Positions 1 through 45,398 of a stretch of DNA of 45,398 nt are shown here, piece after piece. The translations under genes and the position numbers were made by a program. The notes beneath the pieces were generated by a model. That model was not told the DNA's origin, did no database searches, and saw nothing but the letters and a program-made list of their open reading frames with translations. Position 1 is the stretch's first letter. The number at the start of each line of letters is the position of its first letter. The DNA comes from a virus. The DNA lies in IMG/VR virus record IMGVR_UViG_3300032323_002752, positions 1 through 45,398 of that record, one strand, 5' to 3'.

Positions 1-1
1 A

Positions 2-3000
2 ATGACCACTCTTTTTAATTACGACCCATTTTATGACGATTTTAACGAAGATAATAACTTCATGCGTGTTCTGTTTAGACCAGGATATGCTGTTCAAGCT
101 CGTGAATTAACTCAACTACAAACAATCTTAGCCAATCAGATTGAAAAGTTTGGTAATCACATCTTTAAGAGTGGTAGTCCAATTGTTGGTGGTAAAATTT
201 CTTTAGATGATAAAGCGAATTATATTATTTTAGATAGTCAATATAACGCTCAAGATATTGTTCCTAATGACTTTAGAGATAAAACAATTGTATCTTTTGG
301 AGGTACAAAGTCTGTTCGTGCTAAAGTCATTGCCGTAGATACAACAACTGCAAATCCTATTCTTGTTGTTAAATATTTGTCTGGTGATGTTTTTTCTGAA
401 ACAGATGAATTAAAAGTCAATGGTCAAAATATTTTTGCCAAATTGCGTTCTTCTGAAGCTGTAGGTCGTTCTTATGTGGCAAGTATTCAAGAAGGTGTAT
501 ATTACTTCAAAGGACAATTTGTTAAAGTTGTTCCTCAATTTTTGGTACTAGAATTGCTTTACCGTAAAGGATATAATTCCACAACAATCAATTCTCAACC
601 ATCATATAAAGTTGGTATTGAATTTACCGAAAATATTCTTGATGAAACTGACGACCCATCCTTATTGGATCCAGCTCAAGGTTCTTTTAACTATCAAGCT
701 CCAGGCGCTTCAAGATTTCAATTAGAAACATCTTTAGCTAAACGAACATTAGATTCTGCTGACGAATCTTCATTCTTTGAAGTTATTCGTTTAGTTAATG
801 GTGTAAAAACAAAAGAGATTGATTATCCAATTTATTCTGAAATTGAAAAAACATTAGCTCGTAGAACATACGATGAATCGGGTAACTACACTGTTGACCC
901 ATTTGTAATTTCTTTGGAAGAAGGTGATACAGCGAACGGCAAATTTAGTGCTGTGTTGGATCCAGGTAAGGCTTATGTTGGTGGTTATGAATTTCAAACC
1001 ATTGCACCAACAACTATTTCAATAGACAGAGCTCGTGAAACTGCAAACGTTTCAGACTATGACATTCCTACAAATTATACAAGTTATGTTGTTTTGAATA
1101 ATGTTCGTGGTTCATTGGATATTTCTTCTTTCCCTTTAATTGATGTCCATGCTTGCGACCATGCCAACGTAAACGTGGCCACGACAGCTGCATATAATTC
1201 AACTAAGATTGGTACTTTACGTGCCAATATGATGAAGTTTAATGATGCAACAACATCTGATGTAGGTACAACACATTCATTTACTGTTAATGTATTTGAT
1301 GTTAATTCATCATCTATTACTGGTACTTTGCCATCCAGTGGTTCAACCAATACAGTAGTAAAATTACCTGCATCGTTTTCTTCAACTGCACCTGCAAATA
1401 CATATGCAAATTTGTATTTTAGAATCACTGATGCTGGTGGTTCTAGTATTGCTCCGATTCTAATTACAGAATCTGATACATCAGCTGATACAATAACTTT
1501 GGCCAGTTCTTTACCGTTTTCACCTGCATCAAATACTTTCTCTATTGATTCCGACTTTAAAGTGGCCGAATCTTTCGTTATTAGAGATGGATTATCAAAA
1601 TTATTTACAGGCAACATTGATTCCGATTCAAAAGAAACTGCAACAGGATTTGCATACATCAATGAACCATTAAAAACAAGTTTAGTATTTGAAGCACCAT
1701 TTGAGGCGGTTAAAGCTGCATCTATTTCAAATATGGATTTTATTGCTAGAAAAGTTTATAACAATAAACTATCTGATGGTGGCGGTGTGATTACAATTAC
1801 TAGTGAAGGAACAGATACATTCCCATTTGCTGGTTCTGTAGGAACATTATCTGATTCAACCATTCTTAATAACATTATTTGTTTTATTCGTTCCGATTCA
1901 GCAACAAATACAGCATCAGGCATTGTCGCCAATACTGTATTAAGTTTAGCTAACAATTTATTTACCGTAACAGCTGTAAGTTCAACACAAATTGATATTG
2001 ACTTAAACACAGCTGGTGTTCGTGCAGACTTTTTAATTACATCAAAAGTTAATAATGCTGATAACTCAACATCTGGTGCTATTCGTGGTAAACAACTATT
2101 GCCATTAACTGACACTTTGCATGAAAAAGTTCCATTTGATTTAGGTGGTGCAAATACACTAACCGACTTAGACACTGGTGTAACAACACCCGTATCTGGC
2201 ACAGGATATGTTTTTGAAGATGTTGGTGCCACATTCTTTGATGATTCTAGTATTTTGACAAGTTTGAAAACACCTGGTGCTGTAGTTTCATTGCAGGTAC
2301 CTGATGTTTATGAGATAGTTCGCATTACTGATTCAAAATCAACATCCAATGTCACAACATCTATGTTGTCAGACCCATCAACTGATGTAACTGATAATTA
2401 TGAATTTGATAACGGACAAAGAAAAACTCATTATGACCATGCTACTATTAAATTGAAGCGTGGTTATAGTTCACCAACAGGTAAAATTTTAGTTCAATTC
2501 AAATACTTAGACCACCAATCAGCTCCTTCACCACAAAACGAAGGATTGTTTACCGTTGATTCATATTTGAAAACTGGTTCTAATTTTACATACGATGAAA
2601 TCTCTAAATTCAACAACAAAGAAGATAGTAAATTAACTTCATTACGTAGTTCATTTGACTTTAGACCAACTAGAGCTATTGGAGGTTCAACACTATCTGG
2701 TGCTGTTAATCCGGATCCAGATTCTACGATTGAAACTAGTTTTGACTATTATCTCAGTCGTGTTGACCAATTAGTTGTTAAACCTTCAAGAGAATTTTCA
2801 GTAATTAAAGGTAAATCTGCCGTATCTCCAACAGCTCCTCCAGTTGGTGATAAAGATATGTTGATTTACACCATGAATATTCCAGCTTATACAGAATCTG
2901 TTAAAGATATTCGCACAGATTTTAGAAACAATCGCCGTTATACCATGCGTGATATTGGTGCATTTGAAAATCGCATCAAAGGTCTTGAATACTATGTTTC

Positions 3001-6000
3001 ATTAAATTCATTAGAAAAAAATGCAGCATCAACTAAGGTTTTAGATGCTAATGGTTTAGAACGTTCAAAATACGGCATTTTAGTTGACAATTTTACTTCA
3101 ACAGATTCACAAGCATCTTATAATGATGTTGGTTTTGATAATCGTTGTTTAATTGAGAATACAGAATTAAAACCTGCTTCACTAATGAGAACATTCAAAA
3201 TGAAGTTAATTGATTCTGCTTGTTCTGGTGCTTTTAATATTGTAGGTACGAATGAAAAAAAACTTTTGATGTTGGATTACTCAACAGCTGAGTTTGCAAA
3301 ACAACCTTATGCAACAAAATCTATTCCTATCGCTTCTGCCTTATTTGCTAACTTCCAAGGACAATTAAAATTATTCCCTGAGTTTGCAGCTGATGTTGAT
3401 ACTGAGGTAACAGCTAAAGTTACATTAAATTCTACACAAGGTATTGAAGATGCTTTCAATTTTATTAATGATGCATTTAAATATATTTCAGATAGTAATA
3501 AAGCTTGGGCTGATGATAAAGACAGTCCTTTTGCCAAGATTGTTGATTCTAAGTGGTATACAACAAAACACATAGACTATACAACAGACAATCAATTCTT
3601 GGGTGGCAGAACTTGGGGTAATATAAGAACTTTTGGTGACGAAGTTTGGTTGGGTCAAGGTGCTGAATTACAACAAAAACAAATTACAACATCTTCTTCA
3701 GAAGTTGATGTGGGTTCTTTTGTTACAGACTTGGCAATTCAACCATATTTGAAACCTCGTCTAATTACTTTTAATGCTCAAGGTGTAAAACCTAATACAA
3801 CATTCTATCACTATTTTGATGATGTTTCTGTTAATCAATATGTTGTTGCACCAAATCAAGTAACATTGAATCTTGTTTCTGGATTCTCATCTGGTGAACC
3901 TGCATTAATTGCCAACACTACTGCTGACTTAGCTGCCAACTTGGCTAGTTATTTGGCTGGTGGATTAAACTTTGACGCTGTGATTGTTACAAATAATGAA
4001 GTAGGCTCAAACACAGTTTCTATTGTTAATGAAACTGGTAAACCGCTTGCAAGTAAATACATGATTGGTTTGGATACAGGAACAGTTGCAGTTATTAATT
4101 CCGTGGATGAACACAAATCTGGTAAAACTGTTGCGATGACAGCCAACACAATCACTCTCGCTTCAGATGCTCCTTCTGTGAACATTTCAGGTAATACAAT
4201 TTACTTGGTACACAGAACAGGAAGTTTAGACGGTATTGGTGAAGCATTAACTATTGCTAACTATAATGTAACATCTAAACTTGTTACTGTTACTGGAACA
4301 ATTTCTTCCAACACATCTAATGTTTACACATACAGTATTGGTACAAACAAATCAAATAAATTAGGTCAAGTATCTGGTGTATTTTTCCCACCGGCAGCTA
4401 CATTCCGTTCAGGTGAAAGAAACTTCCGTGTTACAGAATCTTTCAATAACACATATGATACTGATGCAATTTCATTTGCCGAACATACGTTTGTATCTTC
4501 AGGTGTTAAAGTTGATAAAACTACTTTAGTTGATACTGTTTATAACGTAGGTGTTGCCACTAAAGTTGTTGGCACTACAACATCACCACAATTAATTTCT
4601 TCAACAGTTCAGACAAGAGTTACCGCTGCTTGGAACGTAGACCCATTAGCGCAAACATTCTATGTGGATCCTCAAGTGTATCCAAATGGTATGTTCTTAT
4701 CTTCTGTTGATTTATTCTTCAAAGCTAAAGATGATTCTAATTTGCCAGTAACAGTTCAAATTAGACCAACAATTAATGGAGCTCCACATACAGATTTTTG
4801 GTATCCTGAATCTGTTATTACTAAGTATCCATCTGATGTTAATATATCAGAATCTCCAACTGCAACAACAGCATCAACAAAAACAAACTTTGAGTTTGAT
4901 ACTCCTGTATTTTTAAAACCTGGATTATATGCTTTGGTTGTTTTGACAGATTCTCCTGACTATACTATGTGGGTAGCCGAAAAGGGTGCAACAACACTTC
5001 GTAATGAATTTGTTGCAACCAACCCTTATGTTGGAACATTATACAAGTCACAAAACTCTATGGAATATGTTCCATATATTAATGAAGATTTAATGTTTGT
5101 TTTAAATCGTTGTGTGTTCTCTAATTTACCGGCAACATTCTCCGTTCAATCAGAAACACAATCACAAACATATCCTGTAGATAAATTCCGTTTGGTTGAA
5201 ACTACATTGGAAACATTGTCAAATGCACCAATAACATTAAATCATTCATTTATTTCTAAACCTATAGATTCAAGCAAAGAAACTACATATCGTTCATTCT
5301 CACCATATGTTACATACTCTATGGGCCAAGATGATTTGTATATTGTTGGTTCTCGTAGAAAAGAAATTCAAGCTCAAGGTGATTTTACAGTTAAGATTGA
5401 TATGGCTTCAAGTGACAATGCAATTTCACCAGTGGTTTCATTAGAATCTTTGTATTTAAATGCTTGGGAAAATTTTGTTGACAATGGTGTAATTGAATCA
5501 AGCAACTTTAATATTATTGCTTCAGGTTCTGGTTATTCTAATGCAAACACAATCACTATAACTTCGTCTACTGGTTCTGGTGCAGTGGCTAATTTGGTTG
5601 TTAATGGTTCTGGTAATGTTGTTGCCATTAATGTAACGAGTTCTGGCAGCGGTTATACAGACGATTTTACAATTTCTTACTATACACATCCAACATCTCC
5701 TGCAACTATTGTTTTGAATAGTGAATTTGATTCCTCAGGTGGTCCTTGCGATGCTAAGTATATTACTAAAGCAATTACATTAGCTGATGGATTTGATGCT
5801 GGTGATTTGCGTGTGTTCTTGTCTGCAAACAAACAAGGTAACTCTGAAGTAGAAGTATTCTATAAGATACTCTCAGGTTCAGATACAACAGATTTCAAAG
5901 ACCGTGGTTATCTAAAAATGGTGTGTGCAAATCCAACAACTACACCATCTTCTACTGAATTTGATTTCCGTGAATATGAATATCGTCCATCATTGACTGA

Positions 6001-6145
6001 TAATGCTATCACTTACACATCAGAAAATGGTGTAACATATGATACATTTAAGACTTTTGCAATTAAGATTGTAATGACTTCCAATGACACATCAATTGTG
6101 CCTAAGGTTAAAGATTTACGAATTATTGCTTTGCCGGCAGAATAA
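2..6145 (+). CDS. DUF4815-type large virion structural protein
   Basis: A 2047-residue protein. Its first 65 residues (start MTTLFNYDPFYDDF, then a V-L-F-R-P-G-Y-A-V-Q-A-R-E-L-T-Q-L-Q core) are the hallmark of the DUF4815 proteins found next to tail fibres in T4-like marine phages. The rest is rich in Ser, Thr, Asn and short beta-type segments, with a Gly/Ser-rich stretch near residues 1830-1890, as in baseplate or fibre-connecting proteins. No enzyme motif or membrane segment is visible. The ATG at position 2 fits the family N-terminus, so the gene is probably complete although its ribosome binding site lies outside the window. Location in the virion, probably baseplate or fibre attachment, is inferred from position and from relatives. 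The family is clear; the exact role is not. Confidence 0.88.
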   Translation: MTTLFNYDPFYDDFNEDNNFMRVLFRPGYAVQARELTQLQTILANQIEKFGNHIFKSGSPIVGGKISLDDKANYIILDSQYNAQDIVPNDFRDKTIVSFGGTKSVRAKVIAVDTTTANPILVVKYLSGDVFSETDELKVNGQNIFAKLRSSEAVGRSYVASIQEGVYYFKGQFVKVVPQFLVLELLYRKGYNSTTINSQPSYKVGIEFTENILDETDDPSLLDPAQGSFNYQAPGASRFQLETSLAKRTLDSADESSFFEVIRLVNGVKTKEIDYPIYSEIEKTLARRTYDESGNYTVDPFVISLEEGDTANGKFSAVLDPGKAYVGGYEFQTIAPTTISIDRARETANVSDYDIPTNYTSYVVLNNVRGSLDISSFPLIDVHACDHANVNVATTAAYNSTKIGTLRANMMKFNDATTSDVGTTHSFTVNVFDVNSSSITGTLPSSGSTNTVVKLPASFSSTAPANTYANLYFRITDAGGSSIAPILITESDTSADTITLASSLPFSPASNTFSIDSDFKVAESFVIRDGLSKLFTGNIDSDSKETATGFAYINEPLKTSLVFEAPFEAVKAASISNMDFIARKVYNNKLSDGGGVITITSEGTDTFPFAGSVGTLSDSTILNNIICFIRSDSATNTASGIVANTVLSLANNLFTVTAVSSTQIDIDLNTAGVRADFLITSKVNNADNSTSGAIRGKQLLPLTDTLHEKVPFDLGGANTLTDLDTGVTTPVSGTGYVFEDVGATFFDDSSILTSLKTPGAVVSLQVPDVYEIVRITDSKSTSNVTTSMLSDPSTDVTDNYEFDNGQRKTHYDHATIKLKRGYSSPTGKILVQFKYLDHQSAPSPQNEGLFTVDSYLKTGSNFTYDEISKFNNKEDSKLTSLRSSFDFRPTRAIGGSTLSGAVNPDPDSTIETSFDYYLSRVDQLVVKPSREFSVIKGKSAVSPTAPPVGDKDMLIYTMNIPAYTESVKDIRTDFRNNRRYTMRDIGAFENRIKGLEYYVSLNSLEKNAASTKVLDANGLERSKYGILVDNFTSTDSQASYNDVGFDNRCLIENTELKPASLMRTFKMKLIDSACSGAFNIVGTNEKKLLMLDYSTAEFAKQPYATKSIPIASALFANFQGQLKLFPEFAADVDTEVTAKVTLNSTQGIEDAFNFINDAFKYISDSNKAWADDKDSPFAKIVDSKWYTTKHIDYTTDNQFLGGRTWGNIRTFGDEVWLGQGAELQQKQITTSSSEVDVGSFVTDLAIQPYLKPRLITFNAQGVKPNTTFYHYFDDVSVNQYVVAPNQVTLNLVSGFSSGEPALIANTTADLAANLASYLAGGLNFDAVIVTNNEVGSNTVSIVNETGKPLASKYMIGLDTGTVAVINSVDEHKSGKTVAMTANTITLASDAPSVNISGNTIYLVHRTGSLDGIGEALTIANYNVTSKLVTVTGTISSNTSNVYTYSIGTNKSNKLGQVSGVFFPPAATFRSGERNFRVTESFNNTYDTDAISFAEHTFVSSGVKVDKTTLVDTVYNVGVATKVVGTTTSPQLISSTVQTRVTAAWNVDPLAQTFYVDPQVYPNGMFLSSVDLFFKAKDDSNLPVTVQIRPTINGAPHTDFWYPESVITKYPSDVNISESPTATTASTKTNFEFDTPVFLKPGLYALVVLTDSPDYTMWVAEKGATTLRNEFVATNPYVGTLYKSQNSMEYVPYINEDLMFVLNRCVFSNLPATFSVQSETQSQTYPVDKFRLVETTLETLSNAPITLNHSFISKPIDSSKETTYRSFSPYVTYSMGQDDLYIVGSRRKEIQAQGDFTVKIDMASSDNAISPVVSLESLYLNAWENFVDNGVIESSNFNIIASGSGYSNANTITITSSTGSGAVANLVVNGSGNVVAINVTSSGSGYTDDFTISYYTHPTSPATIVLNSEFDSSGGPCDAKYITKAITLADGFDAGDLRVFLSANKQGNSEVEVFYKILSGSDTTDFKDRGYLKMVCANPTTTPSSTEFDFREYEYRPSLTDNAITYTSENGVTYDTFKTFAIKIVMTSNDTSIVPKVKDLRIIALPAE

Positions 6146-6146
6146 T

Positions 6147-6377
6147 ATGTTAGTAAAAGTAGAAGGTGGTCAGTTCGTTAAAGATACAAGTAATAAAGCC
6201 TTATTGACTGTGAATCGTTCTGTATTGCAAGAAAATGAGGCTCGTAAAAAATTGAGTGGCAAATTAAATGGCCAAAATAGTGAAATAAATACACTAAGAA
6301 CACAAGTAGACACTCTTGCAAGAGATATGTCTGAAATAAAAATGTTGTTAAACCAATTAGTAAATAATAAAGAATAA
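6147..6377 (+). CDS. Small coiled-coil protein of the structural operon
   Basis: A 76-residue protein starting MLVKVEGGQFVKDTSNKALL. The ATG at 6147 lies one base after the stop of the large structural gene. An in-frame ATG 63 bases further upstream would overlap that gene with an unlikely cysteine/leucine-rich sequence, so the 6147 start is preferred. The C-terminal half (about residues 25-72) shows spaced L, I and M residues in a charged background, typical of a parallel coiled coil. The opening VEGGQFVKDTSNKALL looks like a structured head. Similar small proteins sit between the DUF4815 gene and a fibre gene in related phages. A role as trimeric connector or fibre chaperone is only an inference. 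Confidence 0.72.
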   Translation: MLVKVEGGQFVKDTSNKALLTVNRSVLQENEARKKLSGKLNGQNSEINTLRTQVDTLARDMSEIKMLLNQLVNNKE

Positions 6378-6382
6378 GATAA

Positions 6383-8596
6383 ATGCCTATTCCATTAATA
6401 TCCAGAACGAACACCATTGATGAATGGCGTGTTCAAACTAACTTAGGAGCTACTGCTCTTAATAACTTAGAGGCCGGTAATTATACCAAAGCTAATGGTT
6501 CGTTATCATTAACTGCTAACAGTTCTTTGATTATTACAGCCAATGGTACTGCACTTCAAGTATCTAATAGTGCTTTGTTTCAGAGTAACGTTACGGTTGG
6601 TGGTGATATCGCTCTTGGTACACAAGGTTCTGCAACTGGTAATTTAACAACAGGTGGTGTAACTGTAATTCTAGGTCCAGGTAATGCTTTACAGGTGGCT
6701 AATAATGCAACTGTTAATACAGACCTTCAGGTGACAAGAACAATCTTCACAGGTAATGTTTCAGCCAATGGAAATGTTAACGTTGGTGGAAATTCAACAA
6801 TTGGCGGTGTTGTTAGAATGAATAATTCAGGAACAGCATTGTATGTTAACACAGGCACAGCTGTAATCAACACCGCAGTAATTACAAATTCAACCATAGG
6901 TAATATTGACGTTGTTCGTGGTGACATAGAAACATTAAATGTCACATCACAACTAAATGTTCAAAGTGCTTTAGTAACAATAAGAAGTTTATCTCCATCT
7001 TTTGATGCTTTGATTGTTAATCAAGGAAAAACAACAGTTCAAGATGTTGTCATTCAAGGTAACTTGTCTGTTTCGGGAACATACACACAGACCGGCAATT
7101 CAAATATTGAAATTGATACAATTACTTTAAACTCAAATACAAATATTGATAGGGATGCAAATATTGTTAACCGCCGCATTTCTGGAAATAATGCAGTGAT
7201 TCAATGGAACGAAGTTGATAAAAATTGGAAAGTATCTAGAGGTAATACATATACTTCTTTAAATAATATTATAGATTCCAGTTATGTTCTTTCCGTTGTT
7301 ACTAGTAATAGCACAATCAATGTGGCTTCAGCAGCCGCAGCTAAAGCTGCTTTTGATACCGCAGTAATTGCTGGGGGTTATGCAAATTCTGCTTACACCT
7401 CACAAAATACAACAGGTGTTTATGCTAATACTGCTTATACTCACGCCAATGCAGCTTATGTCAGTCAAAACACAACTGGTGTATATGCTAATACATCATA
7501 TCTACACGCTAATGCGGCTTATGTAAGTCAGAATACAACAGGTGTTTATGCTAACGCTGCATTTGCTCATGCAAATACACGATTTGCTTCTGCTGGTGGT
7601 ACAATCTCTGGTGCTGTTGTAATTAACGGCAATTTAACTGTTACTGGCACACAAACATATGTGAACTCAACAATCACAATGTTTGCTGACCCAATATTAA
7701 CATTAAATGCTGACTGGCCTATGGCATCAGCACCTATTGAAAATGCAGGTATTGAAGTTCAACGAGGCACATCTGCAAATACAGTATTGCGATGGAACGA
7801 AACAACAGATAGATGGGAATTCACAAACGATGGCACGAACTACGGTGATATTGCCTCTACCGCACAAGTAACTGCAGCTGGTTCATTCGCCAACTCTGCA
7901 TACACTCAAGCAAATACAGCAACAACTAATGCGGCCACTGCTGACCAACGAGCAATAACTTCTGGTTCATTCGCCAACTCAGCATATACACAGGCTAACA
8001 CCGCAACAACTAATGCGGCCACTGCTGACCAAAGAGCAGTAACTTCTGGTTCATTTGCTAATAGTGCTTATCTACAAGCTAATACTGCAACTACAAACGC
8101 TGCTTCAGCCAACACTAATGCAAACAGTCGTGTATTGAAAGCTGGAGATACAATGACTGGTGCTTTGATTGTTCAGTCCACGATAGATGCAACAGGCACA
8201 ATTACTGCACCTTTGTTTAGTGGTACTGCAACTGCTGCTCGTTATGCTGACTTGGCAGAAAAATATACGACTGATGTAGAATATTCTGTCGGTACTGTTG
8301 TTGTTGTTAATACTGAACCAGATTCAGAGGCAACAAAATCAACATCAATTTCTCAATTGGTTTTAGGAGTTATCTCCGAGAAACCTGCTTATCTAATGAA
8401 TTCGGAATCCACTGGTCAAGCTATTGCTTTGCGTGGCCGAGTTCCTGTTCGTGTGGTTGGACCTGTTAGAAAAGGTCAAACATTGGTTTCTGGTCCTAAT
8501 GGAACAGCCAGTGTTGGTGAAGTTAATCGTTTTGCGATTGCTTTAGAATCTAAAGATACACACGAAGAAGGGAATATTGAAGTAGTTATTTTATGA
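6383..8596 (+). CDS. Tail fibre / adhesin with ANSAY repeats
   Basis: A 737-residue fibre-like protein. Residues 1-60 (MPIPLISRTNTIDEWRVQTN) look like a virion-attachment end. A beta-rich shaft full of N-G-N-V-x-V-G-G-type turns follows. Two copies of a small domain with a W-N-E...W signature appear near residues 275-295 and 465-485. Degenerate 28-residue ANSAY...ADQRAVTSG repeats run over about residues 500-585. The C-terminal 125 residues open with ARYADLAEKY and resemble a terminal domain common in phage fibres. It could form a trimeric fibre. No S74 auto-processing serine is seen, unlike three later fibres here. The stop overlaps the next gene by 4 nt. Receptor binding is inferred. Confidence 0.85.
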   Translation: MPIPLISRTNTIDEWRVQTNLGATALNNLEAGNYTKANGSLSLTANSSLIITANGTALQVSNSALFQSNVTVGGDIALGTQGSATGNLTTGGVTVILGPGNALQVANNATVNTDLQVTRTIFTGNVSANGNVNVGGNSTIGGVVRMNNSGTALYVNTGTAVINTAVITNSTIGNIDVVRGDIETLNVTSQLNVQSALVTIRSLSPSFDALIVNQGKTTVQDVVIQGNLSVSGTYTQTGNSNIEIDTITLNSNTNIDRDANIVNRRISGNNAVIQWNEVDKNWKVSRGNTYTSLNNIIDSSYVLSVVTSNSTINVASAAAAKAAFDTAVIAGGYANSAYTSQNTTGVYANTAYTHANAAYVSQNTTGVYANTSYLHANAAYVSQNTTGVYANAAFAHANTRFASAGGTISGAVVINGNLTVTGTQTYVNSTITMFADPILTLNADWPMASAPIENAGIEVQRGTSANTVLRWNETTDRWEFTNDGTNYGDIASTAQVTAAGSFANSAYTQANTATTNAATADQRAITSGSFANSAYTQANTATTNAATADQRAVTSGSFANSAYLQANTATTNAASANTNANSRVLKAGDTMTGALIVQSTIDATGTITAPLFSGTATAARYADLAEKYTTDVEYSVGTVVVVNTEPDSEATKSTSISQLVLGVISEKPAYLMNSESTGQAIALRGRVPVRVVGPVRKGQTLVSGPNGTASVGEVNRFAIALESKDTHEEGNIEVVIL
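7878..8130 (+). repeat. ANSAY-type 84-nt repeats in first fibre
   Basis: Three degenerate copies of an 84-nt unit encode 28 residues of the form ANSAYxQANTATTNAATADQ followed by RAVTSGSF. The first two copies agree closely at DNA level. The same unit recurs in four other fibre genes of the window, so it is a shared shaft module, probably alpha-helical or coiled-coil judging by its alanine and polar spacing. Confidence 0.85.
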
Positions 8597-9120
8597 TAAG
8601 CATTGGTGAGTTTGATGAATTTATACATAATGATTTTGTTTATGCACAAAAATTAATCTCGATTATCAACGAAGAAGGCAAACAAATATTCGTTGATAAT
8701 CTAGGAGAACTATATAAGTTTAATGCGTGTACCATTAAATTGGAACACATGGAGAGATACAGTAGAGAAATCTACGACTATTGTAAATTTCTTTCCAGTA
8801 AATATAATAATGATTTGCCGGTGACTTGTCATGTATTCAGAGCCTTTAGGCAATCTTTAAGTTTTGGCTTGCATACCGACCCGGACGATGTTATACTACG
8901 TTGTGTTTGGGGTAAAAAAAGAATGAGTGTTGACGGTAAAATTGTTGACCTTCATCCAGGCCAAAAAGTTTTTATTCCCGCAAACACACCACATGAAGCT
9001 CTCAATGATGAAGAATCATTGATGTTGAGTTTTGGTTTAGAAGATTTTTATAAGAATAAATTATATAATGAATTGGATGTTTTACCTAAAAACCACGGAA
9101 ACGTGCAATCTGAATTGTAA
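8593..9120 (+). CDS. Cupin/JmjC-like Fe(II) oxygenase candidate
   Basis: A 175-residue protein. His94-x-Asp96 (in SFGLHTDPDDV) and His134 (in FIPANTPHEAL) are spaced and placed as in the metal triad of cupin and JmjC-type Fe(II)/2-oxoglutarate oxygenases. PGQKVFIPANTPH is the typical second cupin strand pair. The protein begins by a 4-nt overlap with the preceding fibre gene, and its end is overlapped by the radical SAM gene that follows, so the two are probably translationally coupled. The substrate is unknown. Its place at the head of the radical SAM cassette suggests protein modification (inference). A metal-binding cupin without oxygenase activity is the main alternative. Confidence 0.68.
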   Translation: MISIGEFDEFIHNDFVYAQKLISIINEEGKQIFVDNLGELYKFNACTIKLEHMERYSREIYDYCKFLSSKYNNDLPVTCHVFRAFRQSLSFGLHTDPDDVILRCVWGKKRMSVDGKIVDLHPGQKVFIPANTPHEALNDEESLMLSFGLEDFYKNKLYNELDVLPKNHGNVQSEL

Positions 9121-10132
9121 ACATTGCTTTACAAATGGCACCAATGGAGCTAAGGTATTTTGGAATCATTATAAGATAATTGATTGGATTAAAAGGTTTG
9201 CTGAATATAGAAAAGATAATTTAAAGCAAGATACTTTACATTGTGAATTTCATGGCGGTGAACCTTTTTTAGTTCCTACTTTTCAAATGCGTCATGTGTG
9301 GGAAGATTGTAAAGACTTATTTCCCAACATGACTTGGGGTGCAACAACAAATTTAGTATATAAACTTGATGAAGAACAGATTGACTTAATTAAGGATTGT
9401 TTTGATAATCGTATAGGTACAAGTTGGGATCCTAAGATACGATTTGCAAACCAAAAACAGAATGATTTATGGTTAAAGAATGTTAAAACTATTGTTGACC
9501 GAGGAATAAATGTTAAGTTGTTCATTAGTGTTACAAAAGATACAGTAGATATAGAACCAATTGAATTGTTAAAATGGGTCAAAAGTTTAGGCATAAAAGA
9601 GTTATCTTTTGAACGGCTTACTGGTAACGGAAATGCTAATCTACATCCAGAAATTTTTCCGACCAATATTGAACAGGATGCATGGTTTTTGAAAATGCAC
9701 CATCAGTCCGAAGAACATGGTTGTAGAGAATGGTTTGATAATGAGTTTTTAGAAACCATTTATGGTAAGTTTGAAACTGGATTTCTAAAAGGTGGAACAT
9801 TCTGCCGAGATTGTGAAGAAAAGTTGTTTACGGTCAATGCTGATGGTACTATTTCTGGATGTCCAAATTCGGCACCAGAATTTCAGTTTGGAAACATTGA
9901 TGATGATATAGAAACACTTATAAATAGTCCTATAAGAATAGAAAATATTGCGTGTGAACGGTCTAGGGACCCAAGATGTTATTCATGTGATGTTTTTGAG
10001 TATTGCGGTGGAGATTGCCACCAACTAGGCTGGCAAGACGATGTTTGTGGTGCCCCTAAAAGTTTAATGAGATTTTTAAAAAGTAAAGAAAATAAAAAAA
10101 TTTGGATGATGAAAAATGGCAACATTAAATAA
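9068..10132 (+). CDS. Radical SAM/SPASM protein A
   Basis: A 354-residue protein of the size of peptide-modifying radical SAM/SPASM enzymes. The CX3CX2C cluster motif is Cys13, Cys17 and Cys20, and the SAM-binding GGEP is at residues 63-66. From about residue 245 to 330 there is a SPASM-like region with many cysteines (CRDC, GCPN, C296, C304, C307, C313, C317, C327), expected to hold auxiliary Fe-S clusters. The reading frame overlaps the upstream cupin gene by 53 nt. A second ATG three codons in (9077) is an equally plausible start. It lies directly upstream of the Cys-His-x-Ser protein (17-nt overlap), which is the strongest contextual hint for its substrate. Enzyme class is secure; reaction and substrate are not. 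Confidence 0.9.
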   Translation: MNWMFYLKTTETCNLNCKHCFTNGTNGAKVFWNHYKIIDWIKRFAEYRKDNLKQDTLHCEFHGGEPFLVPTFQMRHVWEDCKDLFPNMTWGATTNLVYKLDEEQIDLIKDCFDNRIGTSWDPKIRFANQKQNDLWLKNVKTIVDRGINVKLFISVTKDTVDIEPIELLKWVKSLGIKELSFERLTGNGNANLHPEIFPTNIEQDAWFLKMHHQSEEHGCREWFDNEFLETIYGKFETGFLKGGTFCRDCEEKLFTVNADGTISGCPNSAPEFQFGNIDDDIETLINSPIRIENIACERSRDPRCYSCDVFEYCGGDCHQLGWQDDVCGAPKSLMRFLKSKENKKIWMMKNGNIK

Positions 10133-10688
10133 CCCCATAAACCCACAAAATATCGTTGATAGATTTGCAGACTATGTAGTGGCCACAGGCAATGCAGGAA
10201 TTGTTTGGGGAACAGATGCGATTCCATTCGGTGAAATGGATGTGTCTTACTTTGGTGGAACAACATCAGGTAAATCAATAGGAATTTCTGGCTCAAATAT
10301 TAATGCGGTTGGTGATATAATCACAGCCTCAAACATCTATAATACACTTGTCACTGAAACAGCAACATTTACAAACATTAGAAACCTAAGAGCATTACTA
10401 TTCGTTGATGGTGGTGGTGGAAATACAGGTTCTAGGCCAGATCCAGGATATGTATACGATAACACACAAGTTGCATACTTGAATTCTTCATATTTACAAA
10501 GCATTGGTTCACCTAATCCTTCGGATGTATCTTCTGGAAATTCAGCAACCAGTTCAGGTTTAGAAACATTCTTTGCAAATTTGCAATCAGCTTATAATAC
10601 AGCAAGAGCAACGACAGAAACTATACAGATTAATGTGTGTCACGCATCTTGTCATTCATCATGTCACGGCTCTAGAGGAAGAAGATAA
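10116..10688 (+). CDS. Virion-like protein with C-terminal (CHxS)3 tail
   Basis: A 190-residue protein I do not place in a named family. Residues 1-170 are soluble, Gly/Ser/Asn/Thr-rich and beta-prone, like fibre or tip proteins, with a GGGGNTG segment near residue 108. They contain no cysteine. The last 16 residues hold Cys175-His176, Cys179-His180 and Cys183-His184, each followed by x-Ser, then a basic Arg-Gly-Arg-Arg end. All three cysteines of the protein lie in this tail. Such a leader-like body with a short repeated tail, next to radical SAM/SPASM genes, looks like a modification substrate. The tail resembles the His-Xaa-Ser repeats of HxsA proteins but with Cys interleaved. Alternatives are a metal-binding tail or disulfide anchor. 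Confidence 0.75.
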   Translation: MATLNNPINPQNIVDRFADYVVATGNAGIVWGTDAIPFGEMDVSYFGGTTSGKSIGISGSNINAVGDIITASNIYNTLVTETATFTNIRNLRALLFVDGGGGNTGSRPDPGYVYDNTQVAYLNSSYLQSIGSPNPSDVSSGNSATSSGLETFFANLQSAYNTARATTETIQINVCHASCHSSCHGSRGRR

Positions 10689-11410
10689 TGAATATAATTG
10701 AAACTGTTGCACCAATTTCTATTGAAGAATTGAAAAAATATTTTACAGATAAGAATAATTTTTATCTAATTGATTATTCAAAATCAAAGTTAAAAGGTAA
10801 AAAACTTTTAACATATTTAAGTAATTTGGAAATTCCTTCAGACATAAACTTTATAGGTACAACAGAAGAAGAATTCTCTGAGATATTTAAAGAATATTTG
10901 AATTTGGAAATGATTTGTAATGTGCCATCACTTGAAAAAATTACGATTGATATTCTAAAAGAATTTAAAGGACTATCAAACCAAAGTATATTTGACGGTC
11001 TAATACAAGACAACACAGATATCCTTAAAGAATGGGTATCTAAACTAGACAGTTTAACTTTATACAATATGTATTCAATTGGTGATGAAGAATTTAAAAA
11101 ATTTGTTGAATCACATACATTAGATGAAACCAATTGTCTTAAAGGTGTTAATTTTGTTAGCCTATTGAAACATAAAGAATTTTACAGTCTATATGAAAAA
11201 ATAGAACAACGAGATTTGAAATTTTATAAAAAATATTTTGAAGATTATATGTTCAAAGGAAAGAATCTATATTCCTATTGGGCAAACGAAAACAACCCCA
11301 TGTTCCTATTAACATTCGGTATTGCTGGCGGTCTTGTTACGGGCGATGATTATGTTTCAATTAAAAAACAAACAATTCAGGAGTTAAAGGATGTTTCACC
11401 TATTCAGTAA
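10688..11410 (+). CDS. Unknown protein in radical SAM cassette (240 aa)
   Basis: A 240-residue protein I do not recognise. It is Lys/Glu/Leu-rich and looks soluble and mostly helical, with no signal peptide or clear membrane segment. A hydrophobic glycine-containing stretch (FLLTFGIAGGLVTGDD) lies near residues 208-223. Its start codon overlaps the stop of the Cys-His-x-Ser protein by one base (TAATG), indicating translational coupling. Its end overlaps the next gene by 20 nt. Position between the putative substrate and further enzymes makes a partner role, such as substrate recognition or delivery, conceivable, but no sequence feature demonstrates it. Confidence 0.7.
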   Translation: MNIIETVAPISIEELKKYFTDKNNFYLIDYSKSKLKGKKLLTYLSNLEIPSDINFIGTTEEEFSEIFKEYLNLEMICNVPSLEKITIDILKEFKGLSNQSIFDGLIQDNTDILKEWVSKLDSLTLYNMYSIGDEEFKKFVESHTLDETNCLKGVNFVSLLKHKEFYSLYEKIEQRDLKFYKKYFEDYMFKGKNLYSYWANENNPMFLLTFGIAGGLVTGDDYVSIKKQTIQELKDVSPIQ

Positions 11411-12425
11411 GGTATATGTAACTAGTGATTCTACAATAGATTTAGATTTTGATAGAGTAGTCATATCTAACAAATATGGAGTCGGTATGTATGAGGCTTT
11501 GGATAAAGTTTCTTATGGAGAATTATGTGCATATGGAAAAACCATAGATTCTGCTCTGAATGGAAAAACATTCAGTGCGTTTATCAATTCTTTATTACAA
11601 AAAGTAAACAATACAGGGAAAAAAGTTATAATTTATGTTGATGATAATAATTTTTCAAAATTTATGTCACTATGGTTCAAATCAATATTTTTGAATCCTA
11701 CAGCAGAATCATCTTGGAAAATAATTGATGATTATATTAGAAAAGAAAAGATACTGAAGAATTGGAGATATTCTTCAACCTCAACCGAATCTGATATCTT
11801 TAAAGAAGTGACTGAAGTTAAATTCATTGAACATTTTAATGAAGCACAGCCACAAAATTTATCTTCAATAACTTCTGAATTAAGTTTTGAAATTTTGTTA
11901 GCTTCATATTTGGCAGACGGTACACAAAAAGATTCTTTGAAACAAACATTGAACACATTATTGAATAGAAGTATGCAAGAGTTGGTAATAGAAATTAAAC
12001 ATACATATGTAAAAAATTACAGAAAACCTGCATTTCCATCTTTGCCTGTTGAACTCACATTCTTTTCAGACTCATCATTGTATAAGAGTGAATCTATTGG
12101 TAGAGTAAGTGGTTCGTCTCCTGTTGATTTGATTGGTGCAACATCAGAAGATATTGAATTATTTAAACAAACAGCCGTCAAAGTTCTTACTGAATGGGAC
12201 CAGTTTAACTCAAATTCCAATATTGTCAATCGTGTGGGACTAATTAACTTCGTTAGAACAGAAATCACAGATGAACAACTGAATTATTTAATCAATTTTG
12301 AAAAGACATCTTTAAGTAACACTAGATTATATTCTTCCGCTGATGAAGAAAAAATTAATATTTACTTTTTGGATTTTGTTTTGAACTCAACACAAGAGAA
12401 TTTGACAGATTATATTTTAAAATGA
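11391..12425 (+). CDS. Unknown protein in radical SAM cassette (344 aa)
   Basis: A 344-residue protein without a family I can name. The N-terminal 100 residues (MFHLFSKVYVTSD, later KKVIIYVDDNNFSKFM) alternate beta strands and helices and could form a small Rossmann-like or PIN-like lobe. The rest is helical and Ser/Leu/Lys-rich. There are almost no cysteines and no catalytic motif. It overlaps its upstream neighbour by 20 nt and the downstream oxygenase by 4 nt (ATGA), so it belongs to the same translationally coupled block. It may be a structural or adaptor protein for the modification enzymes (inference only). Confidence 0.7.
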   Translation: MFHLFSKVYVTSDSTIDLDFDRVVISNKYGVGMYEALDKVSYGELCAYGKTIDSALNGKTFSAFINSLLQKVNNTGKKVIIYVDDNNFSKFMSLWFKSIFLNPTAESSWKIIDDYIRKEKILKNWRYSSTSTESDIFKEVTEVKFIEHFNEAQPQNLSSITSELSFEILLASYLADGTQKDSLKQTLNTLLNRSMQELVIEIKHTYVKNYRKPAFPSLPVELTFFSDSSLYKSESIGRVSGSSPVDLIGATSEDIELFKQTAVKVLTEWDQFNSNSNIVNRVGLINFVRTEITDEQLNYLINFEKTSLSNTRLYSSADEEKINIYFLDFVLNSTQENLTDYILK

Positions 12426-13051
12426 ACCATGATTTATATTATGAAAATGGTTTTTTTAAAACAGAAATTGATGATGTAACAAAAAAACTGTTGTGGAATG
12501 AAATTTATAATACCGAATGGATTGCAGATGGTGTTGAAAACATTTATAAAGAAATACCCGTTTGGTATCAAAGCAAAAATAAATATAATTTAAATCCAGA
12601 TGGATCAAATCGTTCTCAATATGAGAGAGATATTGGTTCCGACATTCTAAAAAATACTCCAAAATCTTTAATTGAAATAGGACTTGATTTAACCCAATCA
12701 AGTCCTTTTAATTTTTTTAAAAAGTATTATAAAAAAGCTGAACTTCAATATATAGATTTATGGAATGGTTCAGAAGAAATACCATATCACTTTGACACAA
12801 TAAATGGTGCAGATACCTTGGTGTTGATATACTTGACAGAGCAAGAATCTTGGGATAAAAATTGGGGTGGCACAATTACAATGAAGAAACAGGTGGGAGA
12901 AAAAATTCATTTTGAAGAAGAAGTTTTGCCAAATGATGGTGTTATGCTTATTGTAAATAATGCAAACCCACTAGTCTACCATAAAGTTTCATCTTTAAAA
13001 AATACATCCATAAATAGATATACATTTTCATTCATTTATAGGTGGTTTTGA
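12422..13051 (+). CDS. 2OG-Fe(II) oxygenase, short paralogue
   Basis: A 209-residue protein with the full double-stranded beta-helix signature of a 2-oxoglutarate/Fe(II) oxygenase. His123-x-Asp125 (PYHFD) and His187 would bind iron, and Arg199, twelve residues after the distal histidine, would bind 2-oxoglutarate. The strands VLIYLTE and WGGTITM between them are typical of prolyl-hydroxylase-like members. It is clearly paralogous to the C-terminal half of the protein at 14053-15153, sharing the WNGSE, WGG and NRYTF blocks. It lies between unknown genes and a radical SAM gene. It probably hydroxylates an amino-acid side chain or a sugar; the substrate is unproven. Confidence 0.85.
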   Translation: MNHDLYYENGFFKTEIDDVTKKLLWNEIYNTEWIADGVENIYKEIPVWYQSKNKYNLNPDGSNRSQYERDIGSDILKNTPKSLIEIGLDLTQSSPFNFFKKYYKKAELQYIDLWNGSEEIPYHFDTINGADTLVLIYLTEQESWDKNWGGTITMKKQVGEKIHFEEEVLPNDGVMLIVNNANPLVYHKVSSLKNTSINRYTFSFIYRWF

Positions 13052-13055
13052 TTTG
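13039..13055 (+). promoter_or_regulatory. RBS and TTG start of radical SAM B
   Basis: An AGGTGG purine-rich sequence at 13039-13044 lies eight bases before TTG at 13053. No ATG is available before the CX3CX2C motif in this frame, so the TTG start is favoured. The RBS is inside the last codons of the upstream oxygenase. Confidence 0.5.
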
Positions 13056-14078
13056 ATAGCTGAACATTTATTAAACATTCATGATAAGAGACCAGATGTT
13101 GGTGAAATTATTGTTACATTATTTGAATATTGTGATTTGAATTGTCTTTTTTGCAATCAAGACCATGATAGTTATGAAGGTATAAATTCAATAGTCAATA
13201 AGTTTGAAGAAATCAAACTGTCAATAGACCAACTAATTTCAAAAGGCAAAAAGTCATTTTCCATACACATGATGGGTGGTGAACTTTTTTCCGATAAAAT
13301 AGAAGATAGTGTTTTTGATGATTACCGAATATTAACAGAAAAAACATTACAATATGGTAAAGAAAAAAACATACCAATAGAAGTATCCTTTGTTACGAAT
13401 TTTGTCTGGACAAAAAAAGACAGGGTGAAAAATTTTTTAGATGCGAACAATTTAAAAGTAATGACCAGTTACGACCCAGCTGGAAGATTTAATGCAAATA
13501 CTTTTGAAATATATAAAGCAAATGTGGTGGAATTTAAAGATTACATACAAACCGTCAATGTCATTATGACCAAACCTAACATTGATAAGTTTATGAAAAA
13601 TCAAGTTCCTTTTTTTGATTTCATCTATGATAATTTTGCCATATATTTTGACTACTATGGTCCTGGTAAAAATCACGAATTTTTATTAGCTAAAGATATT
13701 GAACTTAGAGATTTTATGAAGTATATGTTTGATACTTGGCCTAAATGTTATCCATTTAAAACATTTGATGTTAAAACAAAAAATAAAATGTCTTGCATGG
13801 ATACACTAACTGTAATGCCAAACGGTGAATGGGGTGGATGTGGCCATTTTGAAAAATTAGTAAAAATTATACCTATCAAAAACATAACTGAAGAGCAATG
13901 GTTTGAAAGTTATAATTGTTTTGAATGTGAACATTTTCAAAGATGTTCAATGGGTTGTTTTATGAGTAATCACGTAAAAGATATGAGAACTCAAAAAACT
14001 TGTTGGTTAAAAGAAGTATATGATTATGTTGATTTAGAAGATAGGAAAACAAATGATTGTAGCATTAATAGAACATAA
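13053..14078 (+). CDS. Radical SAM/SPASM protein B
   Basis: A 341-residue radical SAM protein. The cluster motif CX3CX2C is Cys27, Cys31 and Cys34, and the SAM-binding glycines are GGEL at residues 75-78. The C-terminal third carries a SPASM-type cysteine set: CMDTL, then GGCGHF, then C-x2-C-x5-C-x3-C and a final Cys before the last helix. It uses a TTG start placed one base after the upstream stop. It is distant in sequence from the radical SAM protein at 9068, so it is not a recent duplication. Probable role: formation of a thioether, C-C or similar cross-link or other radical modification on a peptide; the target is not known. Confidence 0.88.
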   Translation: MIAEHLLNIHDKRPDVGEIIVTLFEYCDLNCLFCNQDHDSYEGINSIVNKFEEIKLSIDQLISKGKKSFSIHMMGGELFSDKIEDSVFDDYRILTEKTLQYGKEKNIPIEVSFVTNFVWTKKDRVKNFLDANNLKVMTSYDPAGRFNANTFEIYKANVVEFKDYIQTVNVIMTKPNIDKFMKNQVPFFDFIYDNFAIYFDYYGPGKNHEFLLAKDIELRDFMKYMFDTWPKCYPFKTFDVKTKNKMSCMDTLTVMPNGEWGGCGHFEKLVKIIPIKNITEEQWFESYNCFECEHFQRCSMGCFMSNHVKDMRTQKTCWLKEVYDYVDLEDRKTNDCSINRT

Positions 14079-15153
14079 TAAAGATTTTATAGCAGAAGAA
14101 AGTATATGCTATATCAGAAAAAAATATCCTAGTTTCAAATTTGATTATGAACTCTTGCGTAGAGATATTCATATGATTATTGATATCTTTATGGGAGAAC
14201 TTCATGTTGAAGGTGGAGTATACTCATATGATATTGAAGATGGTCGTGATGATTCATATTATCAATTAAACAGATATAAGAGGTCGTTTACAGTTTTTAG
14301 AAACCATAGTGAAGAAACTATTGATTGTATTCAATATACATCAGGTTTGATTAAAAAAGTTGTAAAAAATGAAACGGTTGAAAATGTCTTAAACACATTC
14401 TTCAAACAAATAAAAGATGAAAGTCAAACTTTACCTGATGATAAAATGGTTGACTTTGATGCAATCGTGGGTTTGATAATCTCAAATTCTTCAGCTGGTG
14501 CGGCAAGAAACTATCACATAGATTTTATTGAAGAATACTTTGATAAAGGCTTTGTTGTTACTAAAATTCCTCCACACATACATGAACAACTTTGGGAACA
14601 AGTTCGCAATACAAATTGGATTGACGCCAAAAATTCCACATATAAAAAAGTTCCAGATTGGTATCATGAGAACGAAAAACATTATGTTGACCCAACAGGA
14701 TTTGACCGACCTGATTATGAGAGAAAAGTTGCAGCTGATATTTTTACAAATGCGCCACAAAGTTTGATTGATATTTCAGATGAATTGATTAAGGATGATA
14801 CATTCAAACCTTTAAGAATGTATAGACCTCCAAATCCTGTCACCAAATATTTACATTTCTGGAATGGTAGTGAAAATTCACCACATCACGTTGATGCTAT
14901 TGACGGTTCAGATTTAATGGTATTTCTTTACCTAACTGAAGAAACCGATTGGAAAGAAGAATGGGGTGGGTATATTAATATTATGAAAGAAGTTAACTCT
15001 GAAATTACTAACACAAGAACAATTCTTCCAAATAATGGCGTAATGGTTTTAGTTAATAATTCAGCACCAATCTTTAAACACGGCATTCGTAATTTAATTA
15101 AACGTGATGTGAATAGATATACATTTATTTTTCACTATACGTGGACATATTGA
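14053..15153 (+). CDS. 2OG-Fe(II) oxygenase with N-terminal extension
   Basis: A 366-residue, two-part protein. Residues 1-155 form a domain I do not recognise, with several aromatic and acidic residues and a central MGELHVEGGVYSYD segment. Residues 157-366 are a 2OG-Fe(II) oxygenase paralogous to the 209-residue protein at 12422. His279-x-Asp281 and His343 would bind iron, and Arg355 lies twelve residues after the distal His. A good ribosome site (AGGA at 14043-14046) precedes the ATG, which overlaps the upstream radical SAM gene by 26 nt. The extra domain may give substrate binding or different specificity (inference). Oxygenase class is firm; the reaction is unknown. Confidence 0.84.
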   Translation: MIVALIEHNKDFIAEESICYIRKKYPSFKFDYELLRRDIHMIIDIFMGELHVEGGVYSYDIEDGRDDSYYQLNRYKRSFTVFRNHSEETIDCIQYTSGLIKKVVKNETVENVLNTFFKQIKDESQTLPDDKMVDFDAIVGLIISNSSAGAARNYHIDFIEEYFDKGFVVTKIPPHIHEQLWEQVRNTNWIDAKNSTYKKVPDWYHENEKHYVDPTGFDRPDYERKVAADIFTNAPQSLIDISDELIKDDTFKPLRMYRPPNPVTKYLHFWNGSENSPHHVDAIDGSDLMVFLYLTEETDWKEEWGGYINIMKEVNSEITNTRTILPNNGVMVLVNNSAPIFKHGIRNLIKRDVNRYTFIFHYTWTY

Positions 15154-15159
15154 TGTTTT

Positions 15160-16227
15160 ATGGAATTAATTATAAAACCGACCGAAAGGTGCAACTTTAA
15201 ATGCACCTTTTGTTCAAGCACCAATATCACCGAAGATAAGTCTGTTGAATTAGACCACGAATACATTTTTCGTTTTCTCAAAAGATATCCTGAAACAAAT
15301 ACCATCATAGTTAATGGTGGTGACCCATTGATGATGAATCCAGAATACTATTGGAAAATTATAGATTATTTGGATGAGAATGAGTTGTCAACAGGAATCA
15401 GTTTTACTTCCAATCTTTGGCCATTTTATAAAAACCCCGATAAATGGATTGACTTGTTCAGACACAAAAGAATGGGAATTGCAACATCGTTTCAGTATGG
15501 TGGTGGAAGATTAAAAGGTGATTTGTCTGAATTCACCGAAGAAGATTTTTGGAATGTTTCTGATAAAATGTTAGAATTGGTGGGTTACAGACCAGATTTT
15601 ATCTCAGTGATAACAGAAGAAAATGTTAATAGAGCGATTGATAATGTTTTATTAGCTAAAAAAATGAGTGTGGAATGTAAGTTGAATTATGCTTTCAGTT
15701 CCGGTCCACCAGTTCAGTTTCGTGGCATTACAATGGGTCAACAAGGCAAACCATATATGTTGGCTGACATCTATGAGATATATGTTAAGATATGGGAGAT
15801 GGGATTAACTGATTGGGAATACAACACCAAACAGATGGTCAAGCGACTGAGAGGCAATTCAACCACTTGTCCTCAGAATAGAGATTGTGATTCCAGTATC
15901 AGAACATTACAACCATCAGGTGACTACTATTCTTGTGGTGCTTTCGGTGACGATAAAGAATATTCCATAGACTTTGAAACTGAAATGTCTGGTAAGAAAA
16001 TATTTCCAATTAAACACGAAGTTGATTTACAATCATTAAAACAATCATGTTATTCTTGTCCAATGTTTCAAATTTGTAACGGTTGTAAAAAAACAATTAA
16101 AGATTTGAAAAGTCATGGCTTAGTTGAGAAGCATTGTAAAAAAATGAAAACTCTAGCTCCTAGTATAATTCAGGCAAACCAAATGGAGTTGGAAGTTACC
16201 CCATATGTTAATGAGGAATTAGTGTGA
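15160..16227 (+). CDS. Radical SAM/SPASM protein C
   Basis: A 355-residue radical SAM protein beginning MELIIKPTERCNFKCTFC. The cluster cysteines are Cys11, Cys15 and Cys18, and a GGDP at residues 53-56 replaces the commoner GGEP. The C-terminal part has a long cysteine set (CPQNRDC, YSCGAF, SCYSCPMFQICNGC, then a final CKK) consistent with SPASM auxiliary clusters. The beginning (K-P-T-x-x-C-N-F-x-C-x-F-C) is typical of peptide and protein maturases. Its stop overlaps the next radical SAM gene by 3 nt. No ribosome site is obvious ahead of the ATG; coupling to the upstream oxygenase, six bases away, is likely. Substrate unknown. Confidence 0.9.
   Translation: MELIIKPTERCNFKCTFCSSTNITEDKSVELDHEYIFRFLKRYPETNTIIVNGGDPLMMNPEYYWKIIDYLDENELSTGISFTSNLWPFYKNPDKWIDLFRHKRMGIATSFQYGGGRLKGDLSEFTEEDFWNVSDKMLELVGYRPDFISVITEENVNRAIDNVLLAKKMSVECKLNYAFSSGPPVQFRGITMGQQGKPYMLADIYEIYVKIWEMGLTDWEYNTKQMVKRLRGNSTTCPQNRDCDSSIRTLQPSGDYYSCGAFGDDKEYSIDFETEMSGKKIFPIKHEVDLQSLKQSCYSCPMFQICNGCKKTIKDLKSHGLVEKHCKKMKTLAPSIIQANQMELEVTPYVNEELV
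16213..16226 (+). promoter_or_regulatory. RBS and GTG start of radical SAM D
   Basis: GAGGAA at 16213-16218 precedes a GTG start (16224-16226) by five bases. The GTG overlaps the TGA stop of the upstream gene as GTGA. No ATG exists before the conserved cluster motif, so the GTG start is the best reading. Confidence 0.6.
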
Positions 16228-17147
16228 TTTTATCGGTAAACCCATGGTACTACTGTAACTTTAGGTGTGACTTTTGTTATCTAACTGAAAGTCAATTGGA
16301 AGACACCAAGCTGTTACCGATTGAAATTTTAGAAGAAAGATTGATAGAGATTTCAAGTCACGCCAAAATTGACATGGTAGACTTGTATGGTGGAGAAGTG
16401 GGAATATTGCCTAATGAATATGTTTCGGCAATTAAAGATTTGTTACACACTTACGGTATAGATGATATTAACCTGATAACTAATTTGTCTATGGTCAATG
16501 ATATAGTGACCGATGAAGATTTCTATATCTCGGTCAGTTATGATTTTGAAGCTAGAGAGAAACACGAACAGGTTTGGAGAAATATGTTGTTACTTAAACG
16601 ACCATTCTCCGTTCTTATGTTGGCCAGTCCAAAGTTGATTCAAAAAGATGTCAATGAGATGATACAGGCCTTCAATCTAATACCTAATGTTTGTAGTGTA
16701 GAGATTAAACCATACTCAACTAATCAGGCCAATCAGTTAAATATTAATTACCGTGAATATGAAGAATTCGTTAAGAAGTGGATTACAAGTCCAATAAAGA
16801 AAAATTTTTCATTTACAAACGAACAACTTATAGAACAGAGTATATCTGGAGAAAGAAATAGTTTTTCGGATGACCATATCTATATAACACCATCAGGTAA
16901 ATATGGTGTATTGGAGTTTGACTTAAACGATAACGAATTCTTCTTAGAATATGAAACTTTTGATGATTATTTGAACTGGTGTGAAAGAGAAAAGAAAAGA
17001 GTTGCAAAAAATAAATTTTGTTCTGAATGTAAGTATTTTGGCAATTGTCTATCCGAACACCTAAGAGAAGTTAAGAACTTAGACAATAGTTGTAATGGAT
17101 TTAGACTATTATTAGATTGGTATAAAGATGAAAGAGTGGAAAATTAG
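16224..17147 (+). CDS. Radical SAM protein D with short C-terminal Cys cluster
   Basis: A 307-residue radical SAM protein, the shortest of the four. The cluster motif is Cys11, Cys15 and Cys18 within VNPWYYCNFRCDFCY, and a YGGE sequence covers residues 55-58. Instead of a full SPASM domain the C-terminus has C-x2-C-x5-C followed later by one more Cys, enough for one auxiliary Fe-S cluster (twitch-like). It follows radical SAM C with a GTGA overlap and itself overlaps the next small gene by 20 nt, so the pair C/D may act together, as paired radical SAM enzymes do in some RiPP systems such as Hxs. Pairing and substrate are inferred. Confidence 0.86.
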   Translation: MILSVNPWYYCNFRCDFCYLTESQLEDTKLLPIEILEERLIEISSHAKIDMVDLYGGEVGILPNEYVSAIKDLLHTYGIDDINLITNLSMVNDIVTDEDFYISVSYDFEAREKHEQVWRNMLLLKRPFSVLMLASPKLIQKDVNEMIQAFNLIPNVCSVEIKPYSTNQANQLNINYREYEEFVKKWITSPIKKNFSFTNEQLIEQSISGERNSFSDDHIYITPSGKYGVLEFDLNDNEFFLEYETFDDYLNWCEREKKRVAKNKFCSECKYFGNCLSEHLREVKNLDNSCNGFRLLLDWYKDERVEN

Positions 17148-17532
17148 GCAAGAAATCTATCATAGATTGAACACAGAATATTCGGATGATTTAAGTTTAC
17201 ACCACATTGAAATGACAGAAAATGTGGTTGAAAATGCTATTAGATATTTCAATGAAAGAGATATAGGCTGGATATACCCATCTAAAAGTTATATGGTTGG
17301 CATATGCTATGCTAAATGGTTATCTGAACAATTTGGTAAAGAACCAATTGATTATCTAAACGAAGAAGATTTGTTATATAGAAATGACCCATACTTTGTA
17401 ACCTATGATAAAGACAAAGTTACTTATGATGAAATATTAAGTAAAATTGGTGGTTGGAATTTCAAATTTGAGGGTATGGTTCCTGATGTTAAGGAATATT
17501 TTAATGAGGAGTTTATGATTGAAAACTTTTAA
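17128..17532 (+). CDS. Small unknown protein between maturase and oxygenase
   Basis: A 134-residue acidic, Tyr/Glu/Asp-rich protein, apparently helical and soluble. I do not recognise its family. Notable blocks are YPSKSYMVGICYAKWLSEQF near residues 49-69 and a C-terminus FNEEFMIENF. It overlaps the upstream radical SAM gene by 20 nt and the downstream oxygenase start by 14 nt, so it is embedded in the modification cassette. Its size would suit a substrate-recognition or accessory protein, but nothing in the sequence proves this. Confidence 0.65.
   Translation: MKEWKIRQEIYHRLNTEYSDDLSLHHIEMTENVVENAIRYFNERDIGWIYPSKSYMVGICYAKWLSEQFGKEPIDYLNEEDLLYRNDPYFVTYDKDKVTYDEILSKIGGWNFKFEGMVPDVKEYFNEEFMIENF
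17506..17521 (+). promoter_or_regulatory. RBS and TTG start of oxygenase at 17519
   Basis: GAGGAG at 17506-17511 is an almost ideal Shine-Dalgarno sequence seven bases before TTG (17519). The nearby ATG at 17515 is in another frame and belongs to the end of the preceding gene, so TTG is the real start. Confidence 0.65.
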
Positions 17533-18088
17533 TCTATGGCCTACCACAATGATGGTACATGAGGTTGAAGATGAAGAATTGATGTCGGAATCTTTGGCTT
17601 TTTTAATTACCAACCGAAAAGAACTCGTCAATAAAGAGAATAAGAAAAGTTGTATACTAGAAAACGAACCTCTGAAACAGTTAAAGGAAAAAGTATTCTT
17701 ACCGGCGTTTGATAAATACCTACAAGAAACCTGTAATAGAAAACTTGATGATTGGAGTTACAACCTCAATGGATGGTTGGCATCATACGGTGAAGGTCAA
17801 AGTTTGAATTATCATAATCATAGAGGTTCACAACTAAGTTCGGTGTTATACATGATGGCCGATTCTGAAGATGATGGTGGCGACATTATGTTCACTGACC
17901 CTAGACAGAACGCAAATCGTGGATATGATTTACATTTTAGTAGTTGGTTTGAATCGTTTAGACTGAAACCTAAGTGTGGCCAGTTAGTTGTTTTTCCTAG
18001 TTTTCTATATCATTACGTGGAAACTTACAGAAGTAATATAAGAATGGCTTTGCCTGTAGATTGTTTCCTACAAAACAAACATAAATAA
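17519..18088 (+). CDS. 2OG-Fe(II) oxygenase, TIGR02466-like
   Basis: A 189-residue protein with the block order of the small phage/bacterial 2OG-Fe(II) oxygenases of the TIGR02466 type. YHNHRGSQLSSVLYM (His99, His101) is followed by a GG-D-I-M-F-T-D-P-R segment, then GQLVVFPSFLYHYVETY with His165, then an arginine (Arg175) for 2-oxoglutarate. The N-terminus (MKTFNLWPTTMMVHEVED) also fits this family. It belongs to a different subfamily from the paired oxygenases at 12422 and 14053. This family is widespread in marine T4-like phages, where its substrate is unknown. It closes the modification cassette directly before a fibre gene. Confidence 0.87.
   Translation: MKTFNLWPTTMMVHEVEDEELMSESLAFLITNRKELVNKENKKSCILENEPLKQLKEKVFLPAFDKYLQETCNRKLDDWSYNLNGWLASYGEGQSLNYHNHRGSQLSSVLYMMADSEDDGGDIMFTDPRQNANRGYDLHFSSWFESFRLKPKCGQLVVFPSFLYHYVETYRSNIRMALPVDCFLQNKHK
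18080..18087 (+). promoter_or_regulatory. Candidate T4-type late promoter before fibre 18093
   Basis: CATAAATA matches the T4-like late promoter consensus (TATAAATA) at seven of eight bases. It lies only five bases before the ATG and coincides with the stop region of the upstream oxygenase, so transcription from it would give an almost leaderless message. Chance occurrence in AT-rich DNA is possible. Confidence 0.3.
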
Positions 18089-18092
18089 GTAA

Positions 18093-19181
18093 ATGTCCTC
18101 ATTATTAGATAGATTAAATTCAGGAACAACAGCTGATGTCATATTGGTTTATGATACGGTTGATGCTGCGTTTATAAAAGCCAACTCTGCTTTTAGTAGT
18201 CAAAATACTACAGGTGTTTATGCCAATTCGGCCTATATTCATGCCAACGCTTCATATAGTTTAGCGAATACTGTTGCTGCCAACAATACACCTACAATCG
18301 CTTTCTTAACGGCCAACGCTGCCTTTATTCAAGCAAACGTAGCAACTGCATTGGCTCAAGAAGCTTTTAATTCTGCCAATAATGTCGCACCACAAATTCA
18401 ACCAGCATTTGACCAAGCTAATATTGCATTACAATATGCCAATTCTGCTGGTCAATATGCAAATGCAGCTTATAATCAAGCCAATACTGCAACAACCAAT
18501 GCCGCTACTGCCGACCAAAGAGCAGTAACTTCTGGTTCATATGCCAATAGTGCTTTTTCTGCAGCCAATACGGCTTTAGCTGGTGTTGCTGGTTCTTATG
18601 CCAACAGTGCTTTTGGTCAAGCAAACACCGGAGTTGTTTTTGCAACTTCGGCTGGAGTTTATGCAAATGCAGCTTATAATCAAGCCAATACTGCAACAAC
18701 CAATGCCGCTACTGCCGACCAAAGAGCAGTAACTAGTGGTGTTTACGCTAACGCTGCCTTTGCATCGGCAAATACTAAATTTAATTCATCCGGTGGAACG
18801 ATTTCTGGTGCAGTTACAATATCAAGCGGTGGACTAGCTGTGACCGGTGCAATTACCGCAACTGGTGATATCACAGCATTTTTCTCAGATGACCGATTAA
18901 AGACTAAATTAGGTAACATAGAAAATGCTCTGGATAAATTGATGACTTTGAGTGGTTTTTATTATGAACCCAATCAGACTGCCATAGACCTTGGATATGA
19001 ACTGAAACGTGAGATTGGAGTTTCTGCACAAGAGGTACAAAAAGTTGTTCCGGAAATTGTCGTTAAAGCACCAATAAGTGACGAATATTTAACGGTTAAG
19101 TATGATAAATTGATTCCTCTAATCATAGAATCTATCAAAGAACTGAAGTGTGAAATTGATAGTTTAAAAATGCCTAAATAG
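18093..19181 (+). CDS. Tail fibre with S74 chaperone domain
   Basis: A 362-residue fibre protein. Residues 1-250 consist largely of ANSAY/ADQRAVTSG-type repeats, two copies of which (about 18466-18530 and 18661-18735) are almost identical at DNA level. The last 98 residues form a Peptidase_S74 (endosialidase-type) intramolecular chaperone, starting SDDRLK. Ser265 and Lys270 match the autocleavage Ser-x4-Lys pair known in this family, so the domain is expected to fold the trimer and then be cut off. A short terminal helix (IIESIKELKCEIDSLK) is typical. It follows the oxygenase gene by 4 nt. Confidence 0.88.
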   Translation: MSSLLDRLNSGTTADVILVYDTVDAAFIKANSAFSSQNTTGVYANSAYIHANASYSLANTVAANNTPTIAFLTANAAFIQANVATALAQEAFNSANNVAPQIQPAFDQANIALQYANSAGQYANAAYNQANTATTNAATADQRAVTSGSYANSAFSAANTALAGVAGSYANSAFGQANTGVVFATSAGVYANAAYNQANTATTNAATADQRAVTSGVYANAAFASANTKFNSSGGTISGAVTISSGGLAVTGAITATGDITAFFSDDRLKTKLGNIENALDKLMTLSGFYYEPNQTAIDLGYELKREIGVSAQEVQKVVPEIVVKAPISDEYLTVKYDKLIPLIIESIKELKCEIDSLKMPK

Positions 19182-19186
19182 AACAT

Positions 19187-19204
19187 AAAAAGGAGTTATT
19201 TTTG
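19187..19204 (+). promoter_or_regulatory. Strong RBS and TTG start
   Basis: AAAAGGAG at 19187-19194 is followed seven bases later by TTG at 19202. There is no in-frame ATG near, and the encoded AAFTEITIEQGATF is a natural N-terminus, so this TTG start is well supported. Confidence 0.65.
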
Positions 19205-19534
19205 GCAGCTTTTACAGAAATTACCATTGAACAGGGTGCAACATTTTCCACGACAGTTAATGTGGAAGATGCATATTACAATCCAGTAGATTTGACTGGA
19301 TACTCAGCATCCTCACAAATGAGAAAATCTTATTATTCCAGTAGTGCTAGCACAATAAATGCAGCTGTTACTGGAACCGCTAACGGTGAGATTACACTTT
19401 CCATGACCGCAGCTAACACTGCAAATTTAACACCTGGAAGATATGTGTATGATTTAATTATTAATAATGGAGCCAATACAGTAACCCGTGTTGTGGAAGG
19501 AATAGCAACAGTTTTACCATCAGTAACGAGGTAA
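19202..19534 (+). CDS. Ig-like small virion protein (BppU-N-like)
   Basis: A 110-residue protein with the strand pattern of a small immunoglobulin-like beta sandwich. IEQGATFSTTVNVED, DLTGYSASSQMRKSY, ITLSMTAANTANLTPGRYVYDLII and a final VTRVVEGIATVLP resemble the N-terminal domain of baseplate upper proteins and the small Ig-like proteins found beside fibres in marine T4-like phages. It is probably part of the baseplate or a fibre adaptor. It starts at a TTG with a strong ribosome site and ends four bases before the next gene. Fold assignment is by eye; function is inferred. Confidence 0.72.
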   Translation: MAAFTEITIEQGATFSTTVNVEDAYYNPVDLTGYSASSQMRKSYYSSSASTINAAVTGTANGEITLSMTAANTANLTPGRYVYDLIINNGANTVTRVVEGIATVLPSVTR

Positions 19535-19537
19535 CAA

Positions 19538-19768
19538 ATGGCAACAATAGGAAGAGTTGTAGTTAGACCCATAACGAAAACTACAATATCAGCACCAGAT
19601 TTTACACCAAAATTAAATGTTGCAATAACTGATATAAAGAATGTTAATGTTGCTGTCCGACAAGACGGTGATACTTTGATTTATAATGCGACAACAGGAA
19701 ATTACGAATCTTCACCGATTCAAAACGCACAAATAGATGTCAAAAATATTAACGGAGGCCGATTCTAA
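19538..19768 (+). CDS. Small fibre-associated protein ending in GGRF
   Basis: A 76-residue protein starting MATIGRVVVRPITKTTISAP and ending NINGGRF. Its stop overlaps the next fibre start by one base (TAATG). It has a beta-rich, Val/Asn/Thr-rich make-up and contains DTLIYNATTGNYES, similar to short linker modules that attach to fibres. Its last four residues follow the pattern Gly-Gly-x-Phe shared with the ends of the proteins finishing at 21228 and 21765, which may be a common attachment tag. Probably a small structural adaptor; no catalytic feature. Confidence 0.65.
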   Translation: MATIGRVVVRPITKTTISAPDFTPKLNVAITDIKNVNVAVRQDGDTLIYNATTGNYESSPIQNAQIDVKNINGGRF

Positions 19769-21228
19769 TGGCAAATACAGTAATTCAACTTAAATATTCA
19801 AATGTAACCGGAACACCTCCATCATTGAACTTGGCGGAACCGGCTTACTCAAACGTATCAAATAAATTATGGATTGACGATGGCACTGGCGTAGTTGCCA
19901 TTGGTGGTAAATATTATACACAATTAATTGATGCGGCTACTTCATCCGCAACACAAAATACAATTGTTCGCAGAGATACTTCAGGTAACTTTGCTGCCAA
20001 TACAATCACAGTAAATACAATCAATGCGAACACTTCAGTAGTTCAAAATGGTTATAACTTATATGACTTTGCAAATGCCGCTTTCACACAGGCGAATACG
20101 GCTATTATTGCTGGTGGTGAAATTGCTGGTGGTTATGCAAACTCTGCTTTCTTAAAAGCCAATGCAGCTTACGAAAGTCAGAATACAACTGGTGTATATG
20201 CTAACAGTGCTTTTGCTCATTCCAATTTAACACTTCAGTATGCTGAATCTGGTTATGCTCATGCCAATGCAGCTTATAGCCACGCTAATACAAAATATAG
20301 TTCATCAGGCGGTACAATTTCTGGTGATGTTGCAATTACAGGTAACTTAATCGTTCAAGGTAATACAACAACATATGAAGTTGATACTTATACAGTAAAT
20401 GACCCAATCGTATTATTTGCAAATAATAATACTTCAAATGTTCTTGATATTGGTTTTGCAGCACATTACGTAGAAAACTCCATTACTAAACATACTGGTT
20501 TGGTTAAAGATGTTTCAGAGAATAAGTATTTCTTGTTTGATAACTATGAACCACATATTCAAGAAGAACATACTCTTAATATTGCCAACCCAACTTTGGC
20601 AGTTGCAAATCTTGTAGCAAATCTTATCACCGACACTATTGTTATTCGTGGATATGACCCACTCAATCATGCAAACAATGCTTATGCGGCCGCAAACGTT
20701 GCCGACCAAAGAGCAGTAACAAGTGGTTCATATGCTAACAGTGCTTATATTCAAGCGAATTCTGCATATGTAAGTCAAAACACAACTGGTGTATATGCTA
20801 ATAGTGCTTTTGCTGCAGCTAACGTTGCTGACCAAAGAGCAGTAACAAGTGGTGCATATGCTAATAGTGCCTACACACACGCAAATGCAGCTTTTGGTGT
20901 TGCCAATACTGATGTTACTAACGTTTCAACTACAGCTGGAAGTTATGGTTCTGCTTCAGTAGTTCCTTCTTTCCGTGTTGAGGCAAATGGTCGTATTTCT
21001 TCAATCTCAACAAATAGTATTTCCATTGATGCAGCTGCAATCACATCTGGTACATTGGGTGTTATAAGAGGTGGTACTGGAAATACATCATTTACTTCCA
21101 ATCATGTTATACTTGGTAACGGAACTGGTGCTCTTACTACAACAGGTTCATCAACAGAAGGTCACTTATTGACAATCAGTTCAACTGGTGTTCCTACATT
21201 TCAACACTTAAGTGGTGGAACATTCTAA
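19768..21228 (+). CDS. Tail fibre-like protein ending in GGTF
   Basis: A 486-residue fibre. The N-terminus MANTVIQLKYSNVTGTPPSL is nearly the same as that of the fibre at 21774, so both probably dock on the same virion site. ANSAY-type repeats cover about residues 105-180 and 290-385. Between them is a globular piece (TVNDPIVLFANNNTSNVLD to HTLNIANPTLAVANLV) seen in several phage fibres. The C-terminal 100 residues are a beta-rich GTGALTTTGSST-type end with no S74 domain, finishing HLSGGTF. The receptor target is unknown. Confidence 0.84.
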   Translation: MANTVIQLKYSNVTGTPPSLNLAEPAYSNVSNKLWIDDGTGVVAIGGKYYTQLIDAATSSATQNTIVRRDTSGNFAANTITVNTINANTSVVQNGYNLYDFANAAFTQANTAIIAGGEIAGGYANSAFLKANAAYESQNTTGVYANSAFAHSNLTLQYAESGYAHANAAYSHANTKYSSSGGTISGDVAITGNLIVQGNTTTYEVDTYTVNDPIVLFANNNTSNVLDIGFAAHYVENSITKHTGLVKDVSENKYFLFDNYEPHIQEEHTLNIANPTLAVANLVANLITDTIVIRGYDPLNHANNAYAAANVADQRAVTSGSYANSAYIQANSAYVSQNTTGVYANSAFAAANVADQRAVTSGAYANSAYTHANAAFGVANTDVTNVSTTAGSYGSASVVPSFRVEANGRISSISTNSISIDAAAITSGTLGVIRGGTGNTSFTSNHVILGNGTGALTTTGSSTEGHLLTISSTGVPTFQHLSGGTF

Positions 21229-21252
21229 TATTATATTGAAAGGATTTTTGTA

Positions 21253-21765
21253 ATGGATGTGAATTTGCAAAATGTTTATGCTGAAGTTTTGCTTGATAAC
21301 TTTGTTGCGGTTATCAAGCAAAATATAATGTTTCAGGCACAACTTGAAGTATTAACAAAAAATGCTTCGGATAGTGAAAAATTAAAATCTGAAATTTATG
21401 AATTAAAACGAGCCAATAATGATTTACAACAAAAAGTAAATAATTTATCTGGTATGAAATTAGATAATGATTCGTTTAATAATTTAAAGCAAGAAAAAGA
21501 TAGACTACAATCTGCTGTTAACGATTATATGAGGCAGATTAAAAAATTAAATGAAGATTTATTAAAAGCTAAATCTGAATCATCTGATGCATTGGTAAAA
21601 AATGCATCACAGGTTGAAGAGCTTAATAAATACATTCAAAAATTAGAAATGGTTGTTCCAGCTAATAAGTTGAAAAAAGTTAAGACTGGTGACATTTCCG
21701 ATTTTGTAAAAATAGAAGAACCTATCGTTGATGATGAAACTGTCAAAAACGGTGGAACATTTTAA
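21253..21765 (+). CDS. Coiled-coil protein ending in GGTF
   Basis: A 170-residue protein. Residues 1-35 look like a helical head (LQNVYAEVLLDNFVAVIKQN). Residues 40-135 have heptad-spaced Leu, Ile and Val in a Lys/Glu/Asn-rich background, predicting a long coiled coil. The tail is acidic and ends KNGGTF. A ribosome site, GAAAGGAT, lies ahead of the ATG. It sits between two fibres with the same N-terminus and shares the Gly-Gly-Thr-Phe ending with the upstream one, so a role as fibre scaffold, connector or assembly chaperone is likely but inferred. Confidence 0.72.
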   Translation: MDVNLQNVYAEVLLDNFVAVIKQNIMFQAQLEVLTKNASDSEKLKSEIYELKRANNDLQQKVNNLSGMKLDNDSFNNLKQEKDRLQSAVNDYMRQIKKLNEDLLKAKSESSDALVKNASQVEELNKYIQKLEMVVPANKLKKVKTGDISDFVKIEEPIVDDETVKNGGTF

Positions 21766-21773
21766 GAGATTAG

Positions 21774-23957
21774 ATGGCAAATACAGTAATTCAAATTAGA
21801 AGTTCTGGTGTTGTAGGTAATGTACCTTCAGCTTTGTTTCCGGGTGAATTGGCCATTAACTATGAAGATGGCAAGTTATACTATGGTAATTCAGCTAATC
21901 AAACAGTTCTTTTTGATGCGATTACTGAACCTGCTGGTTTAAATGGTGAATTGCAATTCAATGATTCAGGCAGTTTTGGTTCTGATGCCACACTATCTTT
22001 TAATAAAACTACAGGTTATTTCAAAGCGCCTATTATTGAATCAACCAATAATGGCAACGGAACAAACTTCAAAATTGGTGACGATGTTTGGATTGGCGAT
22101 GTTAATATTGCTAATACTCTACGCATTACAGGTCAACAAAATGTCAATAACGCATACATTATATTTGGTGCATCTGATACTTCAAAATTAGGCCGAGCAG
22201 GAAGCGGCCCATTAACATATAGTGGCGGTTTTACTGCTACAGGTGTGGTATCTGGAAACGAATTAACTTCCACAAATTCTTCTGGTAATGAGGGCGGTCA
22301 AGTTAACCTTGCAATACCAGCATCTGGTACCAGTTTAGTTGGTGGAGTAACAATTGATGTTTATCAAAATCAATTAAGATTCTTTCAAGGTGATTCTGCC
22401 AAAGGTGCATATATTGATTTAACTGCGGCAGCTTCTGGTGTAGGTACAAATCTTTTAAATCCAGCAGCTGCTTCATATGCCAATTCAGCATACCTTCATG
22501 CCAATTCAGCTTTCGCTTACGCTAATGCATTATCTGGTGGTACTGCAACCGATGGTGTTGCTAGAAGTATTGCTAATAGTGCTTATGTTCAAGCCAATGC
22601 TTCATTTCAAAATTCAAATTCCGCATTATCTTCTGCGACATCTGCTGGTTCATATGCCAATTCAGCATACATTCAAGCCAATACCGCAACAACTAATGCG
22701 GCCACGGCTGACCAACGAGCAGTAACTAGTGGTATATTTGCCAATTCAGCATACATTCAAGCCAATACCGCAACAACTAATGCGGCCACGGCTGACCAAC
22801 GAGCAGTAACATCTGGTTCTTATGCTAATAGTGCTTTTATTGCAGCTAATAATGCAATAACATACACTGATAATGCAATTGCAAATCTTGTAAATTCAGC
22901 TCCAACAACATTAGATACTTTAAATGAATTGGCAACTGCACTAGGTGACGACCCTAATTTTGCAACAACTATTTCAACCATGGTTGGTGTTTCTGGTTCA
23001 TATGCCAATAGTGCTTATGGGCAAGCGAATACCGCAACCACAAATGCAGCTACTGCTGACCAACGTGCAGTAACATCTGGTGTATATGCCAACTCAGCAT
23101 ATGACCAGGCTAATACTGCCGACCAAAAAGCGGTAACTTCTGGTGATTATGCTAACAGTGCATATTCTCTAGCAAATACTACCACACTGTTAGCACAAGC
23201 TGCTTTTGATAAAGCAAACACAGGTACGAGTTTATCAACTGACGATTTTGCTAGAAATCAAGCCAATACTGCGTATGTTCAGGCCAATACCGCAACTGTT
23301 TTGGCACAAGCAGCTTTTGATGTGGCTAATACTGGTGGTGCTTCACCAATTAATATAACCAATGATGTTTCAACAGATGCTGAATATTATATTACATTTG
23401 TGGATTCTACAAGTGGTATTGTAACATCATTAAAGACATCAAATGCTCCAATTGGAATTACAAAATTAACTTACAATCCTTATTCAGGATCTTTAGGTGT
23501 TAGAGCAATTGATGTAACACAGAATGTTTCAATTTCTTCAAGTTCTCTAGAAGATACTTCAGGAAGTCAATTTTTAGTTGATAGTTTTGATGTAACAACT
23601 TATCGTGGAGCTTTCTATCAAGTTCAAATTGAAAGTCCTGGGCAATATCAAGTTTTGAATTTGAATATTGTTCATGATGGTGGAACACCAACGGTATTAA
23701 CATTCGGTAACACATATACATCTTCCTCATTAGGATCATTTACTGCCAATATTGTTGGTGGTGTATTACAAGTTTTATTTACACCAAATGTTGGTCAAGT
23801 AATTGTTTCTTTTGTTAGAAATATTATCAAGAAGATAAGGGAATTAATTCCAGCTGGAGACCTAGGTTATGTTGCCGACACGGTTTCTGTTTCTTTTGAT
23901 GCTGGATATGTTGAAGATAGTTCCTCATCATCCTTTGATTATGGTGGATTAAATTAA
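21774..23957 (+). CDS. Tail fibre with 28-residue repeats
   Basis: A 727-residue fibre. Its docking end, MANTVIQIRSSGVVGNVPSA, is followed by a region seen in many phage fibres (FPGELAINYEDGKLYYGNSA). A beta-rich shaft follows to about residue 230, then many ANSAY repeats, including an exact 71-nt tandem DNA repeat. The C-terminal 180 residues hold a globular domain with YRGAFYQVQIESPGQYQVLN and a LNIVHDGGT strand, a type often found at the tips of marine phage fibres. The end is Ser/Asp-rich and finishes DYGGLN. There is no S74 processing site. It probably binds a host surface structure; the receptor is unknown. Confidence 0.86.
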   Translation: MANTVIQIRSSGVVGNVPSALFPGELAINYEDGKLYYGNSANQTVLFDAITEPAGLNGELQFNDSGSFGSDATLSFNKTTGYFKAPIIESTNNGNGTNFKIGDDVWIGDVNIANTLRITGQQNVNNAYIIFGASDTSKLGRAGSGPLTYSGGFTATGVVSGNELTSTNSSGNEGGQVNLAIPASGTSLVGGVTIDVYQNQLRFFQGDSAKGAYIDLTAAASGVGTNLLNPAAASYANSAYLHANSAFAYANALSGGTATDGVARSIANSAYVQANASFQNSNSALSSATSAGSYANSAYIQANTATTNAATADQRAVTSGIFANSAYIQANTATTNAATADQRAVTSGSYANSAFIAANNAITYTDNAIANLVNSAPTTLDTLNELATALGDDPNFATTISTMVGVSGSYANSAYGQANTATTNAATADQRAVTSGVYANSAYDQANTADQKAVTSGDYANSAYSLANTTTLLAQAAFDKANTGTSLSTDDFARNQANTAYVQANTATVLAQAAFDVANTGGASPINITNDVSTDAEYYITFVDSTSGIVTSLKTSNAPIGITKLTYNPYSGSLGVRAIDVTQNVSISSSSLEDTSGSQFLVDSFDVTTYRGAFYQVQIESPGQYQVLNLNIVHDGGTPTVLTFGNTYTSSSLGSFTANIVGGVLQVLFTPNVGQVIVSFVRNIIKKIRELIPAGDLGYVADTVSVSFDAGYVEDSSSSSFDYGGLN
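22656..22810 (+). repeat. Exact 71-nt direct repeat, period 84 nt
   Basis: Bases 22656-22726 and 22740-22810 are identical by eye, separated by 84 nt. Each encodes one 28-residue ANSAYIQANTATTNAATADQ-type unit. Exact identity with synonymous sites unchanged points to recent duplication or gene conversion of the unit rather than only protein-level selection. Confidence 0.85.
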
Positions 23958-23963
23958 TAAATA
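23956..23963 (+). promoter_or_regulatory. Candidate T4-type late promoter before fibre 23990
   Basis: AATAAATA, a seven-of-eight match to the TATAAATA late consensus, overlaps the stop of the preceding fibre and lies 26 bases before the ATG at 23990. That distance suits a short leader. The 32-nt gap here is one of the longer gaps of the fibre region. AT-rich background makes chance matches common. Confidence 0.4.
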
Positions 23964-23989
23964 TAGAATAAATTTATTGGAATAAAAAG

Positions 23990-26959
23990 ATGCCAACAAC
24001 ACAATTACAATTAAGACGTGGTAATACTGCTCAAACAGCCATATTTACAGGTGCTGTTGGTGAGGTGACCGTAGATACGGATAAAAAAACGCTTATAGTT
24101 CATGACGGAGTTACTCCTGGTGGAATAGAAATTTCACTAAAATCGATAACGGATTTTGCATATTCTCAGGCAAATACTGCTACAAATAATGCTGCCACAG
24201 CTGACCAGCGTGCCGTAACTTCTGGTTCATATGCCAATAGCGCCTTTGGTGTTGCAAATACCGCTAACCAAAGAGCAGTAACTTCCGGTTCATATGCCAA
24301 TTCAGCATATGCTCAGGCAAATACTGCAACTACACTATCGCAATCAGCATATGACCAGGCTAATACTGCTACAAATAATGCTGCCACGGCTGACCAGAAG
24401 GCAGTGAGTGCTGGTGTATATGCTAACTCAGCATATGCTCAAGCAAACACATCCGACCAAAAAGCGGTAACTTCTGGTGATTATGCTAACAGTGCTTATT
24501 TACAGGCAAATACTGCTACAACTAATGCAGCTACGGCCGACCAAAAGGCTGTAACATCTGGTGTATATGCTAACTCAGCATACGGCCAAGCAAACACAGG
24601 AACAGTTTTAGCCCAAGCCGCTTATGATTCCGCAAACAATGTTGGACCACAAGTTCAACCTGCCTTTAATGCTGCCAACTCCGCTGGTTCATATGCCAAC
24701 TCAGCATATGCTACTGCAAATAGTTTATTTGATGGAACCAGTGTGGCCACCGTTTTTGCGTTTCAGTTAAATTCTGCTGATATAACATCAAATGGTGCTA
24801 TGGTAATTTCAACTGGCGCATCTGGCGGAACTCCTAAAGATTTAACATTATCACCTTCATCTGGTATAACAAAAACTTCAGGAACAATTTTAATACAAGA
24901 TAATGATATTCTTGCACTAGCACAATCAGCATATGGTCAAGGAAATACGGCTGACCAAAAGGCAGTAACATCCGGCGATTATGCTAATTCTGCTTATGCT
25001 CATGCAAATACAAAGTTTAGTGCATCAGGTGGAACAATTTCTGGTAATGTAACAGTTGGAACTTTTGTAAACTTTACTACTGGACTTAGCGATCCTTCAT
25101 ATGAAGAAGGAAGAGTATATTATGATTCAGGTTCAAAATCTTTAGCATACTATAATGATGATTCTCAGAGTTATATTCATGTAGGTCAAGATGTAGTAAC
25201 TCGGGTTTGGAATAATTCGGGTGTAACTTTACCTAGAGCAAATTGTGTATTCATTTCTGGAACTTCTTCAGCTAACGGATTCCCAAGTGTAAAATTAGCG
25301 AGTGCTGATGCTGCTGCAAATAGTGAAGTTATAGGATTAACAACCGCTAGTATTGCTCCTGGTGGTTACGGATTCGTTTTAATGTCAGGTAGAATTCAAG
25401 GATTAAACACCTCATCAATAACCGAAGGTTCGGAGTTATTTCTATCAGCTACCGAACCAGGTAAATTTACAACTGCAGTTCCCGATTCACCAAATGTTCC
25501 TTTAAATATTGGTTATGTAACACGTTCAGATTTAACTGACGGTACATTACTGGTAAATATTCATTTGATGGAAGGAAGCAATAAGACTGATGGTTCGATT
25601 TTGTTTGCACGTAGTGGTAAGATTGACCAAGATAATTCTAATTTTTATTGGGACCATATTAATAATAAACTAGGCATAGGTACAAATAATCCAACTGCAA
25701 ACTTACACGTTGAAGGTTCTGGATTATTTACAGGTAATGTAATAATTTCAGGCAATTTACTTGTATCGAATGCTCAATCTATTACAACTTCAGAATTGAC
25801 TGTTGGTGGTAATACAATTATTTTGAATGATGAAGTAACGGGAACACCAACATCCAATGCAGATATTATTGTTAATAGGGGAACTTCACCTAACGTTTAT
25901 ATCAGATGGTCTGAAACAATTAATGAATGGGTTATGTATGAAGATGCTGGGTATGCAGAAGGACACATACTACACTCAGAAAAAACAGCAAAAACATGGG
26001 CAGATTACACTGCTATGGCTGCTTATGAAAAGTCTACTCATCCGATTGGTGCAGAATTAGCAAACAATACAAATGAACACGCCAAATCAGGTTATCAAGT
26101 TGCCAATACAGCAACCTCTCATGCAATATCTGGATTCATTCAGGCAAATTCTGCATATATTTCTCAAAATACAACTGGTTCTTATGCCAACTCAGCATAT
26201 GCTCAAGCAAATACTGCCAACCAAAGAGCAGTAACTTCTGGTTCATATGCCAATTCAGCATATGACCAGGCTAATACTGCTACAAATAATGCTGCCACAG
26301 CTGACCAGAAGGCAGTGAGTGCTGGTGTATATGCTAACTCAGCATATGCTCAAGCAAATACTGCAACTACCAATGCTGCCACAGCTGACCAAAGAGCAGT
26401 AACTTCCGGTTCATATGCCAATTCAGCATATGCTCAGGCAAATACTGCAACTACCAATGCTGCCACAGCTGACCAAAGAGCAGTAACTTCTGGTGTATAT
26501 GCTAATGCGGCATTTGATAAAGCAAATACTGCTGGTTCATCATTGTCCAATGATACTTCAACAAACACCGACTACTTTCCAACTTTTGCAACTGCAACAA
26601 CAGGTACTGCTAGTGCGTTGTTGGTGTCAAGCACAAAACTTACATATAATCCCTCAACCGGAACATTAACAGCTGTTGATTTAAATAGCACATCAGATAG
26701 TAAGTATAAAGAAAATATTGAACCTATCAATTCGGCAATATCGATACTAAATAATATCAATGGTGTTTCTTTTAATTGGAAAGAAACAGGAAATAAATCT
26801 TATGGTGTTATCGCTCAAGAATTGAAAGATATATTACCTGAGTTGGTTAAACAAGGTGAGCAAGGACTATCAGTTTCATATATTCCATTAATTGCAATAT
26901 TGATTGAAGCTGTCAAAGAACAACAAAAACAAATAGAAGAATTAAAAAGCCGAGTTTAA
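23990..26959 (+). CDS. Large tail fibre with Mtd-like N-terminus and S74 domain
   Basis: A 989-residue fibre. Residues 1-45 (MPTTQLQLRRGNTAQTAIFT, then GEVTVDTDKKTLIVHDG) are the classical N-terminal phage fibre domain related to the major tropism determinant. ANSAY repeats fill roughly residues 58-250 and 700-845. A middle domain (GVTLPRANCVFISG to GTLLVNIHLM, about residues 405-525) is a beta module common in adhesins, and a second W-S-E...W module lies near residue 640. The last 88 residues are a Peptidase_S74 chaperone (SDSKYK, Ser902 and Lys907 as the expected Ser-x4-Lys pair), followed by a short coiled coil. It could form a long trimeric receptor-binding fibre that matures by autocleavage. 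Confidence 0.9.
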   Translation: MPTTQLQLRRGNTAQTAIFTGAVGEVTVDTDKKTLIVHDGVTPGGIEISLKSITDFAYSQANTATNNAATADQRAVTSGSYANSAFGVANTANQRAVTSGSYANSAYAQANTATTLSQSAYDQANTATNNAATADQKAVSAGVYANSAYAQANTSDQKAVTSGDYANSAYLQANTATTNAATADQKAVTSGVYANSAYGQANTGTVLAQAAYDSANNVGPQVQPAFNAANSAGSYANSAYATANSLFDGTSVATVFAFQLNSADITSNGAMVISTGASGGTPKDLTLSPSSGITKTSGTILIQDNDILALAQSAYGQGNTADQKAVTSGDYANSAYAHANTKFSASGGTISGNVTVGTFVNFTTGLSDPSYEEGRVYYDSGSKSLAYYNDDSQSYIHVGQDVVTRVWNNSGVTLPRANCVFISGTSSANGFPSVKLASADAAANSEVIGLTTASIAPGGYGFVLMSGRIQGLNTSSITEGSELFLSATEPGKFTTAVPDSPNVPLNIGYVTRSDLTDGTLLVNIHLMEGSNKTDGSILFARSGKIDQDNSNFYWDHINNKLGIGTNNPTANLHVEGSGLFTGNVIISGNLLVSNAQSITTSELTVGGNTIILNDEVTGTPTSNADIIVNRGTSPNVYIRWSETINEWVMYEDAGYAEGHILHSEKTAKTWADYTAMAAYEKSTHPIGAELANNTNEHAKSGYQVANTATSHAISGFIQANSAYISQNTTGSYANSAYAQANTANQRAVTSGSYANSAYDQANTATNNAATADQKAVSAGVYANSAYAQANTATTNAATADQRAVTSGSYANSAYAQANTATTNAATADQRAVTSGVYANAAFDKANTAGSSLSNDTSTNTDYFPTFATATTGTASALLVSSTKLTYNPSTGTLTAVDLNSTSDSKYKENIEPINSAISILNNINGVSFNWKETGNKSYGVIAQELKDILPELVKQGEQGLSVSYIPLIAILIEAVKEQQKQIEELKSRV
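24344..24447 (+). repeat. 104-nt repeat, copy A (copy B at 26255)
   Basis: This segment is almost identical, with one mismatch by eye, to bases 26255-26358 within the same gene, 1911 nt downstream. Both encode an ANSAYDQANTATNNAATADQ-type unit. Long near-identical direct repeats inside one gene allow internal deletion or expansion by recombination. Confidence 0.8.
26255..26358 (+). repeat. 104-nt repeat, copy B (copy A at 24344)
   Basis: Second copy of the repeat described at 24344-24447. It lies in the second ANSAY block, just ahead of the S74 chaperone part of the same fibre. Confidence 0.8.
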
Positions 26960-26971
26960 AGGAAAACGAAG

Positions 26972-29900
26972 ATGGCAATAAGAATATGTAATAATATCAT
27001 ACTACCTAATATTAATGGTGCTTCAGGGAATAATGTTTCCTTAGGCATAAATTCGGGATTAAACAATAACACAACTGGAATTAGTAATATTGCTATAGGT
27101 GCACAGTCATTACCATCGAATACTATTGGTTCATATAACTTTGCTGCAGGTCATAGCACACTCCGAAATAATACCACTGGCAACAATAACACAGCCATTG
27201 GATTTCAAGCACTCTGTAACAACATAACTGGTTGTAATAATACAGCCATTGGATTTCAAGCACTTAGGGAAAATAGAGGTAACAATAACTTCTCTAGTGG
27301 ATTTCAAGCACTTAGCTTTAATACTACCGGTACCGGTAACTTCGCTAGTGGATTTCAAGCACTTTATGGCAACACCACTGGTAACCATAACTTTGCTGTA
27401 GGTGAAACTGCACTTCGAAGTAACACCACTGGAAGTAATAACTTTGCTAGTGGATTTCAAGCACTCTATGACAACACCACTGGTTCCAATAACTTTGCGG
27501 TTGGTTCTGCTGTAATGCGATTCAATATCACCGGAAGTAATAACACAGCCATTGGATGTAATGCACTTTATGGTAACACTGGAGGTTCAAATAACACAGC
27601 ATTGGGTCGTTTTGCACTTCGAAGTAACACCACCGGAAGTAATAACACAGCCATTGGATGTAATGCACTTTATGGTAACACTGGAGGTTCAAATAACACA
27701 GCACTTGGTGGTTTTGCACTTCGAAGTAACACCACCGGAAGTAATAACACAGCCATTGGATGTAATGCACTTTATGGTAACACCACTGGAAGTGGTAACA
27801 TAGGCATTGGATGTTTATCTGGTTGTGCAATCGTCACCGGTTCAGGTAACGTCATTCTCGGTTCTTATGGTGGCACCAGTGCACTTGCCTGTACGTTTGT
27901 GGTTCAAGCTGGTAATTGCCAACGATTAAAAATAGATGCTGGTGGTTTATGTGTCAACGGAGCATTATTGACTTCGAATCCGAGTTTAACACCAACTACC
28001 AATAATTTAGGTATTGGTACTGGTGCACTTCAAAATAACACCACTGGCGTAAATAACTTTGCAGTAGGCATCGATGCATTATTCTCTAATACCACCGGAC
28101 AAAATAATTTCGCAGTAGGTTCTTGTGCTCTTCGATGTAACCAGTTCGGTTCATATAACACAGCCATTGGTTGCGCTGCACTTCAATGTAATACTCAAGG
28201 TTACTTTAATATAGCTATCGGAGCAAATGCTCTGTGTGGAAATTCTTTTGGTGGAAGTAATATAGCACTTGGAGTGGGCACACTAGCTGGAAACCAGTTC
28301 GGTTCACATAATATTGCAGCGGGCGAGTTTGCTCTTAATGGTAACACTTATGGTAATTTTAACACAGCTTTGGGATATTACAATCTCTATGGCAACACCA
28401 TTGGTAACAATAACTTTGCTCAAGGTTATAACGCACTTCGATTTAACACCATTGGTTGCAATAACTTTGCTAGTGGCAATCGTGCACTCACTAGCAATAC
28501 CACCGGCATCAATAACACAGCCATTGGATTCAATGCACTATGCTTAAACATTCGAGGTTCAAATAACTTCGCTGTAGGTTATGGTGCACTTCAAAATAAC
28601 ACCACCGGTAACAATAACATAGCCATTGGATGTTTATCTGGTTGTGCAATCGTCACCGGTTCAGGTAATGTCATTATTGGTTCTTATGGTGGTACTGGAG
28701 CACTTGCCTGTACGTTTGTTGTTCAAGCTGGTAATTGCCAACGATTAAAAATAGATGCTGGTGGTTTATGTGTCAACGGAGCATTAGTTGGTAGTGGTGG
28801 TCCAACTTTAAATTCTGTTAATTCATTAGGAATTGGTTGTAATGCACTTCAAAATAACACCACTGGTAACCATAACTTTGCGGTAGGTTGTTGTGCATTA
28901 TTCTCTAATACCACCGGTTTCTCTAACGTATCGATAGGTTTTAATGCGCTTCGAAGTAACACGACTGGCTGGGGTAACTTTGCTCGAGGTGATAGAGCAA
29001 TGGAATTCAACACCACTGGCACAAATAACACAGCTATAGGTGGCCAAGCGCTCCGATGTAATACCGGTGGTTCACATAATTTCGCAGCAGGTCTCTGTGC
29101 ATTAATACGTAATACCACCGGTAACAATAACTTTGCTCAAGGTTATCAAGCATTGTATGGCAACACCACTGGTAACAATAACTTTGCGGTAGGTAATGGT
29201 GCAATGTTGCTCAATACCTTTGGCACAAATAACTTTGCTCAAGGTTATCAGGCACTTCGAAATAACACCACTGGAAGTCATAATATGGCCATTGGCCAAA
29301 ACGCACTTTGCGCTAATACCACTGGTTGTCATAACCTCGCAATAGGTCAATTTGCACTCGCAAGCAATACCAATGGTCAACATAACGTAGCACTTGGTGG
29401 TTTTGCACTTCGATTTAACACCACTGGAAGTAATAACTTTGCTAGTGGAAGACAAGCTATGTGCGCTAATACCACTGGTAACGGTAATTTTGCTCAGGGT
29501 TATAGAGCACTCGAAGCTTCTACCGCAGGTAGCAATAACATTGCTATAGGCACCACTTCATTGTTTACCAACACTAACGGTAGTGATAATATAGCCCTTG
29601 GTCGAAGCACACTCAGTACCAATTCAAGTGGCCAATCGAACATTGCTATAGGTTATGGCAATCTGCGTATGAGCACAATAGGTAACATGAACATTGCTAT
29701 AGGATGTAACACATCTCGATGCAATACTGTTGGCAGCTGTAATATAGCATTCGGACAATGTGCACTTCATATGAATATGACAGGCAACAACAATATCGCC
29801 GTGGGTAGAGAATCTATGATTGTTCTCACTTGTGGAAACAGCAATATTGCTTTGGGCCCATCTTCTCTTGCTGCTTCAACCACCGGAAGTAATAATATTG

Positions 29901-30430
29901 CAATAGGTGAAAGTGCTGGTTCTAATCTCATAACAGGTTGTAACAACATTTTTATAGGTACTGTTGCCCAAGCACCGACAGCAACATCCATAAACAGTAT
30001 CACAATCGGTACGGCAACTTATACTTGTCAGAGAGCTCCCTCAGCAACTTGGACTGCATTGTCTGATTGTCGTGATAAAACTTGTGTTTCTCCAATTACG
30101 GCTGGTTTGGATTTCATTAAACAAGTTAAACCAGTTAAGTTTAACTGGCAAATTCGTGGCACGAATGAAACACATCCACGATGGATGATGCCAGATTCGG
30201 GTTTTTTAGCACAAGATTTGATTGAATTATTAAATAACTATTCTTCAAGTCAAGGTTATAATGCTAAGAAACATTTGAGAGTGGCTTCAGATGATATTTC
30301 AGAAGAATTCGTGGCAGACCCAGGTCGTTTGATACCAATTCTTGTTAAAGCGGTACAAGAATTATCATCAGCAAATGAAGCACTGGCCGAAAGAGTTTCT
30401 GATTTGGAGGCTAAACTAAATACACCATAA
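26972..30430 (+). CDS. Cys-rich YadA-head-like repeat fibre with S74 domain
   Basis: A 1152-residue adhesin. Almost all of residues 1-1010 is a 17-residue repeat of the type N-N-T-A-I-G-x-x-A-L-x-x-N-T-T-G-S, the pattern of a left-handed beta-roll as in YadA/Hia-type trimeric adhesin heads. Two long modules each end in a conserved block (CLSGCAIVTGSGNVI to GGLCVNGAL). Cysteines are unusually many and recur in the same register (IGCNAL, CCALF). The C-terminal 122 residues form a Peptidase_S74 chaperone (SDCRDK, Ser1031 and Lys1036), with a final coiled coil. A good ribosome site (AAAGGA at 26958-26963) precedes the ATG. Probably a trimeric tail spike or fibre; the receptor is unknown. Confidence 0.87.
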   Translation: MAIRICNNIILPNINGASGNNVSLGINSGLNNNTTGISNIAIGAQSLPSNTIGSYNFAAGHSTLRNNTTGNNNTAIGFQALCNNITGCNNTAIGFQALRENRGNNNFSSGFQALSFNTTGTGNFASGFQALYGNTTGNHNFAVGETALRSNTTGSNNFASGFQALYDNTTGSNNFAVGSAVMRFNITGSNNTAIGCNALYGNTGGSNNTALGRFALRSNTTGSNNTAIGCNALYGNTGGSNNTALGGFALRSNTTGSNNTAIGCNALYGNTTGSGNIGIGCLSGCAIVTGSGNVILGSYGGTSALACTFVVQAGNCQRLKIDAGGLCVNGALLTSNPSLTPTTNNLGIGTGALQNNTTGVNNFAVGIDALFSNTTGQNNFAVGSCALRCNQFGSYNTAIGCAALQCNTQGYFNIAIGANALCGNSFGGSNIALGVGTLAGNQFGSHNIAAGEFALNGNTYGNFNTALGYYNLYGNTIGNNNFAQGYNALRFNTIGCNNFASGNRALTSNTTGINNTAIGFNALCLNIRGSNNFAVGYGALQNNTTGNNNIAIGCLSGCAIVTGSGNVIIGSYGGTGALACTFVVQAGNCQRLKIDAGGLCVNGALVGSGGPTLNSVNSLGIGCNALQNNTTGNHNFAVGCCALFSNTTGFSNVSIGFNALRSNTTGWGNFARGDRAMEFNTTGTNNTAIGGQALRCNTGGSHNFAAGLCALIRNTTGNNNFAQGYQALYGNTTGNNNFAVGNGAMLLNTFGTNNFAQGYQALRNNTTGSHNMAIGQNALCANTTGCHNLAIGQFALASNTNGQHNVALGGFALRFNTTGSNNFASGRQAMCANTTGNGNFAQGYRALEASTAGSNNIAIGTTSLFTNTNGSDNIALGRSTLSTNSSGQSNIAIGYGNLRMSTIGNMNIAIGCNTSRCNTVGSCNIAFGQCALHMNMTGNNNIAVGRESMIVLTCGNSNIALGPSSLAASTTGSNNIAIGESAGSNLITGCNNIFIGTVAQAPTATSINSITIGTATYTCQRAPSATWTALSDCRDKTCVSPITAGLDFIKQVKPVKFNWQIRGTNETHPRWMMPDSGFLAQDLIELLNNYSSSQGYNAKKHLRVASDDISEEFVADPGRLIPILVKAVQELSSANEALAERVSDLEAKLNTP
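27531..27790 (+). repeat. 102-nt tandem repeat in Cys-rich fibre
   Basis: Near-identical units begin at about 27531, 27633 and 27735, a period of 102 nt or 34 residues, which is two turns of the 17-residue beta-roll repeat. DNA identity is much higher than among the other repeats of the gene, indicating recent local duplication. Confidence 0.85.
27805..27967 (+). repeat. 163-nt module repeat, copy 1
   Basis: This stretch, encoding the CLSGCAIVTGSGNV to LCVNGAL block, recurs at 28624-28786 with only a handful of differences. The 819-nt offset keeps the reading frame (273 residues), so the fibre holds two large modules closed by the same block. Confidence 0.85.
28624..28786 (+). repeat. 163-nt module repeat, copy 2
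   Basis: Second copy of the block described at 27805-27967. It marks the end of the second beta-roll module of the Cys-rich fibre. Confidence 0.85.
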
Positions 30431-30451
30431 AATAAAAAATTATGGTGTATT
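30419..30451. terminator. 12-bp perfect hairpin at fibre/glycan boundary
   Basis: Bases 30419-30430 and 30440-30451 are perfect reverse complements (12 bp) around a nine-base A-rich loop. The left arm contains the stop codon of the Cys-rich fibre and the right arm ends exactly at the ATG of the glycosyltransferase. It has no following U tract and is AT-rich, so it is not a classical strong rho-independent terminator. It could still attenuate transcription, protect an mRNA end or hide the translation start of the next gene. It is the only strong hairpin I noticed in an intergenic gap here. Confidence 0.5.
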
Positions 30452-31351
30452 ATGAAACCTTCTGGTGGAACTGAGTTATTATATAACAATTTAATTAAGT
30501 ATGTTGGACAAGATTGGTTGAAAGATATCAATCTTGTTATTTCTTCTTGTTATTCCGATTTAATAAGTCCAAAAAAACCGAATATTTTATGGCAACATCT
30601 GTCATATGACCAATGGAATATGAGGTTTATGAATGATATCAAATTCATAAACATGGTTGACCATTTCGTATATGTTTCGAATTGGCAATTGAATGAATAT
30701 CAAAAAAGATTTCCTATTTCTCACTGCAACAATCGTGTAATTCGTAACGCAATTATACCGATTGAATTCAAAGAAAAACCCAAAAATAAAATAAAAATAA
30801 TATACACTTCTATGCCCAATCGTGGCCTTGAAGTTTTATTGGATGCGTTTGAAATAATGAATCGTGATGATGTGGAACTTACTGTTTATTCTTCCACCAT
30901 TATTTACGGTAAAAATTACCGTGATGATTCAGCTCAGGTATTATTCAATCGTGCCAAATGCATGAAAAATGTCAACTATAAAGGTTATGCCATGAATGCT
31001 GGTATACGAAAGGCCTTGCAAGAACACCACATTCTGGCTTATCCTAGTATATTTGAAGAAACATCATGTTTATCAGCCATAGAAGCTGGTGCTGCAGGTT
31101 GTAAAATTGTTACAACAAATTATGGTGCATTACCTGAAACCTGTTCCAATTGGGCTACATATGTAAATTACACAGTGGATAGAAAAGAACTTGCCGGCAA
31201 TTATTCTAAAATTCTTAATGAATCTATTGACAATTACTGGAAAGAATGTTATAATTATAAAGAGCAAAGTAAATGGTTTAACAATACTTACTCTTGGGAA
31301 AATCGTGCAAAAGAATGGAAACAATTTTTAGGTGAAATATGCGTAAAGTAA
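30452..31351 (+). CDS. Glycosyltransferase, GT4-like (GT-B)
   Basis: A 299-residue protein. The C-terminal lobe has the GT-B/GT4 pattern: KIKIIYTSMPNRGLEVLLDAF, then a hydrophobic strand LTVYSS, then HHILAYPSIFEETSCLSAIEAGAAGCKIVTTNYGALPE with the E-x7-E nucleotide-sugar motif region. The N-terminus begins MKPSGGTELLYNNL. Six codons between the upstream stop and this ATG, in the same frame, would read KLWCI before it, like the missing first beta strand of a GT-B fold, so translation may start at a non-AUG codon. It lacks a normal ribosome site because the hairpin fills the gap. Donor and acceptor sugars are unknown. Probably cytoplasmic. Confidence 0.82.
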   Translation: MKPSGGTELLYNNLIKYVGQDWLKDINLVISSCYSDLISPKKPNILWQHLSYDQWNMRFMNDIKFINMVDHFVYVSNWQLNEYQKRFPISHCNNRVIRNAIIPIEFKEKPKNKIKIIYTSMPNRGLEVLLDAFEIMNRDDVELTVYSSTIIYGKNYRDDSAQVLFNRAKCMKNVNYKGYAMNAGIRKALQEHHILAYPSIFEETSCLSAIEAGAAGCKIVTTNYGALPETCSNWATYVNYTVDRKELAGNYSKILNESIDNYWKECYNYKEQSKWFNNTYSWENRAKEWKQFLGEICVK

Positions 31352-32058
31352 TGATTGCAACGCCATGTATGTATGGTGCACTTGATGTCTGGTATGTTAA
31401 TTCTTTAGTTAACACCATTAAAATGGCTAAAGATAGAGAAGTGGAAATAATTCCAATTTGGATTAGCTTTGATGCTTTATTGCAGAGAGCTAGAAACGAC
31501 CAAATTTTTACAGCATTACAAATGAATTGTGATGATATTGTTTGGATTGATTCTGATATAGAGTGGACTCCAGAATGGTTCTATCAACTTCTTGATTACC
31601 CCGTTGATGTTGTTGGTGGAACATACCGTAAAAAAGGAGACCTAGAGGAGTATGTTTATCGCCAAATAAAAAAAACTTCGCCAAATAAATTTGGCCTAGT
31701 TAAAGTTGATGGGTTAGGCACAGGTTTTGTCCGTATGAGTAAAAATGCTATGCAACATTTGTGGGAGGTTAGTAAACCATATATTGACCCGAAAGACAAT
31801 CGAGAAAGAAGAATGATTTTTGATGTTGTCGTTGAAGATATTGATGGCGTTCCAAACATGATTAGTGAAGATATTCACGCATTTAAGAAATTGATTAACG
31901 GTGGATTTGATATTTGGTTGGATCCAAAAATGACTTGCAATCATACAGGACATTATAAATTTCAAGGTGATTTTAATTCTTGGTACATGAATAATTATTC
32001 GGAAAAAAAATTAACTTTACCAGCAATATTACCAAAAATTCCACGTAGACAATTATGA
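31339..32058 (+). CDS. Glycosyltransferase-like (GT-A) protein
   Basis: A 239-residue protein with a GT-A look. ATPCMYGALDVWYVNSL opens the fold, R-A-R-N-D follows near residue 50, and DDIVWIDSDIEWTPEWF carries the D-S-D metal/nucleotide motif. VVGGTYRKKGDLEEYVY and DGLGTGFVRMSKNAM follow, then SEDIHAFKKLINGGFDIWLD with an acidic SED acceptor-side motif and CNHTGHYKF with a late histidine. Such proteins occur in marine phage glycan clusters. It overlaps both neighbours (13 nt upstream, 4 nt downstream). The transferred sugar is not known. Confidence 0.78.
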   Translation: MRKVMIATPCMYGALDVWYVNSLVNTIKMAKDREVEIIPIWISFDALLQRARNDQIFTALQMNCDDIVWIDSDIEWTPEWFYQLLDYPVDVVGGTYRKKGDLEEYVYRQIKKTSPNKFGLVKVDGLGTGFVRMSKNAMQHLWEVSKPYIDPKDNRERRMIFDVVVEDIDGVPNMISEDIHAFKKLINGGFDIWLDPKMTCNHTGHYKFQGDFNSWYMNNYSEKKLTLPAILPKIPRRQL

Positions 32059-32852
32059 AAAATTTTATTATGTTATCGGGATTACCAAGGTCCGGATCCC
32101 AAGTGTTGACATCATTACTTAATCAACATCCAGAAATATACGCATCAACAACAAGTCCAGTGGTTGATTTGTTATCGATTGTGAATAGTAATTGGAAATA
32201 TATATCGCAAGGTTCATTAGACCAACACCCCGAAAAAGAAAATAATATTATCGGAGGTATGATTGATGGAGCTTACAAACATATAGAGAAACCTGTAATT
32301 GTAGACAAGAATAGGTTATGGCCAAGATATAGTAAAGTTATGTTAAATGTTTTAGGAAAAAAACCTAAAATTATTTGCACAGTTAGGCCGATACCTGAAA
32401 TACTATCTTCCTATATCTTATTGGTCAGGAAAAATAGTCATAAAATTACTTTTATTGACCAAGAATTGATTGATATGAAATTGCCTATCAATGATAAAAA
32501 TCGCTGCCGAATATTGTGGGAAAAATTTATCAATCATCCATACATGAGTTTGAGAATTGGATTCAATTCTAGTGATGTTGAATTGTGTGTCGTTTCTTAT
32601 GATGAAATTGTTAAACATAGCCAACAAACTATGAATAAAATATGCGAGTTTATTCAAATAGATACACATACCGTCAATATAAATTCACTACAAAGAATGG
32701 ATGAAAACGATTCATATTATGGTGGTTTAGAAGGTTTACATGAAGTTAGAAGTGAGATGAAACGTGTTAGTCCTCCTCCAGAAGAAGTGATAGGACAAGA
32801 ATTAACGCAACTATATACTAATATGAAATTAGATTTTTGGAATAGAACATGA
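32055..32852 (+). CDS. Sulfotransferase 1
   Basis: A 265-residue protein with the PAPS-binding phosphosulfate loop GLPRSGSQVLTSLLNQHPEI at residues 9-28 and a plausible 3'-phosphate-binding segment around IICTVRPIPEILSSYIL. The length and end (a helix QELTQLYTNMKLDFWN) fit phage and bacterial carbohydrate or tyrosyl sulfotransferases. It would transfer sulfate from PAPS to a hydroxyl of a sugar or protein. It is homologous to the protein at 36529 but not very similar, so different acceptors are likely. It shares ATGA overlaps with both neighbours, placing it firmly in the glycan operon. Confidence 0.85.
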   Translation: MKNFIMLSGLPRSGSQVLTSLLNQHPEIYASTTSPVVDLLSIVNSNWKYISQGSLDQHPEKENNIIGGMIDGAYKHIEKPVIVDKNRLWPRYSKVMLNVLGKKPKIICTVRPIPEILSSYILLVRKNSHKITFIDQELIDMKLPINDKNRCRILWEKFINHPYMSLRIGFNSSDVELCVVSYDEIVKHSQQTMNKICEFIQIDTHTVNINSLQRMDENDSYYGGLEGLHEVRSEMKRVSPPPEEVIGQELTQLYTNMKLDFWNRT

Positions 32853-33871
32853 AAGTATTGATTACAGGTGGTGCGGGCTTTATTGCACACCACGTTATTG
32901 AAAATATTATTAGAACTACCGATTGGCAAATAATTTGCCTTGATAGATTAGACCTATCAGGTAATCTAAATCGTCTTGCAGACGTAATGGAACAATTCAC
33001 TAAAGAGGATAAAGCTCGTGTTAAAATTGTTTTTCACGACCTCAAAGCAGAATTGAATCCAATGATACAAGAAAATATCGGTCAAATAGATATGATTCTA
33101 CATCTTGCCGCAGGCAGTCATGTGGACCGCAGTATCATTTATCCGATGGAATTCGTAATGGATAATGTTGTAGGTACGGTTAATCTATTGCAATTTGCCA
33201 GAACTCAAATTAATTTGAAAAAATTTGTTTACTTCTCAACAGATGAAGTATTTGGTTCTGCACCAAAAGGTGTATCATTCAAAGAGTGGGACAGATACAA
33301 TTCTACCAATCCATACTCAGCAAGTAAAGCTGCCGGTGAAGAAATGTGTGTTGCATTTGAAAATACCTATGGTTTGCCAATCATAGTAACACACACAATG
33401 AATGTTTTTGGTGAACGTCAACATCCAGAGAAATTTATTCCTTTGTGTATTAAAAAAATTCGTGATGGTGAAACGGTAATGATTCATGCCAATGAAGATA
33501 AGACAGAGGCTGGAACAAGACATTATATTCATGCTAAAGATGTGGCTGAAGGTCTCAGATTTATTCTTGATGTTGATACTTCAAAGTTACCACGTGATTT
33601 TGGAGGCGGTAAATGTCCTAAATTCAACTTAGTTGGACCGGAAGAGGTTGATAACCTTTCATTAGCAAAAATGATTGCTGATGTTCAAGGTAGAGAATTG
33701 AAATATGAAATGGTTGATTTTCACAATACACGGCCAGGCCATGATTTACGTTACGCTATGAGTGGTGAATTACTTAAATCTTTAGGTTGGGAACCAAAAA
33801 TTAAATTTAGTGAACGGATTAAAGAAGTTGTTGAATGGACACTTTCTAATGATAGGTGGTTACATAAATAA
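32849..33871 (+). CDS. NDP-sugar 4,6-dehydratase-like SDR enzyme
   Basis: A 340-residue extended short-chain dehydrogenase. TGGAGFI at residues 6-12 binds NAD. HLAAGSHVDRSI follows, then STDEVFG (Thr131, Asp132, Glu133), which is the catalytic triplet signature of dTDP-glucose-type 4,6-dehydratases, and Tyr156-x3-Lys160 is the SDR catalytic pair. NVFGERQHPEKFIP and the final RPGHDLRYAM block also match RmlB-like enzymes. It probably converts a nucleotide-activated hexose to its 4-keto-6-deoxy form for the nearby transferases and methyltransferases. The exact NDP-sugar cannot be read from sequence. Other phage members are named only epimerase/dehydratase. Confidence 0.87.
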   Translation: MKVLITGGAGFIAHHVIENIIRTTDWQIICLDRLDLSGNLNRLADVMEQFTKEDKARVKIVFHDLKAELNPMIQENIGQIDMILHLAAGSHVDRSIIYPMEFVMDNVVGTVNLLQFARTQINLKKFVYFSTDEVFGSAPKGVSFKEWDRYNSTNPYSASKAAGEEMCVAFENTYGLPIIVTHTMNVFGERQHPEKFIPLCIKKIRDGETVMIHANEDKTEAGTRHYIHAKDVAEGLRFILDVDTSKLPRDFGGGKCPKFNLVGPEEVDNLSLAKMIADVQGRELKYEMVDFHNTRPGHDLRYAMSGELLKSLGWEPKIKFSERIKEVVEWTLSNDRWLHK

Positions 33872-33872
33872 A
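33865..33872 (+). promoter_or_regulatory. Candidate T4-type late promoter before 33904
   Basis: CATAAATA lies over the stop codon of the dehydratase gene, 31 bases ahead of the next ATG, and is followed by a ribosome site GAGAGG at 33894-33899. The 32-nt gap is unusual in this tightly overlapping operon, which supports a real promoter. Only the hexamer-like sequence backs it. Confidence 0.45.
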
Positions 33873-33903
33873 AATATTGAATTATATATATGAGAGGTTA
33901 TGA

Positions 33904-34833
33904 ATGAAAAAAATATTTTGGATTGATGGTGGTGCTGGGCGTGCTGTTGCAGCTATTCCGGCTCTAATTAAATATTCTAGATTACACCCCAATGAAGATT
34001 GGGCAGTTTTAGTGGCAGGTTGGGATTTCCTATATTGGGGTATTCCAGAACTTCAAGACAAAGCATATGGTATTGATACTAAAGGTATCTTTGATAATGT
34101 GGTTAAAGATGCGGACCAAATTATTACTCCAGAACCATATCGCAATCCCGCTTATTTTCGTCAAGAGATTTCTTTAGTTGAAGCATTTGATAGAGAAATC
34201 AACAATACCTTCGACCATAGTGATTTAGGTCCTCCTGTAATGGTCTATAATACAGCAGAAATGTTGGTGGCCAAAAATACTATCGAAGATTTAAAAAATC
34301 AACAACGCAAACAAAAGACTGTAGTATTTCAACCGTTTGGCCGTGGAGCTAAAATTGACCGTCAAGGTGTATTTGATGAAGAATCTCGTAGTATTAGCCA
34401 AAAAGATTACCTATATTTGGTTAAAAAGATTTCTTCTCGTTACAACACCATATTCTTTGGTGAACCTGATTTTCAATTAAAACAAGATACGTTTGCACAA
34501 AAATATACTTGCGATTTACGACAATGGGGTGCTTTAATTGCTGAAGCTGATTATTTTATTGGTGTTGATTCGGTAGGACAACATCTAGCTCGAGCAATTG
34601 GCACACCAGGTACAGTCTTATTTGGTTCAACATTCCCAAAGAATACTTCTTATCCTGATTTTTTTCAAATCGTTGAGAAACCTGGAATCAAAAAATACGC
34701 ACCAATTCGAATTGCAGGTTTAGATTCTATGTTATCCAATCGTTTGAATGAAAACACTATTGCTTATACACAAAAAGAATTAGATGATATTTTTACACAA
34801 ATTGTTAATGATATTGAGAAGAAAGTTAAATGA
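33904..34833 (+). CDS. GT9-like glycosyltransferase
   Basis: A 309-residue protein with a heptosyltransferase-like (GT9, GT-B) arrangement. FWIDGGAGRAVAAIPAL at the start resembles the conserved G-G-x-G-D-x-x-x-x-P-A loop. KTVVFQPFGRGA begins the second lobe. DLRQWGALIAEADYFIGVDSVGQHLARAIG, then GTVLFGSTFP, is the typical end of GT9, with an Asp in D-S-V-G-Q-H-L-A. Compared with true heptosyltransferases the start motif is altered, so another sugar is possible. It is followed by a carbamoyltransferase with a 4-nt overlap. Confidence 0.76.
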   Translation: MKKIFWIDGGAGRAVAAIPALIKYSRLHPNEDWAVLVAGWDFLYWGIPELQDKAYGIDTKGIFDNVVKDADQIITPEPYRNPAYFRQEISLVEAFDREINNTFDHSDLGPPVMVYNTAEMLVAKNTIEDLKNQQRKQKTVVFQPFGRGAKIDRQGVFDEESRSISQKDYLYLVKKISSRYNTIFFGEPDFQLKQDTFAQKYTCDLRQWGALIAEADYFIGVDSVGQHLARAIGTPGTVLFGSTFPKNTSYPDFFQIVEKPGIKKYAPIRIAGLDSMLSNRLNENTIAYTQKELDDIFTQIVNDIEKKVK

Positions 34834-36527
34834 TGAGTTATAATATTTTGGCGATTAATCCTGGACACAATGGATCTTGTGCTTTAGTTATTGATGGTGA
34901 AGTTGTATTTTATTCCGAAGAGGAAAGATTTTCTCGTTTAAAACATGATGGTAATCCATTCAAAACAATGATTACTGTTTTACTGAATAATCGTATTGAC
35001 GAATTGATTATTGGTGGAACAAATTCAGAACTACCACATTTACCTTGGACTGGTGAGGATCCTTATTCAGCTTTAGTAAGGAAGTTTAATCCACAAGTTA
35101 AAATTATCAATTTAGGACATCTACATCACTTGGGTCATGCAGCTTCAACATTCTATGGTTCGGGTTTTGAAACTGCTGTGGCAATTATTGTTGATGGTGC
35201 AGGTTCATATAATCGAGAACAAGTAAATGAACAATTTGCAACAGGTGGATTTGAAACAGAATCAATCTATCACTGTTCTTATCCACATGAATTTAATGCT
35301 GTTTATAAGAGATACTCGGATGGGCATAGTCCATATTATGATAATGGCATTCAAGAATTTGATAATACGGTTACTATCACAAAAGCTTACGAAGCAGTAA
35401 CTCAGTATCTTGGTTTTGGTTTCATTGAGGCAGGTAAAACTATGGGCCTTGCACCTTATGGTCAAGAAGATGAAAACATTCCTTCATTTTTTGTTGATGG
35501 TAAAGGAAATAAGAATATGTTGATACCAAATTATCCAGCAGGCGCTTTCATCGACCAAAATCGTTTTCCATATTTGAAACAGTTTAATGACCCAAAATCT
35601 TGGCATGATGATTTTTCACAAATTTCTTCTGTTGAAAAGAACTTAGCTTATCACATTCAGAAAGAATCCGAAAAACAAATGTTTGATTTAATTCAAAAAG
35701 CTATAGATATTACAGGAGAAACCAATGTAGTTATATCTGGAGGTTATGGATTAAATTGTGTTGCCAACTATAAATTTATCAAACAATTTCCAAACATTAA
35801 TTTTTACATCGACCCAATTTCTCATGATGGAGGTACAGCTATTGGTTTAGCTAGATACGCCTGGTATGTTCACTCACAGGATATTCAAACTAAACCATTA
35901 ACAACATTATATTTAAGTAGACAACCAGATTATAGTGAGTTGGAAATCATCAAACAACAAGTGCCAAATATTCAAGTAAAAGATACTACACCGGAAAAAA
36001 TTGCTGATTTAATCATTGATGGAGAAATTGTTTGTTTGTTTCAGGGTGCAGCTGAAGGTGGTCCAAGAGCTCTTGGTAATCGTTCTATATTATTTGACCC
36101 AAGAAATCCTAACGGAAAAGATATTGTCAATTTAGTTAAAAAACGTGAATGGTTTAGACCTTTCGCTGGTTCTGTAATGGAAGAACACGCACACGATTGG
36201 TTCGAAATGGAATCATTAACATCCTCACCATTTATGATGTATGCAGTTGATGTTAAAACAGATAAGATTGATAAGATTCCAGCTGTAACGCATATTGATA
36301 ATACTTGCCGTATTCAAACAGTTAACCGTGAACAGAATCAACATTACTACGATTTAATTGAAGCTTTCTATAAGAAAACGGATACTCCAGTAATATTCAA
36401 TACTAGTTATAATCTTGCTGGTGAACCTTTAGTTGAAACATTATTTGATGCAATATCAACATTATTTAATTCTGAAATGAAATATTTGTATTTACCTGAA
36501 ATTGGTAAATTAATTATGAAAGAGTGA
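34830..36527 (+). CDS. Carbamoyltransferase, NodU/TobZ family
   Basis: A 565-residue protein of the usual length for sugar O-carbamoyltransferases. The N-terminal Kae1-like lobe has ILAINPGHNGSCALV, the metal-binding HHLGHAAS (His100, His103) and an IIVDGAGSY strand. EAGKTMGLAPYGQED, VISGGYGLNCVANYKF and HDGGTAIGLARY follow. The C-terminal lobe has QGAAEGGPRALGNRSILFDP and KKREWFRPFAG, then TPVIFNTSYNLAGEPLVET. These blocks match NodU and TobZ, which use carbamoyl phosphate and ATP to carbamoylate a sugar hydroxyl. In this operon the acceptor is probably an NDP-sugar or glycan made by neighbours. A second ATG follows the first immediately. Confidence 0.92.
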   Translation: MMSYNILAINPGHNGSCALVIDGEVVFYSEEERFSRLKHDGNPFKTMITVLLNNRIDELIIGGTNSELPHLPWTGEDPYSALVRKFNPQVKIINLGHLHHLGHAASTFYGSGFETAVAIIVDGAGSYNREQVNEQFATGGFETESIYHCSYPHEFNAVYKRYSDGHSPYYDNGIQEFDNTVTITKAYEAVTQYLGFGFIEAGKTMGLAPYGQEDENIPSFFVDGKGNKNMLIPNYPAGAFIDQNRFPYLKQFNDPKSWHDDFSQISSVEKNLAYHIQKESEKQMFDLIQKAIDITGETNVVISGGYGLNCVANYKFIKQFPNINFYIDPISHDGGTAIGLARYAWYVHSQDIQTKPLTTLYLSRQPDYSELEIIKQQVPNIQVKDTTPEKIADLIIDGEIVCLFQGAAEGGPRALGNRSILFDPRNPNGKDIVNLVKKREWFRPFAGSVMEEHAHDWFEMESLTSSPFMMYAVDVKTDKIDKIPAVTHIDNTCRIQTVNREQNQHYYDLIEAFYKKTDTPVIFNTSYNLAGEPLVETLFDAISTLFNSEMKYLYLPEIGKLIMKE

Positions 36528-36528
36528 T

Positions 36529-37422
36529 ATGAAAAAGTACCATTTTATATCCGGCCTACCAAGGTCGGGTTCTACTTTATTGAGCTCAATACTTAAACAA
36601 AACCCAAGATTTACTGCATCTATCAGTGATCCATTAGAAAGTTATGTAGGTTCAATTCTAACTCAAACACAGTCAGGAGTTGGCATGGAATCTATGGTAA
36701 GTATTGATAAAAGAAGAACAATTATTCAAGGTTTATTCGATTCATTCTATAAAGATGATACTGAAGTTTGTTTTAATACAAATCGTGGGTGGTCTGCGGA
36801 TACCGCATTATTGGCAGATGTATTTCCTAATTTTAAAATGATTGTGTGTTTAAGAGATATTCCATGGATATTAGATTCATTTGAACAACTCAACGCTAAA
36901 AATCCATACACAATTAAAGCCTTATATAATCACCAATCAGGTTTAACGGTATATGAAAGAACACATATGCTCATGGGTAATATACCAAATATGGCTGGAT
37001 ATGTTTCAGGTCCACTGTATATGCTCAAACAATCTATGTTTTCAAACGAAAAAAACCATATTCTTTTTGTTGAATATGATTCAATGGTGAAAAATCCTTT
37101 AAATACCATGAAACAAATTTATCAATTTTTAGGTGAAGAGTGGTATGAACATGATTTTAATAATGTTGAAGATTCATATGATGAGTTTGATGAACAAGTC
37201 AAAATTAAGGGTCTACATACAATTAGAAAAAAAGTAGAATATAAACAAAGACAATCTATTCTTCCAGGTGATTTGTGGGCACAATATGGTGAATATACTT
37301 TTTGGAACAATTCACAGTTTGAACAAGTTAAGAAAACGTTAAATTGGGTAAATAATGCGCCGATTATAAAACACTCGCCACACACATTTAATCAACCTTC
37401 AAACTTCAATAGACAATTATAA
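36529..37422 (+). CDS. Sulfotransferase 2
   Basis: A 297-residue protein. The phosphosulfate loop GLPRSGSTLLSSILKQNPRF is at residues 9-28 and the 3'-phosphate segment is around MIVCLRDIPWILDSFEQL. A Lys/Arg-rich GLHTIRKKVEYKQRQSIL piece near residue 225 resembles the C-terminal PAPS-binding loop. It is a family member of the protein at 32055, but divergent and longer. The two enzymes frame the dehydratase, GT9-like and carbamoyltransferase genes, suggesting that sulfation is a late step on the same product. The substrate is unknown. Confidence 0.86.
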   Translation: MKKYHFISGLPRSGSTLLSSILKQNPRFTASISDPLESYVGSILTQTQSGVGMESMVSIDKRRTIIQGLFDSFYKDDTEVCFNTNRGWSADTALLADVFPNFKMIVCLRDIPWILDSFEQLNAKNPYTIKALYNHQSGLTVYERTHMLMGNIPNMAGYVSGPLYMLKQSMFSNEKNHILFVEYDSMVKNPLNTMKQIYQFLGEEWYEHDFNNVEDSYDEFDEQVKIKGLHTIRKKVEYKQRQSILPGDLWAQYGEYTFWNNSQFEQVKKTLNWVNNAPIIKHSPHTFNQPSNFNRQL

Positions 37423-37423
37423 A

Positions 37424-38284
37424 ATGGTAAGAGGAACATTATACGGTATGGTCACAATGAAAGTTTCAAATGACTGTACCGATTTAGCTGTCAAGTCTTT
37501 TCTTAAGCATACAACGCTAAAGGAAAAAGATAAATTCGTAATGATTGACAATGACGGAGATTGGTATCATAACTGGAACAATAATCAAATTAATTCTTGT
37601 GACATTATCATAAATGAATCATTGCAAAATACTTCCAAAAATATAAATCAACTTATATTATTAGCTAAAAAAAACGAACAGAATTTGGTGTTTATTAGTA
37701 ACGATGTTATTTTTACACCAAGATGGCAAGAGAGAATTGTGGTGAATGATAACACAATTTCAATACCCTCATGTAACCAGACACACAATTATGGATTTCC
37801 GGATTCAATGAGTGTTGTTGATTTTGGTAGTAAGTATGGTATTTTAAATACCATATCTCATAAACATTTCGTAACAAATAAATCTCCATTTGAACGCCTA
37901 ATTATGCCCATTTATGTGTGTAGAATACCTTACGATGTTTTTAACAAAGTAGGTTTATTGGATGAATCATTCAATGTAGGTGGTGAAGATGTAGATTACC
38001 GAATTCGTTTATTGAAAGAGGGTTTTGATATTAAATATTGTTCAGCCTTCTTGTTACATCTCAATGGAAAATCGTCCTGGAATGGTGCAGAATCATTCCA
38101 ACAGACAGAAGAGCGTGATAAAAAATACATCGACAGATTCAAAGAAAAATGGGGTGAAGATTTGGCAAACCTGTGTATAATTAAAGGTAACCCAATGGCA
38201 ACTATCGATAAGTATAATCTACAATCATTATTACAAGAACAGAGATTTAATGATATGATATTAGAGGTATTGAACCGTGAATGA
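37424..38284 (+). CDS. Glycosyltransferase, GT2-like
   Basis: A 286-residue protein. LAVKSFLKHTTLKEKDKFVMIDNDGDW is the N-terminal GT-A nucleotide-binding half. NLVFISNDVIFTPRWQER carries an N-D acidic motif in the D-x-D position. VGLLDESFNVGGEDVDYRIRLLKEGFDIKYC is the acceptor and catalytic (E-D) motif with the typical R-x-x-x-x-G end, followed by a late histidine in FLLHLNGKSSW. These are the features of family GT2. It lies between a sulfotransferase and a methyltransferase, with a 2-nt gap and an 8-nt overlap respectively. The sugar is unknown. Confidence 0.84.
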   Translation: MVRGTLYGMVTMKVSNDCTDLAVKSFLKHTTLKEKDKFVMIDNDGDWYHNWNNNQINSCDIIINESLQNTSKNINQLILLAKKNEQNLVFISNDVIFTPRWQERIVVNDNTISIPSCNQTHNYGFPDSMSVVDFGSKYGILNTISHKHFVTNKSPFERLIMPIYVCRIPYDVFNKVGLLDESFNVGGEDVDYRIRLLKEGFDIKYCSAFLLHLNGKSSWNGAESFQQTEERDKKYIDRFKEKWGEDLANLCIIKGNPMATIDKYNLQSLLQEQRFNDMILEVLNRE

Positions 38285-38948
38285 TATTAGAACAATATTT
38301 TATAACTTAGAAAAAGTATCGGATAAATGGGATACATATTTTGATGTGTATGAGAAACATTTATCAAGATTTAGAGGTAAATCGCCTACAATTTTAGAAA
38401 TTGGTGTTCAACGTGGGGGTTCAATTGAAATGTGGCAAAAATATTTAGGTAAAGGCACCAAAGTTATTGGTATTGATATTTTACCCGAGTGCCAATCATT
38501 ACAGTATGATGGTGATGTTGATATTATTATTGGTGACCAATCCAGTGAAAGTTTTTGGGATGATGTTCTAAGTAAGTATGGTGAATTTGATATTGTCATA
38601 GATGACGGCGGCCACACAATGATGCAACAAATTGTTACTATCAATAGAGTATTTCCTAAAGTTAGAGATGGTGGTGTTTTTATCTGTGAAGATACTCATA
38701 CCAGTTATTGGCCGGATTGGGGTGGACAATTTAATAAGAAAGGTACATTTTTGGATTATGCCAAAGAATTAACCGACTATATAAATAAAGAACATATACA
38801 AAAAGGATTTATATCCAAAAAGAAAATAGATATATTTGAAGATAAATTAAATAGTATATCATTTTATAATAGTGCAGTAGTATTTGAGAAACAAACAGTG
38901 AAACCATTTAAAAGGGTCTTTAGTTATGATGGAGTGCCAAACGATTGA
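38277..38948 (+). CDS. SAM methyltransferase, TylF/CmcI-like
   Basis: A 223-residue class I methyltransferase. TILEIGVQRGGSIEMWQKYL is the SAM-binding motif I, VIGIDILPEC the second strand, and FDIVIDDGGHTMMQQIV contains the D-D-x-x-H group that binds Mg in macrocin- and mycinose-type sugar O-methyltransferases. FICEDTHTSYWPDWGG is also typical of these. It starts with GTG at 38277, overlapping the previous gene by 8 nt; an ATG at 38281 is out of frame. It probably O-methylates a sugar in the glycan pathway. The exact position of methylation is not deducible. Confidence 0.83.
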   Translation: MNDIRTIFYNLEKVSDKWDTYFDVYEKHLSRFRGKSPTILEIGVQRGGSIEMWQKYLGKGTKVIGIDILPECQSLQYDGDVDIIIGDQSSESFWDDVLSKYGEFDIVIDDGGHTMMQQIVTINRVFPKVRDGGVFICEDTHTSYWPDWGGQFNKKGTFLDYAKELTDYINKEHIQKGFISKKKIDIFEDKLNSISFYNSAVVFEKQTVKPFKRVFSYDGVPND

Positions 38949-40125
38949 TAGTTGTATTGCTTGTGGTAGTCAAGATTTAGAATCCGTATTCGATTTAGGA
39001 AATCAACCATTAGCCAATTCCTACAAAAACAATGCAGATGATAATGAATTAATGTTTCCTTTGGGTATTAATTCATGTAAACATTGCAGTCATGTTCAAT
39101 TAACTCACCTAGTTAATCCAAATTTATTATTTACCGATTACGCCTATATGTCTGGAGTTACTAAGACACAATTGGACTTTTTTAAATGGTTTTCAGATTT
39201 ATCAAAAAAATATGTTAATGCTAAATCGACATTAGATATTGGTTGTAATGATGGTAGTATGTTAAATTTTTTCAAAGAAATGGGATTGGAAACATGGGGT
39301 GTGGATCCTGCACAAAATTTATTTCCGTTATCGTCTAAAAACCACCATATAATTTGTGATTTCTTTGAAAGTCATTTGGTTAATAGAAAATTTGATTTAA
39401 TTACGGTAATGAATGCTTTTGCACATAATTATAATCAATTAAATCTATTGAATAATATTTCAGATTGTTTGGAAGATAATGGTATTTTAATGGTAACTAC
39501 GTCGCAGGCCGATATGTTATTAAATGGTGAATTTGATACAATCTATCACGAACATCTTTCATTCTATAATATTAAATCTATGAATGAACTGTGCAAAAGA
39601 GCAAATTTAAATCTAATAGATGTTATTAGACATCCAATTCATGGTAGTAGTTATATTTTTATTATTTCTAAAACCAAAACAAATCAACAACATTTACAAA
39701 ATTTAATGTTGATTGAAGAAGAAAAAGGTTTATATGGAAAAGAAATATTGAATAATTTTAAAAATACTGCCACAGAAACAATAAAAAAAGTAAAAGAATT
39801 TTTTAAAGAATGTGAAAGTAATGAAATACCTATTATTGGTTATGGTGCGCCAGCAAAAAGTTCTACATTTTTAAATTGTGCAGGAGTTAAACCTTTGTTT
39901 ATCGTGGAAGATACTCCATTGAAACAAAATAAATATACTCCAGGACTATCAATACTAATGAAAAATCAAAACGAATCTTTCGAATTAATGAAAAAATACG
40001 AAAAAGTTTGTTTTATAATTTTAGCTTGGAACTTTTATCCTGAAATAAAAAGAAAAATTTTACAACATCGTCCTAACGGTAAAGATTTGTTTTTTAAATA
40101 TTTTCCAAAGGTTGAAGTAGAGTGA
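38926..40125 (+). CDS. Sugar C-methyltransferase-like protein
   Basis: A 399-residue, three-part protein of the TylC3/TcaB9 type. An N-terminal zinc module has Cys10, Cys13, Cys51 and Cys54. The central SAM domain opens TLDIGCNDGSMLNFF and has a YHEHLSFYNIKSM block, characteristic of these C-methyltransferases. The C-terminal Rossmann-like part has GYGAPAKSSTFLNC and VEDTPLKQNKYTPG. Relatives add a C-methyl group to 4-keto-6-deoxy NDP-sugars, which fits with the upstream 4,6-dehydratase. The start overlaps the previous gene by 23 nt; the adjacent second ATG is equally possible. Confidence 0.9.
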   Translation: MMECQTIDSCIACGSQDLESVFDLGNQPLANSYKNNADDNELMFPLGINSCKHCSHVQLTHLVNPNLLFTDYAYMSGVTKTQLDFFKWFSDLSKKYVNAKSTLDIGCNDGSMLNFFKEMGLETWGVDPAQNLFPLSSKNHHIICDFFESHLVNRKFDLITVMNAFAHNYNQLNLLNNISDCLEDNGILMVTTSQADMLLNGEFDTIYHEHLSFYNIKSMNELCKRANLNLIDVIRHPIHGSSYIFIISKTKTNQQHLQNLMLIEEEKGLYGKEILNNFKNTATETIKKVKEFFKECESNEIPIIGYGAPAKSSTFLNCAGVKPLFIVEDTPLKQNKYTPGLSILMKNQNESFELMKKYEKVCFIILAWNFYPEIKRKILQHRPNGKDLFFKYFPKVEVE

Positions 40126-40154
40126 TAAACGGTAATACAAACAATTAAATTTTT

Positions 40155-40162
40155 AAAAAGGA
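40155..40162 (+). promoter_or_regulatory. Strong RBS of small gene at 40171
   Basis: AAAAAGGA, followed by an eight-base AT-rich spacer and ATG, is an evident Shine-Dalgarno site. The 45-nt gap before this gene is one of the two longest between-gene gaps and may also hold an unrecognised promoter. Confidence 0.5.
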
Positions 40163-40170
40163 AATTAATT

Positions 40171-40398
40171 ATGACACAAGAAACACAAACACAACAAGTT
40201 AAAGAACAACAACCAATTTCTGTTAATTTAAATCTAACATTAGAGCAAATTAATTTTGTAATGGGTGCACTAGGTAAATTACCTACTGAAACTGGTGCAT
40301 GGATCGTTCTTCAAGTGATTCGCTCACAAGCTCAAACTCAGATTGAGTCTTTGCATCCACAAGAAGAAGTAACAGAAGAAACACCATCAATTCAATAA
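40171..40398 (+). CDS. Small conserved-looking phage protein (75 aa)
   Basis: A 75-residue soluble protein. Its Gln/Thr-rich start is followed by LNLTLEQINFVMGALGKLPTETGAWIVLQVIRSQAQTQ, a pattern of two amphipathic helices that I associate with short proteins common in T4-like marine phages. The tail is acidic (PQEEVTEETPSIQ). It has its own strong ribosome site and lies at the junction of glycan and neck genes. Its function is unknown. Confidence 0.7.
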   Translation: MTQETQTQQVKEQQPISVNLNLTLEQINFVMGALGKLPTETGAWIVLQVIRSQAQTQIESLHPQEEVTEETPSIQ

Positions 40399-40415
40399 AA
40401 ATAGAAATTAATATT

Positions 40416-41240
40416 ATGAATAAAATTTTAATTATGGGTCTTCCTGGTTCTGGAAAAACTTATTTTGCTGAAAAACTTAAAATTTATTTACAAAACAGTT
40501 TTACAGAATTTAATTTAGACACAATTAACCTATCATTTAAATTGTGTGAAAGAATTAATGCAGATGAAGTAAGAGCCAAGTTTAATGATTGGGACTTTTC
40601 GGAACAAGGAAGAATTAGACAATCTCTACGAATGAAGGAATTGGCAGACGAATCAACAGCCGAATATGTTATTGTTGATTTTGTTGCACCATTACCCGAA
40701 ATGCGTCACAATTTTAAAGCAGATTGGGTTATTTGGATAGACACAATTGAAAAAGGTCGTTTTGAAGATACCAACAAAATGTTTGTACCTCCTGAAGTTT
40801 ATGACTTTAGAATTACGGAACAAAATGCAGAATTTTGGGCACAATTTGTTGGAGAAAAAATTAGAAACAATGTTCGTAGACCGGTATTTGATTGGAAAAA
40901 AGAAACGGTTCAGATGTTGGGTCGTTGGCAACCATGGCACAAAGGTCATCGTGCCTTATTTGAGAGAGCTCTAGCTAAGACAGGACAAGTTGTAATTCAA
41001 ATTAGAGATTGTCAAGGATGGAACGGTTCTAATCCATTTGCCATCAATCAAGTAAAAGATTATATTCGTAGAGATTTGGATCCTCTCTATCAAGGTCAAT
41101 ACGAAATTCAAGTGGTACCGAACATTGTAAACATTACTTATGGTCGTGATGTTGGATATAAAATTGAACAAGAAGTTTTCAATGATGAAATTCACTCAAT
41201 ATCTGCCACAAAAATTCGTAAAAAAATGGGCATAGAGTGA
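40416..41240 (+). CDS. APS-kinase-like / nucleotidyltransferase fusion
   Basis: A 274-residue, two-domain protein. Residues 1-155 form a P-loop kinase with Walker A GLPGSGKT (8-15), then INADEVRAKFNDWDFSEQGR and VIVDFVAPLPEMR, matching adenylylsulfate-kinase-like folds. Residues 163-274 are a HxGH nucleotidyltransferase: LGRWQPWHKGHRALFERAL (His175, His178) and the late ISATKIRKKMG motif are typical of NMN adenylyl- or cytidylyl-type transferases. In true PAPS synthases the kinase is fused to ATP sulfurylase, which this short C-terminal domain does not resemble closely. With two sulfotransferases nearby, PAPS supply is attractive, but NAD or NDP-sugar activation are alternatives. Confidence 0.8.
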   Translation: MNKILIMGLPGSGKTYFAEKLKIYLQNSFTEFNLDTINLSFKLCERINADEVRAKFNDWDFSEQGRIRQSLRMKELADESTAEYVIVDFVAPLPEMRHNFKADWVIWIDTIEKGRFEDTNKMFVPPEVYDFRITEQNAEFWAQFVGEKIRNNVRRPVFDWKKETVQMLGRWQPWHKGHRALFERALAKTGQVVIQIRDCQGWNGSNPFAINQVKDYIRRDLDPLYQGQYEIQVVPNIVNITYGRDVGYKIEQEVFNDEIHSISATKIRKKMGIE

Positions 41241-41461
41241 ACAAGTATCACATTAGGTTCAACACTAAACATAATGGTTCATCTTTAGTTTGGCGAATTT
41301 TTGAGAATGGTAAAGAACACCTTGCATCCGATGTTCGCATTTTAGGAGAAACATTTACGGAGTGTACCTATGAACACAACGAAACCAAATGGAACATCGC
41401 TTGTTTTGGTAGAATTGTTTGGGTAGATACTGTGGCTGTAATAGTCACAGGTAAAGACTAA
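41237..41461 (+). CDS. Small unknown protein before gp13
   Basis: A 74-residue beta-rich protein starting at GTG (41237), which overlaps the TGA of the upstream gene as GTGA. It reads NKYHIRFNTKHNGSSLVWRI, then NGKEHLASDVRILGETFTE, then KWNIACFGRIVWVDTVAVIV. The three successive strands with a Trp suggest a tiny beta domain. Similar small proteins lie just upstream of gp13 in related phages. The function is unknown. Confidence 0.7.
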   Translation: MNKYHIRFNTKHNGSSLVWRIFENGKEHLASDVRILGETFTECTYEHNETKWNIACFGRIVWVDTVAVIVTGKD

Positions 41462-41483
41462 CAATTTAAATGGAGTAGGAAAG

Positions 41484-41491
41484 CATAAATA
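41484..41491 (+). promoter_or_regulatory. Candidate T4-type late promoter before gp13
   Basis: CATAAATA lies 24 bases ahead of the gp13 start, in the 54-nt gap that separates the glycan/small-gene block from the neck genes. Neck genes in T4-like phages are late-transcribed, so position and sequence agree. It is the best placed of the late promoter candidates in this window. Confidence 0.5.
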
Positions 41492-41515
41492 GGTAACTAA
41501 CTATGGGTAAAAATT

Positions 41516-42472
41516 ATGGCCAAACCTACAACCAGAGCACAATTTAAAGACTACTGTTTACGCAGATTAGGACATCCAGTAATTCAAATCAATTTGGATG
41601 ATGACCAAATTGATGACCGAATTGATGATGCTTTGAGTTTTTTCAATGATTTCCATTTTGATGGTACTGAAAAACTCTTTATGAAACACCGATTTACAAA
41701 AGAAGATATTGACCGTAAATGGATTTATTGTCCAGATGCGGTTACATTTGTGACCGGTGTTTTTCCATTTGATGATTCCAATTCTTCAATCAATATGTTT
41801 GATTTAAGATATCAGTTAAGATTGCATGATTTGTATGACTTTACATCTGTAAGTTATGTGTCATATGAAATTACTATGCAACACATTCGCACATTAAATC
41901 TATTATTTTCCGGCACACCTCAATTCAGATTCAATCGTAAACAAAATAAAGTATTTTTGGATATTGATTGGCAGAGAGATGCAATAGAAGGCAAATACGT
42001 TATCATTGAATGTTACAGAAAGTTAGAGCCTGATTCTGTAACGATTACAGGTACAGTTAGTGGCACCGTTTCATCAAACGCAGTTGCAGGTTTTGGTACA
42101 ACATTTGACCAAGATTTGGTTGAAAATGATATGATTGTTTTAGGAACAGGTGAAACAGTTCAAGTTAATCGTATCATATCACCAACATCATTGACACTCA
42201 CAAATAATCTAACATCAACTATTGCAAATACAACAATTACCAAACCTGGAGTTTCTGATGTTTGGGATGACCGTATGTTGAAAAAGTATGCCACTGCTTT
42301 ATTGAAAAAACAATGGGGTGAAAATCTTAAAAAGTTTGGTGGTATTCAAATGCCAGGTGGTGTTACATTAAACGGTAAAGAAATTTGGGATGAGGCCGTA
42401 GAAGAACTTGGTAAAATAGAAGAAGATTTATTCAACTACAATAGTTTGCCTAGTGAAATCTTTACTGGATAA
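41516..42472 (+). CDS. 13: Neck protein gp13
   Basis: A 318-residue T4 gp13-like neck (head completion) protein. It has the conserved N-terminus with TRAQFKDYCLRRLGHPVIQI and DDDQIDDRIDDALSFFNDFH, and the conserved C-terminal DRMLKKYATALLKKQWGENL and GVTLNGKEIWDEAVEELGKI. Between about residues 175 and 243 a small beta module is inserted (SGTVSSNAVAGFGTTF, then GETVQVNRIISPTSLTLTN), absent from minimal forms. gp13 binds gp14 to close the filled head and join the tail. It is the first gene of the T4 order 13-14-15-16-17 here, three bases from gp14. Confidence 0.93.
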   Translation: MAKPTTRAQFKDYCLRRLGHPVIQINLDDDQIDDRIDDALSFFNDFHFDGTEKLFMKHRFTKEDIDRKWIYCPDAVTFVTGVFPFDDSNSSINMFDLRYQLRLHDLYDFTSVSYVSYEITMQHIRTLNLLFSGTPQFRFNRKQNKVFLDIDWQRDAIEGKYVIIECYRKLEPDSVTITGTVSGTVSSNAVAGFGTTFDQDLVENDMIVLGTGETVQVNRIISPTSLTLTNNLTSTIANTTITKPGVSDVWDDRMLKKYATALLKKQWGENLKKFGGIQMPGGVTLNGKEIWDEAVEELGKIEEDLFNYNSLPSEIFTG

Positions 42473-42474
42473 TA

Positions 42475-43377
42475 ATGCCTACCAATTTTTATTTTAATAA
42501 TTTTCCACAAAACCAAATCACATCTGAACAACTTTTAGTTGAAGATTTGGTTATTGAAGCCATGCAAATTCACGGCATGGATGTTTTCTATCTAAAGAGA
42601 ACCAGTCGTGATGTTGAAGATGGACTATATGGTGAAGATACTCTAAAAGAATACCGTTACGCATATCCAATTGAAATGTATATGGAGAATGTAACTGGCA
42701 TGGATGGTGAAGGTGATTTTATTTCTAAATTTGGTTTAGAAATTAGAGATGAACTTACAATGCTTATTTCACGTAGACGTTTTGCGGCAACAGTTCAGTT
42801 AAGTAGACCTAGAGAAGGTGACTTAGTTTATATTCCTCTGATTCAAAATTTCTTTGAAATTACTTTTGTAGAACACGAAAACGACCAAGCAATGTTTCAT
42901 ACATTAGGTCGTGGTCGTGGAGGCAATGTTTATGTTTATGCTTTGAAAATGAAACAATTTGTATTCTCCGAAGAAATTATTGACACCGGTGTTGTTGAAG
43001 TCGACCAACAAGCTAATGAACACTATAAGAGAACACGTTTGAGTGTTGCCAATAACTTCTCTGGAGGTTCAGGTTCATTTATTCCAGGCGAAGTTGTCTA
43101 TCAAGGTTCTTCATTGGCACTTGCTAACGCTAAGGCTATTGTATACTCCTATGAAGCCGATTCTGTATTAAATGTTATTCGTGTTCAAGGAACATTTGCA
43201 AATGGTGTATTTGTTTTAGGTAATACCAGTGGTGCAAATCGTGCCGCAATTTATGCCGATACAGACTATCAAGTTAATGAAAATATATTTGAAGATGATG
43301 CTGACAATGTTATTATTCAAAATGAAGCTGATGGCATTATTGACTTTACAGAATCTAACCCATTTGGTGAACCATAA
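42475..43377 (+). CDS. 14: Neck protein gp14
   Basis: A 300-residue T4 gp14-like neck protein. It starts MPTNFYFNNFPQNQITSEQL. The core is ALQIHGMDVFYLKR-like (residues 26-42, here EAMQIHGMDVFYLKR), then KFGLEIRDELTMLISRRRF and REGDLVYIPLIQNFFEI, ending with a family-typical EVDQQANEH region. After residue 190 there is a beta accessory region (FIPGEVVYQGSSLALANAKA) as known in marine relatives. It works with gp13 to form the neck. Its stop and the gp15 start overlap by one base (TAATG). Confidence 0.93.
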   Translation: MPTNFYFNNFPQNQITSEQLLVEDLVIEAMQIHGMDVFYLKRTSRDVEDGLYGEDTLKEYRYAYPIEMYMENVTGMDGEGDFISKFGLEIRDELTMLISRRRFAATVQLSRPREGDLVYIPLIQNFFEITFVEHENDQAMFHTLGRGRGGNVYVYALKMKQFVFSEEIIDTGVVEVDQQANEHYKRTRLSVANNFSGGSGSFIPGEVVYQGSSLALANAKAIVYSYEADSVLNVIRVQGTFANGVFVLGNTSGANRAAIYADTDYQVNENIFEDDADNVIIQNEADGIIDFTESNPFGEP

Positions 43378-44378
43378 TGCTAGGTAATTCACACTTTTAC
43401 AATAGAACAATCAGAAAAGTTGTAGTGGCTTTTGGTACACTATTTAATGATTTGGTGTTGGTTCGTTACAATAGAGCAGGCACAGTAGAATTTGAAAGAA
43501 CAAGAGTTCCACTATCTTACGGTGCAAAAGAAAAATACATCACACGACTAACACAGGATCCAGATTTAATTAAATCTATCGCAACATCATTACCTAGAAT
43601 GAGTTTTGATTTGACTGGATTGGAGTATGATGTTTCTCGTAAACAACAATCTTTAGTTAGAAATTTTGGTTATAATAATGCAACAGGAACAATCAACACA
43701 CAATTTGCTCCTATTCCTTATAACTTTAATTTTACTTTATCTCTCTATGTAAGAAATCAAGAAGATGGTACACAGTTGTTGGAACAAATTCTTCCGTTCT
43801 TTACACCAGATTTTACAGTAACTGTTGATTTGATTCCAAGCATGGACCAAAAATATGATATGCCAATCATATTGAATAATGTTTCACCTGAAATTGATTA
43901 TGAAGGTGATATGTTATCTACTCGTATGATTATTTGGACATTAGATTTTACAGTCAAAGGTTATATTTTTCCGCCAGTCAATACTAGTGGTAAAATTATT
44001 AAACAAGCCAACACAAACATATACATTGATTCACAATCTCGTCTATCACAAAAAGTATATGTTGACTCAGCAAACGGCAATGGTGTATTCACCACAGGTG
44101 AAACAATCAGAGTTGCAAAACGAAATGTTACTGGTCAAGTTACTTACTTTGCTAACAATGCAACAGGCACATTAATCGTTGAAGAGCTATCCGATTTATT
44201 GCAAGAAGATGATATTGTAGTTGGTGATTTTTCTAATGCAATATATACCATAGATATGGTGGATTTAACACCGTTAAAAACAGTTGAAATTATAGTTAAA
44301 CCGGATCCTGTTACGGCAAATGCCAATGACGATTACGGATATACAACAACAATAAGCGAGTGGCCTGATACCTTATAA
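43377..44378 (+). CDS. 15: Tail completion / sheath stabiliser gp15
   Basis: A 333-residue T4 gp15-like protein. HFYNRTIRKVVVAFGTLFND and the LPRMSFDLTGLEYDVSRKQQ block are diagnostic, followed by PIPYNFNFTLSLYVRNQEDG, EQILPFFTPDFTVTVDLIP and DMPIILNNVSPEIDYEG. The protein caps the tail tube and sheath and joins tail to neck. Residues about 225-295 are an added beta module (GETIRVAKRNVTGQVTYF). The end is short and acidic, overlapping the small terminase start by one base (TAATG). Confidence 0.94.
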   Translation: MLGNSHFYNRTIRKVVVAFGTLFNDLVLVRYNRAGTVEFERTRVPLSYGAKEKYITRLTQDPDLIKSIATSLPRMSFDLTGLEYDVSRKQQSLVRNFGYNNATGTINTQFAPIPYNFNFTLSLYVRNQEDGTQLLEQILPFFTPDFTVTVDLIPSMDQKYDMPIILNNVSPEIDYEGDMLSTRMIIWTLDFTVKGYIFPPVNTSGKIIKQANTNIYIDSQSRLSQKVYVDSANGNGVFTTGETIRVAKRNVTGQVTYFANNATGTLIVEELSDLLQEDDIVVGDFSNAIYTIDMVDLTPLKTVEIIVKPDPVTANANDDYGYTTTISEWPDTL

Positions 44379-44782
44379 TGAAAAAAATGAATGATAATCT
44401 CTCTGAGATTTTTGATGTAGAACCGATGAAATTAGTAGAAGCACCAAAATCAGAAATAGTTCCTGTAGATGAAAAGAAATCTACGGTAACTAATGATTTT
44501 GAAGAGGCAAGAAAAAACACCAAGTCATTAATACAAAAAGCTGATACTGCTTTAGATAATCTATTAATGGTTGCCAACCAATCAGAACATCCAAGAGCAT
44601 ATGAAGTTGCAGCCAATTTAATTAAAACATTAGGTGACTTAAATAAAGATTTATTGGAGTTACAGAAACGCAAAATGGATTTAACAGGTGAAAACAAAAA
44701 TACTGGTAAAACTGTTATCGATAAAGCCGTTTTTGTTGGTAACACTTCAGAACTATTAAAAATGATTAAGGAAAAAAAGTAA
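44378..44782 (+). CDS. 16: Small terminase subunit gp16
   Basis: A 134-residue T4 gp16-like protein. The start MKKMNDNLSEIFDVEP and the central helices TNDFEEARKNTKSLIQKADTALDNLLMVANQSEHPRAYEVAANLIKTLGDLN match the marine T4-like family, as does the late LMDLTGENKN-like segment (here RKMDLTGENKN). It would form the ring that recognises DNA and regulates gp17 during packaging. The Dps-like gene follows directly, inserted between the two terminase genes. Confidence 0.9.
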   Translation: MKKMNDNLSEIFDVEPMKLVEAPKSEIVPVDEKKSTVTNDFEEARKNTKSLIQKADTALDNLLMVANQSEHPRAYEVAANLIKTLGDLNKDLLELQKRKMDLTGENKNTGKTVIDKAVFVGNTSELLKMIKEKK

Positions 44783-45217
44783 ATGGAACAACTCATTCAA
44801 CAAATGAAAGTTATTTTAGGTACAAACTTTGGTTTGTATTTTAAGGCACACACATTCCATTGGAATGTTGAAGGTGCTGACTTTGCACAATATCATGAAT
44901 TTTTAGGTGATTTCTATCAATCTGTGTTTGATAATACAGATACTATTGCCGAAAAAATTCGTATGTTGGGTTCATATGCACCAACAACACTACCTAGAAT
45001 GTTAGAATTATCTGACATTGAAGATACAGAAACTATTTCATCAGCACTTGTTATGTTGAATCAATTGAAACAAGATAATGACCGTTTCATTGTTCATCTT
45101 CGTGCAGGTATTGTGGCAGCTGATAGTGCAAATGAACCAGCGATTGGTAACTATTTGCAAGACTTGTTAGACCAACACCAAAAACACGCATGGATGCTTC
45201 GTAGTATTACCAAGTAA
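44783..45217 (+). CDS. Dps-like ferritin
   Basis: A 144-residue Dps/ferritin-like protein. THFHWN-type residues (KAHTFHWNVEGADFAQYHEF) and VFDNTDTIAEKIRMLGSYAP align with the intersubunit ferroxidase site of Dps. His26, His38, Asp53 and Glu57 correspond to E. coli His51, His63, Asp78 and Glu82. The Asp67 position is Gly42, with an Asp next to it. The N-terminal DNA-binding tail of long Dps proteins is lacking. It could bind and oxidise iron or protect DNA, or have a structural role in packaging. It begins directly after the gp16 stop and 5 nt before gp17, so it is co-expressed with the terminase. Confidence 0.88.
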   Translation: MEQLIQQMKVILGTNFGLYFKAHTFHWNVEGADFAQYHEFLGDFYQSVFDNTDTIAEKIRMLGSYAPTTLPRMLELSDIEDTETISSALVMLNQLKQDNDRFIVHLRAGIVAADSANEPAIGNYLQDLLDQHQKHAWMLRSITK

Positions 45218-45222
45218 ATATA

Positions 45223-45398
45223 ATGAGTGATTATGGTTATTTGGGTAACCCGCACTTAAAGAAGGCAGGTGTTGAGTTACATTATACTGAAGAACAAATT
45301 GTTGAAATTGCAAAGTGTTCGGAAGACCCAATTTATTTTATTGACAATTATTGTATGATTGTTACACTTGACCACGGTATACAACCGTTCAAGTTATA
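45223..45398 (+). CDS. 17: Large terminase subunit gp17 (5' part)
   Basis: The window ends after 58 codons. The translated start MSDYGYLGNPHLKKAGVELH, followed by EEQIVEIAKCSEDPIYFIDN and a hydrophobic VTLDHGIQPFKLY, agrees with the N-terminus of gp17 from marine T4-like phages, just before the ATPase domain. Its place after gp16 (with the Dps-like gene between) supports this. The Walker motifs and nuclease lie beyond the window. It is the motor ATPase and nuclease of DNA packaging. Confidence 0.85.
   Translation, partial: MSDYGYLGNPHLKKAGVELHYTEEQIVEIAKCSEDPIYFIDNYCMIVTLDHGIQPFKL

Follow-up and report, generated by a model that had tools for sequence, protein, structure and literature searches.

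A phage gene cassette coupling four radical SAM enzymes to a protein with a conserved Cys-His-x-Ser C-terminus: a candidate modification system of the adsorption apparatus

The window analyzed here, the whole 45,398-nucleotide stretch of the IMG/VR virus record IMGVR_UViG_3300032323_002752, derives from a T4-like phage and holds a single coupled operon of four radical SAM enzymes, four non-haem-iron oxygenase/cupin proteins, three conserved unknowns and one protein with a distinctive C-terminal tail. All its genes lie on the plus strand, with neighbors abutting or overlapping by a few bases, and it is flanked by two fibre genes, an upstream one (6383..8596), whose C-terminal domain recurs upstream of the cassette elsewhere, and a downstream one (18093..19181) with a Peptidase_S74 intramolecular chaperone (PF13884, E=8.8e-10). 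The first-pass annotation, made from the sequence alone, had reported four radical SAM proteins with CX3CX2C and GGE/GGD motifs in this coupled run, together with three unknowns (D, E and K) and fibre genes on both sides, and all of these are indeed present. It had also reported four HxD/H-type oxygenase-like proteins; these too are found (A, F, H and L), except that the ligands of L read HNH...H rather than HxD...H.

The radical SAM enzymes are B (rSAM1; 9068..10132), G (radical SAM enzyme 2; 13053..14078), I (rSAM3; 15160..16227) and J (rSAM4; 16224..17147), and within each family the CX3CX2C and GGE/GGD residues are at least 93% conserved. Against the PF04055 cut-off of 29.5 bits, B (36.1), I (34.6) and J (30.1) score above and G (23.1) below; despite this, G can be assigned to the superfamily by its clear motif and its match to phrog_1802 (E=6e-40). 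For the SPASM model TIGR04085, with its curated cut-off of 27 bits, B scores 34.6 and conserves eight auxiliary cysteines beside C13/C17/C20. While I (22.9) and G (15.1) fall below this cut-off, both keep seven or more auxiliary cysteines, those of the SPASM-like G being seven conserved alongside its CX3CX2C; the Twitch-like J keeps four. I is the most conserved enzyme of the cassette, sharing about 60% identity with its counterparts in jumbo phages of Burkholderia and Agrobacterium. Among the oxygenases, A (8593..9120) is a putative cupin/JmjC_2-like Fe(II) oxygenase scoring above the cut-offs of both Cupin_2 (30.8 bits) and JmjC_2 (24.1 bits), with H94-x-D96...H134 conserved in its family. 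F (12422..13051) is an accessory 2OG-Fe(II) oxygenase-like protein that falls just short for PF13640 (25.5 bits against a cut-off of 27) and conserves H123-x-D125...H187. H (14053..15153), also accessory, is a 2OG-Fe(II) oxygenase with an extra N-terminal domain, above the PF13640 cut-off at 28.4 bits, and L (17519..18088) is a 2OG-Fe(II) oxygenase above that of PF13759 (50.3 bits), with H99-N-H101...H165 conserved. The conservation of Fe-S and SPASM cysteines and of iron-ligand motifs thus makes the cassette enzymes look catalytically competent. Some phage cassettes add another, large radical SAM enzyme, and the set of oxygenases is variable.

The three unknowns are conserved. D (10688..11410; phrog_20767) was found in 67 of 68 cassettes and also in those of predatory bacteria; its predicted structure is confident and gave no convincing match to PDB folds, a partial likeness to anSMEs (Z 2.7 over 115 residues) being too weak to place it among them. 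E (11391..12425), a fast-evolving protein with a MxHLFxKVY start, was found in 60 of 68. A role for it in glycosylation was set aside, as its match to the protein N-glucosyltransferase family (NGTferase) is weak and below the cut-off, and a Pfam scan of 50 E members gave no support. The small K (17128..17532; phrog_20737) is likewise present in predator cassettes, and its matches to PPR proteins in a hmmsearch against PDB sequences are short-stretch artefacts. Equivalent searches of PDB sequences with profiles of D, E and C yielded nothing useful.

The remaining protein, C (10116..10688), is the proposed substrate. It is about 190 residues long and, in an AlphaFold2 model, combines a confidently predicted body (pLDDT mostly above 90) with a C-terminal tail predicted to be flexible (pLDDT about 50). 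The tail comprises the 16 residues 175-190 (10638..10685; CHASCHSSCHGSRGRR), namely three Cys-His-x-Ser units followed by Arg-Gly-Arg-Arg. In a comparison of 65 diverse tail proteins, no residue is invariant except the C,H,C,H,C,H,R,R,R of the tail, and 45 tail variants follow one pattern, with three units every time at the extreme C-terminus and only Ser, Asn or Ala at tail positions 4, 8 and 12. Mean identity is 85% in the tail as against 20% in the 16 residues just before it, and the invariant residues stay fixed while the codons encoding them vary. The tail is a modular unit carried on differing bodies: these divide into a single large family, a second family from jumbo phages and five singletons that show no detectable similarity. 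C had initially been described as a fibre-like protein with a Cys-His-x-Ser tail; the tail is borne out, whereas C matches no fibre family. It had no match in Pfam, and a fold search gave no match for it, its body resembling no known fibre or adhesin fold. Its sole family match is phrog_35144, which covers the last 27 residues, and neither Pfam nor NCBIfam has a family covering the tail. A tblastn search of the phage collection with C likewise had no matches, whereas anchoring on rSAM1 did find relatives.

We examined the linkage of tail and enzymes with two scans that chose loci by radical SAM homology only, with rSAM1 and, as a second unbiased anchor, rSAM4. A protein ending exactly in CH..CH..CH..R.RR was present in the cassette at 76/76 assessable loci in the rSAM1 scan and at 27/27 in the rSAM4 scan. 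The rSAM1 gene nearly always directly precedes the tail protein gene, the two being immediate neighbors at 68 of the 76 loci. In the reverse direction, a DNA pattern recovered 91 tail ORFs, 81 of which have a radical SAM relative within the DNA stretch searched; eight of the other ten have radical SAM matches elsewhere on the contig. This set excludes eleven pattern matches on viral contigs that lacked a strict C-terminal tail ORF under that pattern, and many matches in bacterial genomes were discounted as chance occurrences in other reading frames. Since the tail is present at every assessable locus of both scans, and its residues stay fixed as codons vary, the association exceeds chance. A wide occurrence of the Cys-His-x-Ser protein away from radical SAM neighbors, which the first-pass annotation had named as grounds for abandoning the idea, was not seen. 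On sequence evidence, these observations strongly support a substrate-enzyme linkage.

The cassette is common to many T4-like and giant bacterial viruses, including the cultured jumbo phages Atu_ph07, Phosso, FLC6/FLC8, SURPRISE13 and DT01; the tail protein is gp72 in FLC8 and SURPRISE13_072 in SURPRISE13. The initial description of it as phage-borne is hence accurate as far as it goes, but chromosomal versions also occur in predatory Bdellovibrionota, near pilin-fibre chimeras. In six of nine such genomes, mostly metagenome-assembled, the contig of the cassette also has a Peptidase_S74 gene no more than 16 kb away, with only 1-5 such genes in each genome; several of these S74 genes are prepilin-S74 chimeras. 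For the four predator regions examined further, an origin as prophages was rejected, as their flanks look like housekeeping genes, judging by eye from the protein starts. The clusters of the Campylobacter CP220 type look like a different system, rSAM3 of the cassette having matched none of the Campylobacter phages.

In phages, a homologue of the C-terminal domain of the upstream fibre lies upstream of the cassette at 58/67 assessable loci, strongly supporting, at the level of gene order, a placement in the adsorption gene region. An S74 fibre was found beside the cassette at 0/41 loci of related phages with a small home-made HMM, and the idea of it as a constant companion was dropped; because such fibres do not as a rule accompany phage cassettes, the parallel with pilus fibres rests on the predators and this window. 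Host-recognition clusters of pelagimyophages differ by radical SAM cassettes (PMC7029224). In Atu_ph07, gp170 is the Cys-His-x-Ser tail protein and the first gene of the published virion-protein cluster, which is given as CDS 170-215, implying without stating that gp170 was detected (PMC6102473). This points indirectly to virion association of the tail protein in Atu_ph07, and C would by extension be present in the virion of the window's own phage. As to the original proposal that the system acts on the adsorption apparatus, its genomic side is upheld by this placement, and the action itself we would still word conditionally.

There are several known systems with which the cassette can be compared. 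First, the Hxs system (HxsA repeat protein, radical SAM HxsB/HxsC and HxsD) likewise couples radical SAM enzymes to a His-x-Ser repeat protein. However, the units of the cassette are Cys-His-x-Ser, always three, C-terminal and ending in RxRR, and the cassette adds oxygenases, D, E and K in a phage and predator setting. The cassette falls outside the Hxs system, with B at 25.8 bits against the HxsB cut-off of 370 and I at 28.6 against the HxsC cut-off of 267.9. Second, the triceptide systems (HaaB, ScaB, MscB, YhhB) also use radical SAM/SPASM enzymes, and 3-CyFE radical SAM enzymes join His C2 to the C-beta of residue i+2, and also Phe to Ser (PMC11002830). The H-x-[S/N/A] of the cassette tails would be compatible in sequence with such an i to i+2 cross-link; triceptide precursors, though, are bacterial RiPP peptides, whereas the candidate here is a proposed virion protein. 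Against the cyclophane-maturase models GrrM, XyeB, YhhB, FxsB and AmcB the best cassette scores are 14-33 bits, with cut-offs of 310-450. Third, the maturases of the ranthipeptide PapB, darobactin (DarE) and dynobactin (DynA) are among the best distant matches of B, G and I, at 44.5 (B) and 25.1 bits (G) for PapB (cut-off 340) and 52.7 (I) for DynA (cut-off 450). No named radical SAM system among Hxs, PapB and darobactin/dynobactin reaches its membership cut-off with the cassette enzymes. Fourth, the gene for the T-even tip adhesin gp38 likewise comes after a fibre gene, within the region for host recognition. C has no sequence similarity to gp38 and lacks its Gly-rich receptor-binding motifs, a Gly_rich_2 domain being found only in one clade, inserted within the tail protein gene. 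To our knowledge, gp38 systems lack the Cys-His-x-Ser tail and the cassette enzymes. Finally, several radical SAM genes, mostly in tail-gene regions, are on record for pelagimyophages, Aeromonas phage 332-Vera, Campylobacter CP220/CPt10 and Burkholderia FLC6/SURPRISE13. The available portions of those papers describe the enzymes only and propose neither a substrate nor a tail protein; to that extent, the literature records phage radical SAM clusters and no modification system of this kind.

We accordingly favor, with a probability of roughly two in three, the reading that the radical SAM enzymes and their partners modify the three C-H-x-S units of an adhesion-tip protein, possibly by His-x-Ser cross-links. 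Cys/His clusters are, however, classic metal ligands, and the T4 fibre tip binds iron via HxH motifs. The tail could instead be an unmodified metal-binding tip at the end of a fibre, where iron or zinc would be bound by three Cys-His pairs in each chain, or nine in a trimer, while the enzymes act on another target in the same operon. The Cys/His spacing is suitable and the tail is at the extreme C-terminus of all copies; yet this leaves unexplained the constant company of four radical SAM families with the tail, bacterial chromosomes included, as well as an RxRR that never varies and the limitation of three tail positions to Ser, Asn or Ala, and we consider it unlikely. 2OG oxygenases hydroxylate collagen-like proteins, and with a fibre of conserved C-terminal domain so regularly upstream, the enzymes might modify a neighboring fibre (6383-8596 or 18093-19181), the Cys-His-x-Ser protein being an adaptor or assembly factor. 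The part that stays constant across phage lineages and predators is nevertheless the tail and not the fibre, making this distinctly improbable. RiPP clusters typically pair radical SAM/SPASM enzymes with Cys/Ser/His repeats, and the many distant matches to RiPP maturases might suggest that the tail is cleaved after maturation to release a free peptide, which could for example target host cells or rival phages or serve as a metallophore. Genes for leader removal and export are common, if not universal, in RiPP clusters, but the window's cassette genes scanned gave no match to a peptidase or transporter family; further, the carrier is predicted to be a large folded protein, and in Atu_ph07 its gene stands first in a virion-protein cluster, leaving a diffusible product very improbable. 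That the enzymes serve host Fe-S or cofactor metabolism and lie in a hypervariable fibre region by chance, as interpreted for radical SAM-rich phages in PMC5332604 and PMC2853527, is hardly credible given one specific tail strictly linked at all assessable loci of both scans and enzymes that form a distinct conserved set rather than a metabolic pathway.

If modification of the tail by the cassette enzymes is correct, the phage would make a structural protein of about 190 residues with a flexible three-unit Cys-His-x-Ser C-terminus, on which the four radical SAM enzymes, D, E, K and the variable oxygenases would act in the infected cell. The three units would probably be cross-linked or otherwise rebuilt, His-x-Ser three-residue cyclophanes with changes at Cys being the most economical guess, and the RGRR may be a recognition handle. 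The finished protein would then be incorporated as a tip adhesin into the adsorption apparatus, beside the fibre, its gene occupying a genomic place like that of gp38, while the chromosomal version of predatory Bdellovibrionota would probably act on type-IV-pilin-anchored fibres for gripping prey. More tentatively, we suggest that this could be a new class of post-translational modification, a C-terminal peptide built by radical SAM enzymes on an adhesion-tip protein and common to T4-like phages, jumbo phages and predatory bacteria, which grips or breaches the Gram-negative surface.

This would imply that the virions of many environmental phages bear enzymatically rebuilt amino acids at the site of host contact, residues that would be missed both when host range is predicted from genomes and when recombinant fibres are used unmodified. 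It would provide a concrete substrate for the phage radical SAM clusters that several papers have called highly unusual, and four new radical SAM families with a defined 16-residue substrate, testable in FLC6, FLC8, SURPRISE13, Atu_ph07 and DT01. It would also connect the way phages adsorb with the way Bdellovibrio-like predators attach to their prey.

The 45.4 kb IMG/VR virus record comes from the host-recognition region of a T4-like phage, with a DUF4815 structural protein at its left end and the gp15 tail sheath stabiliser at 43377. Between an upstream fibre (6383-8596) and a downstream fibre (18093-19181) lie twelve plus-strand genes (A-L, 8593-18088), whose neighbours overlap or adjoin within a few bases. 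Of these, A codes for a cupin/JmjC protein, C (10116-10688) for the tail protein, F, H and L for 2OG oxygenases, D, E and K for unknown proteins, and B, G, I and J for the radical SAM enzymes rSAM1 (9068-10132), rSAM2 (13053-14078), rSAM3 (15160-16227) and rSAM4 (16224-17147). Each enzyme family of the cassette keeps its cluster cysteines or iron ligands, so these enzymes look active. The product of E (11391-12425), a family with two copies in some cassettes, matches UDP-glucose:protein N-glucosyltransferase weakly and below the cut-off (E=9e-4). Elsewhere in the host-recognition region, a large fibre with Mtd_N (major tropism determinant N-terminal) and Peptidase_S74 domains occupies 23990-26959, and a glycosyltransferase, two sulfotransferases, a carbamoyltransferase and a C-methyltransferase form one run (30452-40125) that may build or decorate a glycan.

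Protein C ends in CHASCHSSCHGSRGRR. Searching IMG/VR with a degenerate DNA pattern of this C-terminus gave 102 matching stretches, 91 of them true C-terminal tails, which dereplicate to 45 variants of C-H-x-S-C-H-x-[SNA]-C-H-x-[SNA]-R-x-R-R with Ser at position 4 in 145/148. Every tail has three units and lies at the very C-terminus; matches to the motif elsewhere within proteins look like chance frames. The tail averages 85% identity as against 20% in the preceding 16 residues, and its C, H, C, H, C, H, R, R and R are the sole invariant columns across 65 diverse tail proteins, though these were picked by the motif itself, so that linkage tests anchored on rSAM1 and rSAM4 weigh more. The codons of the invariant residues differ between copies while the residues stay constant, which argues for selection at the level of the tail peptide. 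Neither Pfam nor NCBIfam holds a family for the tail, and phrog_35144, which carries no function, matches the last 27 residues of protein C.

Among 80 loci retrieved solely through similarity to rSAM1, an exact tail occurs within 5 kb in 76, in 68 directly after rSAM1; in the other four the sequence stops short of the expected tail position. Retrieval solely through rSAM4, which yielded some of the same contigs, gave a tail in 27 of 34 loci, the remaining seven omitting the rSAM1-to-D interval where it is expected. Conversely, eight of ten tail loci with no radical SAM gene nearby have one to fifteen radical SAM matches elsewhere on the contig, and the other two are fragments of 33-36 kb. These scans and the converse look do not find the tail to be common without radical SAM neighbours, the exceptional rSAM1 and rSAM4 loci being unassessable; the result that would have refuted the first-pass annotation thus did not appear.

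Across 68 assessable cassettes, with part of the losses due to cut contigs, B and D are present in 67 each, G in 65, E in 60, I in 59, J in 53 and K in 46. The oxygenases vary and further genes are gained or lost, among them a 2OG-like family of 175 residues and a radical SAM family of 583 residues; a similar predator protein also has a sub-cut-off B12-binding match. Stripped of their tails, the bodies of the tail proteins fall into one large family, a jumbo-phage family of five and five singletons without detectable similarity. AlphaFold models protein C with a confident body and a flexible tail, and a PDB fold search with this model gave no match. In one clade (L136:8318-9686; also loci L134, L137, L144 and others) the tail-protein gene occurs as two parts, the first with a Gly_rich_2 domain of a type known in phage adhesins. 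Upstream of the cassette, 58/67 phage loci have a conserved fibre C-terminal domain. A tandem pair of ~125-residue tail proteins is seen in loci L025, L026, L033, L040, L062, L063, L066, L067, L094, L096, L102, L230, L249 and L276; the enzymes are some kilobases off in several, and three belong to a Rhodobacteraceae MAG.

In the 'phages' collection, rSAM1 occurs in seven records representing six phages: Agrobacterium phage Atu_ph07, Sinorhizobium phage Phosso, Burkholderia phages FLC6, FLC8 and SURPRISE13, and Pseudomonas phage DT01. The motif ends all five tail proteins examined from cultured carriers; FLC6, whose tail lies outside these five, has the same gene order. Two IMG contigs of 222,888 and 223,932 bases (L017 and L076) also have the motif. 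A published ESI-MS/MS study of Atu_ph07 virions gives a structural cluster as 'CDS 170-215' (PMC6102473). The record's numbering matches that of the paper (gp181 baseplate, gp198 head/portal), with the tail protein as gp170, which points to, but does not prove, its location in the virion.

When the species-genome collection was scanned with a pattern, true tails turned up in Bdellovibrionota contigs of up to 382 kb, and 9/369 genomes of that phylum have a match; the flanks of the four regions examined further resemble housekeeping genes on visual inspection of protein starts. Besides the tail protein, the predator cassettes contain varying combinations of the D and K families and of the radical SAM enzymes B, G, I and J. 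An rSAM1 tree places seven predator sequences in one clade next to Atu_ph07 and another with DT01, two placements by which phages and predators appear to have exchanged rSAM1 at least twice. Genes for Peptidase_S74 fibre chaperones, at only one to five copies per genome, lie near these cassettes, within 16 kb on the same contig in 6/9 predator genomes, and several bear a prepilin N-methylation motif. Of the phage-type S74 proteins, those at L289:4955-6142, L290:9628-10920 and L293:11505-12542 score for the prepilin N-terminal motif and that at L286:12654-13691 is similar by eye; they are possibly pilus-mounted fibres. Three predator cassettes also have a small protein with a twin-arginine-like N-terminus and a terminal G-W motif (L286:14430-14732, L289:4572-4970, L290:9211-9594), which, speculatively, could help export a folded, modified partner.

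We propose that the four radical SAM enzymes would modify the three C-H-x-S units. For characterised radical SAM enzymes, linkages between His and residue i+2 and between Phe and Ser are on record (PMC11002830); in the tail, only Ser, Asn or Ala occurs two residues after each His, which, by analogy, fits comparable His-x-Ser cross-links. The fuller chemistry, in which, besides such cross-links, Cys would form a second site and RGRR would act as a handle, is possible but doubtful. None of the cassette enzymes reaches the cut-off of a named radical SAM equivalog model, and the system thus belongs neither with Hxs, PapB, darobactin or dynobactin nor with the known triceptide systems, though its action may resemble theirs. 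In the portions of the literature consulted, radical SAM clusters of such phages are described as unusual, metabolic or host-recognition cassettes, and the open-access part proposes no substrate for them. Linkage, tail conservation, catalytic motifs and context are observed, and the cassette of enzymes and putative substrate is real, widespread and strictly conserved. Judged from sequence, it is probably a new adhesion-protein modification system, and would give the adsorption apparatus of phages, or a pilus fibre in the predators, a tip that is sticky or chemically stabilised.

Follow-up and report, generated by a model that had tools for sequence, protein, structure and literature searches.

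Many phages and some predatory bacteria of the Bdellovibrio type probably make a chemically modified protein tail, since conserved radical SAM and iron-oxygenase genes lie beside a near-constant C-terminal repeat of the form Cys-His-x-Ser. This tail is a conserved family feature and not an oddity of one phage, and the module that carries it is perhaps used for grabbing the target cell. A fuller reading, in which the tail protein would be the substrate in a RiPP-like maturation cassette and would bear His-to-Ser/Asn cross-links in its tail, exposed and associated with fibres for target recognition, is in our judgement evenly poised between acceptance and rejection.

The tail protein and its cassette

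The window (the whole stretch of DNA analysed, a 45-kb virus record of 45,398 nucleotides) contains a cassette flanked on both sides by fibre-like genes.

6383-8596, + strand: fibre-like protein; its C-terminal domain precedes the tail by about 2 kb
8593-9120, + strand: cupin, conserved H94-x-D96...H134, JmjC-like; possible Fe(II) oxygenase
9068-10132, + strand: rSAM1, radical SAM/SPASM, CxxxCxxC (C13, C17, C20) and eight further conserved Cys
10116-10688, + strand: tail-bearing protein, 190 residues; folded body about 10-174 with pLDDT mostly above 85, tail pLDDT about 52
10638-10685, + strand: C-terminal tail CHASCHSSCHGSRGRR, residues 175-190; proposed modified segment
10688-11410, + strand: gene B (phrog_20767), confident model, no known fold
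11391-12425, + strand: gene C, evolving fast; weakly matched by a protein N-glucosyltransferase model (17.9 bits against a cut-off of 1000, E 9e-4)
12422-13051, + strand: 2OG-Fe(II) oxygenase
13053-14078, + strand: rSAM2, radical SAM, SPASM-like Cys
14053-15153, + strand: 2OG-Fe(II) oxygenase with N-terminal extension
15160-16227, + strand: rSAM3, radical SAM, SPASM-like Cys
16224-17147, + strand: rSAM4, radical SAM, shorter C-terminal Cys cluster
17128-17532, + strand: gene D, small, conserved, no database match
17519-18088, + strand: 2OG-Fe(II) oxygenase (PF13759, E 3e-13)
18093-19181, + strand: fibre-like protein with Peptidase_S74 chaperone domain at its end, at the downstream end of the cassette

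The first Cys of the tail protein is residue 175, with none N-terminal of it. Cys-His pairs lie at 175/176, 179/180 and 183/184, Ser at 178, 182 and 186, and R187-G-R-R190 is followed by the stop codon. The ORF translation therefore bears out the preliminary description, which had claimed a Cys-free body, Cys-His at 175, 179 and 183 each followed by x-Ser, and an RGRR end; the span it gave, 10641-10688, is correctly placed but begins one codon late, since Cys175 is encoded at 10638-10640. A search for the bare pattern (CHxx)2CH gave one occurrence in the window; 100 shuffles that preserved dinucleotide composition gave none. The 5' end of the tail gene overlaps the 3' end of the rSAM1 gene and its stop codon overlaps the start of gene B, so that these genes look translationally coupled. 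In an AlphaFold model the body is confident and the tail is predicted to be unstructured, an arrangement that suits an enzyme substrate. PHROG family 35144 covers only the tail end of the protein (residues 164-190). No clear relative of the body was found in Pfam and NCBIfam, nor of the model in PDB fold searches, and in BFVD the model matched three viral proteins that look like family members and, more weakly, had three matches within the single phage ctijX18. Searching a phage collection by tblastn with the tail protein gave no matches; gene B and the DNA pattern did find relatives. No fold was identified for the body or for genes B, C and D. Heme binding of the cytochrome c type (Cx3CH) was considered and set aside, as inspection by eye gave no export signal in the tail protein.

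The usual gene order is cupin, rSAM1, tail protein, B, C, oxygenase, rSAM2, oxygenase, rSAM3, rSAM4, D. Gene B was present in 171 of 171 viral tail loci with at least 2.5 kb of flank on each side and rSAM1-4 were all present in 12 of 12 long-flank viral loci; the scans share some loci, and these counts, like those for fibre and phage S74 domains below, are of loci and not of independent genomes. The tie between the tail and radical SAM genes that had been proposed was upheld. CxxxCxxC and the SPASM-like Cys are kept in rSAM1-3 (the first motif of rSAM3 was taken from the window sequence), and rSAM1 passes the SPASM model TIGR04085 with 34.6 bits against a cut-off of 27. The gene B model gave no significant match in Foldseek; VIA-align returned Z scores of up to 4.1, on residues 1-58 only, and a relationship of B to the radical SAM enzymes anSMEcpe and SuiB (Z of 3.0 and 2.8) was rejected as too weak. 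The weak N-glucosyltransferase match of gene C points to a possible role in glycosylation. There is also an alternative arrangement, with two adjacent tail proteins of about 130 residues and more radical SAM-like genes. Such paired proteins, with unrelated-looking bodies, are seen in L079, L081, L012 and similar loci, and the extra radical SAM-like genes in L079 and L081. One virus contig (L333, 8102-11346) encodes relatives of the cupin, rSAM1 and rSAM3 with no gene B and no tail within 19 kb, and may represent another system.

Constancy of the tail

The pattern scans preset both Cys and His, and constancy of the tail was therefore tested on loci picked by other genes. The scans themselves gave at least 120 stretches in viral contigs and 88 in bacterial and archaeal contigs, the latter mostly chance matches. 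Together with loci from earlier searches there were at least 242 matches, of which about 165 are the 16-residue tail in its R-x-R-R form, ending exactly at the stop codon. The remainder are mainly chance matches in GC-rich or repetitive DNA; many of the bacterial ones (Streptomyces and other GC-rich genomes) were discarded because they lack both a stop codon behind the tail and the cassette. A tail-independent set of 80 viral loci was obtained with a gene B alignment. Seventy-eight of these have DNA upstream of B, and in all 78 the extreme C-terminus has CHx[S/N] repeated exactly three times, with another residue only rarely at the S/N position. The preliminary description had looked to the number of repeats in relatives, and to a conserved Cys-His spacing set against a variable body, and both appear in these loci: mean identity is 86% over the last 16 residues and 38% over the body (56 non-redundant proteins). 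Synonymous codons vary within the tail (Cys TGT 95, TGC 73; His CAT 108, CAC 60). The residue two positions after His is Ser, Asn, Ala, Gln, Lys, Asp or Val and never Gly (0/309), and the middle residue is Gly in 80 of 309; loci selected with rSAM1 entered this summary of identity, codons and residues only after the pattern filter. The rSAM1-selected loci show the same tail and two new forms: in freshwater-type phages it ends CHSNCHGSCHGS[I/L], without RGRR, and the other form is CHYSCFTSSCHFSRGRR.

Since Cys and His are typical ligands and the tail is C-terminal and adjoins fibre genes, such tails, perhaps trimerised, might instead hold a metal ion at a fibre tip while the enzymes modify something else. 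We consider this improbable: plain metal binding needs no strict linkage to four peptide-type radical SAM/SPASM enzymes and Fe oxygenases, and the conserved residue two after His is Ser or Asn, a poor ligand.

Phage and bacterial carriers

The gene B tblastn search found the cassette in jumbo phages of Pseudomonas, Burkholderia, Sinorhizobium and Agrobacterium, in nearly the same gene order and with very different bodies; examples of their tails are CHTSCHTSCHSARGRR and CHSSCHASCHNSRSRR. Six cultured jumbo phages carry it (Atu_ph07, Phosso, DT01, FLC6, FLC8 and S13), and a tblastn search with rSAM1 (E below 1e-20) returned exactly those six, in seven records. Radical SAM genes have been noted in a pelagimyophage host-recognition cluster (PMC7029224) and in the jumbo phages FLC6, S13 and RP12/RP31 (PMC8066314, PMC11898562, PMC5468394), and virion proteomics of RP31 has been published (PMC5468394). 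FLC6 and S13 contain the present cassette; in their accessible parts these four papers list the enzymes without mention of a Cys-His-x-Ser protein. In the freely readable main texts covered, radical SAM, cupin and oxygenase genes are listed in single phages, and neither the tail protein nor its link to them is described.

In Bdellovibrio-type bacteria the cassette lies on chromosomal contigs, amid housekeeping genes. Of 129 genomes in the order to which G001 belongs, 5 have the tail pattern and 13 have gene B, one of these 13 marginally. The readable B-positive genomes without the usual pattern have altered tails in the same slot: CHGNFPPPCHGSRGRR in L325 and L327-L329, CHTNVPTPPPCHASRGRR in L326, CHSNHCSHSNHGSRGRR in L330 (period 3) and CHSSHSSHSSHSSRGRR in L331, which reads C(HSS)x4RGRR and is a true His-Xaa-Ser repeat, also of period 3. 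Loss of the tail with retention of body and enzymes, the finding that would have counted against the initial idea, was not seen in any readable gene B locus, where the tail merely changes form. Nearly all tails keep H-x-[S/N] with at least one Cys ahead of the first His. The variants retain His-x-Ser/Asn with one to three Cys added, and so provide a link to the His-Xaa-Ser (HxsA) idea. The H-x-S frame claimed from the window is accordingly borne out by cassette relatives with period-3 tails (L330 and L331), the best NCBIfam match of the L331 tail being HxsA.

These variants also bear on the possibility of a thioether system, in which a radical SAM enzyme links each Cys to a carbon atom in a nearby residue, the chemistry of ranthipeptides and sactipeptides, and His and Ser merely shape the site. 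The Cys is invariant in the three-repeat class, and the second-best curated match of rSAM1 is the ranthipeptide maturase PapB (44.5 bits), which remains far below the PapB cut-off of 340. However, the number of Cys falls to two in L325-L330 and to one in L331 while H-x-[S/N] and four radical SAM genes are retained, and it is therefore unlikely that all four enzymes serve Cys. A thioether system as the explanation of the tail is accordingly unlikely, although we give it some weight.

Fibre genes beside the cassette

Of 199 viral loci with 4 kb of upstream DNA, 155 have a fibre C-terminal domain like that of 6383-8596 some 2 kb upstream from the tail. Among phage loci with 6 kb flanks, an S74 domain was seen in the available DNA of only 12 of 57; phages usually have a fibre neighbour of another type. 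All ten predator genomes have at least one Peptidase_S74 domain within about 16 kb of the cassette, out of just 2-19 such domains each in 3.3-4.2 Mb, with four of the ten (G084, G085, G089 and G108) sharing one genomic site and so representing one event. The fibre association that had been proposed thus holds as gene context, in 155 of 199 viral loci and in 10 of 10 predator genomes; that the tail forms part of a virion fibre is a conditional reading of this context.

Several further neighbours were observed. In several of the predators a pilin-type N-terminus fused to S74 is encoded beside the cassette (L300:6658-7692, L302:15759-16901, L305:1629-2918, L325-L330 and L332). A second predator neighbour, with a conserved end like VDGRHWVKVK and no database match (L300:7698-8324, L302:16954-17505, L305:2930-3526, L325:429-1010), weakly resembles the phage fibre C-terminal domain at profile level (hhalign probability 42%). 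A small protein with a twin-arginine-like start adjoins the predator cassette (L300:8431-8730, L302:15376-15753, L325:2190-2555, L326:16121-16495). The window itself encodes a fibre that starts with a Major tropism determinant N-terminal domain and ends in S74 (23990-26959), a Cys-rich fibre-like protein of 1152 residues with NTTGxNNxAxGxxAL repeats and an S74 end (26972-30430), and what by eye is a cluster of sugar or surface-glycan enzymes (glycosyltransferases, epimerase, carbamoyltransferase; 30452-40125).

The flanking fibre genes raise the alternative that the large fibre proteins nearby are the targets of the cassette and that the tail protein serves it as carrier, chaperone or sensor. 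The number of enzymes does far exceed the apparent need of a 16-residue tail, and L079 has several further radical SAM-like ORFs. Yet the tail is the sole small constant element of a variable protein whose gene overlaps rSAM1, and the fibre neighbours of phages and predators differ in type; there is in our view only a slim chance that the fibres are the targets.

A proposed pathway of tail modification

In the pathway that we favour, a folded body would present the unstructured C-terminal tail to four radical SAM/SPASM enzymes, with the cupin and 2OG-Fe(II) oxygenases assisting. That the cassette enzymes act on the tail is highly likely. H-x-[S/N] is common to all tail types, which makes a His-to-Ser/Asn cross-link the likeliest core reaction: each His would be joined to the beta-carbon of the Ser or Asn two residues on, in a three-residue linkage of the 'triceptide' type. 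The His-Ser link, as read from the repeats, is put forward tentatively, at somewhat less than an even chance. Every H-x-[S/N] unit obeys the rule for three-residue cyclophane enzymes, which bond His or an aromatic residue at i to a beta-carbon at i+2. Glycine has no beta-carbon, and its absence from the second position after His (0/309) agrees with this rule, as consistency and not proof, given that Ser and Asn dominate that position whatever the reason. A His-Ser link leaves the invariant Cys of the main class unexplained, and the extra Cys would undergo a separate chemistry.

Phage tails and the cell surface of Bdellovibrio-type predators would then display the rigid tail together with target-recognising fibres. 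A fibre or recognition role for the tail protein, suggested by its neighbours, is a matter on which we find the balance level. The predator tail protein has no evident signal peptide by eye, so that its route out of the cell is unexplained. It is possible, but on balance doubtful, that a viral multi-enzyme RiPP-type pathway installs a new cross-linked Cys-His-x-Ser structure on a host-recognition virion protein and that predators use the same module for prey recognition. If the proposal is correct, phages run elaborate radical SAM chemistry on a protein of their own, through a module that is common to predatory bacteria, in which it lies beside fibre genes; the radical SAM cassettes seen without explanation in host-recognition regions of phages would be assigned a substrate, and the natural tail variants would let the roles of Cys, His and Ser be separated.

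Comparison with known systems

The S74 fibres of B. bacteriovorus are surface adhesins in prey recognition (PMC10769870), and the paper describing them makes no mention of radical SAM. The present system resembles phage tail fibres and the Bdellovibrio mosaic adhesive trimers in that cassette neighbours in the window and in predators have S74; it differs in that the tail protein itself has no S74 domain and that the predator neighbours combine S74 with a pilin-type N-terminus.

With Hxs systems the cassette shares H-x-S units at a protein C-terminus beside radical SAM/SPASM enzymes, and HxsA is weakly matched by the (HSS)x4 relative L331 (16 bits, cut-off 121.65; E 0.008). Hxs repeats are tandem H-x-S of period 3, as are the tails of the cassette relatives L330 and L331; the window tail, in which a Cys is added, has a period of 4, and the partners B, C, D, cupin and 2OG oxygenases are a further difference. 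No match to HxsA (TIGR03979) was found for the window protein or among the matches listed for 71 aligned relatives, nor to HxsD for the cupin, B, C or D. Scores of the cassette enzymes against HxsB and HxsC lie at 18-29 bits, with rSAM1 at 25.8 bits for HxsB (TIGR03978, cut-off 370) and rSAM3 at 28.6 bits for HxsC (TIGR03977, cut-off 267.9). Membership of the Hxs system, to which the preliminary description had likened the tail, is therefore not supported, as neither enzymes nor precursor come near the curated cut-offs. The Cx3D repeats of ranthipeptides (PapA/PapB) are likewise not matched, the tail repeat being Cx3C with no Asp four residues after Cys. None of the curated 3-CyFE models (YhhB, AmcB, FxsB, XyeB, GrrM) was reached, the best score being that of the L331 rSAM1 to YhhB (42.1 against 445 bits). 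The tail system thus fails the curated Hxs, PapB and cyclophane-enzyme cut-offs.

Among known radical SAM linkages to a beta-carbon at i+2, His is joined to Ala or Arg and Phe to Ser (PMC11002830). The system described here, known from sequence alone, differs from those of the triceptide enzymes HaaB, YhhB and MscB in that its substrate would be the tail of a folded protein and in having several radical SAM enzymes per cassette. It resembles them in the SPASM enzyme beside the precursor, rSAM1 passing TIGR04085, and in the H-x-[S/N] spacing, which places His, where they use His or an aromatic residue, two positions before a residue that has a beta-carbon (PMC11002830).
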